Under the pieces are notes generated by a model that did no database searches, was not told the origin of the DNA, and saw only the letters and a program-made list of their open reading frames with translations. The position numbers were made by a program, and so were the translations under genes. Below, piece by piece: positions 1 to 64,000 of a stretch of 64,000 nt of DNA. Every line of letters starts with the position of its first letter. The stretch's first letter is position 1. The stretch covers positions 43,128 to 107,127 of IMG/VR virus record IMGVR_UViG_3300042296_000700. One strand, 5' to 3'. Source of the DNA: a virus.

Positions 1-197
1 GACCATTCGCTGCCGCTGTAGCAAACGGAAACATCCGACTAGTTCGCGGTCCGTGGCTGACGGACTTCCTTGACGAAATGTCTTCATTCCCAGAAGCATG
101 CAACCACGATGACCAAGTTGACTCCTGCGTAGGCGCTTTCACATATTTAGCAGGCTTGGGGTTGCCTCAACGGCGAAGGGCTGCTATTCTCATCTGA
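1..197 (+). CDS. Terminase large subunit, C-terminal end (partial)
   Basis: The reading frame is open from base 3 to a TGA at 195-197 and gives 64 residues with no start in the window. It contains NIRLVRGPW, then FLDEMSSFP, then NHDDQVDS, the typical end of the RNase H-like nuclease domain of phage large terminases; the Asp pair in HDDQVDS matches the late catalytic acidic motif. The protein would cut and pump DNA into the prohead. The ATPase half lies left of the window. Neither portal nor capsid genes follow it here, which is unusual. Confidence 0.85.
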   Translation, partial: PFAAAVANGNIRLVRGPWLTDFLDEMSSFPEACNHDDQVDSCVGAFTYLAGLGLPQRRRAAILI

Positions 198-228
198 CAT
201 AAACCATACTGAAACCTTGGAAGGTTAA

Positions 229-729
229 ATGACTGACGTAGACCTAATGCTAAAAAACCTTATGGCTTCCTTGATGGAAGCAGACAAACTGCTAAATGAA
301 TTTGCTGAAAGTAACCCTGACCTAAAAGATGTTGGCGTAACAGTTGTTGAACTCCATTCCCTCAAAGCGGCAATGGGCGACATCTACTCAACTTTCTCCG
401 CAAAAGCAGTCAAACTGTTTGAAGAAGCAGAAGTCATGGATATGTCTCTTGGCGAAAGTCGCATTGAGGTAAGAGGTGCAGCAGACCGAAAGCAATGGGA
501 GCACCCACGACTCATGGCGGAAGTAGCAAGACGATTAGTCTTTGAATCAATTGACATGGAAACAGGCGAGATAATGGTTTCGCCTGAGCAGTTAATTTTA
601 AAGGTTTTGGATTTCGTTCAGCCTTCATACTGGCGAATCAAAGAACTCTCAAAAATAGGTATCAACGCAGACAAATTCTGCGAAGTTGGAGAACACAAAA
701 CAAACATTATTGTTAGAAAGGGCAAGTAA
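229..729 (+). CDS. Unknown protein beside recombination genes
   Basis: A 166-residue protein with an ATG start after GGAAGG. The first 90 residues look helical and acidic. The C-terminal part contains PSYWRIKELSKIGI and an FCEV segment. Proteins of this layout often sit beside phage Rad52/RecT and Cas4-like nuclease genes, so a recombination accessory role is inferred from position only. The next start lies 5 bp after its stop, consistent with one transcript. No catalytic motif was recognised. Confidence 0.75.
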   Translation: MTDVDLMLKNLMASLMEADKLLNEFAESNPDLKDVGVTVVELHSLKAAMGDIYSTFSAKAVKLFEEAEVMDMSLGESRIEVRGAADRKQWEHPRLMAEVARRLVFESIDMETGEIMVSPEQLILKVLDFVQPSYWRIKELSKIGINADKFCEVGEHKTNIIVRKGK

Positions 730-734
730 CAGAC

Positions 735-1523
735 ATGGCAACAGTAAAGAAAACTACTGCAGTAAACGAGGACTCTTCCACTATTGGAGAGTATGAGATT
801 CAGAGTGCTTTTGATTGGGCGAAGGAACGGGCACGCGCACGCGATGAACGCTCAAAACTATTAGTCCAAATGGGCAAAGAACTATCTGAACCATTCGCTC
901 CCGAAGTTGAAAAAATACTCAAAAAGGGCGGAGCATCACTCACCTACATCCCTGTGAGCGAAGTAATCAATCGTCTCAATAAAGTATTTGGGATTGACGG
1001 GTGGAGTAGTGAGATTGTTAAATGTGAACGTGACCAACTTGACCCCGAGTTCATCGTTGCATGTGTACGACTCACAGTGTCTGTTGATGGCGACCATTAC
1101 GGAACTGTTTCAAAAGATGGTTACGGCGGACAGAAAATTAAGCGCATGAAAAATGGCGACATTGTTGACTTGGGTGACGAGTTCAAGGGCGCAGTTTCTG
1201 ACGCACTCAAGAAAGCAGCACAGCAATTTGGTATCGGTCTTTACCTTGCAAGAAGCGAAGAGGCTCTCAGTCTTGATGAAGCGGAAGAAGTAGCAGCATC
1301 AGCACCTCAAGTGAGTGAGAAGTATCCTCAATTCAAAACCTTTTTGGACAAGTTCACTCCTGAGCAAAAAGGTGAAGTTAAGCAGTTTTGGACGAAGGTT
1401 AGCGATGGCAGACCAACACCGAAGCCACATGAATTCACTGACAAGGAATTGCAATCCCTTATTGCGGAATGTGTTCGCATTGAATTCGGGGGCATTACTT
1501 TAGATGAATCCCACAACGGATAA
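735..1523 (+). CDS. Rad52/22-like single-strand annealing protein
   Basis: 262 residues. The core (about residues 55-175) runs LTYIPVSEVINRLNKVFG, then GWSSEIV, then VRLTVSVDG, KDGYGG and FKGAVSDALKKAAQQFGIG, the conserved order of the Rad52/Rad22 annealing fold. Such proteins coat single-stranded DNA and anneal complementary strands, in phages usually with a 5'-3' nuclease. The C-terminal 80 residues are variable and probably serve partner contacts. The gene overlaps the nuclease gene downstream by 20 bp, which supports a joint role in end recombination or recombination-dependent replication. Confidence 0.85.
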   Translation: MATVKKTTAVNEDSSTIGEYEIQSAFDWAKERARARDERSKLLVQMGKELSEPFAPEVEKILKKGGASLTYIPVSEVINRLNKVFGIDGWSSEIVKCERDQLDPEFIVACVRLTVSVDGDHYGTVSKDGYGGQKIKRMKNGDIVDLGDEFKGAVSDALKKAAQQFGIGLYLARSEEALSLDEAEEVAASAPQVSEKYPQFKTFLDKFTPEQKGEVKQFWTKVSDGRPTPKPHEFTDKELQSLIAECVRIEFGGITLDESHNG

Positions 1524-2283
1524 TTTACCTCTAATACCTCCGCCTCACTTATCGGCGTCTTCAATATCAACATTTCAGCAATGCCCTCTGCGGTATAAGT
1601 ATTCTCGCATTGACAATTTGCCTGAGCCACCATCGGTTGACTCATTAAGAGGCAACTTTGTGCATGATGTTCTTGAAAATGTTTACCGAGAAGAATCTGC
1701 GGTTCGGACACTGTCCACTGCTAGGGCGATTGCTAAAACAATTTGGGCAGACTATGAGGAACGGGCACACACTGTGGCTCGCTCCGAAGAAGCCATTAGG
1801 AGATTCAAAGCAACCGCATGGTATTGCATTGAAAATCTTTTCAACATGGAAGACCCAAAAAAATTAGAATTTGATGGTCTTGAGGCTGAAATCAACCACG
1901 AAGTTAGTGGCGTTCGTGTTAAAGGATTCATTGACAGATGGAACCGTTCTGATGGAGGCATCGTAATTGGTGACTACAAAACAGGAAAAACTCCAGCACC
2001 CAAATATGTAGACGACAAATTTTTCCAACTCCTTCTATACGGCGTAGTGCTTCGTGAACAGTTGAACGAAGACATCGTTGGCTTGGAGTTACTTTACATC
2101 AAAGACGGCGACCGCCTTAAGAAAACGCCAACAGAATTAGACATGCAAAATGTCCATGAAACTGTTGTAGAAATAAAAAACAAAATTGATGCCCGATGTG
2201 TGACTGGTGAGTTTGAATACAAACCATCACGTCTATGCGACTGGTGTTCATTTAAACCAATATGCCCCCACTGGAGAAAATAA
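1504..2283 (+). CDS. Cas4/RecB-type PD-(D/E)XK exonuclease with iron-sulfur cysteines
   Basis: 259 residues. Nuclease residues visible are His54 (VHDVLE), Asp144 (GFIDRW) and the pair Asp157/Lys159 in GDYKTGK, with a later FFQLLLYG helix equivalent to the QxxxY motif. One N-terminal cysteine (Cys27) and a C-terminal cluster (Cys245, Cys248, Cys254) fit a 4Fe-4S site as in Cas4 and AddB. The expected activity is resection of DNA ends to expose single strands for the Rad52-like protein upstream. No cas1 or CRISPR array is present, so a CRISPR adaptation role is not supported. Confidence 0.85.
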   Translation: MNPTTDNLPLIPPPHLSASSISTFQQCPLRYKYSRIDNLPEPPSVDSLRGNFVHDVLENVYREESAVRTLSTARAIAKTIWADYEERAHTVARSEEAIRRFKATAWYCIENLFNMEDPKKLEFDGLEAEINHEVSGVRVKGFIDRWNRSDGGIVIGDYKTGKTPAPKYVDDKFFQLLLYGVVLREQLNEDIVGLELLYIKDGDRLKKTPTELDMQNVHETVVEIKNKIDARCVTGEFEYKPSRLCDWCSFKPICPHWRK

Positions 2284-2798
2284 TGAATGACGATACTTTT
2301 GCACGCGTAGTAGCCGAGGATGTGAAAAATCGTGCTAGTGATGCACAACGCGATTACTTGATGCTTCCTGAAAACTGGAGCAAATGGCAACGTGCTCTAA
2401 AGACGCTTGAAGCAAACCTTGCTGACCAACTCGTAAGTATTCAAGAACACGAGATGGGGCAGATTGCCACATATAAGGCTCTTGGTAAAGATGGCATCAA
2501 ACTAGTTGCTGAGGCTGCTGCCGAATTTGAGAGCCGTCGCAAGAAGATTGAACGATTCAAATTCCACGTTACGAATCGCCTTGATGAGGTATCGCGCATG
2601 ATTGCCATGGGGACTGATGCTGTTGATGAGCGACTCAAAACAGTGGACTTTTTACGCCGTGCTATTGAGCAACATCGGACAATGATGACATCGTATGACC
2701 TTGAACCAACACCAATTGATGTCGCATTATGGGCAACGCTTGATGGGCGCTGGGAGTTTGACAATCTCTCAGAAGACGACATTCTCGCATTTTCATGA
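2283..2798 (+). CDS. Unknown helical protein in recombination operon
   Basis: 171 residues. The start is the ATG in a TAATG overlap with the nuclease gene; an in-frame ATG 21 bp upstream is less likely. The middle (residues 50-130) is predicted helical and charged, with EFESRRKKIERFKFHVTNRL as a probable coiled coil. The C-terminus ends in an acidic DNLSEDDILAF segment. The family was not recognised. Its place between the Cas4-like nuclease and the PAPS-reductase-like gene suggests a DNA transaction role, but this is inference. Confidence 0.7.
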   Translation: MNDDTFARVVAEDVKNRASDAQRDYLMLPENWSKWQRALKTLEANLADQLVSIQEHEMGQIATYKALGKDGIKLVAEAAAEFESRRKKIERFKFHVTNRLDEVSRMIAMGTDAVDERLKTVDFLRRAIEQHRTMMTSYDLEPTPIDVALWATLDGRWEFDNLSEDDILAFS

Positions 2799-3958
2799 CT
2801 CGTCAACGGATGTTCTTGGACACTTCGTGCGTTGAAGCCGCTCGCGAACGGATGCGACATGTCTACGATACTTTTGACACTGTTTGCGTACAATTCTCGG
2901 GTGGTAAAGACTCAACCGCGATTCTTTATCTTGCAAAAGAAATCCATGAAGAAAGAAACCTTGGACCAGTCAAGGTAATTTTCAGGGATGAAGAAATGGT
3001 CAGCCCATTAGTTATTGACTTCATTATGAAGGTTCGCGACTATGACTGGGTAGACATGGAGTGGTATTGCTTGCCAGTTGGGCAAGAGGTCTGGGTTCTT
3101 GGGCGACGTGAATACTGTTTACTTTGGTCTCCAGAACGAGCAAAAAGAAACATGCTCATTCGTCAGATGCCATCGTTTGCTATTCGTGCAGAACATTTTG
3201 GGATTGACCCATCACGCCCAATACCTGAAACCATTGACTTCTATACGATGCAAGGCAAAAAGGGTCGTACCGCTTTCATTACGGGCGTGCGGGCGAATGA
3301 GTCAATGATTCGTTATCGTTCCTGTGTTCAGAAACTCCACGAGAATTACATCAATATTCCTTTCAGGATGAAAAAGTCTGTACCCCTAAGGTTTGCTAAA
3401 GTCATTTATGACTGGACAACCGATGACGTTTTAAAGTTTATTACGGAGGAACATAATGGTGAATACTGTGAGTATTACGATTTGGCGGCGATTACGGGAA
3501 GCAACACGCGCGTGGGCATTCCGCTACATGCAGTGGCGGCACGGCGCTTAGGTGACGTTGTTGCAACAGAGCCAGAGTTCTTTGACAGGCTCTACGAGTG
3601 TTACCCCCATGTGGATGCCCAGCGCCGCTGGTGGAGTGAGTTTAACGTTGAAGGATTAATCGCTCAATACGTTGATGACGGGTGGGAGGGTGTTCGTGAT
3701 TGCATTGAAGACAATATGCTCACACCAGGAATACAGGGTGCTGCAATGAAGTTTGCTGGAGAATTCCGTCGCAAACAAGCAACTGACCCATTCGGCTACC
3801 CTCTTGATTCTTTAATCAGGACACTTTTGCTTAATGAGTTTCAGGTGACATCACCTAACCCAGTTGGTCCGAAAACACGGGCACACACGATACGAACTCT
3901 TGCTGCTCAGCAAGAACAAGACCAAAACGACCTAGACAGTTTGGATGATTTTAAATGA
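2795..3958 (+). CDS. PAPS-reductase-like PP-loop protein (IbrA/DndC-like)
   Basis: 387 residues with a PP-loop SGGKDS at 35-40 near the N-terminus, followed by FRDEEMVSP, the pattern of the phosphoadenosine phosphosulfate reductase family that includes IbrA and DndC. The family activates a substrate with a nucleoside triphosphate or binds an adenylated sulfur donor. The protein is longer than true CysH enzymes and keeps a C-terminal region of unknown role. It overlaps the ParB-like gene by ATGA, an IbrA/IbrB-like pairing seen in other phages and mobile elements. Substrate and reaction are unknown. Confidence 0.8.
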   Translation: MTRQRMFLDTSCVEAARERMRHVYDTFDTVCVQFSGGKDSTAILYLAKEIHEERNLGPVKVIFRDEEMVSPLVIDFIMKVRDYDWVDMEWYCLPVGQEVWVLGRREYCLLWSPERAKRNMLIRQMPSFAIRAEHFGIDPSRPIPETIDFYTMQGKKGRTAFITGVRANESMIRYRSCVQKLHENYINIPFRMKKSVPLRFAKVIYDWTTDDVLKFITEEHNGEYCEYYDLAAITGSNTRVGIPLHAVAARRLGDVVATEPEFFDRLYECYPHVDAQRRWWSEFNVEGLIAQYVDDGWEGVRDCIEDNMLTPGIQGAAMKFAGEFRRKQATDPFGYPLDSLIRTLLLNEFQVTSPNPVGPKTRAHTIRTLAAQQEQDQNDLDSLDDFK

Positions 3959-4500
3959 ACATTATGGACGTGCCTGTAAATTCTATCAAGCCTGCCCCTT
4001 GGAGGGTTAATTACGTTTTGAAACCAGATATGCAATTGTTGAAAATTTCAATGATTGAGTATGGCTGGCTTCAGCCAATCATTGTTCGGGAGAGCACTGG
4101 CGAAATTATTGACGGTTTCCACAGGTGGTTAGTCGCGCAAGATAAAGATTTTTGGAAGAAGTACGGCGATGATGTTCCCGTTATCTATAGAGATGTTGAC
4201 AATATTGATGCGATGATTATGCACGTGCGCCTAAATAGGGCACGCGGTGACATTTTTGCCAAACCGTTCAGCAAACTTATTAGAACCATTGTCGTTTCTG
4301 ACAAATATTCAACTGACGACGTGGCAGACATGCTAAATATGTCGGCAGACGAGTTTGACCTCATGGTTACGGGCGGACTCCTGAAACAACGCAAAATTCC
4401 GCAACACCAGTATTCAAAGGCATGGGTTCCCATTGAGGCACCGAGCAAAGACGAACTTGACAAGCGGATTATTGAGCGTCCACCTAATGCTGATAGATGA
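3955..4500 (+). CDS. ParB-like nuclease-domain protein (IbrB-like)
   Basis: 181 residues. The N-terminal 100 residues match the ParB/sulfiredoxin fold: VNSIKPAPWRVN, IEYGWLQPIIV, then GEIIDGFHRW, the last resembling the nucleotide-binding GxxxxGxHR motif. A helical C-terminus includes STDDVADMLNMSADEFDLM, a possible helix-turn-helix. It is translationally coupled to the PAPS-reductase-like gene, so the two likely act as a complex. Whether this controls transcription, modifies DNA or acts as a CTP-dependent switch cannot be read from sequence. Confidence 0.75.
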   Translation: MNIMDVPVNSIKPAPWRVNYVLKPDMQLLKISMIEYGWLQPIIVRESTGEIIDGFHRWLVAQDKDFWKKYGDDVPVIYRDVDNIDAMIMHVRLNRARGDIFAKPFSKLIRTIVVSDKYSTDDVADMLNMSADEFDLMVTGGLLKQRKIPQHQYSKAWVPIEAPSKDELDKRIIERPPNADR

Positions 4501-4559
4501 TAAATGAAAGCGATTTAATGTGGTAATGTTGGTCAGACTCGCATTTGGAGGACTGGCTT

Positions 4560-4967
4560 ATGCCCACAAGCAATTTAACAGAAGATGTTGAATTTTTAAC
4601 TGATGTTGATACGCGTGGCGACGTTGTTCGTCGTGCCCGATTCATTCGTCGTCCTCGTCGTGTAGGCGGACGAAACGTACCAGGAAATGCACGTTACTAC
4701 CGTCGCCGTCAGCGTGAATTACTCGCTGGCAGGCGCGCGGCACAGCGAGCCGAGCGCGGTGGAGCACGGGCTGCCGCTGCTGGTCGCGCTGCACGTTCTG
4801 CAGGAGGTCGCGCCGCTCGGGCACCACGCGGTGCTGGAGGAGCAGCCCCCGCAGGTGGTCAGCGTCGCGCAGGGTTACTGACTCGTATTCGCCGCACCAT
4901 CAGAGATGCCGCACGACGCGTTCAGGCTAACCGCGCTAGAAAACGTCAAGCAGCAAACCGACGATAG
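4560..4967 (+). CDS. Basic Arg/Ala-rich protein, possible DNA-binding head protein
   Basis: 135 residues. The ATG at 4560 is preferred because a GGAGGA ribosome site lies just upstream; a TTG at 4545 would overlap that site. After an ordinary 20-residue N-terminus the protein is almost all Arg, Ala and Gly, with RRPRRVGG and RAAQRAERGGARAAAA. The DNA at about 4725-4870 is far more GC-rich than its neighbours. Position just before head-tail connector genes suggests a packaged or head-associated DNA-condensing protein, but no family was recognised. Confidence 0.65.
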   Translation: MPTSNLTEDVEFLTDVDTRGDVVRRARFIRRPRRVGGRNVPGNARYYRRRQRELLAGRRAAQRAERGGARAAAAGRAARSAGGRAARAPRGAGGAAPAGGQRRAGLLTRIRRTIRDAARRVQANRARKRQAANRR

Positions 4968-4981
4968 GGAGGTAACCAGCC

Positions 4982-5848
4982 ATGCTGGTATCTATTTCTG
5001 ACCTTTCCATGTATATGGATGTTAGGTTCAGCATTCGTCAAGAAGAGGCTGCTGCATTTATTCTTGAAGGTCTTCAAAGTGAACTTGAGGGCTACTTGCG
5101 TCGTCCTGTGGAACTAACAGATTTTGTAGAGACTTATGTTCTTGAATCAAACTTTGTTGGTGTACCGATGTCGTCGTTCTTCTCAAATGAGACATCCACG
5201 TCAGATGACTCTATTGGGACGGTTACATACGCTCAGCCTCCGCAGACTATCTATATTCGTAATTCTCCAGTTGTTTCGGTGCAGCAGGTGGCTGTTTCCA
5301 GTCTTACCGAAACTGGTCGTGTTCTTGGCGAAGCGGTAAGAAGGACTGCAAACATCACTTCGGTAACTGTCGCTGGAACAACTGTTACCTATACGGCTGC
5401 CAACCACGGTTTTACTGTTGGGCAGAACATTAAGGTAAGTGGTTTGAGTACTGCTGCTTTAAATCTTTCTTCTAATGTAATTTCTTCTGTTACTACTACT
5501 ACTTTCACAGTGACACAAACTGGTCTTACTGCGGGAACTTTCGCTCAAACTGGAACAGTGGTTGCAGTCGGAAATGATTACACCGTCAGAAGGTATGGAA
5601 TTGACTTCTATCGTGGTTTTGCTAATGACGTCGTCACCATCTCCTACAAAGCAGGTTTGGCGGGAGATGGCATAAAGGTTTTCCGTTTGATGATTCTTCG
5701 TGCCGCTACACGCGAAATGCAAAACATGCACGATGACGTTGTAGGTATTAAGGACTTGGAGACAAGAAATGTCGCTTCCCTTGAAACTGGTTTCCTTGAA
5801 AAAGAACTTGCCGCAGTAAAACGCTGGCGACGGAGCCGCGTCTCTTGA
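4982..5848 (+). CDS. Head-tail connector (adaptor) with inserted beta domain
   Basis: 288 residues with a strong GGGAGGTAA ribosome site. The helical N-terminus (FILEGLQSELEGYLRRPVE) and C-terminus (FRLMILRAATREMQNMHDD) fit the gp6/gp15-type adaptor ring that joins portal to tail. Between them, at about residues 122-195, lies a Thr/Val-rich beta domain with NHGFTVGQNIKVSGL that also occurs in fibre proteins of this phage. Such an insertion would project from the neck. The next gene overlaps by TTGA. Confidence 0.7.
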   Translation: MLVSISDLSMYMDVRFSIRQEEAAAFILEGLQSELEGYLRRPVELTDFVETYVLESNFVGVPMSSFFSNETSTSDDSIGTVTYAQPPQTIYIRNSPVVSVQQVAVSSLTETGRVLGEAVRRTANITSVTVAGTTVTYTAANHGFTVGQNIKVSGLSTAALNLSSNVISSVTTTTFTVTQTGLTAGTFAQTGTVVAVGNDYTVRRYGIDFYRGFANDVVTISYKAGLAGDGIKVFRLMILRAATREMQNMHDDVVGIKDLETRNVASLETGFLEKELAAVKRWRRSRVS

Positions 5849-6303
5849 TTCGCATAAACATTGAATGTGATGCGGATGATGCCATCAAGTTCCTTGATGG
5901 GATGATTGACCGTAGTCAAAATTTTACGGTTGTTTTTCAATGGGCTAAAAGATATTTGGCTAAAGCAAATTCGGAGAACTTTACTAGTGGTGGGTTGCCT
6001 GTTGGTGGTTGGTCTCCTTTGAAGCCTAAGTATTCTGCATGGAAGGCAGTGAGATTCCCCGGCATGCCGCTCATGCAGCAAACTGGAAAGTTGTTTCGTG
6101 ACTTAGCGAGCCTTAATGGTTCCCCTAATGAGATAAATCCAACTAGCGCAACATTCGGAACACGTATTGAATATGCTAAATTTCATCAGTATGGGACGAC
6201 GCGCATGCCGAAGCGAGAAATTGTTTTTGAACCACCATTGTTCGCCAAGGAATTGGCAGAAAAGGCAGCCAAGCACGTTGTTGGGAAAGCGGGTGCTTTG
6301 TAA
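5845..6303 (+). CDS. Tail completion protein (P2 gpS-like virion morphogenesis protein)
   Basis: 152 residues starting with TTG inside the stop of the previous gene; no better upstream start exists. The segment PGMPLMQQTGKLFRDLAS followed by IEYAKFHQYGTTRMPKRE is typical of the phage virion morphogenesis/gpS family, which completes the head-proximal end of the tail. The tight overlaps on both sides place it in the neck operon. Confidence 0.75.
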   Translation: MIRINIECDADDAIKFLDGMIDRSQNFTVVFQWAKRYLAKANSENFTSGGLPVGGWSPLKPKYSAWKAVRFPGMPLMQQTGKLFRDLASLNGSPNEINPTSATFGTRIEYAKFHQYGTTRMPKREIVFEPPLFAKELAEKAAKHVVGKAGAL

Positions 6304-6899
6304 TGCCTAGTAACGAAGATGTTGTCATGTTTGGCGCCCATTACGCTAAAGAGGTTGTAAATAATTACCTTGAATATGATATCCCGCGACGCCTAATCAG
6401 ATACAGGAATGCATGGGGCGTGGACGACTACGCACTTCCCTCGCCGCAAAAGTATTTGGTGTACGAGCCAATCGCTCTTGACCATTGGCCGACGCTGATT
6501 ACCGTTGTTATCTCCACAAATTCATTTGACAGAATGATGAATTATGGTGGCGGTGACCCCCTTTACCGTGTTTCTTATTCAATGCGAACATACATTTGGG
6601 CTAAGACTGAGGGTTCAGAGGAAGTCACGTTGATGCGTGACAGGCTTTCTACTGTCGTCAGGTCTGCGTTGCTTGACTCGCCTTGCATGAAGGGTCTTTC
6701 GCAACCAGTTGTGGATGTAATGCTTGACGAAAGCACGATGAGGGAAGAGTTTTCTGATTTGACGCTCATAAAAGGCGACCGTGTACTAGCGGGAGCATAC
6801 ATAGGGTATGATTTATACTTGAACGAACTTGTTTACCGTCAACCTATTGGTGAGGTAACAGAGATTGAAACAGAAACCATCAATATGCGAGGTTTGTAA
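6303..6899 (+). CDS. Probable tail terminator or neck protein
   Basis: 198 residues, starting in a TAATG overlap. Mixed alpha/beta composition with YRVSYSMRTYIWAKTEGSEE and a C-terminal beta stretch (GAYIGYDLYLNELVY) resembles neck or tail terminator proteins found between gpS-like proteins and the sheath gene. The assignment rests mainly on gene order and predicted fold. It would cap the tail tube and join it to the connector. Confidence 0.55.
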   Translation: MPSNEDVVMFGAHYAKEVVNNYLEYDIPRRLIRYRNAWGVDDYALPSPQKYLVYEPIALDHWPTLITVVISTNSFDRMMNYGGGDPLYRVSYSMRTYIWAKTEGSEEVTLMRDRLSTVVRSALLDSPCMKGLSQPVVDVMLDESTMREEFSDLTLIKGDRVLAGAYIGYDLYLNELVYRQPIGEVTEIETETINMRGL

Positions 6900-7267
6900 T
6901 GGCACAAATTAATGTATGGAACGCGACAAGTCATGTTGTAGTTCTTGACAACGGCGCAATGCTTGACCCAGCGCAAATTTCATCGGCAGACGGCGACGAC
7001 GAGGGTATCAAAGCACTTCTTCAAAATGGTGAAATTATCAACGTAGACGCCGTGGAAGAGGCTCCCCAGCCACTGCCAAGTGTTGAAGAGATGAATGAGG
7101 ATTCGGCAAAATATGCCGCAAAATCAAAATCTACAAAATCAAAACGGAATGTTTCTGAAGATACTGAAGTCAGCGAAGAAAATACAGTACAATTACTTAG
7201 CGATTCAAACAACGAAGTTGAAAATGAGACACCGTCTGATTCAATACTTCCTGAAGATAGCGAATGA
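6899..7267 (+). CDS. Small acidic unknown protein before sheath gene
   Basis: 122 residues starting in a TAATG overlap. The first 50 residues form a compact beta-rich segment (NVWNATSHVVVLDNGAM). The rest is low-complexity, Glu/Ser/Lys-rich and probably disordered. No family was recognised. It is the last gene before a promoter-like hairpin and the sheath gene. Confidence 0.65.
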   Translation: MAQINVWNATSHVVVLDNGAMLDPAQISSADGDDEGIKALLQNGEIINVDAVEEAPQPLPSVEEMNEDSAKYAAKSKSTKSKRNVSEDTEVSEENTVQLLSDSNNEVENETPSDSILPEDSE

Positions 7268-7268
7268 C

Positions 7269-7286
7269 TTGAGTATAATCACTCAA
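7269..7286 (+). promoter_or_regulatory. Promoter-like inverted repeat before sheath gene
   Basis: TTGAGT and ACTCAA form a perfect 6-bp inverted repeat around TATAAT at 7274-7279. It lies in the only sizeable gap of the head-tail region, 40-60 bp before the sheath start. No good -35 hexamer is visible, so activator dependence is possible. Confidence 0.4.
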
Positions 7287-7329
7287 AGAAGAATTCATTA
7301 GAGTTTTCAATTAGCACGGAGGATGGCGA

Positions 7330-8808
7330 ATGCCTGGTGTACAAATTACAACTGCAGTACGTACAGGGCCTGCAGTAACTGGTACTGCTCCCGACTCAAC
7401 ATTTTTTATTGTTGGTCGTACGGAGCGAGGGACAGACTCTGGGGCTAAACTCGTAACTAGTCTTGATGAGTACGTAACGTACTTTGGTGGCTACGTAGCC
7501 GACCAGTACACTTACTCAAGTGTTCGCACGTTCTTTGAAGAGGGTGGAGCAAATTGCTACGTCTCTCGCGCATCTGCTGCTGACGGCGTTGCTGCCTTCC
7601 GTGACTGCGCCGCCGCAACAGGCGGAATCAAACTTACTGCTGTCGGCAAGGGAACATGGGGCAATAATATCGGCATTCTTGTTACCGTCGCTGGTGGCAC
7701 GATGGCTGTCACGTTAACCTACGGAGCAACCCCTGTAACATTTTTCTCTGTAACCGTCAGCAGCATTGCTGAACTTGTTACAGCATTAGAGAACGACCTT
7801 GTCGCCCCTAACTATGTTTCTGTTGCGCTTCTCGCTTCAACAAACACAAGCACCCTCCTCACAACGATGGCTACAGCAGGTTCACTTGCAACTGGTTCTG
7901 ACGGCGCCATTGCTCTTACCGATTACACCGCCGCACTTGGCGACTTCACCGAAGAACTCGGTGGCGGATGTGTAGCAATCCCAGGTGTCGCTACTGGCAC
8001 AATCGGCACAGACGACGATGTCTATGAAGCAATCAAGACACACGCCATGCAGTTCAACCGCATCGGTCTCTGTTCTTTCGCAAGCGGAGCATCAGATTCA
8101 GCGGTTCGTACGAACTCAACAACGTACGGCGCTTCTGACAACACTGGTCACGAATACCTTGCATTCTTCTACCCATGGGTAACAATCCCATCAGGTACTG
8201 GCGTCACACTCACCATTCCGCCTGAAGGATATGTTGCAGCCGTACGGTCAAAGACACAGAACTCAACTGGTTCATGGAAAGCGTATGCTGGTGTTGCTTC
8301 AAATGCACGATTCGTCACTGGAATCGCTACCGCCATCAGTGCAACCACTGGCGACCTGCTTGACGCAGCACGCGTCAACGCACTTCGTGTGATTTCTAAC
8401 GACATCCGCATCTACGGTGCCCGTTCACACTCAACGGTGACTGCACAGTGGCGTTTCATCACGGCACGTGAAGTTATCAACTATGTGGTCAACCAAGCCA
8501 ACATCGCTCTTGAGCCGCTCGTTTTCTCAACAATTGATGGTCGTAAGACGATTTATGCTGACGTTACTGCAGCACTTCAGTCAGTGCTTGAACCAGTCCG
8601 TATCGCTGGAGGCTTGTACGAAGGCTTCAACGCTGCTGGCAAGCGCCTTGACTACGGTTACACCATCAAGGTTGATGACGCTCTGAACCCTGCAAGTCAA
8701 CTGGAAACAGGACTTATCAAGGCTCAGGTCGGTATCCGAGTCTCCACTATTGGTGACAAGATTACTGTCAATATCGTTAAGTCAAACCTGACAACCGCTC
8801 TGGTATAA
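7330..8808 (+). CDS. Tail sheath protein
   Basis: 492 residues with GGAGGA upstream. The N-terminus (MPGVQITTAVRTG), the DSTFFIVGRTERG strand and VRTFFEEGGANCYVSR are typical of contractile-tail sheath subunits; the C-terminal domain (LEPVRIAGGLYEGF and VGIRVSTIGDKITVNI) is the conserved interlocking part. A variable domain sits at about residues 95-190. The protein forms the contractile outer tube and proves myovirus morphology together with the tube gene that follows. Confidence 0.92.
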   Translation: MPGVQITTAVRTGPAVTGTAPDSTFFIVGRTERGTDSGAKLVTSLDEYVTYFGGYVADQYTYSSVRTFFEEGGANCYVSRASAADGVAAFRDCAAATGGIKLTAVGKGTWGNNIGILVTVAGGTMAVTLTYGATPVTFFSVTVSSIAELVTALENDLVAPNYVSVALLASTNTSTLLTTMATAGSLATGSDGAIALTDYTAALGDFTEELGGGCVAIPGVATGTIGTDDDVYEAIKTHAMQFNRIGLCSFASGASDSAVRTNSTTYGASDNTGHEYLAFFYPWVTIPSGTGVTLTIPPEGYVAAVRSKTQNSTGSWKAYAGVASNARFVTGIATAISATTGDLLDAARVNALRVISNDIRIYGARSHSTVTAQWRFITAREVINYVVNQANIALEPLVFSTIDGRKTIYADVTAALQSVLEPVRIAGGLYEGFNAAGKRLDYGYTIKVDDALNPASQLETGLIKAQVGIRVSTIGDKITVNIVKSNLTTALV

Positions 8809-8818
8809 CGGAGGAAAA

Positions 8819-9283
8819 ATGCCTGATTCAATGCGTAAACTCGCAGCACAACGCCAGATTGTGGCGAAGATTGCACCAAGTGTCTCTGGCACTGGTCAAC
8901 TCTTTGCCGACTACTTCACACAGGTTTCTGGTGGAGAGATTTCCGCTTCCGTGGAAAAGGTCTACCACGGCAAGTCGTTGTTCCCTGAGACACTGTGTGC
9001 CCCAGCAGAAATTGGCGACATCACCGTTACTGGCTATGTCTCCTATGACTCTTCGTTTCTTGTCAAGTTGCAAGACCTCCGTCAACTGGTAGGTCGTATC
9101 TATTACGATATTACTGTTCAAATATTTGACTGTGACCTTAGTGTTCCTGGTGCTGACCGCTTCTACTCCAAGGCTCTCCTTGTTGGTTTGAGCGAAGGCG
9201 AAGGCGATGCCTCCTCGGGAACTCCAGCAACTTTTGCGCTGACCTTCAGTATTTCAACTGTTTCTGTTCCAGCAACAGCATAA
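8819..9283 (+). CDS. Tail tube protein
   Basis: 154 residues, close to the usual size of contractile-tail inner tube proteins, 11 bp after the sheath gene with an ACGGAGG ribosome site. The order of strands (GGEISASVEKVYHGK, GDITVTGYVSYDS, YYDITVQIFDCD) and the central helix fit the gp19/Hcp-like tube fold. It would polymerise into the DNA conduit under the sheath. Confidence 0.85.
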   Translation: MPDSMRKLAAQRQIVAKIAPSVSGTGQLFADYFTQVSGGEISASVEKVYHGKSLFPETLCAPAEIGDITVTGYVSYDSSFLVKLQDLRQLVGRIYYDITVQIFDCDLSVPGADRFYSKALLVGLSEGEGDASSGTPATFALTFSISTVSVPATA

Positions 9284-9337
9284 TTTTTTAAGGCAAGTTG
9301 CACTTGCGCTCAAGAAATATAGTGCTAGGCTCACGGC

Positions 9338-9856
9338 ATGGATGAAAACAACTCATATTCAATCGTAAGCAATATCCCTAGTGATACAAGCGACGAATCG
9401 TCAAACAATGTGCTGGCTGCTCTTAAGGCTGTTATCAGCAAGAGCGTAAAACGCCCTGACATTTATATTGAGATTCCAGAACGCCCAGGCGTTTCTGTGC
9501 GTGTTTCACCGAATATCACACAGCAACAGTTGAAAGCATGGCGCAAAAACGCTGGCGATGACACTAAGGCTGGAATGGACACCGTCAAGTTTGCTTGTGC
9601 CGTTATTGGTCATACGACAACTGGCATCGCTTTCAACAACGAAATTGTTAGCGATGACCGTGGAACTGCTGTCACTTTCGCTTCGCCAGAAATCCTTGCG
9701 ATGACGAACACGACACGCCCACTGCCAGATTGTGTAAAAGCATTCTTTGGTATTGAGCCTCACGTTGAAGCAGCCGCTGTAGCCATCATGGAGGCTTCAG
9801 GTTACGGAGATACGGTGGAAACCGCGGACCCTACGAGGACGTCCTCTTCAGACTGA
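9338..9856 (+). CDS. Tail assembly chaperone, upstream (zero-frame) product
   Basis: 172 residues, located between tube and tape measure genes where tail assembly chaperones lie. The folded part covers about residues 40-160 (RPDIYIEIPERPGVSVRVSP and KFACAVIGHTT). It ends TSSSD after the zone where ribosomes can change frame. Like lambda G, it would be the abundant short form that coats the tape measure protein. There is no strong ribosome site before the ATG. Confidence 0.75.
   Translation: MDENNSYSIVSNIPSDTSDESSNNVLAALKAVISKSVKRPDIYIEIPERPGVSVRVSPNITQQQLKAWRKNAGDDTKAGMDTVKFACAVIGHTTTGIAFNNEIVSDDRGTAVTFASPEILAMTNTTRPLPDCVKAFFGIEPHVEAAAVAIMEASGYGDTVETADPTRTSSSD
9817..9832 (+). other. Candidate -1 ribosomal frameshift zone
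   Basis: GGAAACC (9817-9823) and GGACCCT (9826-9832) are both in the X_XXY_YYZ register but are not canonical slippery heptamers. In GGACCCT the A-site codon can re-pair perfectly. The choice between them is open. Confidence 0.45.
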
Positions 9857-10035
9857 CTGAGGACGTCAGAATAGTAAATGCCGCCCGTTTGGGTGAATTA
9901 TTTGGGACAGACCCCATAGCGTTGCTCAACTGCTCAGAAGATGAGTGGCTCATAAGATTTGCCTGTGCTAAAGTTATAGAGCAAGACCGTGAGCGACAGG
10001 CTAAAGAGTCTGAAAGAACTCGTGGTAAATTTTAA
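9820..10035 (+). CDS. Tail assembly chaperone, frameshift extension (-1 frame)
   Basis: The -1 frame relative to the upstream gene is open from 9769 to a TAA at 10033-10035 and reads ...RGPYEDVLFRLTEDVRIV, then ARLGELFGTDPIALLN, then a charged tail ending RTRGKF. It has no in-frame ATG or GTG, so it must be made by frameshifting, giving a fusion of about 232 residues. This is the conserved G/GT arrangement of tail chaperones, in which the long form recruits tube protein to the tape measure. The exact start of the extension is uncertain within 9769-9853. Confidence 0.75.
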   Translation, partial: NRGPYEDVLFRLTEDVRIVNAARLGELFGTDPIALLNCSEDEWLIRFACAKVIEQDRERQAKESERTRGKF

Positions 10036-10059
10036 ATAGTTTACGCTTTTGGGGTTCGC

Positions 10060-13000
10060 ATGGCTGAGCAAGTCACCATTAAAATTAATGTAAAGGCTGA
10101 CACTGCTGCTATTGAACGCCTCAGGGCACAGTTAAAGTCGCTTTGCCGTGAAGCCGACGATTGTAGCGACACTTTTGACAAGTACTCCAAAGGACTAAAC
10201 ACCACTAGTACTAGCCAAAAGAAGTTGACAAATACCACAGATGACAACTCTTCAGCAATAAAAAGATTGTCTGGCGCTACACGTGGGGCAGGGAACGATA
10301 ACCGCAAGTTTGGCAAGAGCATGGGGATGCTATCCAAGGTTGGAAAATTTTTTGGCAACATGCTCATGGGAGTAGCCAAGTTAGGTTTTAAATATCTTGC
10401 TATTGAAGCGGCTCTCGCGGCAGCAGTTATTGCCTCATCCGTAGTCTGGTTTAAGGTCGCTAGTGCTTCCGCTAAAGGCTATCAGATGGCTGTTGCAGGT
10501 GCTGGATACGCTTTAACGGTGTTTGCTGCGGCTGGGTCGGCATTTCTGGCTGCTCAAGAACAATTTGCCTCCGTTCAATTTGCCCCCATGTTCACCGAAG
10601 GATTAGTGAACACTAGCGACAAGTTTGAAGCAGCGAACCTTGCTATGAAGTCGTTTGTTAACGATTCGCAACTGGCAGTTTTTGGCACTAAAGCATTGTC
10701 GGGTGCATTTGCTGAAATGGCAAAAAACTTAGACGGTCAGAAACTTGGTCAAGCCACTGGCGCCCTGAGGCAAATGGGAAATGTTGCTGCTGGCATGGGC
10801 GGGGATATTGGTAAGAACTTTGGTGACGTATCCAAGTTTGTTACCTCGTTCATGAAGGAAGGAAAATTAACCGACAAGGTTAAGACGCAGGGTGAAGAAC
10901 TTAGTCCGATATTCAAAAAAGTTATGGAAGAGCAAGTCAAGGCTGGCAACACGACTTATGAAAAGTTTATGGCGACGGTTGGGGACAACGAGACATTTAA
11001 GGAAGCATACGGCGGACAATTAGATGCGTTGAATGACACCGTTGTGGGTCGTTTCAAGTCTGCTATTACAGAAATTAAAAAGAGTTTTACTTCTATGGGT
11101 GCACCTATGCTCGGTCCTCTCACTAAGGCTATTGGTAAAATTAAGAATCTTATTTTGGCGATGTTGATACGTGTCCGTGGAAGTGTTGAGGAGGTTGGTT
11201 CGGGGAGCCTTCTTAACGGACTGATTAAAGGGGTGGAAAAACTTACTCTCCTTATGGGGCGGATGATGACATCCGACATGGCGCAGGCTGGTGGTGCTGT
11301 TGATAAAATAAAAAACGGGTGGAAGTCTGTTCTCAGGGTTTTTGAAAAAATTTCTGATTATCTGCGTCCTTTGCAGGAATCGGCACGAGTTCTGTTTGCT
11401 GCTCTGCAACCCATTCTTGGTGCGCTGTTTGGGAATCTTGATAACACAATTCAAGGCTTGTCTAAATCACTTATTGACAACAAAGACAAGTTCATTCAGT
11501 TCACCACAGGTATTGCCAACTTTATTAAACAGGTCGGCGCATTCGGCATGGTGATAAAAGATATTTTCATTTCGGCTATGCCATTTTTGAGCATAATGTT
11601 AAGTACTTTTACGTTGATTTTTAAGGCTGTAACTAATTTAGTTGACGCAATAATGGACCTTTCTGGACCTCTAGATGTTATTGCTGGTCCGATGCTTGCT
11701 ATTGCTGGCATCGCTGGCGTCATGGGTGGAAAGGCATTATTTAAAGGCGCTGGAGGAGCCACGGGCTTGTTGGGCAAAGGGATGCAGAAGGCAGGTGGCG
11801 GAGGGGCGCTATCAAAAATTGGGGGTGCGGTCGCAACTAATGCGGCAACGATGACTGTTAATGCTGGTGTCGTGAATGTTTTGGGAGGTGCTGCAGGGGC
11901 GGCGGCAAGTTCAGCAGCAGACCTTGCTACTGGCGGAGGCAAGGCTGGCAAAGGTGGAATGTTGTCAAGAGTGAAAGGTTTTTTGAAGGGACCTGGAAAA
12001 TTAGCGAAGATTGGCAAAGTGGCTGGTCCAGCCGCTTTATTGGCTGCTGGTGCTTATGGTGCTCACAAGATTGGCGACTTCGCAGGTAGTAAATTTAAAG
12101 ACAACTCAATCAAGTCAAAGGCAGGCGGTGCGCTTACTGGTGCGGCAGGCGGAGCAGCGATTGGTGCAGCAGTTGGGTCAGTAGTACCAGTTGTTGGTAC
12201 TGCCATGGGTGCAGTCGTTGGAGGAATTATTGGCGGTGTAAGCGGCTGGTTCTCGGCAGGAAAAAATAAAACAAAAGCCCAAAAAGCGGCAAAGAATATG
12301 GTGGAGTCTTACACGAGCGCGGTTGACGAGGCTTTCGCAGACGGTGATGTTGATGCTCTACTAGAGTTAAAAGACGGAATGTTGGCACAAATCGCGGAGT
12401 CTGCTGCGGGGGACATAGAGGTATACAACGCGGAAATTGCAAAACTCCAACCCGAATTAGACAAAATCAATAATCGCATAGAAAAGTTCTCGTCAAACGC
12501 CGAACAAATGGCTAAATGGCTTGGCATAGATGGCGACAAAATGAACGAACTGACCGAAAAATTTGGTTTCCAATTCCAAACCAGATTTGTCAGCATTTTT
12601 GAAGTCATTGGCAGGGCAGGCGAAGAACTTGGTACTGACCTCGCCACGTTCTTTAAAGATGTCATTGACGAAATGAATCAGAAACAGAACGCTGGAATTT
12701 TGGATTTGATGGACCAGCCAGCAAAAATTGCTGCACTTGGTAAGGAAGTTGATGCCTCGCAAGCCGCATATATGAGCGGCGACAACACTGATGAAGCAAA
12801 AGATAAACTAATCAAAGACCAATATGCGTATGCCTTAGAACAAACTGGTGGCGATGCGATGAAGGCTCTCGCTTTAACTCAAGACATGTTTAAGCAAGGT
12901 GACTTAGCGGGGGGCGCATACGAGGGTAAGGGTCAGGCTCTCCTAGACCGCATGGGTGCGGGTGGAATGGGTCTACTGGGCGACAGTACGGAAAGTAGGC

Positions 13001-13551
13001 AGAACCTAGTTAACTTGGCTAGAGATTCTGGTTCGGTAAGTCTTGGTGCGACGCAAGTTGCTGGATTGTCGGGGATTGACCAAAAGTCTGCAGAAAACCT
13101 GATGTTGAATCAGATTGCTACGGGTGGCATTGATGCAGCCATGATGCAGCAAGAGTTGGTGAAGAGTTATGCTTTGACTGCAGCAGGTGAAAAGGGCGGT
13201 ATATCTCAGCAAGATTTCTTGACAGGTTTGAGTGGTGGAATTGAGCAACTCACGGCAATGACTAATAAGGCGATGGAATTGCAATCGTATAGTGACCCGA
13301 CTTATGGGGGTGGCGGAGTTTTGATGAACGCACCTGTTGCTCCTGGCTCTTTATCAACTGGTACTGACGTGCTTAAACCGACTACGGCTACACAGACGAT
13401 TACTGTTGGGGAAACGAAGGTTCAGGTTAGTGGCATTATGAGTCCGAGTGAAGCGCAACTGATTGCTAACGCGATTATGAAGACGCAAACTGGCCTTTGG
13501 GAACGCATACGCTCTGGCACTCTTATTGGCAAACCGTTGCCAGTGGAATAA
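10060..13551 (+). CDS. Tail tape measure protein
   Basis: 1163 residues, the largest gene of the tail module and directly after the chaperones. It has a charged helical N-terminus, a hydrophobic stretch at about residues 105-170 (YLAIEAALAAAVIASSVVW), long helical parts, Gly/Ala-rich segments at about 560-735 with membrane-like GGAAIGAAVGSVVPVVG, and a C-terminal domain near the baseplate. By the usual relation of about 1.5 angstroms per residue the tail would be roughly 170 nm. No lytic domain was recognised. Confidence 0.88.
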   Translation: MAEQVTIKINVKADTAAIERLRAQLKSLCREADDCSDTFDKYSKGLNTTSTSQKKLTNTTDDNSSAIKRLSGATRGAGNDNRKFGKSMGMLSKVGKFFGNMLMGVAKLGFKYLAIEAALAAAVIASSVVWFKVASASAKGYQMAVAGAGYALTVFAAAGSAFLAAQEQFASVQFAPMFTEGLVNTSDKFEAANLAMKSFVNDSQLAVFGTKALSGAFAEMAKNLDGQKLGQATGALRQMGNVAAGMGGDIGKNFGDVSKFVTSFMKEGKLTDKVKTQGEELSPIFKKVMEEQVKAGNTTYEKFMATVGDNETFKEAYGGQLDALNDTVVGRFKSAITEIKKSFTSMGAPMLGPLTKAIGKIKNLILAMLIRVRGSVEEVGSGSLLNGLIKGVEKLTLLMGRMMTSDMAQAGGAVDKIKNGWKSVLRVFEKISDYLRPLQESARVLFAALQPILGALFGNLDNTIQGLSKSLIDNKDKFIQFTTGIANFIKQVGAFGMVIKDIFISAMPFLSIMLSTFTLIFKAVTNLVDAIMDLSGPLDVIAGPMLAIAGIAGVMGGKALFKGAGGATGLLGKGMQKAGGGGALSKIGGAVATNAATMTVNAGVVNVLGGAAGAAASSAADLATGGGKAGKGGMLSRVKGFLKGPGKLAKIGKVAGPAALLAAGAYGAHKIGDFAGSKFKDNSIKSKAGGALTGAAGGAAIGAAVGSVVPVVGTAMGAVVGGIIGGVSGWFSAGKNKTKAQKAAKNMVESYTSAVDEAFADGDVDALLELKDGMLAQIAESAAGDIEVYNAEIAKLQPELDKINNRIEKFSSNAEQMAKWLGIDGDKMNELTEKFGFQFQTRFVSIFEVIGRAGEELGTDLATFFKDVIDEMNQKQNAGILDLMDQPAKIAALGKEVDASQAAYMSGDNTDEAKDKLIKDQYAYALEQTGGDAMKALALTQDMFKQGDLAGGAYEGKGQALLDRMGAGGMGLLGDSTESRQNLVNLARDSGSVSLGATQVAGLSGIDQKSAENLMLNQIATGGIDAAMMQQELVKSYALTAAGEKGGISQQDFLTGLSGGIEQLTAMTNKAMELQSYSDPTYGGGGVLMNAPVAPGSLSTGTDVLKPTTATQTITVGETKVQVSGIMSPSEAQLIANAIMKTQTGLWERIRSGTLIGKPLPVE

Positions 13552-13559
13552 GGAATATA

Positions 13560-14360
13560 ATGGCTTATCAAATTGACAACACAAGAAATGCCACGCGCAC
13601 TATTGGTACAACGGCAAGAGCAAAACTTGGTACAAAAGTCGTCAAAATTCAGCGCAGCAACATTTCTAAAGCGATAAATCTTGACGAAAATAGAACTACT
13701 GCTTTCATGCGATTATTGCCAATTCAGGGCGAAGACACGATTTACGAATTTCATTTCCCGTTTTCTCCTATCAATATTTCTTATGATGGTTTATCAAACG
13801 AAATAGCAGAGATTGACAGACCTGGTGCAACTTCAATTCTTGCTTTCAAAAAACATCAATTGATGAAAGTTTCTTTTGATTTCGTTGTTGCTGTACCATA
13901 TGACGGAATAACCACTTCAATTGACTCAGACTTGTTTCTTTTGCGTACGATGGCTGAGCATACGACTCGTCCTGTCCGTGTTTTTAATCTTGACCAAATG
14001 TTTGAGCGCACGGCGCGGCGTAGGTATCAACCCGCAAATACTCGGCATAGGTCATATCAGACGAAATTTCGTATTGCCGAGTTAAACTTCACGAGTGTTA
14101 AAAGGAACATGGCGGGGAAAATTACTCAGGCTGACTGCAAGATTACATTGATTGAAGACGTGAACCCTAAAATTGATGTCGCGCTCATCCCAAGGTTTGT
14201 GCCGCCACCAACAATTCCCAAAAAGACCACTAAGACACCCCCACCAGGTAGCAAGAAGGGTCATCCGAAGGCTTCCACTGGTACTGACGCTATGGCTAAA
14301 TCAAACTTCCCATGGGTTGTTAAACCAGTAGTGCGAACTGTCGGCCCACGAGACCGTTAG
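13560..14360 (+). CDS. Baseplate/tube-initiator-type protein after tape measure
   Basis: 266 residues. The start is the ATG at 13560 after AAGGAA; an upstream in-frame start would lie inside the tape measure gene. Residues 55-210 are beta-rich (YEFHFPFSPINISYDGLS and KVSFDFVVAVPYDG) and resemble the XkdP/gp53-type proteins that link tube to hub. The C-terminus is Pro/Lys-rich and probably flexible; no clear LysM domain is visible. Gene order supports a baseplate role. Confidence 0.6.
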   Translation: MAYQIDNTRNATRTIGTTARAKLGTKVVKIQRSNISKAINLDENRTTAFMRLLPIQGEDTIYEFHFPFSPINISYDGLSNEIAEIDRPGATSILAFKKHQLMKVSFDFVVAVPYDGITTSIDSDLFLLRTMAEHTTRPVRVFNLDQMFERTARRRYQPANTRHRSYQTKFRIAELNFTSVKRNMAGKITQADCKITLIEDVNPKIDVALIPRFVPPPTIPKKTTKTPPPGSKKGHPKASTGTDAMAKSNFPWVVKPVVRTVGPRDR

Positions 14361-14370
14361 TGTGTGAAAA

Positions 14371-15648
14371 ATGATTGATGCAACAATTTTTCGTCCTGTT
14401 GGCGCACCCCCACCAGGTTACCCTTACGCCCAAGCAATAAATTCATACGGCAATATAGACATGTTGAACCGCCCTAGAATTGTTAATGCGGACGGAAGTA
14501 TTTCAACTGTTCGCAGTATAAGTATTTCGGAAAGTATTACTCGTGGTGACACAAAGTTTACGATTCAAGTATTGATTCCTACAGTTTTTAAAGATGGAGT
14601 CGTTTCTGACGCAGTTGCTATAAGCAGGTATAAAAAAAGCGGTGAGCATCTTGGGAAGTTTTCTACCGTAAAAGACGTTAATCGTTATTCCATTATGTTG
14701 CACGATATGGAAGAAGCAAGAATTAATGGCGAAGAATACGAACAAAAATTTTCTAGTCCTGACCAGACCGCCATTTATGATGCGGTAACTTCATTCAAAG
14801 TGAATTATGCGTTGACTGCTGGCGCGGAAATATCTGTTGATTTTGCCGACTATCAAGGACAGATGTTCCTAAATAACTATTTTCAGATTGGTACACAATA
14901 CTTTTATCGCGAAGAACCCTTTCAGATGGCATCTGTTGAAGTCTCGCAAGGAGAAGGTGAATACTGGAATGTTACGTGCAAACTGCGCACATGGCAACAG
15001 CAGCAGATGAAGGAAGATTTACATCCAGAAGTGTTGAAATCTGCTAACGGCTACGATTTTGCTAAAAAACTTGCTGACAAATATGGATTAAAATTTATTG
15101 GTGAAGAAGTTAAAGGTAAACAGCAGGAAATAAAAGTCAAAACTAAAAATAATAAAGAAAGTTCATGGGATGTACTTCAGCGTAGTGCTGGAGATAATCA
15201 GTATTATGCGTTTATTGCGCAGGGTTCTTTGTTTTTTTGTAGTCCACTTTTCCTGTTGGGTCAATGGGGTATTGACGAAACGCCTGGTGTCAAAAAAAAG
15301 TTGATTCGGTACGTACCTCTCGTGTATCCGACACCAGAATCTGAAACACGTTTTCTTCTTATGGGGTTGCCTGAGATGCGTTCTTCGTTTGACTCTCCCA
15401 AAGAGGCTGAGGGTAGCGCGATGTTGTGGCGTGATAATGCAACACAACTTCGTGCTGGGATGACGGTGTATGTTAAGCAAATGGGTATTTATGACGGCGC
15501 ATATATTATTAGTTCGGTTGATTATGCTGAAGGTCAGCCCGAGCCTGTTTCTATCAGTTTTGCTACTGTTACAAAATTGGCTGATGAGGATAAGAAAAAA
15601 GTTGATGAAAAAATTTCAGAAACTACCGTTATTAGTGGGGCGAAATAA
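14371..15648 (+). CDS. Baseplate hub protein (gpD/gp27-like) with N-terminal extra domain
   Basis: 425 residues. Residues 30-115 (IDMLNRPRIVNADGSISTVR and VLIPTV...SGEHLGKF) form a small domain seen at the ends of many phage proteins and not part of a normal hub. The remainder (from about 125) has the hub pattern: FQIGTQYFYREEPFQMASVE, a LysM-like middle and LRAGMTVYVKQMGIYDGAYI. The hub would form the centre of the baseplate and hold the spike encoded next. Confidence 0.7.
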   Translation: MIDATIFRPVGAPPPGYPYAQAINSYGNIDMLNRPRIVNADGSISTVRSISISESITRGDTKFTIQVLIPTVFKDGVVSDAVAISRYKKSGEHLGKFSTVKDVNRYSIMLHDMEEARINGEEYEQKFSSPDQTAIYDAVTSFKVNYALTAGAEISVDFADYQGQMFLNNYFQIGTQYFYREEPFQMASVEVSQGEGEYWNVTCKLRTWQQQQMKEDLHPEVLKSANGYDFAKKLADKYGLKFIGEEVKGKQQEIKVKTKNNKESSWDVLQRSAGDNQYYAFIAQGSLFFCSPLFLLGQWGIDETPGVKKKLIRYVPLVYPTPESETRFLLMGLPEMRSSFDSPKEAEGSAMLWRDNATQLRAGMTVYVKQMGIYDGAYIISSVDYAEGQPEPVSISFATVTKLADEDKKKVDEKISETTVISGAK

Positions 15649-15650
15649 TT

Positions 15651-15938
15651 ATGGCTTATGATTTTCTTAGTGAACCGCAGTTTTATGGTGGTGGAGGAAG
15701 CGAGCCTCAGGCTGCTGGTCTTCATATTGGTATCGTAAAGACTGTTAGTTCAGCCACCAAATCTGTGATGGTTCTTGTCCCTACTATTAACGAATCTGAC
15801 ATGATTGGTCCTTGTCGTATTGTTGTGCCTTTGGTTTCTGGTGCGACAGTTGTTATGCCAGCAATCAACTCAAAAGTTGTTGTTGGATTTCTTGACGGTA
15901 GTTATGACCAGATGGTCTGTTTCGGGAAACTGCTTTAG
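15651..15938 (+). CDS. Short baseplate spike/OB-fold protein (gpV/gp5-like)
   Basis: 95 residues, 2 bp after the hub gene. The strand pattern HIGIVKTV, KSVMVLVP, GPCRIVVPL, AVVMPAINSKVVVGFLDG is that of the OB-fold of gpV/gp5 spikes. The long C-terminal beta helix of full spikes is missing, so the tip may be supplied by another protein. Confidence 0.6.
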   Translation: MAYDFLSEPQFYGGGGSEPQAAGLHIGIVKTVSSATKSVMVLVPTINESDMIGPCRIVVPLVSGATVVMPAINSKVVVGFLDGSYDQMVCFGKLL

Positions 15939-15976
15939 ATAATGAAAATACTTGATTGTTGTGAGAGAATTGATTG

Positions 15977-16279
15977 ATGGACACACTATTACTACCCATG
16001 TCTTTTAGTTCTGGGCAAGCAAAAGTTCTAACTGACGGTACGGATGAGTATTACGCAACATTACTGTCAAGACTTATGCAGATTGAACCAGGCGAATACC
16101 CGATTTCAATCTATTTTGGTGTCCCAGACCCCACATTTAGCAACATTAATCGTGCATCACTTGTAGAATTGGCTTCACAGTTTGTCCCTGAAATTGATAT
16201 ATCTTCTATTGAAAACACGATTGACGAAGATAATCCAGGCGAAGAAACTCTACTCATCTTCTTTGAGAGGGCAGAATGA
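15977..16279 (+). CDS. Baseplate wedge protein (gp25/gpW-like)
   Basis: 100 residues. The ATG at 15977 is preferred over the TTG just before it. The pattern SSGQAKVLTDGTDEYYATLL, then EPGEYPISIYFGVPDP, fits gp25/gpW wedge proteins, which nucleate sheath assembly. It overlaps the baseplate J gene by ATGA, the expected W-J order. Confidence 0.75.
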   Translation: MDTLLLPMSFSSGQAKVLTDGTDEYYATLLSRLMQIEPGEYPISIYFGVPDPTFSNINRASLVELASQFVPEIDISSIENTIDEDNPGEETLLIFFERAE

Positions 16280-17604
16280 CATCCCCAGATTTTAGACAAT
16301 ATATTGACTTAACCGTCTTTGACACAACACCACAAAAACTGTATGACGATTCCGTAACATACGCACAGACAGCAATGCCAGAGTTTGACCCACGTATTGG
16401 AACAATTGAAGACGCCCTATTGCAGTCAATGTCCTTCGTTGGTGCGGTTCTTGCCACTGGAATCAACAGGCTTCCAAACGGTTTAATGGAAGGCATTTTG
16501 CGTCTTGTTGGATTCACTCGGAACGAAGCAACATTCGCTACAGGTTCAGTACTAATAACAACAAGCATTAACACTGGAGCAGTTATTCCTGCTGGCACCG
16601 TCGTTACATACGACGTGCTTGACGGGGACATTGTTACCTCTTATCCGTTCGCCACCGATACCGACTTAATCATCCCATTAGGTTCAGACAGCGGAACGAT
16701 TGCCGTTACCGCCACTACAGCAGGAAAGTATCCTTCACTTCTTTCAGGGCAAGCACTGACACTCGTGTCACAAGTTCAATATGTGTTGACTACAGCATTG
16801 ACCGCCGACATAGCCGTTGGTACTGACACAGAAACACAAACAGCATACTTTAATCGTGCCTCACAATATCTTGCATCTTTAAATACGACTCTCGCCACAG
16901 CGTCACATATGACAAACTATATTAGTTCAAACTATACTTCTGTTCCAGTTTTTAAAGTCTATGATTTAATGAACAGTTCAAACATGTTGTTTGCGACCGC
17001 AGACGCACCAGGCTATGTCACCGTTGCTGTCTGCAACACGGACGGTGCTGCTTTAACTACGGACGTCAAAAATGAACTTGATGCAGACTTGGAAGACAAG
17101 TGTGTTGCTGGGTTGGTTATAGACGTTGTCAACATGCTGAATTTTGGTGTCACAGTAACCATTGCCATAGATGTTTTGGACGGCTTCACTCCAGCGACAG
17201 TTCAAGCAGACGTTGCCACAGTCATTGAGTCATACCTAAGTTATACGGGTTGGGATTTTAGCGAAACAATCAACAAAAACATTTTAATTGCCAAAGTGTC
17301 TCAAGTTTCTGGCGTAAAATTTGTTTCATCTTTATCTATAAATACAACAAAAACAGCAGGTAGTTTTGTTACTGGAACTAGTTATACTATTGCTACTGCT
17401 GGTACCACAAACTTTACGTTAATTGGCGCAGCAAACAACACTGTTGGCACCGTTTTTACCGCAACTGGTCCTGGTGCTGGAACTGGCACGGCAACCGCCA
17501 CTTTCACTACACCCGAAATAGTGAGCAGCGTGGCAACTGGCAACATCACAATTCTTCGCGCTGGCTTAATCCCAGTTGGAGACGCAGAAGTAACGGTTAT
17601 CTGA
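16276..17604 (+). CDS. Baseplate J-like wedge protein with C-terminal insertion
   Basis: 442 residues. The N-terminus DPRIGTIEDALLQSMSFVGA, the GFTRNEATFATGSV strand and VPAGTVV-like repeats identify baseplate J/gp6-type proteins. At about residues 360-412 a Gly/Thr-rich insert (SYTIATAGTTNFTLIGAANN, then FTATGPGAGTGTATAT) interrupts the C-terminal strands. The protein forms the wedge ring that controls contraction. The tail protein I gene follows 2 bp later. Confidence 0.8.
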   Translation: MTSPDFRQYIDLTVFDTTPQKLYDDSVTYAQTAMPEFDPRIGTIEDALLQSMSFVGAVLATGINRLPNGLMEGILRLVGFTRNEATFATGSVLITTSINTGAVIPAGTVVTYDVLDGDIVTSYPFATDTDLIIPLGSDSGTIAVTATTAGKYPSLLSGQALTLVSQVQYVLTTALTADIAVGTDTETQTAYFNRASQYLASLNTTLATASHMTNYISSNYTSVPVFKVYDLMNSSNMLFATADAPGYVTVAVCNTDGAALTTDVKNELDADLEDKCVAGLVIDVVNMLNFGVTVTIAIDVLDGFTPATVQADVATVIESYLSYTGWDFSETINKNILIAKVSQVSGVKFVSSLSINTTKTAGSFVTGTSYTIATAGTTNFTLIGAANNTVGTVFTATGPGAGTGTATATFTTPEIVSSVATGNITILRAGLIPVGDAEVTVI

Positions 17605-17606
17605 CC

Positions 17607-18842
17607 GTGGGACTAACAGTTAATACCCTTGCATCGGATGATTCAAACTTTCTAGCCTTGACCGTACCTACAGCATGGACTGTAGTAAATGGTGCACTAG
17701 GAATTGACCTCAACGAATACAAGAATGTTGGCTCAGGTTCTTTAAAACTAACCCCAAGTAGTGCTTCTCCTGTAGTTAGGTTTAACTATGACTTGGCGTC
17801 ACTCACGGCGATAACGACAGCAGATTTTATTGGCGACAGAGCAGAGTCGTACGTATGGATAAGGGCAACAAAGAACGTAACTATCACCCCAATGATAACT
17901 TTGACTCGCGTAATGGCTGGCACGCCACAAGCGGAGGACATAATCACTGATACGGGCAGTTCAGTAAACATCACTTCTGGTGAATGGTATCTCGTACGCA
18001 CTGACCCTTTTGATATCCCGCTATCTCCCGCGAACGCGCACTATAGGGTTACTTTGCAATATACATTTTCTTCCCCAGAGTACGCAACAACATTTATTTA
18101 CATTAACAAGCCTACTATTTATAATCAACTGGCTTTTTTGCGTAACTTTTATGTTATGGATGTTTGGGATTTCTTGCCCCAAATTTTTATAGACAACGAC
18201 CTTGAAACGCCACTACCCAGTTATCCGATGATTCGCCTAGCAGAAATTGGTATGTCGGCACATGGCATTCTCTATGACCTCGCGCGCGGCTTTCAGTACA
18301 ACGACATCTCAGAAGGCAAGGATGCGACAGACGCTGAAACATTGAGTCTGCTGGTTGAACCTGACAGAGTTCCACGTGAATATATGCCTTGGCTCGCCCA
18401 GTTCACAGGAACAAAACTCCTCAACCCTGTCGCTGGTGGTACCCCGTGGGCTAACTTGCCAGCAGGATGGCAAGGTATTGACGCTATTGACGTAACAGTA
18501 GACGCAAACGACTCTGTTGCGTGGGGTGCTCTGCAAGGGTTTGCACCAGAAATTGCTGGTTTGGATGAGTTTTTCCAATGGCAAATTGAGACTGGATATT
18601 ACGGTTACGCGGCGGGTTCTATTGCGGCTATTCGTGAGGCTACAAAACGTGTTCTTACTGACACCAAAACATGCACTATTACTAAACGTTATACGGGTTC
18701 ACCGTGGAAAATATTGATTGAAACAAAACTTGCGGAGACTCCTGACGCGACGACAGTCGGGCAGTCCATAGATGAGATGCTTCAATTAATGGAATTATCT
18801 CGCCCACTTGGTGTTTCTCTCACTCACGCCATAATCGCATAG
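17607..18842 (+). CDS. Tail protein I-like baseplate protein with N-terminal beta domain
   Basis: 411 residues with a GTG start 2 bp after the J gene. Residues 1-180 form a beta-rich, carbohydrate-binding-like domain (SGSLKLTPSSASPVVRFNYD). From about 195 onward the pattern is that of P2 gpI: PSYPMIRLAEIGMSAHGILY, VPREYMPWLAQFTG, and ITKRYTGSPWKILIETK. Normal gpI proteins lack the N-terminal domain. It would connect wedge to fibre proteins. Confidence 0.7.
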   Translation: MGLTVNTLASDDSNFLALTVPTAWTVVNGALGIDLNEYKNVGSGSLKLTPSSASPVVRFNYDLASLTAITTADFIGDRAESYVWIRATKNVTITPMITLTRVMAGTPQAEDIITDTGSSVNITSGEWYLVRTDPFDIPLSPANAHYRVTLQYTFSSPEYATTFIYINKPTIYNQLAFLRNFYVMDVWDFLPQIFIDNDLETPLPSYPMIRLAEIGMSAHGILYDLARGFQYNDISEGKDATDAETLSLLVEPDRVPREYMPWLAQFTGTKLLNPVAGGTPWANLPAGWQGIDAIDVTVDANDSVAWGALQGFAPEIAGLDEFFQWQIETGYYGYAAGSIAAIREATKRVLTDTKTCTITKRYTGSPWKILIETKLAETPDATTVGQSIDEMLQLMELSRPLGVSLTHAIIA

Positions 18843-18886
18843 TTGTATAGTTGTATACTTAAAGAGTATCTGCTTAGGAGAATTGA

Positions 18887-20377
18887 ATGACAGCCATACA
18901 AACCGACCGTCTTGCACTCTATAAATGGGAAAGCAGCAACGACGAGTTCACCCGCGTGCAGATGAACGACACCCATGAATCATTAGAATTCTTGGCAGCC
19001 AAATTCAGCACTGGTGCAGGAGCGCCAACATCAAGCACCACCGCAGATACTAAAGCATTCTACTGGGATACAACAAGTGGTTCCTTATATTTCCGTGGAA
19101 TAGTGGTCGGTGGCGTTGCCCCAACGTGGACACAACTCTCTCACAGTTACGCCACAGCAACACAGATACAAAATACTACGGCGACTGCTGGTAGTGGCGT
19201 AAGCCTTGCTCGCGCCAACCATGTTCACTCAGTTGAAACAGCAACAGCCGTTGACATCAACGCTGCTTCGGGTACTGGTAGCGGCACTGCTCTTGCTCTG
19301 GCTAACCACACACACAAAATCCCACCACTATTTATTACCGATGCGATGATTTCTAATACTGCGGCTATCGCATCAACAAAAATTAGTGGCGCTGTTGCTT
19401 CTGCCACATCGTGGGCGACTGCACGAACAATCAACTTGGCGGGAGATTTAACTGGTTCTGTTTCCATTAACGGAACTGCAGACGTCACGCTTACAGCAGT
19501 TGTTGTTGACGAAAGCCATGCTCACGCATCCCAATATCAGCCTGTTGACGCCGACTTGACGGCGCTTGCAGCACTCGCCACTACAGGAATGGTTACGCGA
19601 ACCGCAGCAAACACTTATGTTCCAAGAACAATAGTCGTTTCTGGTACTGGTTTAACTATCACAAACGCAGACGGTGTTAGCGGAAACCCGACTATTGCTA
19701 TTGCTACTGCTACATTAGCAACAGCAAACACTCTTGTTTTGCGTGACGGTACTGGTAGTTTTACTGCAGGAACCATCACTGCTGCTCTCGCTGGCAACGC
19801 AAACACTGCCACAAAATGGGCTGCGACGCGGACAATCACTCTTTCAACTGATGCCACTGGTTCGGTAACTTTTGATGGTTCCGCTAACGCCACTTTGGCT
19901 ATAACGGTAACTAACGCTGCACAAGCAACAAAACTTACTACCGCCCGCACAATCAGTCTCGGCGGTGATGCCTCTGGTTCAGTGTCTTTTGACGGAAGCA
20001 GCGCAACGAACACCATTACTGCGACTGTCGCTACGGCTACTGCTCTGCGTACTGCTCGTACGTTTACTTTTACTGGTGATGTTGCTACAACGAACGCTGG
20101 TACGACCGATGTTACTGCGTCGTTTGACGGTTCGGCTGCACCTACATTTAACCTTAAAATCAAGAACGACAGTCACACACACAATACTCAGCACTACACC
20201 GAAACAGAAATTAACAGCGCAAAGTTGTACCAATACGGAAATACAACATCTGGACAAGGTGTCGGACTTCCATCCGATGCGGCACGCACAACACCACGAG
20301 TATATGTTCAGGCAACAGAACCGACATACCCTGCTGGTCAAGTAGCCGTAACTGGTGACATCTGGTTCCAAATCTAA
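18887..20377 (+). CDS. Tail fibre protein with repeated beta segments
   Basis: 496 residues with TTAGGAGAA before the ATG. The N-terminus (YKWESSNDEFTRVQMNDTHE) is likely the baseplate-attachment part. Residues 140-430 contain at least four copies of a segment of the type ARTI(N/T)L..D.TGSV(S/T).(N/D)G(T/S)A, each followed by short spacers, as in trimeric fibre shafts. The end GQVAVTGDIWFQI resembles a short tip domain. It is the first gene of the fibre block. Confidence 0.8.
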   Translation: MTAIQTDRLALYKWESSNDEFTRVQMNDTHESLEFLAAKFSTGAGAPTSSTTADTKAFYWDTTSGSLYFRGIVVGGVAPTWTQLSHSYATATQIQNTTATAGSGVSLARANHVHSVETATAVDINAASGTGSGTALALANHTHKIPPLFITDAMISNTAAIASTKISGAVASATSWATARTINLAGDLTGSVSINGTADVTLTAVVVDESHAHASQYQPVDADLTALAALATTGMVTRTAANTYVPRTIVVSGTGLTITNADGVSGNPTIAIATATLATANTLVLRDGTGSFTAGTITAALAGNANTATKWAATRTITLSTDATGSVTFDGSANATLAITVTNAAQATKLTTARTISLGGDASGSVSFDGSSATNTITATVATATALRTARTFTFTGDVATTNAGTTDVTASFDGSAAPTFNLKIKNDSHTHNTQHYTETEINSAKLYQYGNTTSGQGVGLPSDAARTTPRVYVQATEPTYPAGQVAVTGDIWFQI

Positions 20378-20382
20378 TAGCC

Positions 20383-20577
20383 ATGGGAACTTCACGAGTA
20401 TTTTTTGATGGTGAATGGAAGCACATTCTGAATGCCTATGCGTGGCATGACGGCTGGGTTCAGGTAAAAGCACTCCGCGTCATGGGTGATAGTGGATGGG
20501 TTCAAATCCAATTTGAAAACTCAACTGCTATTGCACCAATTGAAGAATGGCGCACAATGTTGGCGATGGCGGCGTGA
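20383..20577 (+). CDS. Small fibre-associated protein
   Basis: 64 residues, starting 5 bp after the fibre gene. It contains FFDGEWKHILNAYAWHDGWV, a Trp-rich beta motif common at the ends of phage fibre proteins, and so may be a separated tip or accessory subunit of the preceding fibre. Confidence 0.55.
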   Translation: MGTSRVFFDGEWKHILNAYAWHDGWVQVKALRVMGDSGWVQIQFENSTAIAPIEEWRTMLAMAA

Positions 20578-20578
20578 C

Positions 20579-20911
20579 ATGTCTGATTTACAAAAGATTG
20601 ATATTCAACTTGATATTGCTTTAACTTTAAGGCTCGTGTTGGCATTGATGGGATTTATGGCTTTTTCACAAAACAGCATGATTATTCCAGGGTTTTTTGC
20701 ACTCGTCGCTGTCGGTTTTGTTCTTTTTCATATGCTTGTAGGTGTTTATGTTGAGCATAAGCACATGTATCTTGCCGCTATGTGTATGTGGGCTAGTGCG
20801 AGTGTCGCAACCGCTGTTCATGGAGAGGCGGTTTGGCTTACTGTTTTGTTTGCCTGTTTATATTTATACGAAATGTTGGTTCTCAATAAATGGGGTTACG
20901 TAAATGCCTGA
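20579..20911 (+). CDS. Small multi-pass membrane protein
   Basis: 110 residues; the ATG at 20579 immediately follows the previous stop. Three or four hydrophobic segments are visible, including LALMGFMAFSQ, FFALVAVGFVLFHMLVGVYV and LTVLFACLYLYEML. It could be a holin or an inner-membrane accessory protein, but it is far from the endolysin gene. It overlaps the next gene by 8 bp. Confidence 0.6.
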   Translation: MSDLQKIDIQLDIALTLRLVLALMGFMAFSQNSMIIPGFFALVAVGFVLFHMLVGVYVEHKHMYLAAMCMWASASVATAVHGEAVWLTVLFACLYLYEMLVLNKWGYVNA

Positions 20912-21233
20912 CATGACAAATATAGTTGTTGTCTGTGGTTCGCTTGCTACAGCAGCAATTTCTTCGTTCGTTGTTTTACGCGGGCAGAAGTTAGCAGCAA
21001 AAGTTGACTTCAAAGGTGTTGAGAACGAGCAAGTCAAAACAATTTTTGATGGCTACGGAAGTATTGTTGACGACCTACGGAATGAAGTTATGCGCCTCAA
21101 GGATGTGATTGAGGGACTACAATTAGAACAAGACGAATGTTTGAAAAAGAATAATGAACTTTTGGCTGAAGTTGAATTGTTGAAGCAACGCATTGACTAC
21201 TTGGAGGTCGGAAATGGAAGAGTCGCTGAGTGA
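20904..21233 (+). CDS. Membrane-anchored coiled-coil protein
   Basis: 109 residues. A hydrophobic N-terminal segment (IVVVCGSLATAAISSFVVL) is followed by a long coiled coil from about residue 50 to 103 with heptad leucines. The layout is like small inner-membrane spanin or holin partners, but actinobacterial phages usually do not use Gram-negative spanins, so the role is open. Confidence 0.55.
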   Translation: MPDMTNIVVVCGSLATAAISSFVVLRGQKLAAKVDFKGVENEQVKTIFDGYGSIVDDLRNEVMRLKDVIEGLQLEQDECLKKNNELLAEVELLKQRIDYLEVGNGRVAE

Positions 21234-21465
21234 AGAACAGATACTCCAAAATTTTACTGAGATGGTTAGGGACACGCTTCCTAGTCGGGTAGTGACTAAT
21301 TTTATTCTTATAGCCGAGGTTGTTGGTTCGTCTGCTAATGAATTGAGTATTGCGACTTCGGACGGTATGACGCCGTGGTTGGCTACTGGGATGCTCAGGG
21401 CTGGTATGGACATGATTGTTATGGGTACCGATGCTTTTAGCGATGACGAAGAATTGGATAGTTAA
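21214..21465 (+). CDS. Unknown small protein
   Basis: 83 residues. The ATG at 21214 has TTGGAGGTC upstream and overlaps the previous gene by 20 bp; the in-frame start further upstream is rejected. The N-terminus is acidic and the rest mixed, with GVVTNF-like strands and two Met-rich helices (TGMLRAGMDMIVMG). No family was recognised. Confidence 0.6.
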   Translation: MEESLSEEQILQNFTEMVRDTLPSRVVTNFILIAEVVGSSANELSIATSDGMTPWLATGMLRAGMDMIVMGTDAFSDDEELDS

Positions 21466-21550
21466 TAATTGTATTGATTTTTACTACGTTGATATGGGTA
21501 TGTTTACGCTGTTTTGTAGTCTAAAATCTAAATATTGAGTTCTTGGAGAA

Positions 21551-21928
21551 ATGATGATTGCAGGAAATTACAACATACTGTGCGAACAGGGAGTTAGTTT
21601 TGCGCGCGTCATAGCACTTGAGCAGCCAAGGACACCAACGGAACAGAACCCAGCAGAATATGAGCCTTACCCGCTTGCAAACCATACGGCACGGATGCAG
21701 GTCAGAAGGACGATTGAGTCAACAACTCCAATGATTTCGTTGACAACAGAGAACGGCAGAATCAACATAAATGGTGGCTCTGGTTTCATAACCATCACCC
21801 TTAGTGCTGCGGATACTGCAGCCCTCACTTCTAGTGGGGTTTACGACTTAGAAATTATTAGTTCCACAGGAGTCGTGTCAAGAGTTATCCAAGGAACATT
21901 TACTCTTTCCATGGAGGTAACGCGATGA
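21551..21928 (+). CDS. Beta-rich virion-associated unknown protein
   Basis: 125 residues; two adjacent ATG codons follow CTTGGAGAA and either may be used. The sequence is beta-rich (MISLTTENGRININ and GFITITLSAADTAAL), resembling small structural proteins found beside phage fibre genes. It overlaps the next gene by ATGA and lies after an 85-bp gap. Confidence 0.6.
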   Translation: MMIAGNYNILCEQGVSFARVIALEQPRTPTEQNPAEYEPYPLANHTARMQVRRTIESTTPMISLTTENGRININGGSGFITITLSAADTAALTSSGVYDLEIISSTGVVSRVIQGTFTLSMEVTR

Positions 21929-22239
21929 GCAATACGATTCCAAACAATGTAAATGTTTATCAAGATACCCCAAACAAGGTAACCGTTGACCAAGATGCAC
22001 CAAACCTTGTTGTTGTTCGCTCTAATTCTGCTTCAGGTGCATTTACAAACAGATATGAGTTCACTCAGCAAGCAGCAGCGGCAACATGGGTGATAACTCA
22101 CTCGCTTGGAGGCAAACCAACCGTAACCATTGTGGACTCTGCAGATACACACGTATTTGGTGAGGTACAATACAATAGTACGACTCAGGTCACGGTGACG
22201 TTCTCTGCGGCATTCTCGGGAAAAGCATATCTCACTTAA
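21925..22239 (+). CDS. Small fibre protein with receptor-tip-like beta domain
   Basis: 104 residues, GGAGGTAACGCG before the start. The C-terminal 65 residues (TWVITHSLGGKPTVTIVD, then VTVTFSAAFSGKAYL) match a beta domain common at the tips of phage fibre proteins. A related domain ends the 431-residue protein encoded next, so the two may be paralogous tips. Confidence 0.7.
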   Translation: MSNTIPNNVNVYQDTPNKVTVDQDAPNLVVVRSNSASGAFTNRYEFTQQAAAATWVITHSLGGKPTVTIVDSADTHVFGEVQYNSTTQVTVTFSAAFSGKAYLT

Positions 22240-22251
22240 GGTAGAGGAAAA

Positions 22252-23547
22252 ATGGCTCAAAAATTTCTAACTAATATTGACCTTAATCAGAACCAACTGA
22301 TTAACGCCAAATTTGAGGCACTGGCTACCAACCCATCCTCAGGCAACTTTGAAGGTCGGATGTACTTCAATACCGCAACATTCACCCTTATGGTGTATGC
22401 AAATGCTGGCTGGAAGAAGTCGGTTCATTCTATTGTTTCGGGTGGCGGCGCAGGCATCGCTGAAGCCCTTACGGTTTCTGAGTCAAACGGTACAGTAACT
22501 CTCACCCTTAATGTTGCTGATACAGATAGTGCTGGTTTGCTGCCTGCCGCAATGTGGAACATGCTTACGGACGCAACTCCTGACGCTACTTCTTCCAAGT
22601 TGGTTAAAAGAGACGGAAGTGGGAACGCCAAAGTTGCCACACCAACTGACCCTGCCCATATTGCTACCAAGGGTTATGTTGATGCTGCCCGCCAAGGTCT
22701 TGATGTCAAGCAGTCGGTAAGAGTTGCTACAACGGCGGCAGTTAACCTCGCCGCTGACCTACAAACTGGCGATGTTATTGACGGTGTTACTTTGGCTGCT
22801 GGTGACCGCGTTCTTGTCAAGAATCAGGTATCAGGAAGCGAAAACGGCATTTATGTTGCTGTCGCTAGTGGTACTGCATTGCGTTCATCTGACGCTAACG
22901 GCACTGTTGATACGGGAGAACTAAAGCCTGGAACTTTCGCCTTTGTTGAAGAAGGTACTGTCAACTCGGATAAGGGCTTTGTTGTTTCCACAAACGGAGC
23001 AATCACTATTGACTCTACGGCTATTGCGTGGACACAGTTCTCTGGCGCTGGCTCGTTTGAGGCTGGAGATGGTCTTTCCCAGAGCGGAAATACAATCAAT
23101 GTCAACGTCACCTCAAACCGTACCGCGATTACTGCAGACGCTATTGATATTTCAGCCAACTATGTTGGTCAGACATCAATCACGACACTTGGAACAATTA
23201 CCACGGGTGTTTGGGATGGTACAGATGTAGCGGTTACTGCTGGTGGTACTAACTCATCCACAGCATCTGGCGCTCGTACAAACCTTGCCGCTGACGGCAC
23301 ACAGGGTGCTGGCGTATCCGTTCCTGTTTTGGCACGAGTTGTTGCAAAAGTAATCGGAGACGGCTCAGCAACATCATTTGGTGTCCAGCACGGTTTTGCC
23401 ACTCGTGATGTTCTCGTTCAAGTTTACGACGCAGCCACCTACGACACCGTAATTTGCGATGTAGTACGAACCGATACAAATAACGTCACGGTGACGTTCT
23501 CTGTTGCTCCAACACTGAACAGTTACCGCGTAGTAATCACAGGATAA
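22252..23547 (+). CDS. Tail fibre/adhesin protein
   Basis: 431 residues. The N-terminus (FLTNIDLNQNQLINAKFEAL and GRMYFNTATFTLMVYANAGW) is a recurrent phage fibre start. The middle has AHIATKGYVDAARQGLDVK and repeated beta strands. The C-terminal 65 residues (ATSFGVQHGFATRDVLVQVY, then VTVTFSVAPTLNSYRV) form a tip domain related to that of the preceding small protein. A host-binding role is inferred. Confidence 0.75.
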   Translation: MAQKFLTNIDLNQNQLINAKFEALATNPSSGNFEGRMYFNTATFTLMVYANAGWKKSVHSIVSGGGAGIAEALTVSESNGTVTLTLNVADTDSAGLLPAAMWNMLTDATPDATSSKLVKRDGSGNAKVATPTDPAHIATKGYVDAARQGLDVKQSVRVATTAAVNLAADLQTGDVIDGVTLAAGDRVLVKNQVSGSENGIYVAVASGTALRSSDANGTVDTGELKPGTFAFVEEGTVNSDKGFVVSTNGAITIDSTAIAWTQFSGAGSFEAGDGLSQSGNTINVNVTSNRTAITADAIDISANYVGQTSITTLGTITTGVWDGTDVAVTAGGTNSSTASGARTNLAADGTQGAGVSVPVLARVVAKVIGDGSATSFGVQHGFATRDVLVQVYDAATYDTVICDVVRTDTNNVTVTFSVAPTLNSYRVVITG

Positions 23548-23555
23548 GAGGAAAT

Positions 23556-23750
23556 ATGAAACTTACAGAACAACACAAATCAATGCTTGCATCGTATGCT
23601 CGCACAGCAATCTCTGCTGGTATCGCCGTCTACTTGGCTGGCAATCATGACGCTAAAGCGATTGGTGCTGCTGCTTTTGCAGCCGTATCTGGTCCGTTAA
23701 TGCGCTGGTTAAATCCAAACGACAAGGCTTTCGGGCGAGGCGCAGCCTAA
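23556..23750 (+). CDS. Small membrane protein, holin candidate
   Basis: 64 residues with AAGAGGAAA before the start. One clear hydrophobic helix with Ala-rich continuation (TAISAGIAVYLAGNHDAKAI, GAAAFAAVSGPLMRWL) and charged ends. Similar short proteins are annotated as holins in actinobacterial phages. It lies within the fibre block rather than by the endolysin, so the call is tentative. Confidence 0.5.
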   Translation: MKLTEQHKSMLASYARTAISAGIAVYLAGNHDAKAIGAAAFAAVSGPLMRWLNPNDKAFGRGAA

Positions 23751-23801
23751 TCACAATTTGACCTCGCGGGGTCAGCATCAACATAGGAAGCGATTGAGGT
23801 C

Positions 23802-26800
23802 GTGACAAGATTTTTGGGAACACCCCTCAAGGGGGAAGGTTTTAGTTCATCTAGCGACGAGGCTTTTTCAGCCAAGGTCGCTGCTGATACGCAACCAAGA
23901 ATACGTATTGATGCTGGCGGAAGAATTACGTGGGGTGGCGGGTCTGCCGCTGGCGATGTTTATGTGTATCGCTATGGCGCGGACATCATTAAGTTTGTTG
24001 GCAATGTTGCTGTTGACGCATTGTTTGTTGATGGTATTGAAGTTGATACTACTGGTGCCACTCTTGACCAAGTGCTCAAATACAACGGCACTAAATTTGC
24101 TCCTGGTACGAACGTTGCGACAGTTGCTTCTATTGACGCTATTGGTGATGTTGTTATTACATCTCCACTTCAATTCCAAGGATTGATGTATGACGGAACC
24201 AACTGGGTAAACAGCAACATCCCAAATGTATACCTTGTCAGGAATAATACTGGCTCAACCATACTCAAAGGAACCTTGGTTGGTGCTGTTGACGCAGAAC
24301 CTAGCGGAAGAATAGATGTTGCACCGTTTCAAGTAACAGGAACAGAAAACTCAGAACTTCGTGCGATGGGCATTGCTACAAGCAATATATCTAGCGGCGT
24401 TAACGGCGAAGTGATGAATTTTGGAACTCTAACTGGTCTTGACACAAGAGGAAGCACCGCCAGTGCACTTGCGGTTGGTGACGAGACTTGGGCTGCTGGT
24501 GACATCCTTTTTGCCCACCCAACCGTTGATGGAAAACTCACAAATGTAAGACCACAACATGACCTTGCTGTTGCATTCATTACCGTTCGTCATGCTTCCA
24601 CTGGTCAAATTGCAATAAGAATTATTCCTGGCAACAACCACCTTGAGTGGATGCACGATGTTTCACTTGTTGATAAAACATCAGGAGACTTCCTTAAGTA
24701 CAACGGAACTCTTTGGGTTAATGATGCAATTGACCTCGGTACAGACACGACAGGTAACTACATGTCGGGCATCTCTGGAACAAGCCCTGTATCTGTGGCG
24801 CATACTGCTGGCGAAGGTTCATCGGCTACCGTTTCTTTGGCGGCTAGTTATGGCGATACTCAGAACCCATATGCATCCAAGACTGCCAACTATGTTTTAG
24901 CAGCCCCTGATGGCACCTCTGGCGTTCCTACATTTAGAGCAATTGTTGCTGCCGACATCCCGACTCTCAACCAAAACACAACTGGCACCGCCGCCACTGT
25001 TACTGGAGCGGCTCAAACAGCAATTACTTCTGTAGGTACTCTTAGTTCTTTGGCGGTCACTGGTGGCGTGACAGCAGCGAGCCTAACTCTCTCTGGAAAT
25101 CTTATAGTCAATGGCTCTACTACGACTGTCAACTCAACTGTCACCACGATTGACGACCCTGTAATTACTCTTGGTGGTGACACTGCTCCAAGTTCCGACG
25201 ACAATAAAGACCGCGGTATTGAGTTTAGATACCACAATGGTGCAGCAGCAAAAATAGGTTTCTTTGGTTACGACGACTCTACTGGTCGTTTCGTAATGAT
25301 TCCCGACGCAACGAATACGAGCGAAGTTTTTGCTGGAACAGTTGGTGACATTCAGGCTGGAACTTTTTTTGGTGACCTTTCTGGTACTGCCACAAACATT
25401 ACTGCTTCATCTAATACTTCTTTAACATCGTTATCCAACTTAACGACTGTGGGCACGCTTGGGTCACTTATAGTAAGTGGGGCTACTGCTGGTGACCTTG
25501 TTCGTATTACCCAGACTGGTGCTGGTAATGCTTTTGTTGTTGAGGATTCAACAAACCCTGACTCCACACCTTTTGTTATTAGTGCAAACGGAAATGTTGG
25601 TATTGGCACAACCTCACTCACAATTTCAAATCTTGCGATTGCAAGACCTATAACGGGAGGCACAACTGCTTACGGGGTTGTTAGCACTGGAGCGATTCAG
25701 TCGGATGTAACCACGCAGGCTAACGGTTTTATTTCTTCAATAAATACCACAACAGCAGCGTTCACTCTTAGTAATCTTAATCACTTTGCTGTTTCTGGTG
25801 TTACAACTCCTGGTGCTGGTTCAACAATTACAAACCAGTACGGTTATCTCGTAACTTCACAACTTACTGGTGGAACAAACAACTATGCGTTTGCCAGCAA
25901 CGTTGCTGCTGCTACTGGTCGCTGGAACCTATACATGGGCGGTACAGCCCAAAACTATATGGCTGGCGGTTTAGGGATTGGCACCCCAACCCCTGCCTCT
26001 ATGCTCCATGTTGCGGGCGGCGCATTGGGGGGTACCGCAGGTAACGAACTTATTGTTTCGCAAATTCGTTCAACGAACGCAAACCAAGACATTGTTTATA
26101 CAAAATATAGGCGTGTATCTACTGGTGCTGACTGGACTACTGCACAGGCTAAAATCCAAAGAACCATTGATGCAACCGATATGGGTTATATCGCATTTGG
26201 TGGAACCTCAGCACTTGATGTTCGTATCGGTTCAGGCACTACAGACATGGCAGTATTTGCATCTACTGGTGTTGATATTGTGGGCAACGTCTCCCTAACA
26301 GGGTCAGTTATTTTTGAAGGTGCAACTGCTAACAACTTTGAGACAACTGTCTCGGTTACTGACCCGACTGCCGATAGAACAATCACTTTCCCCGATGCCA
26401 CAGGAACCGTGGCGGTCAGTGGACAGAACGTATCGTTCAACGACGTAACCGTTGCGGGTAACCTGAACGTCACTGGTAGTACTTTCGGTAGTGCAACACT
26501 TGACGTTGATAACTTCAAAATTACCCTCAACGCCTCTGTTGCAGGAGCCCCAACTCTTAACGGTGAAATTGAAGTCAACCGTGGCACCTCAACTGATGTC
26601 CGTATCCGTTGGAATGAAGTCTCCGACCTCTGGGAATACACAAACGACGGCACCAACTATTCACGTATTGGTTCCGCCCTAATGACGGTTTCAGACACCC
26701 CGCCATCAAGCCCATACACAGGCGACCTATGGTTTGAATCAGACAGTGGTATTACTTTTGTTCGCTACGACAGTCATTGGATTGAAATTGGTGCATCAGG

Positions 26801-27128
26801 AATTGGTGCAGTTACCTCAGATACCGCCCCATCCAGCCCTGCCAATGGACAAATTTGGTTTGAATCTGACACAAACCAACTAAAGATTTATTATTCGGGA
26901 ACTTGGATTCAAGTCGGTGGCTCAGATGCCGTTAACGTTATTAACGCAATTAACGCTAAAGGCGACCTTGTCGTCGGAACCGCAAATGACACGGTGACAA
27001 GACTTGGTGCTGGCGCTAATGGTTCAGTGTTATCTGCCAACTCGTCCACGGCATCTGGTCTAGAGTGGGTTTCACGTGCAGCCATCGTTGACGACTTTGC
27101 TGTGGCGAGTATAATGGGTGCTTACTGA
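23802..27128 (+). CDS. Large tail fibre protein
   Basis: 1108 residues from a GTG start; the ribosome site (GAGG) is very close to it. The N-terminal part has RNNTGSTILKGTLVGAVDAE and HDLAVAFITVRHASTGQIAI, typical of fibre proteins of aquatic phages. The middle has long Ser/Thr/Gly-rich beta repeats (TTVNSTVTTIDDPVITLGGD). The end repeats the short motif DTPPSSPYTGDLWFES / DTAPSSPANGQIWFES twice. A side or long tail fibre role is likely. Confidence 0.75.
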   Translation: MTRFLGTPLKGEGFSSSSDEAFSAKVAADTQPRIRIDAGGRITWGGGSAAGDVYVYRYGADIIKFVGNVAVDALFVDGIEVDTTGATLDQVLKYNGTKFAPGTNVATVASIDAIGDVVITSPLQFQGLMYDGTNWVNSNIPNVYLVRNNTGSTILKGTLVGAVDAEPSGRIDVAPFQVTGTENSELRAMGIATSNISSGVNGEVMNFGTLTGLDTRGSTASALAVGDETWAAGDILFAHPTVDGKLTNVRPQHDLAVAFITVRHASTGQIAIRIIPGNNHLEWMHDVSLVDKTSGDFLKYNGTLWVNDAIDLGTDTTGNYMSGISGTSPVSVAHTAGEGSSATVSLAASYGDTQNPYASKTANYVLAAPDGTSGVPTFRAIVAADIPTLNQNTTGTAATVTGAAQTAITSVGTLSSLAVTGGVTAASLTLSGNLIVNGSTTTVNSTVTTIDDPVITLGGDTAPSSDDNKDRGIEFRYHNGAAAKIGFFGYDDSTGRFVMIPDATNTSEVFAGTVGDIQAGTFFGDLSGTATNITASSNTSLTSLSNLTTVGTLGSLIVSGATAGDLVRITQTGAGNAFVVEDSTNPDSTPFVISANGNVGIGTTSLTISNLAIARPITGGTTAYGVVSTGAIQSDVTTQANGFISSINTTTAAFTLSNLNHFAVSGVTTPGAGSTITNQYGYLVTSQLTGGTNNYAFASNVAAATGRWNLYMGGTAQNYMAGGLGIGTPTPASMLHVAGGALGGTAGNELIVSQIRSTNANQDIVYTKYRRVSTGADWTTAQAKIQRTIDATDMGYIAFGGTSALDVRIGSGTTDMAVFASTGVDIVGNVSLTGSVIFEGATANNFETTVSVTDPTADRTITFPDATGTVAVSGQNVSFNDVTVAGNLNVTGSTFGSATLDVDNFKITLNASVAGAPTLNGEIEVNRGTSTDVRIRWNEVSDLWEYTNDGTNYSRIGSALMTVSDTPPSSPYTGDLWFESDSGITFVRYDSHWIEIGASGIGAVTSDTAPSSPANGQIWFESDTNQLKIYYSGTWIQVGGSDAVNVINAINAKGDLVVGTANDTVTRLGAGANGSVLSANSSTASGLEWVSRAAIVDDFAVASIMGAY

Positions 27129-27147
27129 GATGATTGAGGTTGACTAA

Positions 27148-27453
27148 ATGGCTAATACAGCAAAAGTTCTTTTTAGAGGGGCTGCGACAACTAATACAAA
27201 CACTACTTTGTATACGGTTCCTGCCTCAACGTCTACGGTTATAACGAATATTGTTGTTACTAATACGACATCAAGCCCAGCAACATTCACTTTTTCCCTA
27301 AACGGCGTAGTCATTGCACCCACTGTCGCAATTAGTGGCTTCTCAATGACGTCACTGGATATCAAACAAGTTATAGCAACCACGCAAACACTTACTGGTG
27401 GAGCATCAGCAGCAACAGTCAACTTTCACGTTAGCGGAATGGAAATCGCGTAA
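27148..27453 (+). CDS. Small beta-sandwich structural protein (paralogue A)
   Basis: 101 residues, beta-rich: TLYTVPASTSTVITNIVVTN, then SPATFTFSLNGVVIAP. It shares order and key residues (TNTTSS after a TxVxxIxxTN strand) with the 119-residue protein at 30466-30825, so the two are paralogues. It abuts the large structural gene by TAATG. It is likely a trimeric fibre accessory. Confidence 0.65.
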   Translation: MANTAKVLFRGAATTNTNTTLYTVPASTSTVITNIVVTNTTSSPATFTFSLNGVVIAPTVAISGFSMTSLDIKQVIATTQTLTGGASAATVNFHVSGMEIA

Positions 27454-30209
27454 TGGGTATTCAACAGTTCCCTATTGGTGATACAACGATTGAAGCAAAC
27501 GAACTTCTTTACGACCCAGTAAACAAGTTGCGTGTTTCAATGCCGCAGTCACTTATTGACACCGACTTTGAGTACGGTACACAGATTTCTAAGTGGGAAA
27601 ACCTTACAATGACGGACAACCGTCCGTTTGTTTACAACGCACAAACACAATTGGGCGGCATTACAGCAATATCTTTACCCAACCTTTCGCGCACAGTAAC
27701 GGTAAGCACCTCATCTACACCAGCAGTCGGAACGCCAATTTCTGTTACAGATACTCATTTGTCTATTGCTAACGGAAACTTTATTGTTGAATCAATTTCT
27801 TCTGGAGTGTCATTCACATATACTGCGCGTGCAGAAAACACGACAACAGTAACTTCTATCTATGACACAAACAAAACACAGATTTTTCAAGGCGCATTTT
27901 ACACTGGCGCAGCAATCGGTGCTGCTCCTACTGTCACCTATTCTGGAACAAAAGTAACTGTAACAACAACAGTTCCTCACGGTCTTTCTATCGGCAACGA
28001 AATAGCACTCACTGGCATCACGACCTCTGGAGCCAACCCACCAAACGGAGCACACTTTGTCGCAGGTGTTTCCAGTGCGACAGTATTCTTTTATTATGTC
28101 CCAACTGCACCGACTGGAACATTGACCGCAACTTCTGCACTCTGTTATGCTCGCCCACAAGGGCAGTTTTTGCATCGTCCGTTTGATGGTGGAGTAATTT
28201 TTTCCAGCAACTCAACATCAAATCATCAGACAGCAATCCGTCAAACACGACGTTACTTCCGATACCAGTCTGGTAAAGGTATTCAGATGAGTTCAGGAAC
28301 ACTCATCAAACCATCGCTACAACTAGAATCATTGACCTCATCAGGCACTTTGGTTACTGTTCAAACAAAAGAGAAGCACAACCTTCAACCTGGTTCAACT
28401 ATTGAAGTATTCGGCGCAAACGAGACTGCCTACAACGGCAACTTTACGGTCTACACCGTTACTGGTTATAACACATTTACATATACGGCATTAAGTGTCC
28501 CATCATCAGCAACAGCATCAGGTCTTTACTACGCAAACATTAGCGAATGGTACGGTTGCGCAAACCGCATTGGTTTGTTTGATAATCAGAACGGGATGTT
28601 CTTTGAACATGATGGTCAAGAACTAACAGCAGTTCTCAGAAATTCCACGTATCAGATATCAGGGCGCGTAAGTGTCACGAACGGTTCTCCAAGCGTCACC
28701 CAAACAAACGCATCATTCCCAACACGCTTTGCTAAGCAACTAGACATCGGCGACCACATAGTCATCCGAGGACAGTCATACCGCATCATTGACATTGCGA
28801 GCGATACATCGTTAACAATTAGTCCTGCATATCGTGGAATAACATCCACAATGGTTATTGCTTCAAAAACGGTTGATACACACTATAAGCAATCAGAGTG
28901 GAACATTGACAAAATGGACGGCACGGGTCCTTCTGGATACAACGCCAACTTTACAAAAATGCAAATGTTCTACATTGACTATTCATGGTATGGCGCTGGT
29001 GCAGTTCGCTTTGGCATGCGTGGAACTGATGGTGAAATTAAATATTGTCACAAGTTAGTCAACAACAACGTTAACTCAGAAGCGTACATGCGTTCAGGAA
29101 ACCTTCCAGCACGCTACGAGTCAATAACTCAACCTCCATATACAAAACTTTCAGCAACGCTATCAAACGTGGGAACTACCGCGTCTGTTGTTTCAACATA
29201 TGGTTTCCCTGCAGCAGGAACACTACTTGTATCAAACAACCTTTCTGGCTACGAATTTGTGAACTACACAGGAAAAACTTCAACGTCTTTCACTGGTCTC
29301 ACTCGGGCACAAACAGGCGTAGCATCACTTGCTACGACCGTAGCGTCTGGTTCAAACGTTCTTACTGTTTCTTCTACGGCTGGTATTCAGGTTGGGCAGC
29401 GTGTGTTTGGAATAGGTAGTCCTGATGTTCCAGAAAACACATTTGTTTCATCAATTACCTCTGGAACTGTGCTTGCTTTAAGTCAGGCAGTAACAGCAAC
29501 TAACCCAACACTATTATTCGCACCGATGAATGATGGCACAGCAAAAACTTTCACATATTCTGCGACCAACCCGATTGGTGTTGAACTTGCTTGGCCGACA
29601 TATGCGCCAACTATCTCTCACTGGGGTACTTCGGCAATCATGGATGGTCGTTACGACGACGATAAATCTTTGTTGTTCACGTACGGTCAGGTAACAAGTA
29701 CGGCTGTTGCTTCTGGTGCAACGAACTGTTTACTTGCGATTCGTGTAGCACCTTCGGTTGATAATGGTACTTCTGGTGCTTTTGGTAGTCGCGAACTTGT
29801 CAACCGTATGCAGTTGATTTTGCGTGCGCTTGATATCACAACAACTACAGCAAACTCAAACCTGCTTATTACGGCTGTTCTTAACGGCACACCAAGCGCA
29901 GCCGCTACATGGATTTCACCTGCGACAGTCACTTCAAGTCTTGCTCAAGTCGCAGACTACAGCGGTACAGTCAGGACTATCTCTGGTGGCGAAACAACAG
30001 GTGGTTTCTTCGTAGGTACAGGCGCCAACTCTATTGACCTTACGACAGTACGAGACCTCGGTAACTCTATTCTTGGTGGCGGAACAACGACCACTAATAC
30101 TGGCATCTACCCTGACGGTCCAGACACGCTACATATTATGGTACGTAACCTTGGTTCCTTATCAGCAAACGTGTTCTCACGTCTTTCATGGACGGAAGCG
30201 CAGGCATAA
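27453..30209 (+). CDS. Large virion structural protein (fibre or baseplate-associated)
   Basis: 918 residues. Features seen: a start of the type QQFPIGDTTIEANELLYDP, ISKWENLTMTDNRPF, and RQTRRYFRYQSGKGIQMSSG, a segment shared with large structural proteins of T4-like aquatic phages. It carries three copies of the beta domain with HGL/HNL plus GxxIxxxG (about residues 70-125, 150-225 and 290-360). A Ser/Thr-rich C-terminus follows. The exact place in the virion is unknown. Confidence 0.7.
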   Translation: MGIQQFPIGDTTIEANELLYDPVNKLRVSMPQSLIDTDFEYGTQISKWENLTMTDNRPFVYNAQTQLGGITAISLPNLSRTVTVSTSSTPAVGTPISVTDTHLSIANGNFIVESISSGVSFTYTARAENTTTVTSIYDTNKTQIFQGAFYTGAAIGAAPTVTYSGTKVTVTTTVPHGLSIGNEIALTGITTSGANPPNGAHFVAGVSSATVFFYYVPTAPTGTLTATSALCYARPQGQFLHRPFDGGVIFSSNSTSNHQTAIRQTRRYFRYQSGKGIQMSSGTLIKPSLQLESLTSSGTLVTVQTKEKHNLQPGSTIEVFGANETAYNGNFTVYTVTGYNTFTYTALSVPSSATASGLYYANISEWYGCANRIGLFDNQNGMFFEHDGQELTAVLRNSTYQISGRVSVTNGSPSVTQTNASFPTRFAKQLDIGDHIVIRGQSYRIIDIASDTSLTISPAYRGITSTMVIASKTVDTHYKQSEWNIDKMDGTGPSGYNANFTKMQMFYIDYSWYGAGAVRFGMRGTDGEIKYCHKLVNNNVNSEAYMRSGNLPARYESITQPPYTKLSATLSNVGTTASVVSTYGFPAAGTLLVSNNLSGYEFVNYTGKTSTSFTGLTRAQTGVASLATTVASGSNVLTVSSTAGIQVGQRVFGIGSPDVPENTFVSSITSGTVLALSQAVTATNPTLLFAPMNDGTAKTFTYSATNPIGVELAWPTYAPTISHWGTSAIMDGRYDDDKSLLFTYGQVTSTAVASGATNCLLAIRVAPSVDNGTSGAFGSRELVNRMQLILRALDITTTTANSNLLITAVLNGTPSAAATWISPATVTSSLAQVADYSGTVRTISGGETTGGFFVGTGANSIDLTTVRDLGNSILGGGTTTTNTGIYPDGPDTLHIMVRNLGSLSANVFSRLSWTEAQA

Positions 30210-30211
30210 CA

Positions 30212-30466
30212 ATGGCTATTGACTTCCCTAACTCCCCAGCAACCAACGATACCTTCTCTGATTCTGGTAAAACTTGGAAGTACAACGGATATGCATGGTT
30301 GTTGCAAACCATTCCTACTGCTCTCGCGAATGGTTCTATTTCTTTAGCGCAGATTGCACAAGGTGGGGCAACTGCAGGGCAGGCTCTAGTGTGGAGTGGT
30401 TCTGTTTGGGCTCCGAATGATGCGTTGCGCGACAATCTTATCAAGTTCTACATGGAGGTCATCTGA
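30212..30466 (+). CDS. Small fibre-related protein
   Basis: 84 residues; the ATG at 30212 follows the previous stop by 2 bp. AIDFPNSPATNDTFSDSGKT then WKYNGYAWLLQ is a common phage fibre motif, and ATAGQALVWSGSVWAPNDAL resembles the repeat units of the larger fibres. It may be an attachment subunit. It couples by TGATG to the next gene. Confidence 0.65.
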   Translation: MAIDFPNSPATNDTFSDSGKTWKYNGYAWLLQTIPTALANGSISLAQIAQGGATAGQALVWSGSVWAPNDALRDNLIKFYMEVI

Positions 30467-30825
30467 TGGCTGTAACACAAAAACGTCTTGCTGGTCCTGC
30501 CCAGTTGACTGCAACAACCGCTGTCTATTACACGACACCAATCAGCACTACCACGATTGTCAAACAAATTATTCTAACGAACACTACTTCGTCAGCAAAA
30601 ACTGTGACTGTTCGTTTGAAACCCCTTGGTGTGGCTGAGGCTGCCACACACGACATTATTAGCGGTATGACTATCAACGCTAACGAAACTATGGCTTTCA
30701 ACTGTTCGCTAGTTCTCAACAACAATGGTTCTACAGCAAACGCAACTAACAGCGACCAGTTGACAGCATTGTGTAGTTCGGCAACGTCAGTCAATATTAC
30801 GATTGTAGGTATTCAAGAGGCATAA
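30466..30825 (+). CDS. Small beta-sandwich structural protein (paralogue B)
   Basis: 119 residues. It aligns by eye with the 101-residue protein at 27148-27453: YYTTPISTTTIVKQIILTNT, then SAKTVTVRLKPLG. It differs by a longer loop near residues 80-95. It is coupled by TAATG to the next gene. The duplication brackets the 918-residue structural gene. Confidence 0.65.
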   Translation: MAVTQKRLAGPAQLTATTAVYYTTPISTTTIVKQIILTNTTSSAKTVTVRLKPLGVAEAATHDIISGMTINANETMAFNCSLVLNNNGSTANATNSDQLTALCSSATSVNITIVGIQEA

Positions 30826-31532
30826 TGGCTGGCATGGTTCGCTACCCGGCGTTGAACGCCATGGCGTCATTTATTGATGCCCCTGACTCCGTCTATGGCA
30901 CTGGCAATGACGGTTCTGTAACCATGGACGGAAGTACTATCGTTATCGGTATTACGCCCTCTTCAAATGTTTATACGATGGCTCGCGACACATATTTCTA
31001 TAATCTGACCATTAGTTCGGGTGTGCGTTTAAACCCAAATGGTTATCGTGTTTTTGTAAAGAATCAGTTAATACTCGGTAGCAGCGCAATGATTGGTTAT
31101 ACGACAGGTTTTGCTTCTGCTGGTTCTATCCAACAGGGTGGGGCAGCAAGCACTCCAGTTACTCATAGTCTTGGAGGTGCGTCGCAAACACAAACTGCCA
31201 CATTGCCAATCGCTTCGCTTGGCGGCTCGCAATACTTTCAACAGCCGTTGCAGGCAATAGATGGTTTTTCTGTTACCGCATCTGGCGGACCAACATTTTT
31301 ACGCGGTGGCGCTGGAGGAGTAGGTCAGGCTGGTGGAGGGGTAGTAATTCTTGCTGCCCGCTACATCTCTGGACCGACATCTGGGAGCGCAACAATTTCT
31401 GCTAAAGCAACATCTCCTGCTGGTGGTGGAGTGATTCTTCTTGTTTCATCTGGCGCAACATTGCCTACGACTGTAACAACAGACGTGACTGGTTATGCCT
31501 CTGGGATATTCTACTATATGCAGTTGGTATAA
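30825..31532 (+). CDS. Glycine-rich structural protein, short form
   Basis: 235 residues. Residues 18-90 (DSVYGTGNDGSVTMDG, FYNLTISSGVRLNPNGYRVF) form a domain that recurs in the giant protein encoded next. A Gly-rich stretch (FLRGGAGGVGQAGGGVVIL) is followed by a beta C-terminus (VTTDVTGYASGIFYYMQL). It looks like an unexpanded paralogue of the 1029-residue protein. Confidence 0.7.
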   Translation: MAGMVRYPALNAMASFIDAPDSVYGTGNDGSVTMDGSTIVIGITPSSNVYTMARDTYFYNLTISSGVRLNPNGYRVFVKNQLILGSSAMIGYTTGFASAGSIQQGGAASTPVTHSLGGASQTQTATLPIASLGGSQYFQQPLQAIDGFSVTASGGPTFLRGGAGGVGQAGGGVVILAARYISGPTSGSATISAKATSPAGGGVILLVSSGATLPTTVTTDVTGYASGIFYYMQLV

Positions 31533-31533
31533 A

Positions 31534-34500
31534 ATGGCTGCGCTTGAAAGAACAGGAACAAATAGGGAACTGTACAGGATTGGAGATATCGGTCCTGGTG
31601 GTGGGACGATTTTCCTTACCCCAAGTTCAACAGATAACACTACTGGTAAATATTTTGAAGTCGCTCCTCCCACGTGGACGGGGTCACTTGGGAATACGTT
31701 AACGCGAACGAACCTATGTAAAACAAGTTCTTTTGATGGTGGTGTTGGTTTATGGACTGCCAATAGTGGGGCAGTAATCACAACTGATACAAACGAGCAT
31801 CTTGTCAGTGGAAGTTCACTAAAAATTACGTCTTCAACAAGTAATTACAACAACGCCATACATGCCCTGATACCCATTACTGCTGGTCAGAAATATGTTT
31901 ATAGTGCGTACGTAAAAAATGTTGGCGGAAATACGCGACCTGTTTACCTCGCTGTTATTTGGTTTGCATCAAACGGTTCAACTGTTGTAGGAAGCGAAAT
32001 GAACTCTGTTTCTCAGGGAGACCTTGCTATTGCAGACGGCTGGCGGCGCAGATGGGTTGCTGGAACAGCACCAATTGGCTCTGCATTCGCTCGTCTGCAT
32101 ATTTTAAGTGGCACCACGGGTCTGACAACAGCCGACATCACGCGTGCTGACGGTGTTTTGTTTGAACAAAGTTCTTTTTCTTTTTTATATCCGTTTTTTG
32201 ATGGTGTGAAATCATATTTAGATTCGTCAATGGCATATACGGCTTTACCAAACCCTGGTACCGCAGATATTAGAACTCTTACTAATGAGGGTTACAGTAT
32301 TATTCCAGAAACACGAGCGTGGTCTGGCAGTGCATATAACTCGTCATCAACGAGCACATGGATTGGTGGGACAGCAACACCAAAACTTAGAACAAGCAAC
32401 GTTTCTTTAACTGGATACACTTTATATCCTGATATTGGATTAGGGGCGTCACAGACAGATATCATATTTAATTTTGGTTCACAAGAAAATACTGCAGCAT
32501 ATGTTGCAAAACAATATTCTGGCGGTGGTTATACAGACTGGTTTCTTCCATCAACATATGAACTCAAGGCACTCGGTGAGGCGCAATTTGCCACTTATAG
32601 CGTCGGGGTAGTTTCTACCTCTACGACTACATATGCCACTTCTTCTACTTCTTCTTCTATATTGATGAGAAGTTGGGTTGGTAGCACAAGTAGTAATGTG
32701 GGTATTTATGAGCCAGTCAATGTGCGTCCAGTACGAATGTTTTCTGCAACACCGTCAACGCATGTGCAACGTGCAGGTAACGACTCGGTGTATGGGAACG
32801 GATATGACGGCGATGTCACCATTCTTGGTTCAGGACAAATAACTTATCTTTCCAGAGATATGTATTACAACAATTTGGTTATACCATCGCAAACAATGCT
32901 TCACACTAATGGTTACAGAGTTTTTGTTCGTAACAAACTAACTGTTAATGGATACATTGGCGTCAGCAGTGGTTCAAACACGATATTTGGTTTACTTTAT
33001 GGAGAACCAAGCGCAGTTACGTCAAGGACAGTCTCTGGAACGACATCCACGAATGCTATTACATATCGTATTGGCGGCAAGGGTGGGGGCGCTACCGCTG
33101 ATGGTACGAGTCTTCTCCCTACAGGAATTCTGTATTCTTTAGATGTTGCTACTAAAGGTTTGTTCATTGACCCTAATAACAGTCAGTTGACACCTTTGAC
33201 TGGTGGTGCTCTTGGTACGCAAGGAAGTCAAGGAACAACATATCCAGCGTTAACTGATTCTGATACTTGGTCTGGTAAAACTGCTCCTACGTCTTGGCCT
33301 AGCCAGTCTGGTAATGCGGGTAATGCGGGTAATGCGGGTGGTGCTGGTGGAACTGTTGTTGCTGGTGCGTTAGGTGGTGCTGGTGGATATCCACCAAATG
33401 CCCATACTGGCACTGGTACCACTCCTGGTGGAAGAGGCAGTACAGGTAACTCTGGTAATCCGGGTACGGCTGGAAATCCTGGTGCGACAGGCAACTCAGG
33501 AAATCCTGGTACGGCAGGCAACCCTGGTACGGCAACTGGAGCAAATCCGAGTGTAGGTGGTGCTGGAGGTTCGGCTGGGCAAGGTGGCGCTGTCGTTGTT
33601 ATTGCAGCCAAAACTATTACTGGTACTGGAAGAATTGTTTCGCTAGGTATTTCTGGCGCATTAGGTTCTGCTGGAACTACTGGTACTGGTGGTACGGCTG
33701 GTACGGCTGGTACGGCTGGAAACGCAGGTACTACTGGCGCAGCGGGCAATGCTGGTAGTGCTGGCACGGCTGGAAATACTGGAGACGCGGCACCAGGTAT
33801 TAACACAAGTCCATATCATGCTCATCACCGTCTCGGTTCTGGACATATGAATACTCAGTACGCAAATGGCGGAGGGCATGATAGCGAACCTGGCGCGCAT
33901 ATTCCGCATGCTCATCTTTCGCAGGATTATCATGACCAGCATCGCGGCTCGCGACTTCATTTTCATATGCCTCACGGCGGCAATACGGTAAACCATAACC
34001 CTCCTGTAGTTACGAGTAACAAGCCATTGACACATGGACCAGGTACGGTCTTTCATAATCCTTCACACATTCACCATGCAGGTCACACGCACAACCCGCA
34101 TCATGATGCTCCTCACGGACATAACCATCACACACATAGAAACGATGGGGCGACTTTACACAGTCCTCATACTTTCGGACCACACCACGGTGCTGCAAAC
34201 GGGCAGGGCAATGACGGAACTCATGCCTACTACTACTGGGGCGGACATCACGGAACACAACATGCAGGCGGACCTCACACCCATGGGTCGGCAGGCAAAC
34301 ATATCGGGTCACCCCACACTGGTACTCATTATGCAGGAGGTGCTGGTGGCGCAGGCGGACCCGCTGGCATTGCTGGAACGGCAGGAACAGGTGGTACGGG
34401 GGGCACAGGGGGTCTCGCTGGACCAGGAGGCACTGCGGCACCCGCACAACCTCAGGGCGGCACAGGTAAGCGTGGGGGTGCAGGCGGTGGAGGAGGTATC

Positions 34501-34623
34501 ATTGTGATAACCGATAGCACCTCATTGGGAAGCGTAACTACCGACGTTACTGCTGGTGCAACTCAAGACTCAGATTTCAACACAGCCTCTTCAGGGTTTG
34601 TATACTTAATTCAGAACACATAG
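31534..34623 (+). CDS. Giant glycine- and histidine-rich adhesin-like structural protein
   Basis: 1029 residues; the ATG at 31534 follows the previous gene directly. Order: an actinobacterial-type GDIGPGGGTIFLT domain start (8-45); an apparent insert with a carbohydrate-binding-like sandwich (about 55-235); the resumed domain ending DWFLPSTYELKAL (about 265-350); a copy of the short-form domain (about 410-480, AGNDSVYGNGYDGDVTI, TNGYRVFVRNKL); collagen-like Gly-Asn/Thr repeats (about 580-750); a His-rich region with dozens of His (about 765-940); Gly-rich end and beta cap. The His block may bind metal ions. A host-surface contact role is inferred. Confidence 0.75.
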   Translation: MAALERTGTNRELYRIGDIGPGGGTIFLTPSSTDNTTGKYFEVAPPTWTGSLGNTLTRTNLCKTSSFDGGVGLWTANSGAVITTDTNEHLVSGSSLKITSSTSNYNNAIHALIPITAGQKYVYSAYVKNVGGNTRPVYLAVIWFASNGSTVVGSEMNSVSQGDLAIADGWRRRWVAGTAPIGSAFARLHILSGTTGLTTADITRADGVLFEQSSFSFLYPFFDGVKSYLDSSMAYTALPNPGTADIRTLTNEGYSIIPETRAWSGSAYNSSSTSTWIGGTATPKLRTSNVSLTGYTLYPDIGLGASQTDIIFNFGSQENTAAYVAKQYSGGGYTDWFLPSTYELKALGEAQFATYSVGVVSTSTTTYATSSTSSSILMRSWVGSTSSNVGIYEPVNVRPVRMFSATPSTHVQRAGNDSVYGNGYDGDVTILGSGQITYLSRDMYYNNLVIPSQTMLHTNGYRVFVRNKLTVNGYIGVSSGSNTIFGLLYGEPSAVTSRTVSGTTSTNAITYRIGGKGGGATADGTSLLPTGILYSLDVATKGLFIDPNNSQLTPLTGGALGTQGSQGTTYPALTDSDTWSGKTAPTSWPSQSGNAGNAGNAGGAGGTVVAGALGGAGGYPPNAHTGTGTTPGGRGSTGNSGNPGTAGNPGATGNSGNPGTAGNPGTATGANPSVGGAGGSAGQGGAVVVIAAKTITGTGRIVSLGISGALGSAGTTGTGGTAGTAGTAGNAGTTGAAGNAGSAGTAGNTGDAAPGINTSPYHAHHRLGSGHMNTQYANGGGHDSEPGAHIPHAHLSQDYHDQHRGSRLHFHMPHGGNTVNHNPPVVTSNKPLTHGPGTVFHNPSHIHHAGHTHNPHHDAPHGHNHHTHRNDGATLHSPHTFGPHHGAANGQGNDGTHAYYYWGGHHGTQHAGGPHTHGSAGKHIGSPHTGTHYAGGAGGAGGPAGIAGTAGTGGTGGTGGLAGPGGTAAPAQPQGGTGKRGGAGGGGGIIVITDSTSLGSVTTDVTAGATQDSDFNTASSGFVYLIQNT

Positions 34624-34631
34624 GAGAAAAA

Positions 34632-34874
34632 ATGCCTTTATTTGACGAAATTGACACTAAGCAGCGTCTACAGATTTTGCGTGGAACTTACAAATCTTTA
34701 GAAATTGAACTTTTTGAAGTTTTAACACGTCTGGGAATTGATGTTGATGACTACACTTATGGTGAGCATCCAGAATTTGCTGATTCAGAAGATAACTGGA
34801 ATAAACGTCGCGTTATTGAACTAGAAGCAACTTTGGCTACAATTAAGGCAAAGATTGACTCGCTGGCGGCATAA
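34632..34874 (+). CDS. Small acidic helical protein
   Basis: 80 residues with TAGGAGAAAA upstream. It is mostly helical with an acidic loop (YGEHPEFADSEDNW) and a C-terminal coiled coil (VIELEATLATIKAKIDSLAA). It is the first small gene after the giant adhesin and starts the run of closely spaced genes leading to the halogenase. Function unknown. Confidence 0.6.
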   Translation: MPLFDEIDTKQRLQILRGTYKSLEIELFEVLTRLGIDVDDYTYGEHPEFADSEDNWNKRRVIELEATLATIKAKIDSLAA

Positions 34875-34877
34875 GTA

Positions 34878-35297
34878 ATGCAAAGAGTCTTCTATGTGCC
34901 TGCATCAACACCAATTACTGCTGAACTAAGCGAGCAAGCGGAATTGCTTGCTCTATCTGTGCTGCATGGTGAAAGTGCTTTATCGCGTTATGTTGACTTT
35001 GACCGCGACATTGCGCAGCCTATTTCTTTGCCATCCGAAAAAATATGCCTTTTCGCTAACGAAGTCCCAATAATGCTTCATCAAAGCATTGAGGTAACTA
35101 ATGATTTTGTTGATATGCGTGACGGCGTAACCCTTGTTTTGAATGGTAAAAAAATTATTGAGCCGTTGATACTTGAAAAACACTACGCTCGTTATGCCAT
35201 TGAGTGCACTGGATACGGTGTTCAAGTGTTTGACATATTTGATAAATCTATGCGAATTTTAGAACACGGGGAGTATTATGTCGTTAACCCTGAGTAA
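34878..35297 (+). CDS. Unknown protein of the halogenase cassette
   Basis: 139 residues, 3 bp after the previous gene. Mixed alpha/beta with a beta-rich second half (TLVLNGKKIIEPLILEKHYA, GYGVQVFDIF, EHGEYYVV), perhaps a small cupin or jelly-roll-like fold, but no metal motif is visible. It overlaps the oxygenase gene by 20 bp, suggesting coupled translation and a related job. Confidence 0.6.
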   Translation: MQRVFYVPASTPITAELSEQAELLALSVLHGESALSRYVDFDRDIAQPISLPSEKICLFANEVPIMLHQSIEVTNDFVDMRDGVTLVLNGKKIIEPLILEKHYARYAIECTGYGVQVFDIFDKSMRILEHGEYYVVNPE

Positions 35298-35865
35298 ACC
35301 AGCGCCATGTATTTTTGTTTACGAAAATGCTTTGACCGATGGCGAAAAGTTTATTTCAATGCTTGAAGAGCAAACCAATGACGAATGGTCACCACTGTCT
35401 TGGGATTATTCAAAAACTGGTTCAGGACAAATCAGTGAGTACCGCTCATCGCGCATATGTTCACTGTTGGACATTACACGCCCCTGTCCAAGTACGCCAA
35501 TCTCAGATTTGTTAAATAAATCTATTCTCAAAGATATAGATACGTGCCTTAGTGATTACAGCACATATCACGGGATTACTGCGTTTATCGGCAATGAAGG
35601 TTGGATTGTTCTCAAATATGAGGGTCAAGCGCAATATCGCACCCACTGGGACCACGCACCAGATAACGCCAGAACAGTTTCTATTGTGGCATTCCCTTAC
35701 TCAACAACCAAGGTTGGCGGAGAACTAACATTCCCGCATTTCGGGATAACAATTAAACCCAAAACTGGTTCAGTAGTTATATTTCCATCTAATTTCCCCT
35801 ACACGCATACGGCGCATCCAGTTGAAGATGGTGTCAAGTATTCACTTGTTACGTGGTTGAGGTAG
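35278..35865 (+). CDS. 2-oxoglutarate/Fe(II)-dependent oxygenase, prolyl-4-hydroxylase type (1)
   Basis: 195 residues. The iron ligands are visible as His123-x-Asp125 (RTHWDH) and a distal His180 (THTAHPV), followed by Lys187 (VKYSLVTW) in the position that binds 2-oxoglutarate. GGELTFPHFGITIKPKTGSV is the usual core strand pair. Such enzymes hydroxylate a protein residue or small molecule using 2-oxoglutarate and O2. The substrate is unknown. It is one of two such enzymes flanking the halogenase in this cassette. Confidence 0.8.
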   Translation: MSLTLSKPAPCIFVYENALTDGEKFISMLEEQTNDEWSPLSWDYSKTGSGQISEYRSSRICSLLDITRPCPSTPISDLLNKSILKDIDTCLSDYSTYHGITAFIGNEGWIVLKYEGQAQYRTHWDHAPDNARTVSIVAFPYSTTKVGGELTFPHFGITIKPKTGSVVIFPSNFPYTHTAHPVEDGVKYSLVTWLR

Positions 35866-35867
35866 AG

Positions 35868-36128
35868 ATGGAATACGAAAACATTCCAAATGAAAGATTT
35901 GCATGGCTCGGCATTGCACCGCCACCAGATGGTGTTGTTGTTCCAGAAGATAATCCCGTCCCAATTGTTAAGGACATATTGCCACCTAATCAAGTGACTG
36001 GCGCAGACGAAGGTCTTGGTATATTCAGGTGGCTTATGGCAGACGAAGATGAGCGACAAGACACATTGTCAGGGTGTAGATTGCTTGACAACTTCGTTTA
36101 TATGCAAATACCAAAGGAAGACGATTGA
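35868..36128 (+). CDS. Unknown small acidic protein
   Basis: 86 residues; the ATG at 35868 is 2 bp after the oxygenase stop and is preferred over an upstream GTG. It is Pro- and Asp/Glu-rich (GIAPPPDGVVVPEDNPVP) with a short C-terminal helix. It ends in TGATG overlap with the next gene. No family was recognised. Confidence 0.55.
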   Translation: MEYENIPNERFAWLGIAPPPDGVVVPEDNPVPIVKDILPPNQVTGADEGLGIFRWLMADEDERQDTLSGCRLLDNFVYMQIPKEDD

Positions 36129-36358
36129 TGGCTATAACATTTGACTACTCTGATAGTAACAATCATATTCAGGCTTTAACGGCACAGGTTAAAACTTTGA
36201 TTGATGTTGACTACGATTTTGTTGACGCTAACAACGTTGAGGCTTTTAGGGTTGCTGCAAAAGCAGTGAATGAACCAGTGCGCAGTAAATTGCTTCACAT
36301 GCTCAACTTTATTGTTTTTAATAGTCAAGTAAATAGCGTGTATGGAGATAAACAATGA
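36128..36358 (+). CDS. Unknown small protein
   Basis: 76 residues; the ATG overlaps the preceding stop. Predicted helical (HIQALTAQVKTLIDVDYDFV, RSKLLHMLNFIVFN). The next gene begins inside its stop codon. A partner role for one of the cassette enzymes is possible but unproven. Confidence 0.55.
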   Translation: MAITFDYSDSNNHIQALTAQVKTLIDVDYDFVDANNVEAFRVAAKAVNEPVRSKLLHMLNFIVFNSQVNSVYGDKQ

Positions 36359-37098
36359 GTGAGATTAATATTGTCACAGTCGGGAATGCGACTCATCGCA
36401 TAAGTTCATTTTCGTGTCCTCCACAGTTGCCCTCTATTATTGAGTTCAAGGATTTTAGTCGTGCTATCTATTCTCGGTTGACAGAATCAGATAAATTTGA
36501 TTTACGTACTTCTTCACGTTCTGAAGAGTTTCTTGCTTATGGTTTGGTAGGAGCCCCTGGTGGCGAGGACATTGCCCCAGTTGTTTGGAGTTCACATGGG
36601 CAAGCAGAAATGTATGGACGGCTATGTGGGGCAAAGGACGTTTTTATACATAGCGTTCCGTACGCTATTTATTTTGCTGCCCATAACTACGAAAATGTTT
36701 ATGTTCTAAATTGTGCTTCAACACTTATTGCGGGTTCGCATGATACTGCGAGTGATGCAGATATCACAAATGTAACAACACTTTCATGGGACGATGCTTA
36801 CAACAATATGCCCGAACTTGATATGGCTGTTGTGATGTATTCACATATCTGTGCCGACGATTCCTTATTTGATGCAATCATGAACGCTATGAAGCCAAAC
36901 GGAGTAGTTATCATCCACAACTCAAGCAATGGTGGTGCCCTGTATGAGGTACTTGGAGACAAGAAGCCTCTAGATATGGCTGCACAGGTTTCTCTTTCCG
37001 CTCTGCTACACAAAAAGATTCTTGACAGAGGCGATTTTTTGACGCAACATTTTCAGGGCTGGGTTTCTCACACTGTCTGCGTTAAACTGCCATCATGA
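36355..37098 (+). CDS. Rossmann-like protein, possibly methyltransferase-related
   Basis: 247 residues in an ATGA overlap on both sides. The alternating strands and helices, with MAVVMYSHICADD then MKPNGVVIIHNSS, resemble the second half of class I methyltransferases. The glycine-rich cofactor loop is not clear (VYVLNCASTL is a candidate strand), so SAM binding is doubtful. It lies directly upstream of the halogenase and is translationally coupled to it. Confidence 0.5.
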   Translation: MSEINIVTVGNATHRISSFSCPPQLPSIIEFKDFSRAIYSRLTESDKFDLRTSSRSEEFLAYGLVGAPGGEDIAPVVWSSHGQAEMYGRLCGAKDVFIHSVPYAIYFAAHNYENVYVLNCASTLIAGSHDTASDADITNVTTLSWDDAYNNMPELDMAVVMYSHICADDSLFDAIMNAMKPNGVVIIHNSSNGGALYEVLGDKKPLDMAAQVSLSALLHKKILDRGDFLTQHFQGWVSHTVCVKLPS

Positions 37099-38585
37099 CT
37101 AACGAACACGAACCTATAAGTTTTGGGATTGTTGGCTCTGGTACGGCAGGGCTAATTTCTGCAATCATGCTCAGGCAGGCATTTCCGTTATCTAAAGTAA
37201 CGATTATTTCCTCAAGTACAATCGGCATCATTGGGGTCGGAGAAGGAAGCACTGAACATTGGCGCGAATTTATGAATTTGTGCGATATTCCGCTTGAACA
37301 GATGTTAGTGAAAACAGCCGCTACACATAAATACGGTATTCGTTTTGAAGGTTGGTCAGGTTCGTTCCCTGATTATTTTCATAGTGTTTCTGGCGATGAA
37401 CAACTTTACGGGTGGGGTCATTACCCGACATATGCGGGCATTCTTGAGAATGGCGACTCATTAACGAGCCAGACGAGCAGTATTGGTTTAATTCAAAACA
37501 AAATTAAACGCGAGAATTTACATTCCAATACTAACCAATACCATTTTGACACTTTCAAACTTAATAACTATTTTACCGAACTATGCTTTAAGCGTTCCAT
37601 CAAAATGATTGATGGTCAAGTTACCGATGTTAAGCGCCACAGTGAAACAGGAAACATCTCTAGCGTACTTCTTGATAACGGAAGTTCTGTAGAAGCAGAC
37701 CTTTGGATTGACGCAAGTGGATTCTCCCGTGTATTAATGAACAAACTAGATGCTTCTAATTGGAATTCATTCTCTGACTACCTCCTCGTTGATTCTGCAA
37801 TAGCCGCCCCATCCGAATCATCATCAGACGGAATACGTCCATACACGAGAGCAATAGCCAAAGATGCTGGATGGATATGGGAAATCCCAACACAAGAACG
37901 GCGTGGAAATGGATACGTTTACTCATCGCAGTTTGTTTCTGACGATGAGGCTATTGCAACTTTAGAGAAACAAATCGGACCGCTATCTATTGCTCCACGA
38001 ACATTCAAATTTGATGCAGGTCATGTTAAGGAAGTTTGGGTCAAGAATTGTATGGCTATCGGTTTGGCTGCTGCTTTTGTTGAACCGCTAGAAGCAACAT
38101 CAATTGGTAGTGCAATTCAGCAAATAAAATATGCAATACCGTATTTTGCGTCATTTGAGCAAAAACATACGGCATCGCAAAAGCATTACAACAAACTGTT
38201 CACAACAATGATGGATAACATTTTGACGATGATTCGCCTTCATTACATATCGGATAGGCGTGATACTCCATTCTGGACTGCTTCTTCTGAAATGAAAATT
38301 AATGACTCGCTTCAAGAACTTCTTGACCTTTGGCAAGAGAGAGTTCCATGTCGTAATGACGTAGGAACAATCAATGGGGAGATGTTCCATGCACCTCACT
38401 TATTCCACGTTGCACAAGGACAAGGTGTTTTAAATAGTCGCGCAGCAACCTTGATGATTGACAATTTTAATCTTCGCAAACAAGTGGAGTTAGATATTTC
38501 AAATCGTCGCCATGCCCGTTTTAATCATGAGTTGGTTGACCATCGTGAATCGCTTGATATGCAATTTGAGGACAAACTACTGTGA
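37095..38585 (+). CDS. Flavin-dependent halogenase (tryptophan halogenase family)
   Basis: 496 residues. All family marks are visible: FAD-binding GSGTAG at 14-19, the GVGEGS motif at 47-52, a Lys at 79 (THKYGIRFEGW), WIWEIP at 260-265, and PLEATS at 331-336 whose Glu333 matches the second catalytic residue of PrnA. These enzymes use reduced FAD, O2 and halide to make hypohalous acid and transfer it through the Lys. A cyanophage halogenase (VirX1) is known, so phage carriage has precedent. No flavin reductase gene is seen nearby; the host would have to supply FADH2. Confidence 0.9.
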   Translation: MTNEHEPISFGIVGSGTAGLISAIMLRQAFPLSKVTIISSSTIGIIGVGEGSTEHWREFMNLCDIPLEQMLVKTAATHKYGIRFEGWSGSFPDYFHSVSGDEQLYGWGHYPTYAGILENGDSLTSQTSSIGLIQNKIKRENLHSNTNQYHFDTFKLNNYFTELCFKRSIKMIDGQVTDVKRHSETGNISSVLLDNGSSVEADLWIDASGFSRVLMNKLDASNWNSFSDYLLVDSAIAAPSESSSDGIRPYTRAIAKDAGWIWEIPTQERRGNGYVYSSQFVSDDEAIATLEKQIGPLSIAPRTFKFDAGHVKEVWVKNCMAIGLAAAFVEPLEATSIGSAIQQIKYAIPYFASFEQKHTASQKHYNKLFTTMMDNILTMIRLHYISDRRDTPFWTASSEMKINDSLQELLDLWQERVPCRNDVGTINGEMFHAPHLFHVAQGQGVLNSRAATLMIDNFNLRKQVELDISNRRHARFNHELVDHRESLDMQFEDKLL

Positions 38586-39388
38586 GCCTGCGGAAAATTG
38601 ATAAGTATAGCGATATTAAAGTTCCTGAGGGAAAGATTGTTATTGTCCCTTGGGATAACCGTCTCCTTGAACTGCCTCCTTATTCTAACGATAGGGCTCC
38701 AGTTCCTCAGTGGATTAAAGATTCTCCTAGCACGCAAGGTTCAATTAGGCGCTGTGCAGCAACAATGGATTTTGTTTCTTCTGGCATAACAATCCCTGCT
38801 TGGACAAACTTTCGTTTTAACAAAACCGAAGGTGAAGATTCATGGGATTTTACTTGCGACCAGTTTGATGGCTTTGGGGCACATGAACATTTTGTGAATC
38901 AACCGTTTGCTTTTGAGCAAACAGGCTCATGTCCTATGACTAAAGTGCGGGCGATGGAAAATGTGGGGTACCCAAAGTTGGTTAACCCTTTTAGAATCAT
39001 TACTGCACCAGGTTGGTCAACAATGATTTTGCCAGTTCTTTATGAGCCATCACGACATTTTTCTGTATTACCAGGCATTGTAAACACCGACTATTATCAT
39101 GAATCAAACTGTGTGCTTAATTTGCTTGGCAAAGAGTCATTCACTATCCCGTGGGGCGCACCCTTGATGCATCTAATTCCAATTAAAAGAAGCACGATGG
39201 CGCACAGTATTGAATTCCTTGATGAAAGTGCATTCAAGTATGTTGTTGGGCGCGGATTTGGTTCTGGTGCTTTAAAACCCACTGGGGATGGATGGTCTTC
39301 TGCTCGTCTTTATCGCGGTTATAGGTTTAGGCGCGATGCAGAACTCGCTGAAGATAGCCAGAAAAAAAAGTGGTGGAAAACTAAATGA
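38582..39388 (+). CDS. Unknown phage protein of the halogenase cassette
   Basis: 268 residues with a GTG start inside the halogenase stop. The pattern APVPQWIKD, then RCAATMDFVSSGITIPAWT, then INTDYYHE-like and WGAPLMHLIPIKR resembles a family of aquatic-phage proteins related to DUF6065, beta-rich and of unknown role. The C-terminus is basic (QKKKWWKTK). It lies between halogenase and second oxygenase, so it may bind the shared substrate. Confidence 0.55.
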   Translation: MSLRKIDKYSDIKVPEGKIVIVPWDNRLLELPPYSNDRAPVPQWIKDSPSTQGSIRRCAATMDFVSSGITIPAWTNFRFNKTEGEDSWDFTCDQFDGFGAHEHFVNQPFAFEQTGSCPMTKVRAMENVGYPKLVNPFRIITAPGWSTMILPVLYEPSRHFSVLPGIVNTDYYHESNCVLNLLGKESFTIPWGAPLMHLIPIKRSTMAHSIEFLDESAFKYVVGRGFGSGALKPTGDGWSSARLYRGYRFRRDAELAEDSQKKKWWKTK

Positions 39389-40080
39389 TTTTCCCTTCTG
39401 GCGTTGGTGGCGCTATTGCTTACAAAGATAATGTTTTAAGCGATTCGTTGTGCGCTGACATTATTGAATATGCGGAAACACACAGCAGCATGATGTACGA
39501 AGGTCCAACTATTAGTGGAATTAACAAGCATATAAAGAATTGTTACGATTTTTCTTTGTCGTATTACAGTGACCATGCAGAAACTGATGAGCAGCGAAAA
39601 GAATTGGCTGCTCTTAATGATTTGGTGTTTGAATCTTTTTCTCCTGCATTGGAAGAATATTGCTCATACTACGAAGGCTTAAATAACTGGACTAACAGAT
39701 ACGACACTGGATATCAATTTCAAAAATATGCCGCCAATGAAGGGTTCTACAAGCCTCATTGTGATGGCGGAGTATATGAGGCTGAGGGTCTTGGAAATCG
39801 GGTACTTGGTGTCGTCATGTATCTGAACACCGTAACCAAAGGTGGGGGGACAAACTTTCCGCTGCATGAAGTTACTGTTGATTCTGTTTGTGGACGTATT
39901 TCGTTTTTCCCTGCTAACTTCACGCATCCTCATGCTGGGTTGATGCCGCTGTCTTCTCCCAAGTACATTATTAGTACTTTTTGCTATACGGTTCCGAGTG
40001 CCCCTAGTGTGGATACTGCGGTTGCGGAACTTGCTTTGAACTATGATGAGCAGTTCAAGCAGACGCCAGATGCATTATAA
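39385..40080 (+). CDS. 2-oxoglutarate/Fe(II)-dependent oxygenase, prolyl-4-hydroxylase type (2)
   Basis: 231 residues. Iron ligands are His125-x-Asp127 (YKPHCDGG) and His183 (FTHPHAG), with Lys193 (SPKYIIST) for 2-oxoglutarate. LGVVMYLNTVTKGGGTNFPL is the typical double-stranded core of prolyl-4-hydroxylase-like enzymes. It shares little beyond motifs with the first oxygenase, so the two probably act on different targets. It ends the overlapping cassette. Confidence 0.85.
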   Translation: MIFPSGVGGAIAYKDNVLSDSLCADIIEYAETHSSMMYEGPTISGINKHIKNCYDFSLSYYSDHAETDEQRKELAALNDLVFESFSPALEEYCSYYEGLNNWTNRYDTGYQFQKYAANEGFYKPHCDGGVYEAEGLGNRVLGVVMYLNTVTKGGGTNFPLHEVTVDSVCGRISFFPANFTHPHAGLMPLSSPKYIISTFCYTVPSAPSVDTAVAELALNYDEQFKQTPDAL

Positions 40081-40122
40081 TTTTATTCCTTAACAACAAA
40101 CACCTAACTACGGAGTGGTAAA

Positions 40123-40305
40123 ATGACAGAACAACTTAATCCCCAAATCATTATTGATGAGTTGGTAAAGCGAGTCAATTCCTTGACGATTGAAAACGTC
40201 GTGTTGTCGGCACGAGTACAAATGCTGGCAGACCTCGTTAATTCGCTTAACCATTCACACGATGACGAGGTGGTTTCGGTAATTGGAGAACCAACGGAGG
40301 ACTAA
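40123..40305 (+). CDS. Small coiled-coil protein
   Basis: 60 residues with ACGGAGTGG before the start. A single amphipathic helix (DELVKRVNSLTIENVVLSAR) suggests a coiled-coil oligomer, followed by an acidic tail. It precedes a fibre-type gene by 3 bp and may be its assembly or attachment partner. Confidence 0.6.
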   Translation: MTEQLNPQIIIDELVKRVNSLTIENVVLSARVQMLADLVNSLNHSHDDEVVSVIGEPTED

Positions 40306-40308
40306 CAA

Positions 40309-42387
40309 ATGCCTGGTGCCAACGTATTTGCCTACGATGGCACTGGCTATAAGCCCACCAACCGCTCCCTAACGGCTGCTATAGCGTCACGTACTGCCTC
40401 TGCATACACGGCGGTTTCGTACGCTTATAAGTTAAGTAAAGTGCCTGTAGCAATATCTGGCGCTGCACTCGGTACTGGAGCGACAAACTACACGACATCC
40501 ACACCTCATGGGTTTGTCAATGGCGAAATTATTGCTATTACTGGAATAACTCCAAGTTCTTATAACACAACAGCCGCAGTCATGGTGGTTAATACTACCC
40601 AATTTTATATTGTGGGATTTAACGGTACAACGGGTGGCGCTTACGCATCTGGCGGTGTTGCCACTATTGTTACTAACGTCAAGGCAGTTAGTCAGATTTG
40701 GCAGGGTTTCCCACCTACTCCGTCACAAGTAACTTTCGTACAGAGTTTTACGGGCACTGCCCCAGACTCAACAAACCGTACGACTATTTCGTGGACATGC
40801 GCAGCAACCACTACTCTTAACCGATTTGAGTTATACCGAAAAGTTGGTGCTGGAGCATTCACTGCTGTCAACACAAATATAGGAGCGGGTGTGCGTTCAT
40901 ATGTTGTGGATGGACATGCGGCTGCGACTACATACACTTATTTTGTGAAGTCGGTAGCGAACTCTGGTCTTACTTTAAGCGGTGCAGAAAACTCGTTTAC
41001 TTTGACGGCGTCGGCTCAACCAACCGACTTTATTTTGCAGCAAGGAGTTACTTCTAATTCTGCTACTTGGCGCGCACGTTTTCCTGCTGGGGTATTCCAA
41101 AAAATTCAGTGGTACAACCTTTCTTATGATGGCGTAAATCTGTATTGGGAATTGATAACTTCTGCCACTTTGGCTAGTAATGCTACGACTAATGACTATA
41201 CGCGGACTGGTTTGGCTGAACGGGCTGGATATTGGGCGCGATATGTTTTAACTAACTACAATAATCATACGACGGGCTCAGATGTAGAAAATCAAAACTA
41301 TAAATCAATCACAACTCTTAATGCTCCGCCTAATTCACCATCGCTAAATGGGATTAGTACTGGTCCTGCTCAAAACCCTATACCAGCAGTGGGTTCAAAC
41401 TCTGGATTCGCAACATCTGGTGAGGTGTTGAAATATATTGGTGTCAACTATACGTTGGCAGCGGATACTGATTTCTTGAACTGTGAAGTTTATTTGTATT
41501 CAGGTACGTCAGCCCCAACAACTTTCGTTAGTAGTCAAGTGTTTACTACGGCACCAGGGGCTGCTCAGGCTGCGTGGTTTTACGTTTTACCTAACACTAA
41601 ATATTGGGCTCTCGTCAGACAACGCGACAACAACGGTGGTGAAACTGACAACGCTACTGGCTGGCAGAGTGTTACTACCCCCATCGTCTACTCTTTCACG
41701 AACGCTAACGCTTTTGACACTGCTACGGGAACAACGTATTCCGAAAGCGCTGCAACGACGGGGATGTATACAGGTGTTAATTATTTAACAACTGCTATCA
41801 CTTATGACAGTAATTATAGTGGGACGTTATTGCACGGCGGAAGCACAGCAAACACCACTGACAGAAGTTTGACCTCATATCTTTCTTGGAAAGTTGTTAG
41901 TTCTGCAACTTCGGGTCAGGATACTGTTGGAAACATCAATTTTGCGATGAGAGACGCCCGCGATAGTTTTCTTGACTACGGGATTTATGCAACATGGCTG
42001 GTTTTTTCTGTAAGAAAGCATAACGTTGTTCTTCAAATGTATAACTCTGCTGGCACATGGCTTGGCGGAGGGGCGTCGTCACTAGTAAACACAAGAAATA
42101 ATCAGCCAACTGTTATTGCAAGTTTAAATAACTTTGATTGGGACCATAACTTCAGTTTTGCTACTCAGTCTGTAAAATCTACGGCTGCTAAAGGCGCGAC
42201 AACATATGGTGGGGCAGGCAACGGAGGAACACCTTCTTGGAATATGTATTTATCAATAAGAAACCCAGTTAACGTGAGCCCCCCTTATGTTCACCTTACG
42301 GAATATGAAAGAATAGGACTTCAGTACACTACTGAAACTTCCGTCACAACCTACACAACCACCCCAGCAGTAACAAGATATTATTAA
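40309..42387 (+). CDS. FnIII-containing structural/fibre protein
   Basis: 692 residues. An N-terminal copy of the phage's recurrent beta domain (STPHGFVNGEIIAITGI) at about 45-125 is followed by two or more fibronectin type III-like domains (TTISWTCAATTTLNRFELYR, then TTYTYFVKSVANSG) and a C-terminal jelly-roll-like region with NINFAMRDARDSFLDYGIYA. Such proteins decorate tails and bind carbohydrate. The stop codon lies within the palindrome that controls the next gene. Confidence 0.7.
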   Translation: MPGANVFAYDGTGYKPTNRSLTAAIASRTASAYTAVSYAYKLSKVPVAISGAALGTGATNYTTSTPHGFVNGEIIAITGITPSSYNTTAAVMVVNTTQFYIVGFNGTTGGAYASGGVATIVTNVKAVSQIWQGFPPTPSQVTFVQSFTGTAPDSTNRTTISWTCAATTTLNRFELYRKVGAGAFTAVNTNIGAGVRSYVVDGHAAATTYTYFVKSVANSGLTLSGAENSFTLTASAQPTDFILQQGVTSNSATWRARFPAGVFQKIQWYNLSYDGVNLYWELITSATLASNATTNDYTRTGLAERAGYWARYVLTNYNNHTTGSDVENQNYKSITTLNAPPNSPSLNGISTGPAQNPIPAVGSNSGFATSGEVLKYIGVNYTLAADTDFLNCEVYLYSGTSAPTTFVSSQVFTTAPGAAQAAWFYVLPNTKYWALVRQRDNNGGETDNATGWQSVTTPIVYSFTNANAFDTATGTTYSESAATTGMYTGVNYLTTAITYDSNYSGTLLHGGSTANTTDRSLTSYLSWKVVSSATSGQDTVGNINFAMRDARDSFLDYGIYATWLVFSVRKHNVVLQMYNSAGTWLGGGASSLVNTRNNQPTVIASLNNFDWDHNFSFATQSVKSTAAKGATTYGGAGNGGTPSWNMYLSIRNPVNVSPPYVHLTEYERIGLQYTTETSVTTYTTTPAVTRYY

Positions 42388-42427
42388 TAACTAGTTATTA
42401 AGTGCTACACTGTATTGGAGGTGTAGC
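42384..42427 (+). promoter_or_regulatory. Operator palindrome and ribosome-site hairpin
   Basis: TTAATAACTAGTTATTAA at 42384-42401 is a perfect 18-bp palindrome, the form of a dimeric repressor site. Just after it, TACACT (42406-42411) is a possible -10 box. GCTACAC (42404-42410) and GTGTAGC (42421-42427) form a hairpin whose loop ends in GGAG, directly before the ATG at 42428, so both transcription and translation of the next gene could be held down. Confidence 0.6.
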
Positions 42428-45139
42428 ATGGGGAAAATATCGCGGTTAACACGGCTGCTCATATTCATACCTGTAGCAGTAATGGCATGGGTCGTACCCC
42501 CTATTTCCTCTGTCCACGCAACAGGATATCCCGAAGACCAAAACTGGGAAGCCGTCACCTATGGGGACGGAAAATTTGTTGCTGTTGCCTCATCTGGTAA
42601 CGGTAACCGTGTGATGACGTCAACAGATGGCGACTACTGGGTTTCAAGAACTTCTGCTTCCGACAGCAACTGGCAAGGGATTACATACGCCGACAATCAG
42701 TTTGTTGCAGTTGGCTCAAATGCGGTCATGACCTCGCCTGACGGTGTTACGTGGACATCAAGAACTGCACCAACAGGAGAATGGCAAGCAATCACGAACT
42801 GTGGCGGTCTTTTTGTTGCTACCGCGACTTGGGGGAGTAGTTATGTAATGTCTTCCACGGATGGTGTTGAATGGACATTGCGCACTCCCGCCTATGGATG
42901 GTCACATGATGCGGTTGCCTGTAGTGCAGAAGTTCCACGGTTTGTTTCCGTGTCTCAGTTCGGTAGAGCATGGTCTTCCGCTAATGGCACTACTGGCTGG
43001 TCTACTCAAAACCCTGGTGCAATTGTAGATATCCGAACAGTTGCGTTTGGCAATGGTCGCTTTACATGGCTTGAGTACAGCACAAACTCGGGAAATAGAT
43101 ATGGTGGTTACTCCACGAACGGATTGAACTGGTCTGCTGGAATTGTTCCATCTAATCAATGGAAGTACATCACCTACGGCGGAGATAAATTTATTGCGGT
43201 AGCGGAAGGCGGATTAAATTCCCGTTCTGCTTATTCAACTGATGGCGCGAACTGGACGCTAGGTTCTGGGGTTCCGAATAACTCGTGGCAAGGTGTTGCT
43301 TATGGGGCTGGGAAATATGTTGCTGTAGCAAACTCTGGAACAGACAACAGGGTTATGACTTCTACGGATGGTCAATCATGGGAGAGTTTGTCTGTCACGC
43401 CACCTCCGTACTTTAATGCGGTCACAAACTTGACGGCTGTTGCCAACGCAGATGGAAGCGTTGACCTTGATTGGGATGCGCCAACGTCAAGCAATGTTGA
43501 TATCTACGCCTACGCGGTTACGTTCTATGACCTTGACGAAATTGACGGTACCACCTCTGGCGGTTGGGGGGTTTGGACTAACCAAGGAACTACTTACTCA
43601 CTGGGTGAATGGATGTTCTCTGGAGGCAACCCCGTAACTACTGGATTCGGACCCGTTCGTTTTGGTATCAAAGCGGGAAATCAAAGTTGTTTCTCTAACG
43701 AAGGTGTGGGTCCATGCGTTTACGGACCCGAAACCACTGTTGATGTAACGGTTCTTGACCCAACTCCACCTTCAACTACAACAACTGAACCTGAAACAAC
43801 TACGACCACTCAACCAGAACCAACCACTACTACTCAACCAGAACCAGAAATTACTCAACCAGAAACAACTACAACAGAGCCAGAAACTGTTGTAACCATT
43901 CCAGAAACCACGACTACCGTTCCAGAATCACCGCCTTCAGGAACAACAACAACCGTTCCATTAGAGGAGGAAACGACAGTTGAGACACCCACGAACACGG
44001 ATAATTCCGAAGATACAGAATCCACCACCTCGCTACCACAATATGCCCCAGAACAAGAGGCAACAACGGATGAAACGCCGATAGTTGTTCCCGAAGATAC
44101 GCAAGACGCAGCCGATACTGCGGTTGCAGACATTTTTGACGGTCCTATGTCAGACGACAAACTCGCGGACGCTGTTGATGATTTGGTTGCTGACGCTGAA
44201 ACACCTGAAGAACTAACGGCGGTTGTTACTGCGCTTCTTGACCAAGAACTATCGGATGAACAGTTCTCTACCGTTATTGATTCTGTTTTCTCTGAACCTT
44301 TATCTGATGAAAATTTTGCTGCTGCTATAGACGCTGTGTTTGAAGACCCGACTCAACTATCGGAAGCACAGTTTGAGGATGCAGTTGCCGCAGTGTTTGA
44401 TGCACCTCTTTCTGATGAGCAGTTCCAAGACGCCGTTGCAGCAGTCTTTGAAGACACCGAGTCTCTGAGTGACGAGCAGTTTGATACCGCAGTACAGGCA
44501 GTCTTTGATGAGCCTCTAAGTACAGAGCAATTCGCTGAAGCCCTTAGTGCAGTCTTTGATGAACCTATTTCTGACGATAAATTTGATGCGATTATTGATG
44601 CTGTTTTGGATGAACCAATTTCCGATGAGCAATTTGAGGAACTGGTTAATGTCTTGGAATCTGACACAGTTACTGAGGAGCAGGTTTCGGCTGCTGTTGA
44701 CTCGGTTATTGAAAATGGGGTTACGGAAGACCAAGCCGTTGACCTCGCTACGAGCGAAAAAGTTTTGCAAAGTATTGACGGTGAGCAGGCAGCAGAAATC
44801 TTTGATGCTGTTGATATCTCAAATGTAAACCCAGAAGAGGCAGCGCAACTGGTTGCAGCGGTTCAAGACGCCCCAACCGAGGTTAGGGAATCTCTGGAAT
44901 CTGAAATTAACGTTTTTGACGGAGCCATTGATATCTATGTTCCGCTCGGCTCTGGGGTTGACGTCGGCACACGTCGCGTCATTGTTGCTGCTGCTGGTGT
45001 ATTATTTGTAGCACCAACTATTATGCCTATTACTCCAACAGCCCCATTAAATGGTAGTGGTAATAATAATCCATCTCCAAATGGTGGCGGAGGTGCTTCG
45101 GTGTCAACAGAACCACGCAGAAGGGTTAGAGGAAAATGA
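42428..45139 (+). CDS. Secreted, membrane-anchored seven-bladed propeller adhesin
   Basis: 903 residues. Order: signal peptide with cleavage likely after VHA (residue 31); seven repeats of the type W..(I/V)TYG.G.FVAV...S.DG..W (about 39-322), a probable seven-bladed beta-propeller; FnIII-like domain (about 323-430); Thr/Glu/Pro-rich stalk (440-560); about ten acidic helical repeats of the type AVFDEPLSDEQF (560-800); a hydrophobic helix near 850 and a Gly/Arg-rich end. This is a bacterial surface-protein layout known from aquatic actinobacteria, unlike virion fibres. It was probably acquired from a host. Superinfection exclusion or altered cell adhesion are possible roles. Confidence 0.8.
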   Translation: MGKISRLTRLLIFIPVAVMAWVVPPISSVHATGYPEDQNWEAVTYGDGKFVAVASSGNGNRVMTSTDGDYWVSRTSASDSNWQGITYADNQFVAVGSNAVMTSPDGVTWTSRTAPTGEWQAITNCGGLFVATATWGSSYVMSSTDGVEWTLRTPAYGWSHDAVACSAEVPRFVSVSQFGRAWSSANGTTGWSTQNPGAIVDIRTVAFGNGRFTWLEYSTNSGNRYGGYSTNGLNWSAGIVPSNQWKYITYGGDKFIAVAEGGLNSRSAYSTDGANWTLGSGVPNNSWQGVAYGAGKYVAVANSGTDNRVMTSTDGQSWESLSVTPPPYFNAVTNLTAVANADGSVDLDWDAPTSSNVDIYAYAVTFYDLDEIDGTTSGGWGVWTNQGTTYSLGEWMFSGGNPVTTGFGPVRFGIKAGNQSCFSNEGVGPCVYGPETTVDVTVLDPTPPSTTTTEPETTTTTQPEPTTTTQPEPEITQPETTTTEPETVVTIPETTTTVPESPPSGTTTTVPLEEETTVETPTNTDNSEDTESTTSLPQYAPEQEATTDETPIVVPEDTQDAADTAVADIFDGPMSDDKLADAVDDLVADAETPEELTAVVTALLDQELSDEQFSTVIDSVFSEPLSDENFAAAIDAVFEDPTQLSEAQFEDAVAAVFDAPLSDEQFQDAVAAVFEDTESLSDEQFDTAVQAVFDEPLSTEQFAEALSAVFDEPISDDKFDAIIDAVLDEPISDEQFEELVNVLESDTVTEEQVSAAVDSVIENGVTEDQAVDLATSEKVLQSIDGEQAAEIFDAVDISNVNPEEAAQLVAAVQDAPTEVRESLESEINVFDGAIDIYVPLGSGVDVGTRRVIVAAAGVLFVAPTIMPITPTAPLNGSGNNNPSPNGGGGASVSTEPRRRVRGK

Positions 45140-45315
45140 AATATTTGAAAAAACTAGTAAATGAGGGTCACGCTCTTGCATGGACTTTGGCTGGAACTGC
45201 GTTAGTTCTCATCACCCTTTCAGGTGAAACAAAAACCAAGGGGCTTTGGATTAGTGGCGTTGCTTTACTTATTCACATTATTGGTGTCCTTCTCAAGAAG
45301 GAAGAAAACGAGTAA
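45136..45315 (+). CDS. Small two-helix membrane protein, holin candidate
   Basis: 59 residues, beginning in an ATGA overlap with the adhesin gene. It has two hydrophobic helices (AWTLAGTALVLITLSG and LWISGVALLIHIIGVLL) separated by a short charged loop, with a basic N-terminus and KKEENE end. Its size and place just before another holin-like gene and the endolysin fit a lysis role. Confidence 0.6.
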   Translation: MKYLKKLVNEGHALAWTLAGTALVLITLSGETKTKGLWISGVALLIHIIGVLLKKEENE

Positions 45316-45318
45316 AAT

Positions 45319-45573
45319 ATGAAAATTCTAAATAATGTTCTGCTGCGCATCGTTGCAGTATTCGCAGCATCGGGTCTGGGTGTTATTGGTGCTGGCGCAA
45401 TTGCTGGTGTCACCTTGTGGAAAGCCTGCTTCATGGCTGGCATGGCTGGCGTCGCAACTGTTGTTGAAGGTCTCGCCAGAGAATTCTTAGATGACGGCAA
45501 ACTTGAACTCGCTGAAATAAACAGTGTTTTTACAAGGGTTGACAAAAAGGCGCAACAATCAGTATCTGAATAA
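45319..45573 (+). CDS. Holin-like protein
   Basis: 84 residues. Two hydrophobic segments (LLRIVAVFAASGLGVIGAGA, WKACFMAGMAGVATVV) precede a charged C-terminus, as in actinobacterial phage holins. The endolysin gene follows after its own promoter. With the 59-residue protein it may form a two-component holin. Confidence 0.65.
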   Translation: MKILNNVLLRIVAVFAASGLGVIGAGAIAGVTLWKACFMAGMAGVATVVEGLAREFLDDGKLELAEINSVFTRVDKKAQQSVSE

Positions 45574-45588
45574 TAGGTTCAAACGGTT

Positions 45589-45622
45589 TGGTATAATATA
45601 GTTGAGGGACAAAACCCCCAAC
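45589..45622 (+). promoter_or_regulatory. Extended -10 promoter and leader hairpin for endolysin
   Basis: TGGTATAAT (45590-45597 with TG before) is an extended -10 box. GTTGAGGG and CCCCCAAC (45601-45622) can form a short hairpin in the leader. It lies 24 bp before the endolysin start. Confidence 0.5.
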
Positions 45623-45645
45623 GAAATATCAACCGAAGGAAAACC

Positions 45646-46440
45646 ATGAGCCTCCCATACATCAAACTCGTAGTCCCAACTGCACTCAAGCAGTATAAGA
45701 ACGGTCAGTTGGCTGACAGCGTTTTGGCTTCCGTTAAAACTGGCGGAAAGATGTACGCACCAGTCGCAGCGCAATTCAATAAGTTGTACGACGCCGCCCT
45801 GGCTGCTGGTCATAAACTCAGGAATGTTGGCGACTACCGTTCGTTTGAAGGTCAACTCGCAATGTTCCGTGACCGCTATGTGCTTGAAAATACTGGTACT
45901 GGCGTAACCCGCACTTTTGAAGGAAAGACTTGGTACCTCAAGAAGGGCAAGGCTCCTTCTGCGGCTCCAGACCCAACAGGTCTCAAAGGCTCAAATCATG
46001 GCTGGGGGCTGGCTATTGACCTCGGATACGAGTCTCGCGGTCAGTTGCTTGGCATGGGTGGCGCTTGTTTTGACTGGATGTGTGCAAACGCTCCCAAGTA
46101 CGGTTTCTATCTCCAAGGTAACGATAAGAAATCTAAAGAGTTTGAAGCATGGCACTGGCAGTATGCTCTCGGAGATGCATCGCCTGATGGCTCGGCTCCA
46201 GCCGCTGCTCCTGCTGCTGCTCCTGTAGCAGGCGGACTTCACTTTGATTACCCTGGCTTTGATGTCAAAAAAGGTTACAAGGGCGATGTCGCGAAACTGG
46301 TACAAGCAGTTATCGGCGCTAAGCCCGATGGCGACTTCGGTGCTAAGTCTGAGGCTTCACTCAAGGCATGGCAAACAAGTAAGGGTCTTCACGCTAACGG
46401 CGTAGTTTGCAAAGATTGCTGGAAGGTAATGTTCGGCTGA
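45646..46440 (+). CDS. Endolysin: M15 (VanY-type) peptidase with peptidoglycan-binding domain
   Basis: 264 residues, GAAGGAAAA before the start. The zinc peptidase shows SNHGWGLAIDLG (His118, Asp125) and EAWHWQYA (His170), the M15 D-Ala-D-Ala carboxypeptidase/L-Ala-D-Glu peptidase pattern. A linker APAAAPAAAP (about 185-195) leads to a C-terminal peptidoglycan-binding domain (GDVAKLVQAVIGAKPDGDFG, then SLKAWQTSKGL). It cuts the peptide stem of the host wall at the end of infection. Confidence 0.9.
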   Translation: MSLPYIKLVVPTALKQYKNGQLADSVLASVKTGGKMYAPVAAQFNKLYDAALAAGHKLRNVGDYRSFEGQLAMFRDRYVLENTGTGVTRTFEGKTWYLKKGKAPSAAPDPTGLKGSNHGWGLAIDLGYESRGQLLGMGGACFDWMCANAPKYGFYLQGNDKKSKEFEAWHWQYALGDASPDGSAPAAAPAAAPVAGGLHFDYPGFDVKKGYKGDVAKLVQAVIGAKPDGDFGAKSEASLKAWQTSKGLHANGVVCKDCWKVMFG

Positions 46441-46529
46441 TTATCTATCACCTAGCCGAATGGTTAGGGTACGCCTGATTTTTCAAATTTACATAGTGCT
46501 CAAGAGTTCTAGTGTAATGTGTTCCCAGT

Positions 46530-46862
46530 ATGGAAGATGACAAAGAGGTCTCGTGGCACAATGACGGGCATATTCTTGTCATGCAACTCAACCACAGTGC
46601 CGTAAAAATCATTGAAGTCATCTGTCCTCACGCTTCCTCAGATGAAGCGACGTGCCGTCACGCTGACGCCAAATGCGCAGTTGAATGGTTCATCAACAGG
46701 TTTGGTCTTGACTGCAACGTTGGCGTATGTCCACCTCAGGAAAACCTTCAAGTCGCTTGGACTTTCGCTGGAGAGTGGCACCATGAACTTGACCAAGGTC
46801 AAATATGGGTTATGCCAGTAGATGATGAGGCTTTTTCTGCTTGGATTATCACTCAGCAGTAG
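46530..46862 (+). CDS. Unknown small protein with conserved-looking Cys/His
   Basis: 110 residues. Cys and His are frequent in the middle (CPHASSDEATCRHADAKC), a possible metal site. The second half is Trp-rich (WTFAGEWHHELDQGQIWVMP). It lies between the endolysin and a convergent regulator gene. No family was recognised. Confidence 0.55.
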   Translation: MEDDKEVSWHNDGHILVMQLNHSAVKIIEVICPHASSDEATCRHADAKCAVEWFINRFGLDCNVGVCPPQENLQVAWTFAGEWHHELDQGQIWVMPVDDEAFSAWIITQQ

Positions 46863-46876
46863 GTGCTATCACTCTG

Positions 46877-47311
46877 CTATTCGGCTGACCTTTTCATGAG
46901 TCGCTTAATGACGGTAAATAAGCCTCTGATATCACTGTGATTTTCAAGAGTTGACCCGACAATTTGATATTCATTTCTTCCATTGACTTTTGTTCTTGCT
47001 ATGAGCGAATCATCAAGGAGTTTTGCTATTGCTTTCCCAACGTTTGTTTCCGTCGTACCTAACAAAACAGACATCTCGCGAATAGTTAAGTAAGGCTTTT
47101 GAATAAGCAACGAAATAACTCGTCCTGCTGGAGTCAACAAACTCGTTACGTTGTTGTCGCCGTATTGAATAATGTTTTGTTCGCCAAGAGTTTGAAGTAT
47201 TGATTCAACCATTGACACAACATCATCACCATTTTTCACACACTCGTCAACTGTATGTTCAAGAGGCGTGCGTAAAACATGGTCTCTTTTATTTGAATAA
47301 CGTGAAGACAT
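46877..47311 (-). CDS. Winged-helix transcription regulator
   Basis: 144 residues from the ATG at 47311, chosen because TAGGAG lies 4 bp before it; an upstream ATG at 47338 is also possible. TIREMSVLLGTTETNVGKAI then AKLLDDSLIART is a MarR/ArsR-like helix-turn-helix and wing start. It is the only minus-strand gene in the left 50 kb and faces a plus gene across a short promoter region, the usual position of a phage regulator. It is a candidate to bind the GTGTnACAC operators, but this is speculative. Confidence 0.7.
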   Translation of the reverse strand: MSSRYSNKRDHVLRTPLEHTVDECVKNGDDVVSMVESILQTLGEQNIIQYGDNNVTSLLTPAGRVISLLIQKPYLTIREMSVLLGTTETNVGKAIAKLLDDSLIARTKVNGRNEYQIVGSTLENHSDIRGLFTVIKRLMKRSAE

Positions 47312-47397
47312 TGAACTCCTAGACATAGACGCAAACATAGTATATAGTTACACCTGTCCACGTGCGTTTCCAATTGCACGATTAGTGGGGGTCACAT

Positions 47398-47640
47398 ATG
47401 TCAGAACTTGCATCAAGGTTAATGAGATTAGATGCCGAGCAAAATCAACCATGCCCTGTAACAAAACTTCTCAATTCACTAGATGGTGAAACATCAGAAG
47501 TTTTAAAAAGAGTAATGGATGGTAGGGCATCTACGCGAGAAATACATAGTGAACTTACTGCTGGTGGATACAGGATAGGTAGAGACACAATAGCCGCACA
47601 TCGCAACGGCTGGTGCCGCTGTCAAGGAGAAACCAAATGA
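47398..47640 (+). CDS. Small helix-turn-helix protein
   Basis: 80 residues, GGGGGT before the start. SLDGETSEVLKRVMDG then STREIHSELTAGGYRIGRDT and IAAHRNGWCRC form a compact DNA-binding domain common in actinobacterial phages next to nuclease or terminase genes. It overlaps the phosphoesterase gene by ATGA. A recruiter or small-terminase-like role is possible, but the large terminase is far away. Confidence 0.65.
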   Translation: MSELASRLMRLDAEQNQPCPVTKLLNSLDGETSEVLKRVMDGRASTREIHSELTAGGYRIGRDTIAAHRNGWCRCQGETK

Positions 47641-48884
47641 GTAAGAAACCAACGACATTGGCAGCCCGTCTTGCAGCGGTAGAAAATAAAGCAGAACATG
47701 AGGATGATGTTAAAAGTCGCAAGACTCCGCCAGGTTGGGAACCTGGTGTTATCTGGGATGGAAAAACTGGAACTATCACAACTGACACAATCTATGAGAC
47801 TCCAGAAGATTGGTCAGATTTATTACGTGCTCGCGGTTTAGACCCAGAGAAGTACGAAATTGTTGGAGACACAATCAAATGGTGTTCCTACGATGGCTGG
47901 AAACGAGAGAGCCAAGAGGACACTGCAACGAGTGCTATCTGCTACTCGTTCAAAGCAGAGATTCGCTTGAAGTCAAAGAACCGTTATAGCGGTGATTTGG
48001 AGGCGTTATATCACGACGTTCGCAAGAAGAAGAAGGGTGCTAAAGTCGCCCCAACTGGTGACAGTACTTTTGTAGTTGCTCTAAGCGACTGGCAAGTCGG
48101 AAACAGAGATGGTGGCGGAGTAGAGCGTCAAGCCGAAAAAATCGCCACTCTCGTAGACGCAATTCCCCAGCGTATTGCGGATTTGCGCCGTGCAGGCAAC
48201 AAAATCGGACATATTGTTATTGCTGGATTAGGTGACCTTTGCGAAGGAACTTGCGGACATTATCCAGCACAGCAATTCCGAATTGAGTTAGACCGACGCG
48301 AACAACTCAAACTTGTCCGTCGTGGAGTCCGAGACATCATCATGGCTTGTGCACCGTTAGCGGAAAAGGTAACAGTGACCGCAGTAGGCGGAAACCATGG
48401 CGAGAACCGTGGCTTAACTGGCAAAGCATTCACAACTACTGGCGACAACGACGATGTAGCAATCTTTGAACAGATTGCCGAAATCCTTTCAATCAACCCA
48501 GAGGTTTATGGGCATGTCGGATTCAGACTTCCGCTAGAACGCCTTACTGTTTCGTTAAATCTGTCTGGACATAATGTCGCATTCACGCACGGACACCTAT
48601 CCAAAGCAAGTGGTAACGCTGCGCAATCAGTATGGAACTGGTGGAAAGACCAGACTTTAGGTCGCGCCCACGCAGGAGTAGCCGACGCAGACATCCTTAT
48701 CACAGGGCATTATCACCACTTGAACGTTAAAGAGCAGGAAGGACGCGCCGTTTTTGTTTGTCCAAGTCTCACATCTGTTGGTGAATACTTCCAAGATGCC
48801 TATGGAGTGAGAACCCGTGAAGGGACATTGTCAATTCTTATCTCTGAAGAAAACGGGTGGGGCGAACTCCACCTTATTAACTGA
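47637..48884 (+). CDS. Metallophosphoesterase (calcineurin-like), probable nuclease
   Basis: 415 residues from the ATG in the previous stop. The metal motifs are in order: SDWQVG (Asp151, with Gln in place of the usual His), GLGDLCEG (Asp200), GGNHGE (252-255), FTHGHL (317-320) and GHYHHL (357-361). These define the calcineurin-like phosphoesterase fold of Mre11/SbcD-type enzymes. The N-terminal 140 residues (TPPGWEPGVIWDG) form an extra phage-specific domain. DNA processing is likely, perhaps with the small HTH protein. Confidence 0.8.
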   Translation: MSKKPTTLAARLAAVENKAEHEDDVKSRKTPPGWEPGVIWDGKTGTITTDTIYETPEDWSDLLRARGLDPEKYEIVGDTIKWCSYDGWKRESQEDTATSAICYSFKAEIRLKSKNRYSGDLEALYHDVRKKKKGAKVAPTGDSTFVVALSDWQVGNRDGGGVERQAEKIATLVDAIPQRIADLRRAGNKIGHIVIAGLGDLCEGTCGHYPAQQFRIELDRREQLKLVRRGVRDIIMACAPLAEKVTVTAVGGNHGENRGLTGKAFTTTGDNDDVAIFEQIAEILSINPEVYGHVGFRLPLERLTVSLNLSGHNVAFTHGHLSKASGNAAQSVWNWWKDQTLGRAHAGVADADILITGHYHHLNVKEQEGRAVFVCPSLTSVGEYFQDAYGVRTREGTLSILISEENGWGELHLIN

Positions 48885-48891
48885 GGCGACC

Positions 48892-49284
48892 ATGGCAAAA
48901 GAGGAAACTGAAGTTGAACGCAAGATAGCCCACATTGAATCCTTGATGCACAAGGACTATGCGGGTTACATTGAATGTGACCACGGCTGGGATGAACTCA
49001 TCATCAAATGCCATGAGGAACTGATAGCACTAGACCCCAACTATGTGCTTATACAAATTAAACAGAAGTTTGGTGGTCTTCGCTACTACTTTGAAACAGA
49101 GGCAGACAACAGAATACGCCTCAAAATGTATGAAGTAACAGGGAGATACGAGGCGCTATCACTCAAAACTTGTGAAGTCACAGGCGAAGCAGGCATCCTC
49201 ATGAAACATCAAGGACAATACTTTACAGTCAACCCCGACTACGCCCCAGACGGAGCAGTGGAAGTAAACCGTGATGGACAATGA
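48892..49284 (+). CDS. Unknown phage protein, QIKQKFGGLRYYFE family
   Basis: 130 residues; the ATG at 48892 has CTGAGG upstream. ECDHGWDELIIKCHEELIAL and VLIQIKQKFGGLRYYFE are a widespread phage protein pattern. Cys and His (CDHGW, CHEE, TCEVTGEAG) hint at a metal site, since related proteins often have paired cysteines. Function unknown. Confidence 0.65.
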   Translation: MAKEETEVERKIAHIESLMHKDYAGYIECDHGWDELIIKCHEELIALDPNYVLIQIKQKFGGLRYYFETEADNRIRLKMYEVTGRYEALSLKTCEVTGEAGILMKHQGQYFTVNPDYAPDGAVEVNRDGQ

Positions 49285-49432
49285 AGAATACGAAAGCGTA
49301 GAAGAAACCCTACGCATCATGGCTGACGTCATGAACAAAGAAGCCGTGCAATTCAACATTGCCCCAGAGTTCCTACAAGAAGTAGCCGACGAAATCGCCA
49401 ACCTCAAACGACAGTTAGCCGAAAAATCGTGA
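49274..49432 (+). CDS. Small acidic helical protein
   Basis: 52 residues, ATG at 49274 overlapping the previous stop by 11 bp. Highly charged helix (ETLRIMADVMNKEA, FLQEVADEIANLKRQLAEKS). The next gene starts within its stop (GTGA). Small size lowers certainty, but overlaps on both sides support it. Confidence 0.55.
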   Translation: MDNEEYESVEETLRIMADVMNKEAVQFNIAPEFLQEVADEIANLKRQLAEKS

Positions 49433-49638
49433 ACGACACAGCAGACATCATCCACAGAGAACCGAACTACCGTTGGGCAGTCATTGTACAGGAACCCCTA
49501 GAAGAATGGGGAACCCCCGAATTCCTAGTCGTCAAAGGCGACGGATTCAAATATACGGCAGTAGCCAGAACAGACTTCCTAGCAGAAGCCGAAGAAATGG
49601 CAACAGCCCTCAACTACTGGGAAACACGCCCACTGTAA
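49429..49638 (+). CDS. Unknown small protein
   Basis: 69 residues from a GTG that overlaps the previous stop. Contains RWAVIVQEPLEEWGTPEFLV and FLAEAEEMATALNYWE, a compact alpha/beta protein. The codons end mainly in A or C, in contrast to the G/T-ending codons of the gene that follows. Function unknown. Confidence 0.6.
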   Translation: MNDTADIIHREPNYRWAVIVQEPLEEWGTPEFLVVKGDGFKYTAVARTDFLAEAEEMATALNYWETRPL

Positions 49639-49713
49639 CCCTATGAACAAAGCGCCGCATTCCTCCTCCACGTACCCAAATGCTGGATTGTCCTATATAC
49701 GGAGACACTACTG

Positions 49714-50337
49714 ATGACGACGATTGTGGGTATTCAGGGGGATGGTTTTGCTTTGCTTGCGACGGATAGTCGTATCTCTAGTTTTGATGAGAAGGGTACT
49801 GCGTATCAGTATACGACTTTGGGTGGGGGGTCTAGCAAACTTGCTTATAACGGGAAGTATCTGTTAGGTGCAGCAGGGGATGTGAGAGCAATTAACATTT
49901 TGCATCATGCTTTCCATCCGCCGTTGTGTGCTCTGACTCTTAAAGGGAAACGGTTGGATACTTTTATTACAACCAAATTCATTCCTGCTTTACGTCACTG
50001 CTTTGAAGAACAGGGGTATGCGGCTCCTAACGATAAGGAGAACAGTCATATCGCTGAGCATGATTCAACAATCATCGCCGTCATCAACGCAACCATTTAC
50101 ATCATAGATGGTGACTACTCATGGACAAACGACGCCACAGGACTATACGCAGCAGGCACAGGGTCAAGTTACGCACTAGGCGCACTACAAGCACTCAACC
50201 ACAAAAACCCCACACCCCAACAAGCCAAAACAATCGCACTCAAAGCACTCAACATCGCAGCCAAATACGACCCCTACACAGGGGCACCACACCACACATA
50301 CCTGCAAGAACACAACCGAAACAGCACCCAACAATGA
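49714..50337 (+). CDS. Proteasome beta subunit-like Ntn hydrolase
   Basis: 207 residues. MTTIVGIQGDGFALLATDSR is the start of a 20S proteasome beta/HslV-type fold, with Thr2 or Thr3 available as N-terminal nucleophile, and LYAAGTGSSYALGALQAL is the conserved later strand-helix. A Lys equivalent to Lys33 may be in the GGGSSKLAYNG segment. Actinobacteria carry proteasomes, so it could mimic, poison or replace a host subunit. Codon endings switch from G/T to A/C near 50,065 inside the gene. It overlaps whiB by ATGA. Confidence 0.8.
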   Translation: MTTIVGIQGDGFALLATDSRISSFDEKGTAYQYTTLGGGSSKLAYNGKYLLGAAGDVRAINILHHAFHPPLCALTLKGKRLDTFITTKFIPALRHCFEEQGYAAPNDKENSHIAEHDSTIIAVINATIYIIDGDYSWTNDATGLYAAGTGSSYALGALQALNHKNPTPQQAKTIALKALNIAAKYDPYTGAPHHTYLQEHNRNSTQQ

Positions 50338-50855
50338 CACACCCAAACCAAATAAACTTAACCGATATACAGGGAATACCCCCCACCCCACAGACATGGT
50401 ACGACCAAGCCAACTGCAAAGGGAAAACCCACCTCATGTTCCCAAAAGAACACAAAGACATCACATACATCAAACAAGCACGCAACATCTGCAAACAATG
50501 CACAGTCAAAGAACAATGCCTCACCACCGCACTCCAATACCCAGCAATAGACATGCACGGAGTATGGGCAGGACTCACCAGCAGACAACTAGCAACAGAA
50601 CAAAAACGCAGAGGCATCAAAGCCACCCGCCCATCACTAGCCCAAATGTTCCCCGCTACCCACAACGCACCCCGCACAAATCGCAAAACAAAAGCCCACC
50701 AAACTCAACAGGCACAGGAACACAATCCGAACGACCACACGGATTCAACACCCTCTCCCCAGCAAGATACGCACGCAACACAGAACCAGCATCAGGAAGA
50801 ACCCTCCCATCAACAAGACGAGGCAACCCCCGACCCTCACGAACAGCAGACATAA
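50334..50855 (+). CDS. whiB: WhiB-family iron-sulfur transcription regulator
   Basis: 173 residues from the ATG in the preceding stop. The four cluster cysteines are Cys28, Cys53, Cys56 and Cys62 (ICKQCTVKEQC), followed by MHGVWAGLTSRQL with the GVWAG turn at 76-80. WhiB proteins occur only in Actinobacteria and their phages and bind the primary sigma factor. The basic, Pro/Gln/Thr-rich C-terminus (about 95-173) is unusually long and overlaps an opposite-strand gene. It may shut off host genes, as reported for phage TM4 WhiB. Confidence 0.9.
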   Translation: MTHPNQINLTDIQGIPPTPQTWYDQANCKGKTHLMFPKEHKDITYIKQARNICKQCTVKEQCLTTALQYPAIDMHGVWAGLTSRQLATEQKRRGIKATRPSLAQMFPATHNAPRTNRKTKAHQTQQAQEHNPNDHTDSTPSPQQDTHATQNQHQEEPSHQQDEATPDPHEQQT

Positions 50856-50997
50856 CCACAACCGACAACCACTGCTGCAAAGACACACCCTCCGCCGCAC
50901 ACAAATCAATCACAGCATTCTTATCCGCACCAGACAACACAAACTCCATACGATAAGAAACATCAAGATTCCTAGCCCGCTCAGGAACCCTCGGCAT
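50656..50997 (-). CDS. Ribbon-helix-helix-like protein, antisense to whiB tail
   Basis: 113 residues from the ATG at 50997. RMEFVLSGADKNAVIDLCAA then SLQQWLSVVVMSAVREGRG resembles a ribbon-helix-helix fold. Its last 200 bp are antisense to the whiB C-terminus, and its codons are unusually G/T-rich. It overlaps the next minus gene by about 17 bp. Either this C-terminus or that of WhiB could be a by-product of the overlap. Confidence 0.5.
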   Translation of the reverse strand: MPRVPERARNLDVSYRMEFVLSGADKNAVIDLCAAEGVSLQQWLSVVVMSAVREGRGLPRLVDGRVLPDAGSVLRAYLAGERVLNPCGRSDCVPVPVEFGGLLFCDLCGVRCG

Positions 50998-51151
50998 CAC
51001 GCCTCACCAACGTCGTCACATACTCAGTCAACGTCATGTCATAACCATCAGCCAACGAAACCATCAAATTTTTAAGTTCGCCGTCTATTTTGAGGGTGAG
51101 GGTTGTTTTGTGTTTGGTTGTTGTTTGGGGTGGGCGTCCGTTGCGTTTCAT
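50981..51151 (-). CDS. Ribbon-helix-helix DNA-binding protein
   Basis: 56 residues from the ATG at 51151, which overlaps the upstream gene's stop; an earlier ATG at 51169 is inside that gene. HKTTLTLKIDGELKNLMVSL then DMTLTEYVTTLVRRDAE is a CopG/Arc-type ribbon-helix-helix. It would bind DNA as a dimer and may regulate the minus-strand operon. The plus-strand composition flips from A/C-rich to G/T-rich inside it. Confidence 0.65.
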   Translation of the reverse strand: MKRNGRPPQTTTKHKTTLTLKIDGELKNLMVSLADGYDMTLTEYVTTLVRRDAEGS

Positions 51152-51579
51152 TGGTAGGTCTCGTTCCATTGTTTCGTATAGATTTGTATGAAGTGTTCTC
51201 TGTCTGAGTTTGTGTGCAACGCGTAGCCGCCTACCGTTTTGATGGCTTGTTGTAGAACAGGATGCAAATTGGCGGGGGTGTAGTTCCCTGAGTCTAGTTG
51301 TGAGGCGAGGTCACGGTAGATTGCCCATGCTTCGTGTGGGGTTGGGGCGAGGGTGTCGGTGTGCATGTCTCGGACACGACGGTATACGGTGCCTGCTCTG
51401 GGCATGTAGGTGTCTTCTCTGGCTATGACGTCTATAGCAGTGTGGCATTCAGTGGCGTCAAGTTCTCCGATGATTCTCCACCAAGCGTTATACGTCGCCT
51501 TAGGGGCACCAGTGTTAGCCAACTGGTTCCAATGCGCGAGCACACGGTCAACTATCTCTACACATTCTTCCTTAGTCAT
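51148..51579 (-). CDS. Probable replicative helicase loader/organiser (G39P-like)
   Basis: 143 residues, AAAGGG before the start. MTKEECVEIVDRVLAHWNQL then ATYNAWWRIIGELDATECHT and MPRAGTVYRRVRD match the helical N-terminal domain of phage helicase loaders of the G39P type. The remainder is helical and may touch the helicase. The helicase itself is not in this window. Confidence 0.6.
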   Translation of the reverse strand: MTKEECVEIVDRVLAHWNQLANTGAPKATYNAWWRIIGELDATECHTAIDVIAREDTYMPRAGTVYRRVRDMHTDTLAPTPHEAWAIYRDLASQLDSGNYTPANLHPVLQQAIKTVGGYALHTNSDREHFIQIYTKQWNETYQ

Positions 51580-51958
51580 CTAAGAACCCTTTCGCACCTA
51601 AGTTACCGTCCGCTTCAGTGAGGTCACAGAACTTCTCAATATGGTCTGCGTCCCTGAAGATGAGTTCTAGGCTGTCATACCGTTTCTTGTTACGGTTCGC
51701 TCCCATATGGAAGGGTGACTTGGAACAGCCTGTGATTGCTTTCATGCAGTCGTCTATGCCGTAGTCGTGTATCGCTGCGCCGATGAAGAGTTTGCGCTTG
51801 TCATCCAACTTAGTTCTGCTAGATTTATTTGAACGCAGTGTGGTGACCCAGAAGTCAAACACTTTCTGGATGTCAGCATCAGCCACAGTTCTGCACTTGG
51901 CAGCCTGACCAACAGCGCGACCTTTTCTTACGGGTTCAGTAGAAGGAAGAGAGTCCAT
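51572..51958 (-). CDS. Replication-associated phage protein
   Basis: 128 residues from the ATG at 51958; the longer frame begins with TTG and a hydrophobic stretch and is rejected. DIQKVFDFWVTTLRSNKSSR, then DDCMKAITGCSKSPFHMG and YDSLELIFRDADHIEKF form a domain common in phage replication proteins beside helicase loaders. The gene overlaps the loader gene by 8 bp, supporting a joint replication role. Confidence 0.6.
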   Translation of the reverse strand: MDSLPSTEPVRKGRAVGQAAKCRTVADADIQKVFDFWVTTLRSNKSSRTKLDDKRKLFIGAAIHDYGIDDCMKAITGCSKSPFHMGANRNKKRYDSLELIFRDADHIEKFCDLTEADGNLGAKGFLDD

Positions 51959-52191
51959 AGGTTTCAGTATACCCAGTTGGACCACATCAAGCAATAGGAA
52001 GAAGAGACCAAATACGAGCAATACAATCCAAGTAGAAAAGAACTTGGAAGAACATCTTCATCAATAACCCATTTGAAGGGGGTCTGGGGGAAACTTTACG
52101 AATCCTCAAAACCTTTTCGGCCATGCAGTGGCTGACCCTCGTATCTGTCTGGGAATGAGAGTTCATTTGGTTTCGGCGCCGAATGAATTTG

Positions 52192-52212
52192 TTTACGCCA
52201 CCGTCGCTCTTG
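52192..52212 (-). repeat. Dispersed DGGV repeat, copy 1
   Basis: Core GACGGTGGCGTA on the minus strand, preceded by CAAGAGC. It lies in a non-coding stretch. Confidence 0.75.
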
Positions 52213-52373
52213 GGGAGAGACGATAACTATGCAGAACTGAAGATAGCAGCATGAGCCCCGCTCCGCAAGCATCTAAGCAACAAAAATAGACAAGGTGTAA
52301 TATTTGTTGCGGGACTGTCTATGTTATTCTTGACTAAGACCGCATGCCCCCCGTGCGGCTCTAAGGCGTTGTA

Positions 52374-52421
52374 GACGGGACGGGTATGTGAGAGTTCCTC
52401 GTCCCGTCTCCGCTTTAGCGG
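52374..52421 (-). terminator. Terminator-like hairpins after minus-strand gene
   Basis: GACGGGACG/CGTCCCGTC (52374-52408) and CCGCTTTAGCGG (52410-52421) lie just after the TAA at 52427-52429. No long T-tract is present, so rho-independent ending is only likely. Confidence 0.45.
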
Positions 52422-52426
52422 GGCTG

Positions 52427-52906
52427 TTACTCTGCCAGTGGTAGAAGGAACAGGCGGGACTCCCACATGATTCCGATGGCTGCGTATCCGATGACATCCA
52501 TAATGTTGTCTTCTATAGATTCGTTGTTGGGCTTTACGCCACCGTCAGGACTTGAGAGTAGGTTTTCTAGTCTTGCGACTTTGTCGTGCATTCTGACCAT
52601 GAGTCCTTGCCGCCCGAAGCGGCGGATGTTCTCGTGTCCGTAGTCGCGCTGCTTCCTTATGAGGGTCGCATGAACGTTGTCAATCGTTTGCGGGATGCCG
52701 CGCTTGATTGAGAGTTCTACTGCATCGCCGCCGATGACAGCCCACATTGCTGTGGCTTTCTGGAATCCTGCTGGCGCGTGGAATAGGTCGTCTATGAAAC
52801 CATCCAAATCGCTGCGTACTTGTAGGAGGTCAGCGCGAGGCTTCTTCCTTACTTGAGTGAAGATTCCGTCTAGTGCCCAACGTGCTGCTTCGTCCCATGT
52901 TTCCAT
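52427..52906 (-). CDS. Nucleotide-modification-associated (DUF1599-like) protein
   Basis: 159 residues. TLIRKQRDYGHENIRRFG then GLMVRMHDKVARLENLL and NESIEDNIMDVIGYAAI are the pattern of the DUF1599/nucleotide-modification domain linked to MazG-like pyrophosphohydrolases. The loop SSPDGGVKPN (residues 118-127) is encoded by an in-frame copy of the dispersed repeat. A role in base or nucleotide metabolism is inferred. The leader contains another repeat copy. Confidence 0.7.
   Translation of the reverse strand: METWDEAARWALDGIFTQVRKKPRADLLQVRSDLDGFIDDLFHAPAGFQKATAMWAVIGGDAVELSIKRGIPQTIDNVHATLIRKQRDYGHENIRRFGRQGLMVRMHDKVARLENLLSSPDGGVKPNNESIEDNIMDVIGYAAIGIMWESRLFLLPLAE
52533..52554 (-). repeat. 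Dispersed DGGV repeat, copy 2 (in coding sequence)
   Basis: Read in frame as SSPDGGVKP within the DUF1599-like protein, in a loop between two conserved helices. Confidence 0.75.
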
Positions 52907-52927
52907 TTAGTATTTTTATCACATGGC

Positions 52928-52949
52928 TATACGCCACCGTCGTTACTTG
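52928..52949 (-). repeat. Dispersed DGGV repeat, copy 3
   Basis: Between two minus genes, 3 bp after the upstream stop; GGTGGC and GCCA arms flank GTATA. Confidence 0.75.
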
Positions 52950-52952
52950 CAA

Positions 52953-53261
52953 CTACTCTTCATCAAACTTTTTTGATGCTGCCAGTAGTGCCATCTGCAT
53001 CAGGTTGGACATCGCCATCGCTGCTGCTGTTGCTTCTCCGAACTCTTCTGCATTCCGTTCAATTGCACGTGCGAACTTCTCTTCTACGAAACGTTCGTTA
53101 TATAACACGACAATATTATCGTCTGTTAACTGGATGACGACTGGTCCGTCTTCGTCCATTGTTTCTGGGGGTGCGGTGATTACCGCGACATGCTGTCCTG
53201 TTTCTGGGTTTTCAAACCGAAACATTACTTCTGGGTCTTCGCTACCAAATGACATTTCCAT
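52953..53261 (-). CDS. Unknown acidic protein
   Basis: 102 residues with CAGGAG before the start. The first half is beta-rich (EVMFRFENPETGQHVAVITA, VVIQLTDDNIVVLYN), the second an Ala/Met-rich helix (EATAAAMAMSNLMQMALLAA). No family was recognised. The repeat just downstream separates it from the DUF1599-like gene. Confidence 0.65.
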   Translation of the reverse strand: MEMSFGSEDPEVMFRFENPETGQHVAVITAPPETMDEDGPVVIQLTDDNIVVLYNERFVEEKFARAIERNAEEFGEATAAAMAMSNLMQMALLAASKKFDEE

Positions 53262-53298
53262 ATTTAATTCTCCTGTGTTTAAGTTTACAGCGGGTGGC

Positions 53299-53320
53299 TA
53301 TACGCCACCGTCATTACTTG
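53299..53320 (-). repeat. Dispersed DGGV repeat, copy 4 (supplies a stop codon)
   Basis: Its CAAGTAA part ends the zinc-ribbon gene at 53314. GGTGGC-GTATA-GCCACC forms a perfect 6-bp hairpin. Confidence 0.75.
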
Positions 53321-53514
53321 CGAATGATTTCCCAGTCTTCTTTTTTTGTGCATCCTCCTTCAAGGAAGTCTTGTAGTGCTTCTGCTGTTCCGCACTCGGA
53401 GCAGATTTCTGTTTTGTTGTCGGTTCGTGAGATTGCACCAGGGTATTCGCCTGGTTGAAGATTGTTGGGAATCCAGTTGTCGCAACACCGTGGACATATG
53501 TTTGGGATTTTCAT
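53314..53514 (-). CDS. Zinc-ribbon phage protein
   Basis: 66 residues; the ATG at 53514 is chosen because GGAAGG lies before it. Two Cys pairs (ICPRC and ICSEC) flank EYPGAISRTDNKTE, a small zinc-ribbon protein very common in actinobacterial phages. It may bind nucleic acid or a host protein. Its stop codon lies in the dispersed repeat. Confidence 0.75.
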   Translation of the reverse strand: MKIPNICPRCCDNWIPNNLQPGEYPGAISRTDNKTEICSECGTAEALQDFLEGGCTKKEDWEIIRK

Positions 53515-53624
53515 GAGTTTGCCTTCCATTCGCAATATGCGTTGTAGTTTTCGTCGTTGTCTGGGTTTAAACCGTTTTCTTTACACCAGTCGTCGTACGT
53601 TGGTGTCGCTTCAAAAATCACCAT
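53511..53624 (-). CDS. Very small protein of the early operon
   Basis: 37 residues: ATG at 53624 after AAGGAG, ending in an ATGA overlap with the zinc-ribbon gene. Acidic and aromatic (TPTYDDWCKENG, NYNAYCEWKANS). The good ribosome site, overlaps on both sides and lack of any competing frame support it as real. Function unknown. Confidence 0.6.
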   Translation of the reverse strand: MVIFEATPTYDDWCKENGLNPDNDENYNAYCEWKANS

Positions 53625-53890
53625 AGCGGGTTCTCCTTGTTTATTTTCCAGTTGGTTGGGTGGTTGGCGCGCGACTCCATGGCTGATTGTGATTCATCAT
53701 GCCATTCTTCGTATGTGCGTGCCATGGTTGAAGTGAGTTCGCCGTCTTCATAGAAGTCAAATATTACACCTTCGTTAGTTACAACAAGAATCAAAATGTT
53801 TTGACTGATGTCGTCTGCGTCTGGTGGAAGTTGAATAACGATTTCTTGGCGTGAATCAAACCTGCAGTTGAAATCAATGCTGTTGTTCAT
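53618..53890 (-). CDS. Unknown small protein
   Basis: 90 residues with TCGGAGGAG before the start. Beta-rich first half (EIVIQLPPDADDISQNILIL), then EEWHDESQSAMESRANHP. It overlaps the 37-residue gene by 7 bp. No family was recognised. Confidence 0.65.
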   Translation of the reverse strand: MNNSIDFNCRFDSRQEIVIQLPPDADDISQNILILVVTNEGVIFDFYEDGELTSTMARTYEEWHDESQSAMESRANHPTNWKINKENPLW

Positions 53891-54120
53891 ACGCGCTCCT
53901 CCGACTTTTCAATGACTGCATCTGCTATCCATTCGGAGAGTTCTACGCCTGCGTCTTCCCAGTCGTCAAACTCTTTGCAGATTTCTGCCCATGCTTCTTT
54001 GGTGAGAACATTCTCGTCGTCGCTGTCGTAATCGTACGATGGCTTTTCCCAGTACAACACACAGATGTCGTCGTCTGGATTTAGTAGTTTGATTTGTCTA
54101 ACAAGGTCTGCAACTTTCAT
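53887..54120 (-). CDS. Unknown acidic small protein
   Basis: 77 residues in an ATGA-type overlap chain; AGGAG precedes the start. VADLVRQIKLLNPDDDICVL is a pattern seen in many small phage proteins, followed by acidic helices (WAEICKEFDDWED). Function unknown. Confidence 0.65.
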   Translation of the reverse strand: MKVADLVRQIKLLNPDDDICVLYWEKPSYDYDSDDENVLTKEAWAEICKEFDDWEDAGVELSEWIADAVIEKSEERV

Positions 54121-54368
54121 GATGCGTACTCCTCTACGAATAGGTGACCTGCGTCGTTTCCTTCTTGGTCTGAACTTACGATTACATAAGTGTTGTCAGT
54201 GAACTCAATAACGATTGTGTTTACATAACAGTTGTTGTGGGCTCGTTGGTACCAACCCATTCCTTTGACTTCTTCTTCAACCATGTGGCGCACTCGCTTG
54301 ATTGTTTTACCTGCGAGTCCCCTGATGGCGGGGTCAAAGTGTTCCGTGTGTTTAAGTGTTGCGGGCAT
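54117..54368 (-). CDS. Unknown small protein
   Basis: 83 residues, GCAGGAG before the start. Beta-rich end (CYVNTIVIEFTDNTYVIVSS). It is the first gene of a five-gene overlapping run and is preceded by a consensus promoter at 54492-54520. Confidence 0.65.
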   Translation of the reverse strand: MPATLKHTEHFDPAIRGLAGKTIKRVRHMVEEEVKGMGWYQRAHNNCYVNTIVIEFTDNTYVIVSSDQEGNDAGHLFVEEYAS

Positions 54369-54491
54369 TACTCCTGCTTTCGTTTAGTAGTTTTACAGCG
54401 AGGATGGAACGATTCCCCGACGGAACCTTTTTAGACTCTCGTTTACCCACTTGATTGCGGGCGTATAAGTGTCTACCATCCAGCAACAGAG

Positions 54492-54520
54492 AGTATAACA
54501 CCTCTCTGTGTATTTGTCAA
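54492..54520 (-). promoter_or_regulatory. Consensus sigma70-type promoter
   Basis: On the minus strand TTGACA, 17 bp, TATACT. It directs the operon beginning at 54368. Confidence 0.7.
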
Positions 54521-54717
54521 TCCATCTCAAAGATGAGATGCTCGCTATTGACATCACGAGCGATACCAGTAACCCATGCAGGATTTTCTGTGGGGTTTAC
54601 GCCACCGTCACCTCTTGCAATGAGTACTTCAACTTTGTCAATCCCATTTGTGATTGCATCGTTAAAGTTTTCTGCTTCAACATCTGTTGTGACCATTACT
54701 GTTACTCGGTATTTCAT
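54517..54717 (-). CDS. Unknown small protein carrying a DGGV repeat
   Basis: 66 residues; the ATG at 54717 has GGAGGT 7 bp upstream, so the longer frame is rejected. TVMVTTDVEAENFNDAITNG is a common small-protein fold start. ARGDGGVNPTENP (35-47) is encoded by an in-frame copy of the dispersed repeat. The gene ends inside the promoter of the next operon. Confidence 0.7.
   Translation of the reverse strand: MKYRVTVMVTTDVEAENFNDAITNGIDKVEVLIARGDGGVNPTENPAWVTGIARDVNSEHLIFEMD
54596..54617 (-). repeat. Dispersed DGGV repeat, copy 5 (in coding sequence)
   Basis: Encodes RGDGGVNP in the 66-residue protein. Confidence 0.75.
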
Positions 54718-55049
54718 ATTGCTACCTCCGTGAACTTGCCGTACTGTTGTACGAACTCTGTTGGTGTGTGTGTGAACCCTTTCTCCCATGCGGATTCTCC
54801 GCACGCTTGTAGGAGAGCGAGTCTTGCGATGGCAAGAGAGACAGTTGGATAATGTTCCAACCATTCGTTGGCAACAAAGTCAGTCCACCACAGATAACCG
54901 CTGTCGTCTGCGCCTTGTGAAACTATTGCTTTCGCATCGTCGTTGATGATGACAGAGAACAGTTCTTTTGCTGATTCCCAGTCATGTTGGTTTGGTGTGT
55001 AATCGGGGTGTGCCGATTCAATGAGTTCTTGTAAGTTTGTCATGTTCAT
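54714..55049 (-). CDS. Unknown small protein
   Basis: 111 residues; two close ATG codons (55049 and 55043) are both possible. Helical, with FSVIINDDAKAIVSQ and LAIARLALLQACGESAWEKG. It overlaps the genes on both sides by 4 bp. No family was recognised. Confidence 0.65.
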   Translation of the reverse strand: MNMTNLQELIESAHPDYTPNQHDWESAKELFSVIINDDAKAIVSQGADDSGYLWWTDFVANEWLEHYPTVSLAIARLALLQACGESAWEKGFTHTPTEFVQQYGKFTEVAI

Positions 55050-55282
55050 CCCATTTCTTCTAGTAGTTCGTCTAATGCTTCGTAGTCAAGTAAGTCGCTG
55101 AGCCACGGAACACCATCGGGTGTACCTGCTGAGACATATACGAGATAGTTTGTTGCGAAGTCTCGGTAGTTCACTTCTTTGCCGTAGGTCATAACCATTC
55201 GGTATAGTTGTTCGTCGTTAGCGAGCCACAGGTTTACATTCCATGTCTCTCGGTTTTTCCAACCGTTGTAAGTCGTTTCCAT
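55046..55282 (-). CDS. DUF7249-like phage protein
   Basis: 78 residues. YNGWKNRETWNVNLWLANDE is the signature of a small phage family (DUF7249 type) of unknown function. The conserved leader CTACTAGAAAAGGAAAACC lies directly before the ATG. Confidence 0.7.
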   Translation of the reverse strand: METTYNGWKNRETWNVNLWLANDEQLYRMVMTYGKEVNYRDFATNYLVYVSAGTPDGVPWLSDLLDYEALDELLEEMG

Positions 55283-55321
55283 GGTTTTCCTTTTCTAGTA
55301 GATTTATTTATTACAGCACCC

Positions 55322-55350
55322 ACTTTACAGTGGGGGTGTGACATGGTTAT
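55322..55350 (-). promoter_or_regulatory. GTGTnACAC-type promoter element (weak -35)
   Basis: Spacer reads ATGTCACACCCCCACTG, then TAAAGT as -10 inside CCCAC/GTGGG arms. The -35 is poor. It adjoins a copy of the dispersed repeat. Confidence 0.5.
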
Positions 55351-55369
55351 ATGCCACCGTTAGATGTTG
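55348..55369 (-). repeat. Dispersed DGGV repeat, copy 6 (diverged)
   Basis: Reads AACGGTGGCATATA; supplies the TAA stop of the gene upstream at 55360. Confidence 0.65.
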
Positions 55370-55803
55370 CGATTGTTGTAGATGTGAACGAGCCATTCCA
55401 TCAGGTTGGACTTGTATCCATCCCACACGCTGTCGCCACTCATAATCCAGTCAGAGAGGTCTTCTAAGTCTGTCTTGGTTGCTTCAGTCTGAATCCACTG
55501 GAGTGCTTTCCACTCTTTGTCTTCTTCTGTGTAAACTCCGCCCTCAACGAGCATTTGTGTTTCGTCTTTGATTGAGAGTGGAGAGTACGAGACTGCCCAC
55601 TTATATTTGTTGTCGCCCCAACCAGTGTCTCTGCCCATCTGTTCAATGGAGATTCCGCAACGCTCGCCGATATCGGAGAGTTCGCTGTCGCTCGCTTCTT
55701 CAAGTAGGTGAGAGTCGTAGTCGTTTAAGTCGTCTGTTTCCACAATGACGCAACCCTCAAGGTTGAGCACTGTTCCAGTTGTTTTGTCAATGATGAGTTT
55801 CAT
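55360..55803 (-). CDS. Unknown acidic protein
   Basis: 147 residues with GAAAGGTAAACC before the start. Mixed fold with LEGCVIVETDDLNDYDSHLL and a helical C-terminus (LEDLSDWIMSGDSVWDGYKS). It has its own consensus promoter. No family was recognised. Confidence 0.65.
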   Translation of the reverse strand: MKLIIDKTTGTVLNLEGCVIVETDDLNDYDSHLLEEASDSELSDIGERCGISIEQMGRDTGWGDNKYKWAVSYSPLSIKDETQMLVEGGVYTEEDKEWKALQWIQTEATKTDLEDLSDWIMSGDSVWDGYKSNLMEWLVHIYNNRNI

Positions 55804-55832
55804 GGTTTACCTTTCTAGTAAATACTTTAAGG

Positions 55833-55861
55833 AGTGTAACATACTCCCAGCCGTGTGTCAA
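55833..55861 (-). promoter_or_regulatory. Consensus sigma70-type promoter
   Basis: TTGACA, 17 bp, TACACT on the minus strand; the -10 end reads ATGTTACACT. It overlaps the stop of the upstream gene. Confidence 0.7.
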
Positions 55862-56151
55862 ATAGACACACCAGTTGATATTTGTGAAACGAGTTCGTAG
55901 TCCTCGCACAAGTCAATAGCCCATTCTGAGTGAGCAATGTTCCATGCGTTGGCGTAGTCCGTGTTAATCGCCTTAAGGAGACTGGCTAGTTCCTCGTGGG
56001 TCATGTGATAGAAGTACTCCTCGTGGAACTCGTTTTGCGTATCAGGGTTCCAAGTGTCTCCATCAAATGCGATGCGGACAACCTCAAATGAGTCTTGGTC
56101 GCCATCCCAAAAGATTTGGCACTCTATTTCTTTGTAGTGTTTAAGTTCCAT
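55858..56151 (-). CDS. Unknown acidic small protein
   Basis: 97 residues with GAAAGGTAAACG before the start. The first half is beta-rich (IECQIFWDGDQDSFEVVRIA), followed by a helical part (HEELASLLKAINTDYANAWN). No family was recognised. Confidence 0.65.
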   Translation of the reverse strand: MELKHYKEIECQIFWDGDQDSFEVVRIAFDGDTWNPDTQNEFHEEYFYHMTHEELASLLKAINTDYANAWNIAHSEWAIDLCEDYELVSQISTGVSI

Positions 56152-56210
56152 TGTCGTTTACCTTTCTAGTAAGTTGAAATGAGTATAACACATGGGTGTT
56201 ATATTTGCAA

Positions 56211-56378
56211 CTATTGGTTGCTTTCCTCTATAACGACTGGAGAGTCCGAAAGTGTGCTCTCGCCCTTGAGTTGAGCGATAGTCGCAAGAATCTCGTCGCA
56301 CTGGCGGTTGATATCCGCACAGATAGCGAGAGCCTTAGCCCGCTCGTCAAGTGTTAGTAGTTCAATGATGGGGTTCAT
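56211..56378 (-). CDS. Small helical protein
   Basis: 55 residues from the ATG at 56378, chosen for the AAAGGA ribosome site 7 bp before it. MNPIIELLTLDERAKALAIC then CDEILATIAQLKGE is helical. Two promoter-like elements lie upstream. Confidence 0.6.
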   Translation of the reverse strand: MNPIIELLTLDERAKALAICADINRQCDEILATIAQLKGESTLSDSPVVIEESNQ

Positions 56379-56409
56379 ATCTGTTCCTTTGTTTAGTAGG
56401 TATGCCCCC

Positions 56410-56438
56410 ATTATATCAAGGGGGTGTAACACAGTAAC
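56410..56438 (-). promoter_or_regulatory. GTGTnACAC-type promoter element
   Basis: GTTACT, spacer GTGTTACACCCCCTTGA, TATAAT. CCCCC and GGGGG arms surround the -10 box. Confidence 0.6.
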
Positions 56439-56478
56439 GATTGGTAGCCGTCAAAGTGTGCGCTCGTAAGCAAGACAC

Positions 56479-56507
56479 AATCTAGCATAGATTTATCCGA
56501 ATGTCAA
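56479..56507 (-). promoter_or_regulatory. Consensus -35 promoter
   Basis: TTGACA, 17 bp containing TTCGGATAAA, then TAGATT on the minus strand. Confidence 0.55.
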
Positions 56508-56692
56508 GTTATGTAGAAAATATAACCAGAACCAGAAGACCAGATTCTGGATGCGCCCGAGCGCGAGCCCCGTACACAAAACACAGCACAACAGCCCCGT
56601 ATCGCTGCGGCGGCAGCGGGACTAGTAAGGTAAGTCAAGAAATGTTCCCAGAGTTCACGCATGGCGGGGCTAACACGAACTAGTGTTCGCTC

Positions 56693-57094
56693 ATGAACGT
56701 TTCTCGCATTGACAACGCCACTCGCTGGCAAACACATCTGACTGCTTTACAACAGTTTGCTACCCGCACAGGTTCAGCCCGTGTACCCGCTTCCCATACA
56801 GAAGTCGTGGACGGACGCAACATTGCTCTCGGAGCATGGGTTGGGTACATGAGGCAACGCAACCGTGCTGGCTTGCTGTCGGCAGAACGCAAGTCAAACC
56901 TTGAGGCAATCTCAGGTTGGACTTGGGGTCCGCTTCGCCCAGGGCCAGCAACGAACACCGAACGAGATGAGAACATTCTCGTGCTTCGCTCTGAAGGTCT
57001 AAGCCTTGAGAAAATCGCAATGAAGTTCGGTATCTCCCGTCAGCGAGTTCATCAGATTGCTCGCTCTCACGCCTCATCAGATAACAATGGCTGA
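56693..57094 (+). CDS. Helicase-associated domain plus sigma-like helix-turn-helix protein
   Basis: 133 residues. Residues 10-75 (WQTHLTALQQFATRTGSARV, then LGAWVGYMRQRNRAGLLSAE) are the helicase-associated domain usually repeated in large helicases. The C-terminus (LRSEGLSLEKIAMKFGISRQ, RVHQIA) is a sigma70 region 4-like helix-turn-helix. It is one of only two plus-strand genes inside the minus-strand early block and has no clear ribosome site, so it may be leaderless. A DNA-binding regulator role is inferred. Confidence 0.7.
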   Translation: MNVSRIDNATRWQTHLTALQQFATRTGSARVPASHTEVVDGRNIALGAWVGYMRQRNRAGLLSAERKSNLEAISGWTWGPLRPGPATNTERDENILVLRSEGLSLEKIAMKFGISRQRVHQIARSHASSDNNG

Positions 57095-57383
57095 CAACGA
57101 CCAAAGTAAGTGGCGACTCGTAGACCCGAACTGGCGCATACCAGTTCATGAGTCAGAGATTCTCGCACCACCAACACCGCCTGATAAAGTTCCATTCATG
57201 ATTGCTCTCATGAAAATGCTTTGGGGATTCCTAACGCTTATTTCTTTTTGTGCTTTTGGTGTGTTTATAATCGCTCAGTTGTTGGAACTAGAACAAGTTG
57301 GTTACCGTGACGCTGTAGGAATCTCAGTAGTCCTTATCTTTCTGCGCGCGATAGACAAAACAACTTTCGGCAAAGTTTCGTAG
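57087..57383 (+). CDS. Small membrane protein
   Basis: 98 residues from the ATG at 57087, overlapping the previous gene by 8 bp. Two hydrophobic segments (ALMKMLWGFLTLISFCAFGV and AVGISVVLIFLRAI) follow a polar, Pro-rich N-terminus. Function unknown; possible superinfection or membrane-signal protein. Confidence 0.65.
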   Translation: MADNDQSKWRLVDPNWRIPVHESEILAPPTPPDKVPFMIALMKMLWGFLTLISFCAFGVFIIAQLLELEQVGYRDAVGISVVLIFLRAIDKTTFGKVS

Positions 57384-57392
57384 ATACAAAAC

Positions 57393-57420
57393 AACCCCTC
57401 AGGCTTTCGCCGTTGGGGTT
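57393..57420. terminator. Hairpin between convergent genes
   Basis: AACCCC/GGGGTT with an inner GGC/GCC. It lies between genes that converge, so it may serve both strands. Only a weak T-run follows. Confidence 0.5.
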
Positions 57421-57505
57421 ATCTCGGAGCAGATGAAGGGTGAAAGGAGTAAAGTCCCTCACCTCTCTATTGGTCGTACGCCGACTAAACGCCGTACCAG
57501 CAGGG

Positions 57506-58990
57506 TCAGAGGTTTTCCCCCTGAACCTTTCGCCATGTTTGCTTCCAACAATGTGGATACCACATGACTGGTTTCGTACCTGACTTCAGTTGTTCTAGAG
57601 CCTTGACTCCATCATCAACATTCATTCGCACGATAACTTTCTCTTTACGGACTTGCTTTATACAGTCCATTGCGAGAAGGTCGTTGTAACCATGATTTAT
57701 TCCGTGAACAAGTCCGTCCGTGATGAACAGAACTGGTGCGTTCTTGTGTTGCTTCTGCTTGATTGCCCAACGCAGAGCCTCACCATCAACACCGTTGCCA
57801 CCGCTACGCTCAGGTACTGAATCAACCATGCGACCTTTTTCCGCAAGAATGAACAAGTTGTCTTTCTTGTTTTGTGAGTCAGTTGAGTAAACCGCAACAG
57901 TTGCTCCGGGAGCCTGTTCCATAATTTTCACAAGGTCTGCTGTGTTGAGTCGCATAGAACCTGAACCGTCAATGATGACAACGCCACCATTGCCTTTCTT
58001 GGTTGCGTCAAAGATACGACGCTGAGGGTCAATCAACATATTGCCAATGCGACGTGGATTGCGTCCCATGTCAGTTGCCCGACGCTTGCGACCTAATCCA
58101 CCTTGTGCGTGGCGTGTGAGTGGGAGTTTGCGAACTTTGAGTTCTGCCCAAGATATCGCACGACCACCTTCGCTGGCAGGGTTGATTTCTTTCAGTTTTT
58201 CTTTGCTGACCTTTGGCTTCGCAGTTTGTTTGTCTGCGTTGCCAATCTTGTTTTCGGTAGCCTCGCCGTTTGCGTCTGGCTTTACGCCACCGTCGTTACT
58301 TGACTGACCTTCTTGACCTTCCTCGTTCTCCGCCTCGTCTTGAGGTGGGTTTGCGATTCGGTCAATCATCTCTGCGATTGACTCGGTGTAAGTGAATCCC
58401 AATGGTGCGAGTCCACTTCGTTCATCAACTGCTGTGCTTCCAAGATTCTGTCGCTTGTCTGCTTTCAGAATCAGTTTGGAAACTTTCTTGGAGATGTCTC
58501 GGAGTGTGTCTGCCCATTCTTTGTTCTCTCTACGGACTCCAGTAATGAATTGCTTGAGTCCTGCCGAGTTTGTGAATCCGACAGTTGTATAGACCGCACT
58601 CGCCCAGTCGCCACTCTTGGCAACTCGTACGCCTGCCTCAAGTTCTGAACCGTCTGAGAGATGAGTCATCACATCAAACCCTGCCTTCTGAGCAAGGAAG
58701 TTCACTCGTGCTTCCTCAACCATCATGAGTGCCGTGTGCGTAGCAATCTCTCGCTCAACCCACGACTTCATGTCGTTCGCTGGTGAAACTTTTGCGTGAA
58801 TCATCTCGTGAGCACGAATACAACGCTCTACTTCACCGTCATTGACAGGAACAATCATTACCTTGTCCACAATGTTGGTCATGGGGAGTCCACGAACTGG
58901 CGCACAAGTGTCAATAGCCCACTTGCCGAGTCCTGTGTCCCTACGCCCCAACATTTCTGGCATTGGTTGGTGGTTCATTGTCGTAACCAT
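57506..58990 (-). CDS. VWA-domain protein with HExxH motif, partner of MoxR-type ATPase
   Basis: 494 residues, beginning in a TAATG overlap with the ATPase gene. HEMIH at 61-65 with later VEEARVNFLA (91-100) looks like a zinc metallopeptidase-type site. A Glu/Gln-rich linker (about 215-265) contains SSNDGGVKP, encoded by the dispersed repeat. The C-terminal VWA domain has a complete metal site start DGSGSM (341-346) and later FITDG. MoxR/VWA pairs act as chaperone-like systems, for example in metal insertion. The target in a phage is unknown. Confidence 0.8.
   Translation of the reverse strand: MVTTMNHQPMPEMLGRRDTGLGKWAIDTCAPVRGLPMTNIVDKVMIVPVNDGEVERCIRAHEMIHAKVSPANDMKSWVEREIATHTALMMVEEARVNFLAQKAGFDVMTHLSDGSELEAGVRVAKSGDWASAVYTTVGFTNSAGLKQFITGVRRENKEWADTLRDISKKVSKLILKADKRQNLGSTAVDERSGLAPLGFTYTESIAEMIDRIANPPQDEAENEEGQEGQSSNDGGVKPDANGEATENKIGNADKQTAKPKVSKEKLKEINPASEGGRAISWAELKVRKLPLTRHAQGGLGRKRRATDMGRNPRRIGNMLIDPQRRIFDATKKGNGGVVIIDGSGSMRLNTADLVKIMEQAPGATVAVYSTDSQNKKDNLFILAEKGRMVDSVPERSGGNGVDGEALRWAIKQKQHKNAPVLFITDGLVHGINHGYNDLLAMDCIKQVRKEKVIVRMNVDDGVKALEQLKSGTKPVMWYPHCWKQTWRKVQGENL
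58281..58302 (-). repeat. Dispersed DGGV repeat, copy 7 (in coding sequence)
   Basis: Encodes SSNDGGVKP in the flexible linker of the VWA protein. Confidence 0.75.
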
Positions 58991-59709
58991 TACGCACCAA
59001 CCTTGTCTAGTGCGATTGCGTCCATGAAGGATTGCGCACGGTCACGGAACACCATCTTGCTCGCCTTCTCGTCACCCAACTGCTTGCGGAGTGAATCAAA
59101 TGCGTAGAAGGTGCGGAGACTGATACGACGCTCGCCTGCGTCTGCCATACGAATTGCGTATCCACGCAAGTCTGCTGACAGTTTGAGTAGTGCGTCAGGG
59201 TGAGGTTGGTTGATTCTGATTGCCACAGGGAATCGGTCTTTGAGTGCTTCGGGGAGTTCCCTCATGTCCTCAATGTTCGTTGTCATTACGACGCTGAATC
59301 CGTCTAGTGGGCGAAACTTGCGACCAGTATCAGGGTTTTCCCATGACGCTGATTCAGGTGAGTCAGTCATTGCGAGGAGTGTTGCGAACACATCTCCGCC
59401 TGCCTTGTCAATTTCGTCCACGACCAAACGACCGCCTCTGAGACCGTCGCCCTGCCATGCCTTGATTGCTTGACCGTCATTCCAACGCCACTCGCCATTG
59501 GCAGAGGGCTTGTAGTGTCCCTCAACTTGTGCGTTGGTCATGTCGTCGGTACAGATAAGACGGTGAGCCCCACCTGCGACATCACCAAAGGTCATGCCTG
59601 CGAATGTTTTGCCAGTCCCTGGGGGACCAAATAAGATGACTCGGTCAATGCCTGCTACGAGAGCGTCATTGACTTCCTGCCAACAATCGGGGAGAGTTTC
59701 TTGATTCAT
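58990..59709 (-). CDS. MoxR/CobS-type AAA+ ATPase
   Basis: 239 residues. Walker A GPPGTGKT (28-35), Walker B LVVDEID (95-101), sensor 1 TTN (143-145) and a likely arginine finger in ALKDRF (Arg159). HYKPSANGEWRWNDGQAI is the loop typical of the MoxR/CobS/gas-vesicle GvpN group. It is followed by its VWA partner and has a consensus promoter and the conserved AAAAGGAAAAAACC leader. It would remodel proteins or complexes using ATP. Confidence 0.88.
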   Translation of the reverse strand: MNQETLPDCWQEVNDALVAGIDRVILFGPPGTGKTFAGMTFGDVAGGAHRLICTDDMTNAQVEGHYKPSANGEWRWNDGQAIKAWQGDGLRGGRLVVDEIDKAGGDVFATLLAMTDSPESASWENPDTGRKFRPLDGFSVVMTTNIEDMRELPEALKDRFPVAIRINQPHPDALLKLSADLRGYAIRMADAGERRISLRTFYAFDSLRKQLGDEKASKMVFRDRAQSFMDAIALDKVGA

Positions 59710-59754
59710 GGTTTTTTCCTTTTCTAGGTTTAGTCGGTTTATCTAACAAAGGGA

Positions 59755-59783
59755 AGTGTATCACCTTTGCTAGTGTCTGTCAA
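59755..59783 (-). promoter_or_regulatory. Consensus promoter for the ATPase/VWA operon
   Basis: TTGACA, 17 bp, TACACT on the minus strand, 46 bp before the start codon. Confidence 0.7.
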
Positions 59784-59831
59784 GTCGTAGTGACTTTTCA
59801 GTTAGAGGGAGTTTCCCTCTCAGCAACCCCC

Positions 59832-59860
59832 ATCTTACAACAGGGGTGTAACACAGTTAC
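59832..59860 (-). promoter_or_regulatory. GTGTnACAC-type promoter element
   Basis: GTAACT, spacer GTGTTACACCCCTGTTG, TAAGAT. It follows the stop of the upstream gene directly and lies before the consensus promoter of the ATPase operon. Confidence 0.6.
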
Positions 59861-60613
59861 TTAGACGCTGGTTCGGATTGCGTCAAAGACTGTCAGTATG
59901 TGTGTGTCAGGGTGGGCGAGTGGTTTCAACTCAAGTCCATCAACAACAGAAAGACAAGTATCTTTAGCGTCAGTCATCATGTCGCCCAGTCTCTCCCAGT
60001 CAAAGTCCTCATCATTGAAGTCAAGTTCGCCGTATCCCTCAATTTGAGAAACATCACCGTCAGAAGTTGCCACCTGTCCATCAACAATCTTGGTAGCACC
60101 AAAGAATCCGTTGCCACCTTCCTCGTATGTGATGGTGAATGTCAATGTTGGGAACATCGTGGAGATATGAGCCAGTCCGTCAATCGGTGGTGACCACGCT
60201 GAGTCAAAAGAGAAGTCAAGGTGACTGTCACTATGACCATTGAGATAAGTGTCGCAATCGCCCCACTTAGTTCCCCAATGTGAACATTGCCAGTCGTACC
60301 AATCTCTCGCACCATACTTGGTGAGATTTATTTGATTCTGTGCGTAGCCAGTCGCATTGCTGGAGACGAGTTCGTCGTACCACTCTTGAGTCATCTCGCC
60401 TTTGTCTAACATTACCTTCCAGTTTGCGTTAGGTTCTGCTGTGTAGTGACCAGACTTGGTGTCCGTGAGTTCTTGTGGAGTTGGATACAGACCGCTAAGA
60501 ATGTTGTAACGGTCATTGCCGTTCTCATCTGTGCTTCTCACGCCTGCTACAAACTTTTGTAGTGATTCGTAGTCGCCTGTGATATTTAGATTGTTGTTAC
60601 ACCAGTTTGGCAT
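59861..60613 (-). CDS. MPNW-family (DUF1281/Api92-like) protein
   Basis: 250 residues. The start MPNWCNNNLNITGDYESLQK is the signature of the Api92/DUF1281-type family found on phages and mobile elements. GTKWGDCDTYLN and WSPPIDGLAHISTMFPTLTF are its later conserved parts, forming a ferredoxin-like fold. Function is unknown. The conserved TACTAGACAAAGG leader precedes the start. Confidence 0.8.
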   Translation of the reverse strand: MPNWCNNNLNITGDYESLQKFVAGVRSTDENGNDRYNILSGLYPTPQELTDTKSGHYTAEPNANWKVMLDKGEMTQEWYDELVSSNATGYAQNQINLTKYGARDWYDWQCSHWGTKWGDCDTYLNGHSDSHLDFSFDSAWSPPIDGLAHISTMFPTLTFTITYEEGGNGFFGATKIVDGQVATSDGDVSQIEGYGELDFNDEDFDWERLGDMMTDAKDTCLSVVDGLELKPLAHPDTHILTVFDAIRTSV

Positions 60614-60643
60614 TTTGTTTCCTTTGTCTAGTAGTCGTTAGTT

Positions 60644-60672
60644 ATCTTACACTAGGGGTGTGAGATAGTTCA
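60644..60672 (-). promoter_or_regulatory. GTGTnACAC-related promoter element
   Basis: TGAACT, spacer ATCTCACACCCCTAGTG, TAAGAT. Confidence 0.55.
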
Positions 60673-60683
60673 GCGTGAGTAGG

Positions 60684-61082
60684 TCACGCTACCTTTGCGG
60701 TAGCGTCACCTTGCTCAACATTGTCGTTCAGGTCATACACACGGAACTGCGTGTATGGAGTGGACTTAGTGACTGCCTCTGCGACATCACTCTTGATGAT
60801 TCCAAGTTCTACTGCTGACTGAAACTTCTTGCTATCAACTTCGGTCTTGGTGACTTTCTTGAGTGTGGCACTACTCACCATGTCGGTAAGTGTCTTGAGA
60901 TTGTATGAGCGACGATTAGCCGTGATGAGCATGACCTTTTCGTTGCCGACAATGACTGTCTCTGTGCCGTTCTTGGCGAGGGCTTCTTTGAGGATTTCCT
61001 CTGCCTGTGCCTTTGCTTGCTTTGCGACCTCTAGGGCTCGCTCTGCTTCTAGGAACATCTGACCTGCTTGTAATGTATTCAT
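60684..61082 (-). CDS. Unknown protein with N-terminal coiled coil
   Basis: 132 residues. MFLEAERALEVAKQAKAQAE and EEILKEALAKNGTET form a coiled coil, followed by a beta pair (ETVIVGNEKVMLITANRRSY) and helices. Similar layouts occur in small phage proteins of unknown role. It has a promoter at 61133-61161 and the TACTAGAAAGG leader. Confidence 0.65.
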   Translation of the reverse strand: MNTLQAGQMFLEAERALEVAKQAKAQAEEILKEALAKNGTETVIVGNEKVMLITANRRSYNLKTLTDMVSSATLKKVTKTEVDSKKFQSAVELGIIKSDVAEAVTKSTPYTQFRVYDLNDNVEQGDATAKVA

Positions 61083-61132
61083 TGGACTCTACCTTTCTAG
61101 TAGTTGTTTAGTCGGTATTGCTTATGTTAGGG

Positions 61133-61161
61133 AGTGTATCAGGTCTGTTTGCTTTTCGCAA
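61133..61161 (-). promoter_or_regulatory. Promoter
   Basis: TTGCGA, 17 bp, TACACT on the minus strand, serving the gene at 61082. TTATCCGA lies just upstream. Confidence 0.6.
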
Positions 61162-61195
61162 CTTTATCCGAAACACTTTATTGCTTATGTCTAAC

Positions 61196-61224
61196 ACTAT
61201 ATCAGAGGGGTGTTACACAGTTCC
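61196..61224 (-). promoter_or_regulatory. GTGTnACAC-type promoter element
   Basis: GGAACT, spacer GTGTAACACCCCTCTGA, TATAGT. Confidence 0.55.
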
Positions 61225-61247
61225 CTGTGCTGTTCCCCTCACACTCT

Positions 61248-61379
61248 CTATAACGAACGATTCGCCTCAAAGTGTGCGGTCATTATTACAGATGGGTGTG
61301 ACACGCTTTTGCTTGTCTCTATCTATAACGAACAGAGCAATCAAATGTGTGCGCTCATTATGACAGAGGGGTGTTACAT
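61248..61379. repeat. Direct repeats, two 75-bp-spaced units
   Basis: CTATAACGAAC occurs at 61248 and 61323, and the GTGTnACA motif begins 48 bp later in both. CAAAGTGTGCG-like and TCATTAT segments are also in register. A diverged unit lies at 63584-63653 and a fragment near 56452. Confidence 0.7.
61283..61311 (-). promoter_or_regulatory. GTGTnACAC-type element (poor -35)
   Basis: Spacer CGTGTCACACCCATCTG, -10 TAATAA; no clear -35. Confidence 0.4.
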
Positions 61380-61385
61380 AGTTGG
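61357..61385 (-). promoter_or_regulatory. GTGTnACAC-related element
   Basis: CCAACT, spacer ATGTAACACCCCTCTGT, CATAAT. Confidence 0.5.
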
Positions 61386-61387
61386 GT

Positions 61388-61424
61388 TGTGGATAAACCT
61401 GTGGATAACTTTGCCTGTGGATAA
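61388..61424 (+). other. Three perfect DnaA boxes
   Basis: TGTGGATAA (complement of TTATCCACA) at 61388-61396, 61400-61408 and 61416-61424, all in one orientation and spaced 12 and 16 bp. Confidence 0.75.
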
Positions 61425-61452
61425 CTGTCAAACAAACTTATCCGACGCTGGC

Positions 61453-61473
61453 TATACGCCACCGTCGCTCTTG
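61453..61473 (-). repeat. Dispersed DGGV repeat, copy 8
   Basis: Within CGACGgTGGC-GTATA-GCCAgCGTCG, a 10-bp stem with one mismatch. Confidence 0.75.
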
Positions 61474-61513
61474 GAAGCACACACACATACGAGCACACGC
61501 TCGCGCGCGCGTA

Positions 61514-61586
61514 AGCCCCGTTGGGCAACACCGCTTGCGGGGCTCCCACTCTCGCTGACATCTTCGCTGCGCAAGATGCGGGGCTG
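61514..61586 (-). terminator. Terminator-like hairpins
   Basis: AGCCCCG/CGGGGCT (61514-61544) and CATCTT/AAGATG (61559-61578) follow the stop of the gene at 61587. Confidence 0.5.
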
Positions 61587-61874
61587 TTAGTACTTCGGAA
61601 GTTTATGGATTATCGGTGATGCTTCTTCTTTCCGATAAAACTCTTCGTGTGAAGTCCATAACTTTCCTTCGTCACTCCACTTCTTTGCGAGTGAGAAAAC
61701 GATTACCATAAAATCCCATTCGGTAATCCCCCAGTCGGAGAAGTTCTCCTCAAACTGGTTATTCCAAAACTCGGTGAGAATGTTAGCGAGTGCTTCATGC
61801 CCGCTTTCTACTCCGAGTGAGTAATAGTTCTCTGAGAGAATGTTCATGATGTCGGTTTGTAGTTCAGTAGTCAT
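61587..61874 (-). CDS. Unknown acidic small protein
   Basis: 95 residues, CGGAGA before the start. Helical with aromatic residues (NILTEFWNNQFEENFSDWGI, WDFMVIVFSLAKKWSDEGK). It overlaps the previous gene by 11 bp. No family was recognised. Confidence 0.65.
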   Translation of the reverse strand: MTTELQTDIMNILSENYYSLGVESGHEALANILTEFWNNQFEENFSDWGITEWDFMVIVFSLAKKWSDEGKLWTSHEEFYRKEEASPIIHKLPKY

Positions 61875-62106
61875 CTAGGGTGTCTCCGTTTTCGTCTTGG
61901 AAGATGAGGTCTCTTGCTCGTGCGTTGCGCATCATGTCAAGTGCTTCATTCTCTATGTAGAGAATGACATCATCAAGGGTGAAGTTCATTTCGTCGCCAT
62001 TGAGAACACGATTGTCCTCTTTTAGCGTTTGGATAACTTCCTCAACTCCGTATGTGGTTACCCACATGACATTTATTCTTTCGGGCATTGTTTCTTGTGT
62101 GCTCAT
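61864..62106 (-). CDS. Unknown acidic small protein
   Basis: 80 residues with AAAAAAGGACAACC before the start. VMWVTTYGVEEVIQTLKEDN and VILYIENEALDMMRNARARD make a small alpha/beta protein. Its promoter contains an 11-bp perfect inverted repeat. Confidence 0.65.
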   Translation of the reverse strand: MSTQETMPERINVMWVTTYGVEEVIQTLKEDNRVLNGDEMNFTLDDVILYIENEALDMMRNARARDLIFQDENGDTLDDY

Positions 62107-62142
62107 GGTTGTCCTTTTTTAGTAGTTACAGCAACACCCCTC

Positions 62143-62171
62143 ACTATACATGAGGGGTGTTATAGGGATTA
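62143..62171 (-). promoter_or_regulatory. Promoter element inside an 11-bp inverted repeat
   Basis: -10 TATAGT, spacer CTATAACACCCCTCATG, poor -35 (TAATCC). AACACCCCTCA (62133-62143) and TGAGGGGTGTT (62151-62161) are perfect arms around the -10 region. Confidence 0.55.
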
Positions 62172-62435
62172 TTCCTGTGCGTAGAGCGTGGCTTCATCAA
62201 AGTAGTCGGAGTCATATTTGCGAATAAACTTAATCGCTTCTTCCATTGAGTTTGCTGAAATCATTTTGTTGTAATCCGCGTATGTGCCTGTGTTCATGGT
62301 TGCTTCTACACGATAGAAGTTTCCATCTAATTCTCGTACTTCTAGGTTATGGAAATACAATCCTGTGCCATTCCAGATTATGAGGTCTCCCTCGCCCTGC
62401 GTGAAGTGTCCTTCTGTGTTGTTTTCAGTTGTCAT
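62169..62435 (-). CDS. Unknown small protein
   Basis: 88 residues. Beta-rich (GDLIIWNGTGLYFHNLEVRE, FYRVEATMNTGTYAD), then a helix (SMEEAIKFIRKYDSDYFDEA). The ribosome site is weak (AAGAAG). Own promoter at 62488-62516. Confidence 0.65.
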   Translation of the reverse strand: MTTENNTEGHFTQGEGDLIIWNGTGLYFHNLEVRELDGNFYRVEATMNTGTYADYNKMISANSMEEAIKFIRKYDSDYFDEATLYAQE

Positions 62436-62487
62436 TAGTTTCTTCTTTTCCAGCCCCTTTCAGAGAGCATAGTAGGTTTACATTTAC

Positions 62488-62516
62488 AGTATAACAGGTT
62501 ATGTAACATAACGCAA
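62488..62516 (-). promoter_or_regulatory. Promoter with palindromic spacer
   Basis: TTGCGT, 17 bp, TATACT. The spacer includes TTATGTTACATAA, a near-perfect 13-bp palindrome, but no CCCC. Confidence 0.6.
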
Positions 62517-62565
62517 CCTGACAGCAGAGCAACCACTCCCCGTGAGGAGTGGTCACCCATAGTGG

Positions 62566-63081
62566 TTAGTACCAACAGATGAGTCCGTCGGTGAACTCAC
62601 TTGCCCACTTCAGATACCAAGATGCGTACCTGAGGTCTGGAGTGATGTCCTCACCACCCATGCGGTAAACACCATCATCTTCCTGACATTCGTCAAACGC
62701 CTCGTCAATGACTTGGGCAAGGGTGAGACATGAGCCTTTTGACTTCTCTGTCCCATCTTCGCTATCGCCATAGAACGAGAAGTCGTCGCTATCGCCGTAT
62801 CCGATTGCTTCCAAGAGGTAGTTGCCATACTTGCCTCTGTACCAACAGTCAGTACCGAACATTCCATAGACTGGATTGCCGAGTGCTTCTTTGTCTTGCT
62901 TATTGAGTTCGGTGACATAGGGGCAACCGCCACACGCTTGCGTAGCCTTACAGTCAATGGCAGTCATTACTGACCCATCTTCTTCCAGTATTGGTTGTCC
63001 GTCTTTGTTTAGTCGTGGTGTGATGACCGCAGTTCCCTGCGTTTTACACGGGTATTGCTTGGGGATATTGTCTAGTCCCAT
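62566..63081 (-). CDS. MGLDN-family phage protein with cysteines
   Basis: 171 residues. The start MGLDNIPKQYPCKTQGTAV and CKATQACGGCPYVT are typical of a phage family with several conserved cysteines, perhaps a metal site. The end RYASWYLKWASEFTDGLICW is also characteristic. Function is unknown. A consensus promoter lies upstream. Confidence 0.7.
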   Translation of the reverse strand: MGLDNIPKQYPCKTQGTAVITPRLNKDGQPILEEDGSVMTAIDCKATQACGGCPYVTELNKQDKEALGNPVYGMFGTDCWYRGKYGNYLLEAIGYGDSDDFSFYGDSEDGTEKSKGSCLTLAQVIDEAFDECQEDDGVYRMGGEDITPDLRYASWYLKWASEFTDGLICWY

Positions 63082-63113
63082 TTGCTTCTCCTTTGTTTAG
63101 GTTTATACAGCAC

Positions 63114-63142
63114 AGTATAACAGGGGGGTGTCATACTGTCAA
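63114..63142 (-). promoter_or_regulatory. Consensus promoter with CACCCC spacer
   Basis: TTGACA, spacer GTATGACACCCCCCTGT, TATACT. ACAGTAT and ATACTGT form outer arms. Confidence 0.7.
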
Positions 63143-63149
63143 ACTCTGT

Positions 63150-63461
63150 TCAGATTGCGAACAGAGCCATGAGGTGGTCGGGTGCGTCATAGTTCTCACC
63201 GTCATAAACGCCCTTAGGTGAGAGCGCACCGACGAGAACAATGTTCCCGACGAGGTGACGCTGGAACAAGATGCTTGCCGTGAGGTTTGGCTCAAGTCCC
63301 CAAATGAGACCCTCGTCATTGACATAGCCAACGAAGTCATCTGCTCGGACTACATCTATAAGACCGCCAACTGCGTCTTGGAGAAACTTGAGCGAGTCTT
63401 GCTCAGGAATGTCCACAACTCGTGGGCGACTATCTGTTGGGATAAGTATTGCCTTTGTCAT
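63150..63461 (-). CDS. DUF3846 protein
   Basis: 103 residues, AAGGAG before the start. AILIPTDSRPRVVDI, LQDAVGGLIDVV, and YVNDEGLIWGLEPNLTASIL then VGNIVLVGALSP are the DUF3846 pattern. Such proteins are common in actinobacterial phages and mobile elements, with no known function. Confidence 0.8.
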   Translation of the reverse strand: MTKAILIPTDSRPRVVDIPEQDSLKFLQDAVGGLIDVVRADDFVGYVNDEGLIWGLEPNLTASILFQRHLVGNIVLVGALSPKGVYDGENYDAPDHLMALFAI

Positions 63462-63493
63462 TTCTAAACTCCTTGTTTAGTAGGTATATGTTA

Positions 63494-63523
63494 AGTATAA
63501 CAGGTGGGTGTATGTTCTGTCAA
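63494..63523 (-). promoter_or_regulatory. Consensus promoter for DUF3846 gene
   Basis: TTGACA, 18 bp including ACACCCACC, TATACT on the minus strand. Confidence 0.65.
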
Positions 63524-63558
63524 GTTTATCCGAAAGACTCACTCACTTGCTTCCCCCC

Positions 63559-63587
63559 ATTGTACTGAAGGGGTGTTACATAGATAG
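63559..63587 (-). promoter_or_regulatory. GTGTnACAC-related element
   Basis: Spacer ATGTAACACCCCTTCAG, -10 TACAAT, weak -35 (CTATCT); CCCC/GGGG arms flank the -10. Confidence 0.45.
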
Positions 63588-63624
63588 AACGAACAAACCT
63601 ATCCAAAGTGTGCGTTTTTTTTAT

Positions 63625-63653
63625 TACATAGCAGAGGGGTGTGACACAGTTAC
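63625..63653 (-). promoter_or_regulatory. GTGTnACAC-type promoter element
   Basis: GTAACT, spacer GTGTCACACCCCTCTGC, TATGTA. Confidence 0.5.
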
Positions 63654-63692
63654 AAGGTCAGCAGTAATCAGAAACTCAATTTTTTCACGGGC

Positions 63693-63713
63693 TATCGGCT
63701 ACCGTCGCTCTTG
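63693..63713 (-). repeat. Dispersed DGGV repeat, copy 9 (diverged)
   Basis: Reads CAAGAGCGACGGTAGCCGATA on the minus strand in part; two core positions differ. Confidence 0.6.
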
Positions 63714-63835
63714 TAGCGCACATTCGCCAACTTCCCAACCCCCCTGCGACAACCACTAGCCCCGCATACAAAAGCAGGCGGCAACTGCCCCGCATCGGAA
63801 GATGCGCAGCGGGGCTTCTGGTATCTGGGGCAAAG

Positions 63836-63866
63836 AAAAACCCCCGCCCATTTCTGAGCGAGGGTT
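63836..63866 (-). terminator. Rho-independent terminator
   Basis: On the minus strand AACCCTCGC/GCGGGGGTT with one mismatch, followed by TTTTT. It lies 25 bp after the stop of the partial gene at the right edge. Confidence 0.7.
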
Positions 63867-63890
63867 CTTCGGTTGGATTTGTCGGGAATG

Positions 63891-64000
63891 TTACGACGGG
63901 GTGACAGTCATGCTTCCGCCAGTTGGTGCGTCGTGGTGATACAGAACGCACTTGAGTGACTCCGACTCAACCTTGTAAGTGAGTCGCCACTCGGTTCTGT
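63891..64000 (-). CDS. Partial protein at right edge
   Basis: One minus frame is open from the window end to a TAA at 63891-63893, giving 36 residues with WRLTYKVESESLKCVLYHHD then GGSMTVTPS. The terminator just downstream supports a real gene end. The family was not recognised. Confidence 0.55.
   Translation of the reverse strand, partial: RTEWRLTYKVESESLKCVLYHHDAPTGGSMTVTPS

Follow-up and report, generated by a model that had tools for sequence, protein, structure and literature searches.

A phage halogenase-oxygenase cassette as a probable modification system for the His-rich tail adhesin encoded beside it

The window, a 64,000-nucleotide stretch of DNA from a lake virus (IMG/VR record IMGVR_UViG_3300042296_000700), encodes a flavin-dependent halogenase and two 2-oxoglutarate (2OG)/Fe(II) oxygenases in one gene cassette, and dozens of relatives carry a similar one. 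We consider it probable that the genes of this locus are dedicated to post-translational modification of the tail adhesin whose gene lies immediately upstream. An earlier note on this DNA had left three targets open, namely a tail or adhesin protein, a glycan or a host metabolite; the evidence favours the first, in the form of the tail adhesin just upstream, over the other two. The adhesin is favoured as the substrate because its linkage to the halogenase and to the dUTPase-fold protein p268 is constant, because its tip covaries with the enzyme set, and because a different enzyme takes the place of the halogenase in many relatives that lack it.

The proposed substrate is a predicted Gly-rich, low-complexity tail adhesin of 1042 residues (31495..34623; this and all following genes lie on the + strand), directly upstream of the cassette. 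It has a conserved N-domain at about residue 427 and, from about residue 609, a Gly-rich region with four GNPG motifs, followed by a His-rich tip of 171 residues (33817..34329), 41 of them His (24%), and a conserved Gly-rich C-terminus from residue 988. A search of annotated phages with the N-domain gave no matches, so adhesin relatives were drawn from viral contigs; in-frame His-rich segments are found in their adhesins as well. The gene lies outside the interval that the earlier note had covered, and the His-rich tip was missed there. The adhesin is regularly preceded by p235 (30825..31532), a 235-residue paralogue of its N-domain without a His-rich tip, and a 119-residue protein (30466..30825, phrog_20100) is kept upstream in relatives. 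Baseplate J and tail fibre/structural proteins are encoded upstream of the cassette and a VanY-type endolysin downstream, in keeping with the tail-gene setting described before. The assignment to an actinobacterial phage is also supported, by a WhiB domain encoded at 50121-50855 of the window and by a homologous contig (L398) that is binned as Actinomycetota.

The cassette opens with an 80-residue protein (34632..34874) and p139 (139 residues, 34878..35297, no Pfam or PHROG match), both often conserved in relatives. These are followed by the oxygenase OxyA (35278..35865), two proteins of 91 (35853..36128) and 77 residues (36128..36358) shared with the closest relatives only, p247 (247 residues, 36355..37098), the halogenase (37095..38585), p268 (38582..39388) and the second oxygenase OxyB (39385..40080). 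From p139 to OxyB the genes overlap at each junction, by 20, 13, 1, 4, 4, 4 and 4 nt, which bears out the coupled cassette proposed earlier, all of whose genes are present. A single late transcript probably covers the adhesin and enzyme genes. The dN/dS ratio is 0.05 for the halogenase and 0.11 for OxyB, with dS saturated in the other genes; purifying selection and conserved co-occurrence together indicate that the cassette is more than a chance assembly. p247, found in a minority of relatives, has a low-confidence predicted class I SAM-methyltransferase fold, its model (pLDDT only 61) matching O-methyltransferases in Foldseek at E 1e-6 and its sequence being without the canonical GxG. It would be an optional extra.

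The halogenase matches the Pfam family Trp_halogenase (PF04820) over residues 11-453 at 4.6e-105, a whole-length family match. Its flavin-binding GxGxxG reads GSGTAG from residue 14, and the motifs reported earlier are all located: GVGEGS from residue 47, K79, WIWEIP from residue 260 and E333. Position 79 is Lys in 118/118 and position 333 Glu in 120/120 non-gapped aligned sequences, WxWxIP is kept nearly without exception, and in alignment K79 and E333 fall on the catalytic Lys and Glu residues of solved halogenases; a failure to align was among the outcomes that the earlier note had listed as refuting. As judged from these motifs, the halogenase is intact. It may use FADH2 from the host, together with O2 and either chloride or bromide, to halogenate aromatic residues in the variable tip, His or Tyr being the simplest candidates. 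The cyanophage halogenase VirX1 has an open active site that accommodates bulky aromatic substrates (PMC8407142). That Trp alone is the target is unlikely: when the tip is delimited by a simple rule, Trp is absent from 32 of the 84 halogenase-linked tips, and the tip of one relative (L217) has neither Tyr nor Trp.

The same flavin chemistry could also modify the adhesin with another outcome, in which the halogenase-family enzyme oxidises, hydroxylates or cross-links aromatic or imidazole side chains. Halogenation is known from relatives only, oxidative maturation or metal chemistry would suit a His-rich substrate and the oxygenases encoded with the enzyme, and HxH motifs of phage fibres are reported to bind iron (PMC11705849). 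We nevertheless hold this outcome to be quite unlikely, given the invariance of Lys79 and Glu333 and the near-invariance of WxWxIP. In addition, VirX1, whose gene has the same p268 neighbour, halogenates in vitro (PMC8407142).

p268 is a 268-residue protein with a predicted dUTPase fold. Its AlphaFold model has a pLDDT of 80, and the best Foldseek matches in the PDB are all dUTPases (E 6e-5, TM about 0.5-0.67 by target length). An active dUTPase was rejected because the catalytic Asp of motif III is missing, replaced by Asn in the window and by His in most relatives. Of the sequences encoded close to a halogenase, 103/104 have His or Asn at this position, whereas 49/51 of those encoded elsewhere have Asp or Glu. 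The DUF6065 Pfam profile gave no above-cut-off match to p268, the best value among halogenase-linked members being 0.19; p268 of one halogenase-less relative reached 9e-4 with a score still under the cut-off, and our literature search found no publication on DUF6065. Among relatives of the adhesin locus p268 is the constant partner of the halogenase, for which it may serve as a non-hydrolytic partner or adaptor.

Linkage was counted over the unique complete adhesins of the family whose genes are followed by 3.5 kb or more of sequence (n=76). Halogenase and p268 stand behind the adhesin in 76/76 and an oxygenase in 72/76; related phages keep the genes together, the point on which the earlier note had rested its refuting test. 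Loci retrieved through the upstream p235, and not through the enzymes, comprise 49 with a halogenase and 8 without, and a contig end cuts all 8.

The composition of the tip covaries with the enzyme set. A 40-residue window with at least 25% His occurs in 73/84 clusters with a halogenase just downstream, whereas it occurs in 0/28 clusters without one, and 17 of these halogenase-less records, searched whole, contained no halogenase anywhere. The Fisher P for this link, 1e-10, is inflated by shared ancestry. The covariation is clade-level evidence, since the tree of the adhesin domain shows only about two switches between presence and absence of the halogenase; on the p268 tree there are 2 such changes. 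Five of the 84 halogenase-linked adhesins stay below 20% His in every window, and the adhesin of a marine relative (L400) reaches a maximum of only 10%. Nine halogenase-less adhesins with one window of 20-23% His form a single marine group with overall His of 2-3%. The clade-level nature of the link, and the further fibre genes nearby, would also suit enzymes that decorate another particle or cell target (a glycan, another fibre or a host receptor), with the His-rich tip being a metal-binding receptor-recognition element of the lineage. We regard this as very unlikely, as the adhesin gene stays adjacent throughout the relatives while other cassette genes come and go.

A further observation concerns the relatives without a halogenase. 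PF11397, which we take to be the family of Skp1-type GlcNAc transferases, is present in 10/16 halogenase-less records versus 0/16 halogenase-bearing records in the same search. This bears on the possibility that the substrate of the halogenase and the oxygenases is a metabolite of the host or some free small molecule, with halogenated Trp or indole, for example, being produced as a signal or antibiotic in auxiliary metabolism, and that these enzymes merely adjoin the fibre genes. The substrates known for halogenases of this fold are indeed free Trp or small molecules. In the literature, phage halogenases are treated as auxiliary metabolic genes, host antibiotic protection being called speculative (PMC2984593), and modification of host metabolites by them has been proposed (PMC10452541). 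For the present locus such a role appears unlikely: the linkage to one adhesin type is constant, the tip covaries with the enzyme set, halogenase-less relatives carry a protein-type transferase, and Pfam and PHROG profile matches revealed no small-molecule biosynthetic enzymes in the cassette.

Modification of the adhesin would also involve the oxygenases. OxyA (H123, D125, H177, K187) and OxyB (H125, D127, H183, K193) are prolyl 4-hydroxylase (P4H)-like and match PF13640 at 1.5e-11 and 7.1e-9, respectively. The iron triad HxD...H and the Lys/Arg for 2OG are present in both, consistent with the full motif sets noted earlier, and are kept in nearly all relatives; between the distal His candidates of OxyB, H181 and H183, the conserved one is H183. 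OxyB occurs in about a quarter of relatives and resembles solved prolyl 4-hydroxylases only weakly in sequence (E 9e-4). The two enzymes may hydroxylate side chains of the adhesin, whether in its tip or on Pro of its GNPG repeats. The association of OxyB with collagen-like GxPG in the adhesin is weak (P 0.026 and 0.044, shared ancestry ignored) and we do not rely on it; a difference in Asn is stronger (P 2e-8, shared ancestry likewise ignored).

In the literature we found, the native substrate of viral halogenases, VirX1 included, is open or speculative. The conserved adhesin-halogenase-p268 unit names a candidate substrate and so makes the question testable, and suggests that these phages chemically modify their own host-recognition protein. 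If the adhesin is modified, it would be the first plausible target for viral halogenases. Receptor-binding tips would then be diversified by side-chain chemistry (halogen, hydroxyl, sugar) and not by mutation alone, possibly with an effect on adsorption, and the enzyme sets would be fitted to the tip's amino-acid composition. Such loci would also be a source of enzymes to halogenate His- or Tyr-rich proteins.

With the tryptophan halogenases PrnA, RebH and Thal, the phage enzyme shares the fold family, GVGEGS, WxWxIP and the catalytic Lys and Glu. Those enzymes serve secondary-metabolite pathways on free Trp, whereas the phage cassette has no pathway genes and has an adjoining adhesin. p268 resembles dUTPases in fold and in the regions around motifs III and IV but has the catalytic Asp replaced and long extra N- and C-terminal parts. 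The Skp1 pathway of Dictyostelium and Toxoplasma, in which, according to two reports, a glycan is built on protein hydroxyproline made by a prolyl hydroxylase (PMC11570480, PMC3515798), is paralleled by the P4H-like oxygenase and PF11397 in halogenase-less relatives; the 16 halogenase-bearing records differ in having no PF11397 match.

The closest parallel to the gene order is the VirX1 locus of cyanophage Syn10. VirX1 (CPUG_00131, PDB 6qgm) is a phage flavin-dependent halogenase of the same family with a p268 homologue (CPUG_00130) directly after it, both behind Gly-rich fibre genes, and a 2OG oxygenase follows a few genes beyond. The earlier impression that the gene combination looks undescribed thus holds only for the literature: we found no publication pointing out the grouping of halogenase, dUTPase-fold protein and oxygenase at the VirX1 locus, but that locus already contains it beside Gly-rich fibre genes. 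Read from coordinates or features, the halogenase adjoins p268 in 13/15 cyanophage records with a Syn10-type p268. No p268 lies close to the halogenase of P-SSM2, HTVC008M or S-H38, and in the first two of these phages strongly Gly-rich fibre genes are absent within 7 kb. The Syn10 locus differs in its two tandem halogenases, its host, a p268 homologue without the His/Asn change at motif III, and Gly-rich fibre proteins of another type, with His at most 15% per 40 residues.

The adhesin itself presumably resembles the polyglycine-rich distal tail adhesins of the S16/T-even gp38 kind, in which Gly-rich repeats carry the variable part at the tail. In the adhesin of the window, by contrast, this part consists of a single long stretch rich in His.

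Nine genes, all in one direction, fill window positions 34632-40080, the window being bases 43128-107127 of a 107-kb virus record. They encode p80, p139, OxyA, p91, p77, p247, a halogenase, p268 and OxyB (pN denotes a protein of N residues). From the p139-OxyA junction onward each start overlaps the preceding stop (the earlier note had described mostly overlapping start and stop codons), and the last four junctions share a 4-nt overlap (ATGA or GTGA). The halogenase and two oxygenases reported there are borne out. Pfam Trp_halogenase covers the length of the halogenase (4.6e-105), the solved halogenases PrnA, RebH, Thal and VirX1 match it, and the catalytic residues K79 and E333 are invariant among aligned relatives. 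The P4H-like 2OG/Fe(II) oxygenases OxyA and OxyB both match PF13640 and retain HxD...H and Lys. The halogenase and OxyB have dN/dS values of 0.05 and 0.11, respectively, against a relative of 80% identity; for the other cassette genes, dS was saturated.

The cassette is real and conserved, and the earlier note underinterpreted it. Directly upstream lies a gene that the note overlooked. Its 1042-aa product (31495-34623), a putative adhesin judging from position and composition, begins with a conserved N-domain and Gly-rich repeats, four GNPG among them. A stretch of 171 residues, 41 of them His, comes next, and the C-terminus is again Gly-rich and conserved. Because this C-terminus follows the His-rich segment, the reading frame can be trusted. 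Relatives share the architecture, and the His-rich segment itself is highly variable. In several relatives (the L028, L029, L020 and L024 adhesins), Cys, often paired (CC), occurs within the His-rich tips, reminiscent of metal sites.

Tail genes precede the cassette, and an endolysin-like protein follows it, a VanY D-alanyl-D-alanine carboxypeptidase with a peptidoglycan-binding domain (45646-46440) that is likely the endolysin. An odd occupant of this structural region is an apparently secreted 903-aa protein (42428-45139) with a signal-peptide-like start, a Thr/Pro/Glu-rich middle and tandem LSDEQFxxAVxAVFD repeats. A WhiB-domain protein (50121-50855) supports the actinobacterial host proposed earlier.

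The co-occurrence that the earlier note had asked of related phages is conserved. A halogenase-seeded search returned 44 viral loci, with p268 behind the halogenase in nearly all and OxyA in most. A second search, which did not depend on the enzymes, was seeded with the tail protein p235, the paralogue of the adhesin N-domain encoded just upstream, and returned 57 loci; 49 carry the halogenase and the other eight are all interrupted by a contig end. Unique complete adhesins followed by 3.5 kb or more of sequence invariably have halogenase and p268 (76/76) and nearly always an oxygenase (72/76); OxyB, p247, p91 and p77 are optional. The same gene order appears in two contigs of a marine Gammaproteobacteria MAG and one of an Actinomycetota MAG.

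Some phages whose adhesin domain is more distantly related lack the halogenase, providing a natural experiment. Of 121 adhesin clusters (80% identity), 84 show a halogenase no more than 5 kb downstream; another 28 lack one in loci that extend 5 kb or more beyond the adhesin. Searches of 17 complete halogenase-less records found none anywhere in them. A 40-aa window with at least 25% His occurs in 73/84 halogenase-linked versus 0/28 halogenase-less clusters (at least 20% His, 79/84 versus 9/28). Halogenase-less tips are instead Tyr/Pro-rich or carry other repeats. Since halogenase presence changes only twice on the adhesin-domain tree, this covariation is strong as a pattern and weak as statistics. 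Oxygenases and p268-like proteins are kept in 20/28 halogenase-less loci. PF11397, the family of Skp1-type GlcNAc transferases, is encoded in 10/16 halogenase-less records and in none of 16 halogenase-bearing records searched. In the halogenase-less relatives L254 (10603-13923), L275 (11391-15888) and L302 (9328-12573), the adhesin is followed by a P4H-like oxygenase, a PF11397 transferase and p268-like proteins, two or three of them in tandem, possibly a hydroxyproline-glycosylation cassette in phages.

We consider it reasonably probable that the cassette modifies the adhesin. Adhesin and enzymes would be expressed together, late; before assembly, the oxygenases would hydroxylate and the halogenase halogenate side chains of the variable tip, with p268 as a partner. 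Because His, not Tyr or Trp, is enriched alongside the halogenase, His is a serious candidate target by composition; Tyr is the conventional candidate. In its strongest version, with His halogenated at the tip in the virion, the proposal seems rather unlikely. Sponges contain halogenated His and Tyr (PMC8659048). Phage fibres have HxH iron sites (PMC11705849), and by analogy the His-rich tips may bind metal.

The AlphaFold model of p268 (pLDDT 80), with dUTPases as best Foldseek matches, predicts a dUTPase fold; 5/24 members match Pfam dUTPase (best 1.1e-6). Its motif III, xAIV(H/N)TD(F/Y)YH, aligns with dUTPase AGVIDxDYRGE, and the catalytic Asp is therefore replaced by His or Asn. This replacement is found in 103/104 p268 sequences near a halogenase, versus Asp or Glu in 49/51 elsewhere, with about two changes on the tree. 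Stand-alone p268/DUF6065-like genes occur in alphaproteobacterial genomes (L401, L403-L408), in loci lacking a halogenase. For p247, a class I methyltransferase fold is predicted with low confidence.

Halogenase matches also occur in four Campylobacter phage records and in human-faecal phage contigs. In pelagiphage HTVC008M (L048, 1-9983), the halogenase gene lies between those for the small and large terminase subunits, and several genes annotated as dioxygenases are close by; p268 was not found in this interval. The reviews consulted place viral halogenases among the auxiliary metabolic genes and offer only speculation about what they do (PMC10452541, PMC2984593). VirX1, from cyanophage Syn10, is trimeric with a large, open active site (PMC8407142). 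Its sequence is CPUG_00131, Gly-rich fibre genes precede it, and the next gene, CPUG_00130, encodes a p268 homologue, identical in syn9, where a 2OG oxygenase follows. Of the 15 cyanophage records with this p268 type, all but Sf-FR1 were checked: halogenase and p268 are adjacent, by coordinates or features, in 13, and not in S-RIM4. In the actinobacterial lake phage DSL-LC01 (L050, 3073-9615), a distant halogenase sits close behind collagen-like genes and is followed by a glycosyltransferase. The component enzyme families are known; the gene team is new in kind.

What the first reader, a model, noticed from the sequence alone, without database searches (positions are those of the whole stretch)
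52192..63713. Dispersed palindromic repeat that sits between genes, at stop codons, and in frame inside three proteins
Nine copies of a roughly 22-bp element (core GACGGTGGCGTA preceded by CAAG and 3-5 bp) occur in 11.5 kb, all in one orientation. Many can form a hairpin GGTGGC-GTATA-GCC. Three copies are in frame (DGGV in the DUF1599-like, 66-residue and VWA proteins), two supply a stop codon (53314, 55360), and the others are intergenic. This suggests a small mobile palindromic element tolerated in protein loops, or a binding site for a phage protein. It uses short GGTGG and CAAG parts reminiscent of L5 stoperators, but in another order.
Basis: seen in the sequence. Interest (0 to 1): 0.82.

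Follow-up and report, generated by a model that had tools for sequence, protein, structure and literature searches.

The report
One-way phage DNA binding-site array
A family of uncultured phages carries about ten short DNA signs, all facing the same way along one part of the genome whatever the direction of the genes around them; they track one phage DNA-binding protein, and look like an undescribed one-way DNA control system rather than a mobile hairpin.

Summary
In detail: nine copies (seven exact) of GACGGTGGCGTA lie on the minus strand of window 52.2-63.7 kb. No exact or one-mismatch copy lies elsewhere in the 107-kb contig. The palindrome does not hold: relatives keep a linear, asymmetric site, (C/A)WA-N4-[TC]GACGGTGGCGGAWAG, without the hairpin. 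It is widespread in uncultured large phages, probably of Actinobacteria; no convincing copy was found in named phages. Each large genome has about 7-13 clustered copies in one orientation, spaced 2-4 kb and then 0.2-1.2 kb towards replication-initiator and helicase-loader genes. Polarity follows the genome, not transcription. In-frame copies are DNA-level constraints. The likely reader is a two-domain protein (HA domain plus sigma-4-like HTH; window 56693-57094, +). In 78 loci fetched by this protein alone, 437 elements lie opposite its gene and 0 on its strand. A divergent clade of the protein has its own variant, CGGTnnCGATTTC (37 versus 0), also in the same DUF1599 loop. It works somewhat like stoperators or Ter sites but fails the stoperator orientation rule. 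Best reading: a polar binding-site array for this protein, perhaps a one-way roadblock along the replication axis. Binding and function are inferred.

The parts
52189..52212 (-). element copy 1 (CAAGAGCGACGGTGGCGTAAACAA), intergenic, last copy before the initiator genes
52530..52553 (-). element copy 2, in frame in DUF1599-like gene (SSPDGGVKP)
   Evidence: same position in G003 and G027, variant element there in L280/L282
52925..52948 (-). element copy 3, intergenic just after a TAG stop
53296..53319 (-). element copy 4, its left spacer supplies the TAA stop of the upstream gene
54593..54616 (-). element copy 5, in frame (ARGDGGVNP)
55346..55369 (-). element copy 6, degenerate (AACGGTGGCATATAACC), overlaps TAA stop
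58278..58301 (-). element copy 7, in frame in VWA gene (SSNDGGVKP)
61450..61473 (-). element copy 8, long intergenic region
63690..63713 (-). element copy 9, variant core GACGGTAGCCGATAGCC (similar copies in relative G003, L064)
56693..57094 (+). HA + sigma-region-4-like HTH protein (133 aa), proposed reader of the element; encoded on the strand opposite to the array
   Evidence: Pfam HA E=6.9e-15 and Sigma70_r4 E=8e-6; in 19 of 26 array loci sets, always opposite strand; strand association 437:0
51572..51958 (-). replication initiator C-terminal domain protein at the dense end of the array
   Evidence: phrog_16167 replication initiation protein, profile positions 184-267, E=1.7e-17
51148..51579 (-). 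helicase-loader-like protein
   Evidence: phrog_2289 helicase loader, E=6.6e-5
50981..51151 (-). small Arc-like (ribbon-helix-helix) protein, alternative candidate binder
   Evidence: weak here (phrog_582, E=0.037); G027 orthologue E=1.2e-4
61388..61424 (-). cluster of three TTATCCACA (DnaA-box-like) repeats about 30-65 bp from copy 8; the only exact copies in the contig

Best explanation
The repeats are a dispersed array of asymmetric binding sites for a phage-encoded two-domain DNA-binding protein (HA domain plus sigma-4-like HTH, window 56693-57094 +). SHOWN: DNA-level constraint, one orientation along the genome irrespective of gene direction, a shared core with a genome-specific left half, a similar sparse-then-dense layout ending at replication-initiation genes, and strict strand and sequence co-variation with the HA-HTH gene. 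INFERRED: that this protein binds the site. INFERRED, weaker (about one in three): bound protein acts as a one-way roadblock or landmark for a machine that moves along the genome axis (replication fork or nuclease-helicase), in the manner of Ter/Tus, rather than for RNA polymerase. The confidence given is for the binding-site-array part.
For: In loci fetched only by the HA-HTH protein, 437 exact elements lie on the strand opposite its gene and 0 on its strand; 72 of 78 loci have at least 2; after removing redundancy 222:0 in 41 loci. All 12 large records have exactly one HA protein, opposite to the array. A divergent clade of the protein has a switched core, CGGTnnCGATTTC, 37:0 by strand against 2 hits in 1.07 Mb of control loci, also at the same in-gene DUF1599 position. 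Orthologous far-region genes are same-strand in some genomes and opposite in others while array polarity to the backbone genes stays fixed; an inversion lies within an inter-element interval without flipping elements. Element codons are frozen where neighbours drift: 28 of 29 shared residues, against 46-78% same codon outside. In-gene copies use frames TVAES 23, DGGGK 26, RWRK 5. Left half is more alike within genomes (0.41) than between (0.29), with little such effect in flanks. Sparse-to-dense spacing in 8 of 8 genomes. Initiator and helicase loader at the dense end. No tyrosine integrase, serine recombinase or ParA detected in 12 large records.
Against: Binding is not shown by any experiment. 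Array and protein belong to one viral lineage, so linkage alone is expected; only the switched-specificity clade goes beyond that. Other backbone genes are about as conserved (102-aa protein in 20 of 26 loci sets, initiator 16, Arc-like protein 14). Two loci with the protein (L265, L272) have no array that could be found. The link of sites to DnaA boxes is weak overall (11 of 21 intergenic boxes against 29% of intergenic bases). No fork-arrest homologue was sought, and the origin is not mapped. The gene caller was home-made.
Confidence: 0.6

Rival explanations
1. Stoperator-like transcription silencing: the HA-HTH protein binds the sites and stops RNA polymerase elongation in the early region, for early-gene shut-off or lysogeny.
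For: Asymmetric sites at gene ends, stop codons and short intergenic gaps; confined to a region of small genes; two-domain reader candidate and genome-specific half-site resemble cluster A repressors (PMC9283540); most in-gene copies face the same way as the gene (53 same strand, 4 opposite).
Against: In several lineages the far genes run against the sites while site polarity stays fixed; L5-type sites lose function when reversed (PMC9283540). No tyrosine integrase, serine recombinase or ParA found.
Confidence: 0.2
2. Origin-linked iteron-like array: the sites collect the reader protein to start or control replication near the initiator and helicase-loader genes.
For: Dense end abuts initiator and loader genes; the initiator matches only the C-terminal part of its family profile, so DNA recognition could be in trans; DnaA-box cluster beside copy 8.
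Against: Known iterons are tandem and local (own knowledge); here sites are spread over 9-23 kb. Box association is weak overall.
Confidence: 0.13
3. Cassette-exchange sites: directional recombination boundaries between small-gene modules, integron-like.
For: Sites often at gene boundaries, in one orientation; modules between sites are swapped (L129 against L180) or inverted (G061 against G027) while sites keep orientation.
Against: Breakpoints are not seen exactly at the sites; copies lie inside conserved genes; no recombinase of the tested families; sites are largely orthologous between relatives.
Confidence: 0.08
4. Mobile palindromic element tolerated in protein loops.
For: Many copies, in-gene copies in loops and at protein ends; some copies can form GGTGGC-GTATA-GCCACC.
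Against: Palindrome not conserved; largely orthologous positions; similar layout in many genomes; strand coupling to one gene; concerted switch to a variant core.
Confidence: 0.03

Closest known systems
Stoperators and immunity repressors of cluster A mycobacteriophages (L5, TipsytheTRex)
   Same: Dispersed asymmetric sites in short intergenic gaps; reader with two DNA-binding domains including an HTH
   Different: Orientation follows the genome, not transcription; site has a core of about 14 bp plus a variable left half; candidate reader is an HA-HTH protein; no integrase detected
Ter sites with Tus (Escherichia coli replication fork trap)
   Same: Asymmetric sites of about 20 bp, one orientation along a genome arm, indifferent to gene direction (own knowledge)
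   Different: No Tus relative sought or found; dense series at 0.2-4 kb in a phage; fork arrest not shown
Chi and KOPS polar motifs
   Same: Genome-axis polarity (own knowledge)
   Different: Chi and KOPS are short and genome-wide; here about 14-22 bp, about ten copies, in one region only
Plasmid and phage replication iterons
   Same: Directly repeated sites of about 20 bp near initiator genes (own knowledge)
   Different: Dispersed over 9-23 kb, not tandem
REP / Rickettsia palindromic elements
   Same: Copies inside reading frames and between genes (own knowledge)
   Different: No conserved palindrome, not mobile by the evidence here

Membership tests
Cluster A stoperators | asymmetric short site repeated many times, mainly in intergenic gaps | tested here: met
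   about 7-13 copies per large genome; 129 intergenic and 57 in-gene copies
Cluster A stoperators | orientation correlates with direction of transcription | tested here: not met
   far-region orthologues on the opposite strand in G065, L129, L180, L200, G043, L146 with site polarity fixed; rule from PMC9283540
Cluster A stoperators | reader is an immunity repressor with HTH plus stoperator domain that stops elongation | not testable with these tools
   candidate reader is HA plus HTH; binding and effect need experiment
Ter/Tus polar fork barrier | sites in one orientation along the genome independent of genes | tested here: met
   437:0; fixed while gene strands differ
Ter/Tus polar fork barrier | bound protein arrests forks from one side | not testable with these tools
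   no experiment; origin not mapped
Ter/Tus polar fork barrier | reader homologous to Tus or RTP | not tested
   candidate matches PF03457 and Sigma70_r4; no direct comparison with Tus was made
REP / palindromic mobile element | conserved inverted repeat (hairpin) | tested here: not met
   right arm not conserved; variant CGGTnnCGATTTC has none
PF03457 HA domain family (candidate reader) | profile match above curated cut-off | tested here: met
   E=6.9e-15, 55.5 bits against cut-off 28.4; 12 of 12 large records

The most novel reading that the evidence does not exclude
A previously undescribed phage system in which one HA-HTH protein reads a polar array of sites to impose direction on a process that runs along the genome (replication fork passage, nuclease entry or DNA transfer), with site specificity that can be switched at all sites of a genome together.
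Probability: 0.35. Interest if true: 0.85.

Novelty: new variant of a known kind. Interest (0 to 1): 0.7.

Why it matters
It gives a site-and-reader pair that is widespread in uncultured large phages, with natural specificity variants (GGAAAG against GATTTC cores, and genome-specific left halves) ready for a binding-code study. If the roadblock reading is right, it would be a phage-encoded one-way barrier set beside replication genes, and it makes a simple question testable: what runs along the phage genome and must be told the direction. It also warns that peptide motifs such as DGGxK in phage loops can be DNA sites in disguise.

Tried and rejected
Single-subunit (T7-like) RNA polymerase promoter: PF00940 found nothing in 17 records, but the control genomes rang nowhere, so that search alone is not proof; rejected mainly because sites face against genes in some lineages. 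RNA hairpin or antiterminator (boxB-like): stem not conserved; Rfam gave nothing above its curated score in 52-64 kb. Named phages: no convincing element (the Pontimonas hit is a single copy in an exonuclease gene with no array) and no HA-HTH relative. Bacterial genomes: nine hits, near chance, one in an acIV actinobacterial MAG contig; no HA-HTH match in that genome. Element sequence in papers: only three unrelated hits. GC skew for the replication axis: uninformative. Partition or lysogeny: no ParA, tyrosine integrase or serine recombinase; fragments cannot prove absence. Fold search of the HA-HTH model (mean pLDDT 85): only weak matches, among them resolvase HTH and a small NMR domain titled A6KY75 that the PDB calls a putative helicase. 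Variant element in L265 and L272: searched, none found.

Full report
OBSERVATION. The window lies at 43128-107127 of a 107,127-base virus record. Seven exact GACGGTGGCGTA and two degenerate copies sit on the minus strand at 52.2-63.7 kb; the rest of the record has none at up to one mismatch.

WHAT THE SITE IS. Scans of IMG/VR with the core found the same element in many other contigs, in sets of one orientation. A logo of 208 non-redundant copies is (C/A)WA-N4-[TC]GACGGTGGCGGA[AT][AG]G[CG], with positions 0-6 nearly invariant. The right arm of the supposed hairpin is not conserved, and whole genomes have GGTGGCGGAAAGGAA, so it is a linear asymmetric site. The left half is genome-specific: identity at -12..-4 is 0.41 within and 0.29 between genomes; flanks further out show little or no such difference. 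Named phages gave no convincing hit, and the core string occurs in no relevant held paper.

DNA-LEVEL CONSTRAINT. In-gene copies occur in two reading frames, TVAES (23) and DGGGK (26), rarely in the third (5), often at protein ends. Where the protein residue is shared between window, G003 and G027, the element's codons are the same in 28 of 29 comparisons, while outside the element 46-78% of shared residues keep their codon (the pairs are not independent, and the one exception lies where the aligner misplaced a gap). The DUF1599 loop is DGGVKP or DGGGKP only where the element is present; other homologues have other loops.

POLARITY. Home-made gene models and orthologue clusters show backbone genes (VWA, MoxR-type AAA, initiator, loader) always on the array strand, while far-region genes such as the orthologues of window 61587-61874 and 63150-63461 are on the array strand in some genomes and opposite in others. 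Site orientation stays fixed. In G061 against G027 a gene pair is inverted inside one inter-site interval, and in L129 against L180 two blocks are exchanged around a site, without flipping sites. Orientation is thus a property of the genome, not of transcription.

LAYOUT. In records of 84-172 kb nearly all exact sites lie in one region, with at most one stray match elsewhere (in G068 the array runs over the record ends, suggesting circular permutation). Read along the arrows, spacings are about 1-4.7 kb and then 0.2-1.2 kb in eight genomes. The dense end abuts a protein matching only the C-terminal part of a replication-initiation family (phrog_16167) and a helicase-loader-like protein (phrog_2289). 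In the own record the only three exact TTATCCACA boxes lie 30-65 bp from copy 8; over all loci the association is weak (11 of 21 intergenic boxes near sites against 29% of intergenic bases).

THE LIKELY READER. A 133-residue protein on the opposite strand (window 56693-57094) has an HA domain (PF03457, E=6.9e-15) and a sigma-region-4-like HTH. It occurs in 19 of 26 array loci sets, always opposite to the array, with invariant recognition-helix residues SRQR.HQI. Loci fetched by this protein alone (80 of 324 returned, a few from contigs already seen) carry 437 exact elements opposite its gene and none on its strand; 222:0 after redundancy removal. All 12 large records have exactly one HA protein, opposite to the array. 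Six loci of one divergent clade lacked the element; an open search there found CGGTnnCGATTTC, 37 copies opposite and none on the gene's strand in four of them, against 2 hits in 1.07 Mb of control loci, and in L280 and L282 it occupies the same DUF1599 loop. This concerted change of site sequence with the protein clade is the strongest hint that the protein reads the site. L265 and L272 remain without a detected array.

HOW IT MAY WORK. A protein bound to asymmetric sites that all face one way can act as a polar barrier or landmark. As gene direction is irrelevant, the process should run along the genome: fork movement, nuclease-helicase entry, or DNA transfer. Ter/Tus is the nearest working analogy (own knowledge); stoperators are the nearest phage analogy in site and reader anatomy, but their orientation rule (PMC9283540) is not met here. 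Lysogeny is not supported by the tested families, though the records may be incomplete.

HOST. WhiB and a proteasome-subunit-like protein in relative G003 and a primase whose best matches are Arthrobacter phages at about 30% identity point to Actinobacteria; this is an inference.

LIMITS. No binding or function has been shown. Array and reader share one viral lineage, other conserved genes remain possible readers, and gene calls came from a simple codon model.

Noticed in passing
window 56182-63651, - strand (families D1, D2, D5): A second repeat family, TGTNACACCCCT-N4-TATAATG type, lies before many early genes, often after TTGACA-like sequence; it looks like repeated promoters. A 5' leader motif CTACTAAACAAAGGA also recurs.
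   Followed up: no
window 61388-61424: Three TTATCCACA boxes in 37 bp, the only exact ones in 107 kb; possible DnaA-dependent origin. L282 and G003 (L064) also have several boxes near array sites.
   Followed up: partly
window 57506-59709: A VWA protein and a MoxR/AAA_5 ATPase pair conserved beside the array in 16 of 26 loci sets; role unknown.
   Followed up: partly
L056:7768-10473 (own contig, outside window): 901-aa protein among the structural genes with a weak PI3/PI4-kinase-like match (PF00454, E=9e-7).
   Followed up: no
L055:13721-14644 and L055:16623-18560 (own contig, outside window): A histone-deacetylase-fold protein (PF00850) and a B12-type ribonucleotide reductase.
   Followed up: no
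L063:4710-5672 (relative G003): A proteasome-subunit-like protein next to a WhiB protein in the phage; orthologues in about ten array loci sets, on the strand opposite to the array.
   Followed up: no
L265, L272: HA-HTH protein present but neither known core found; may hold a third core.
   Followed up: partly
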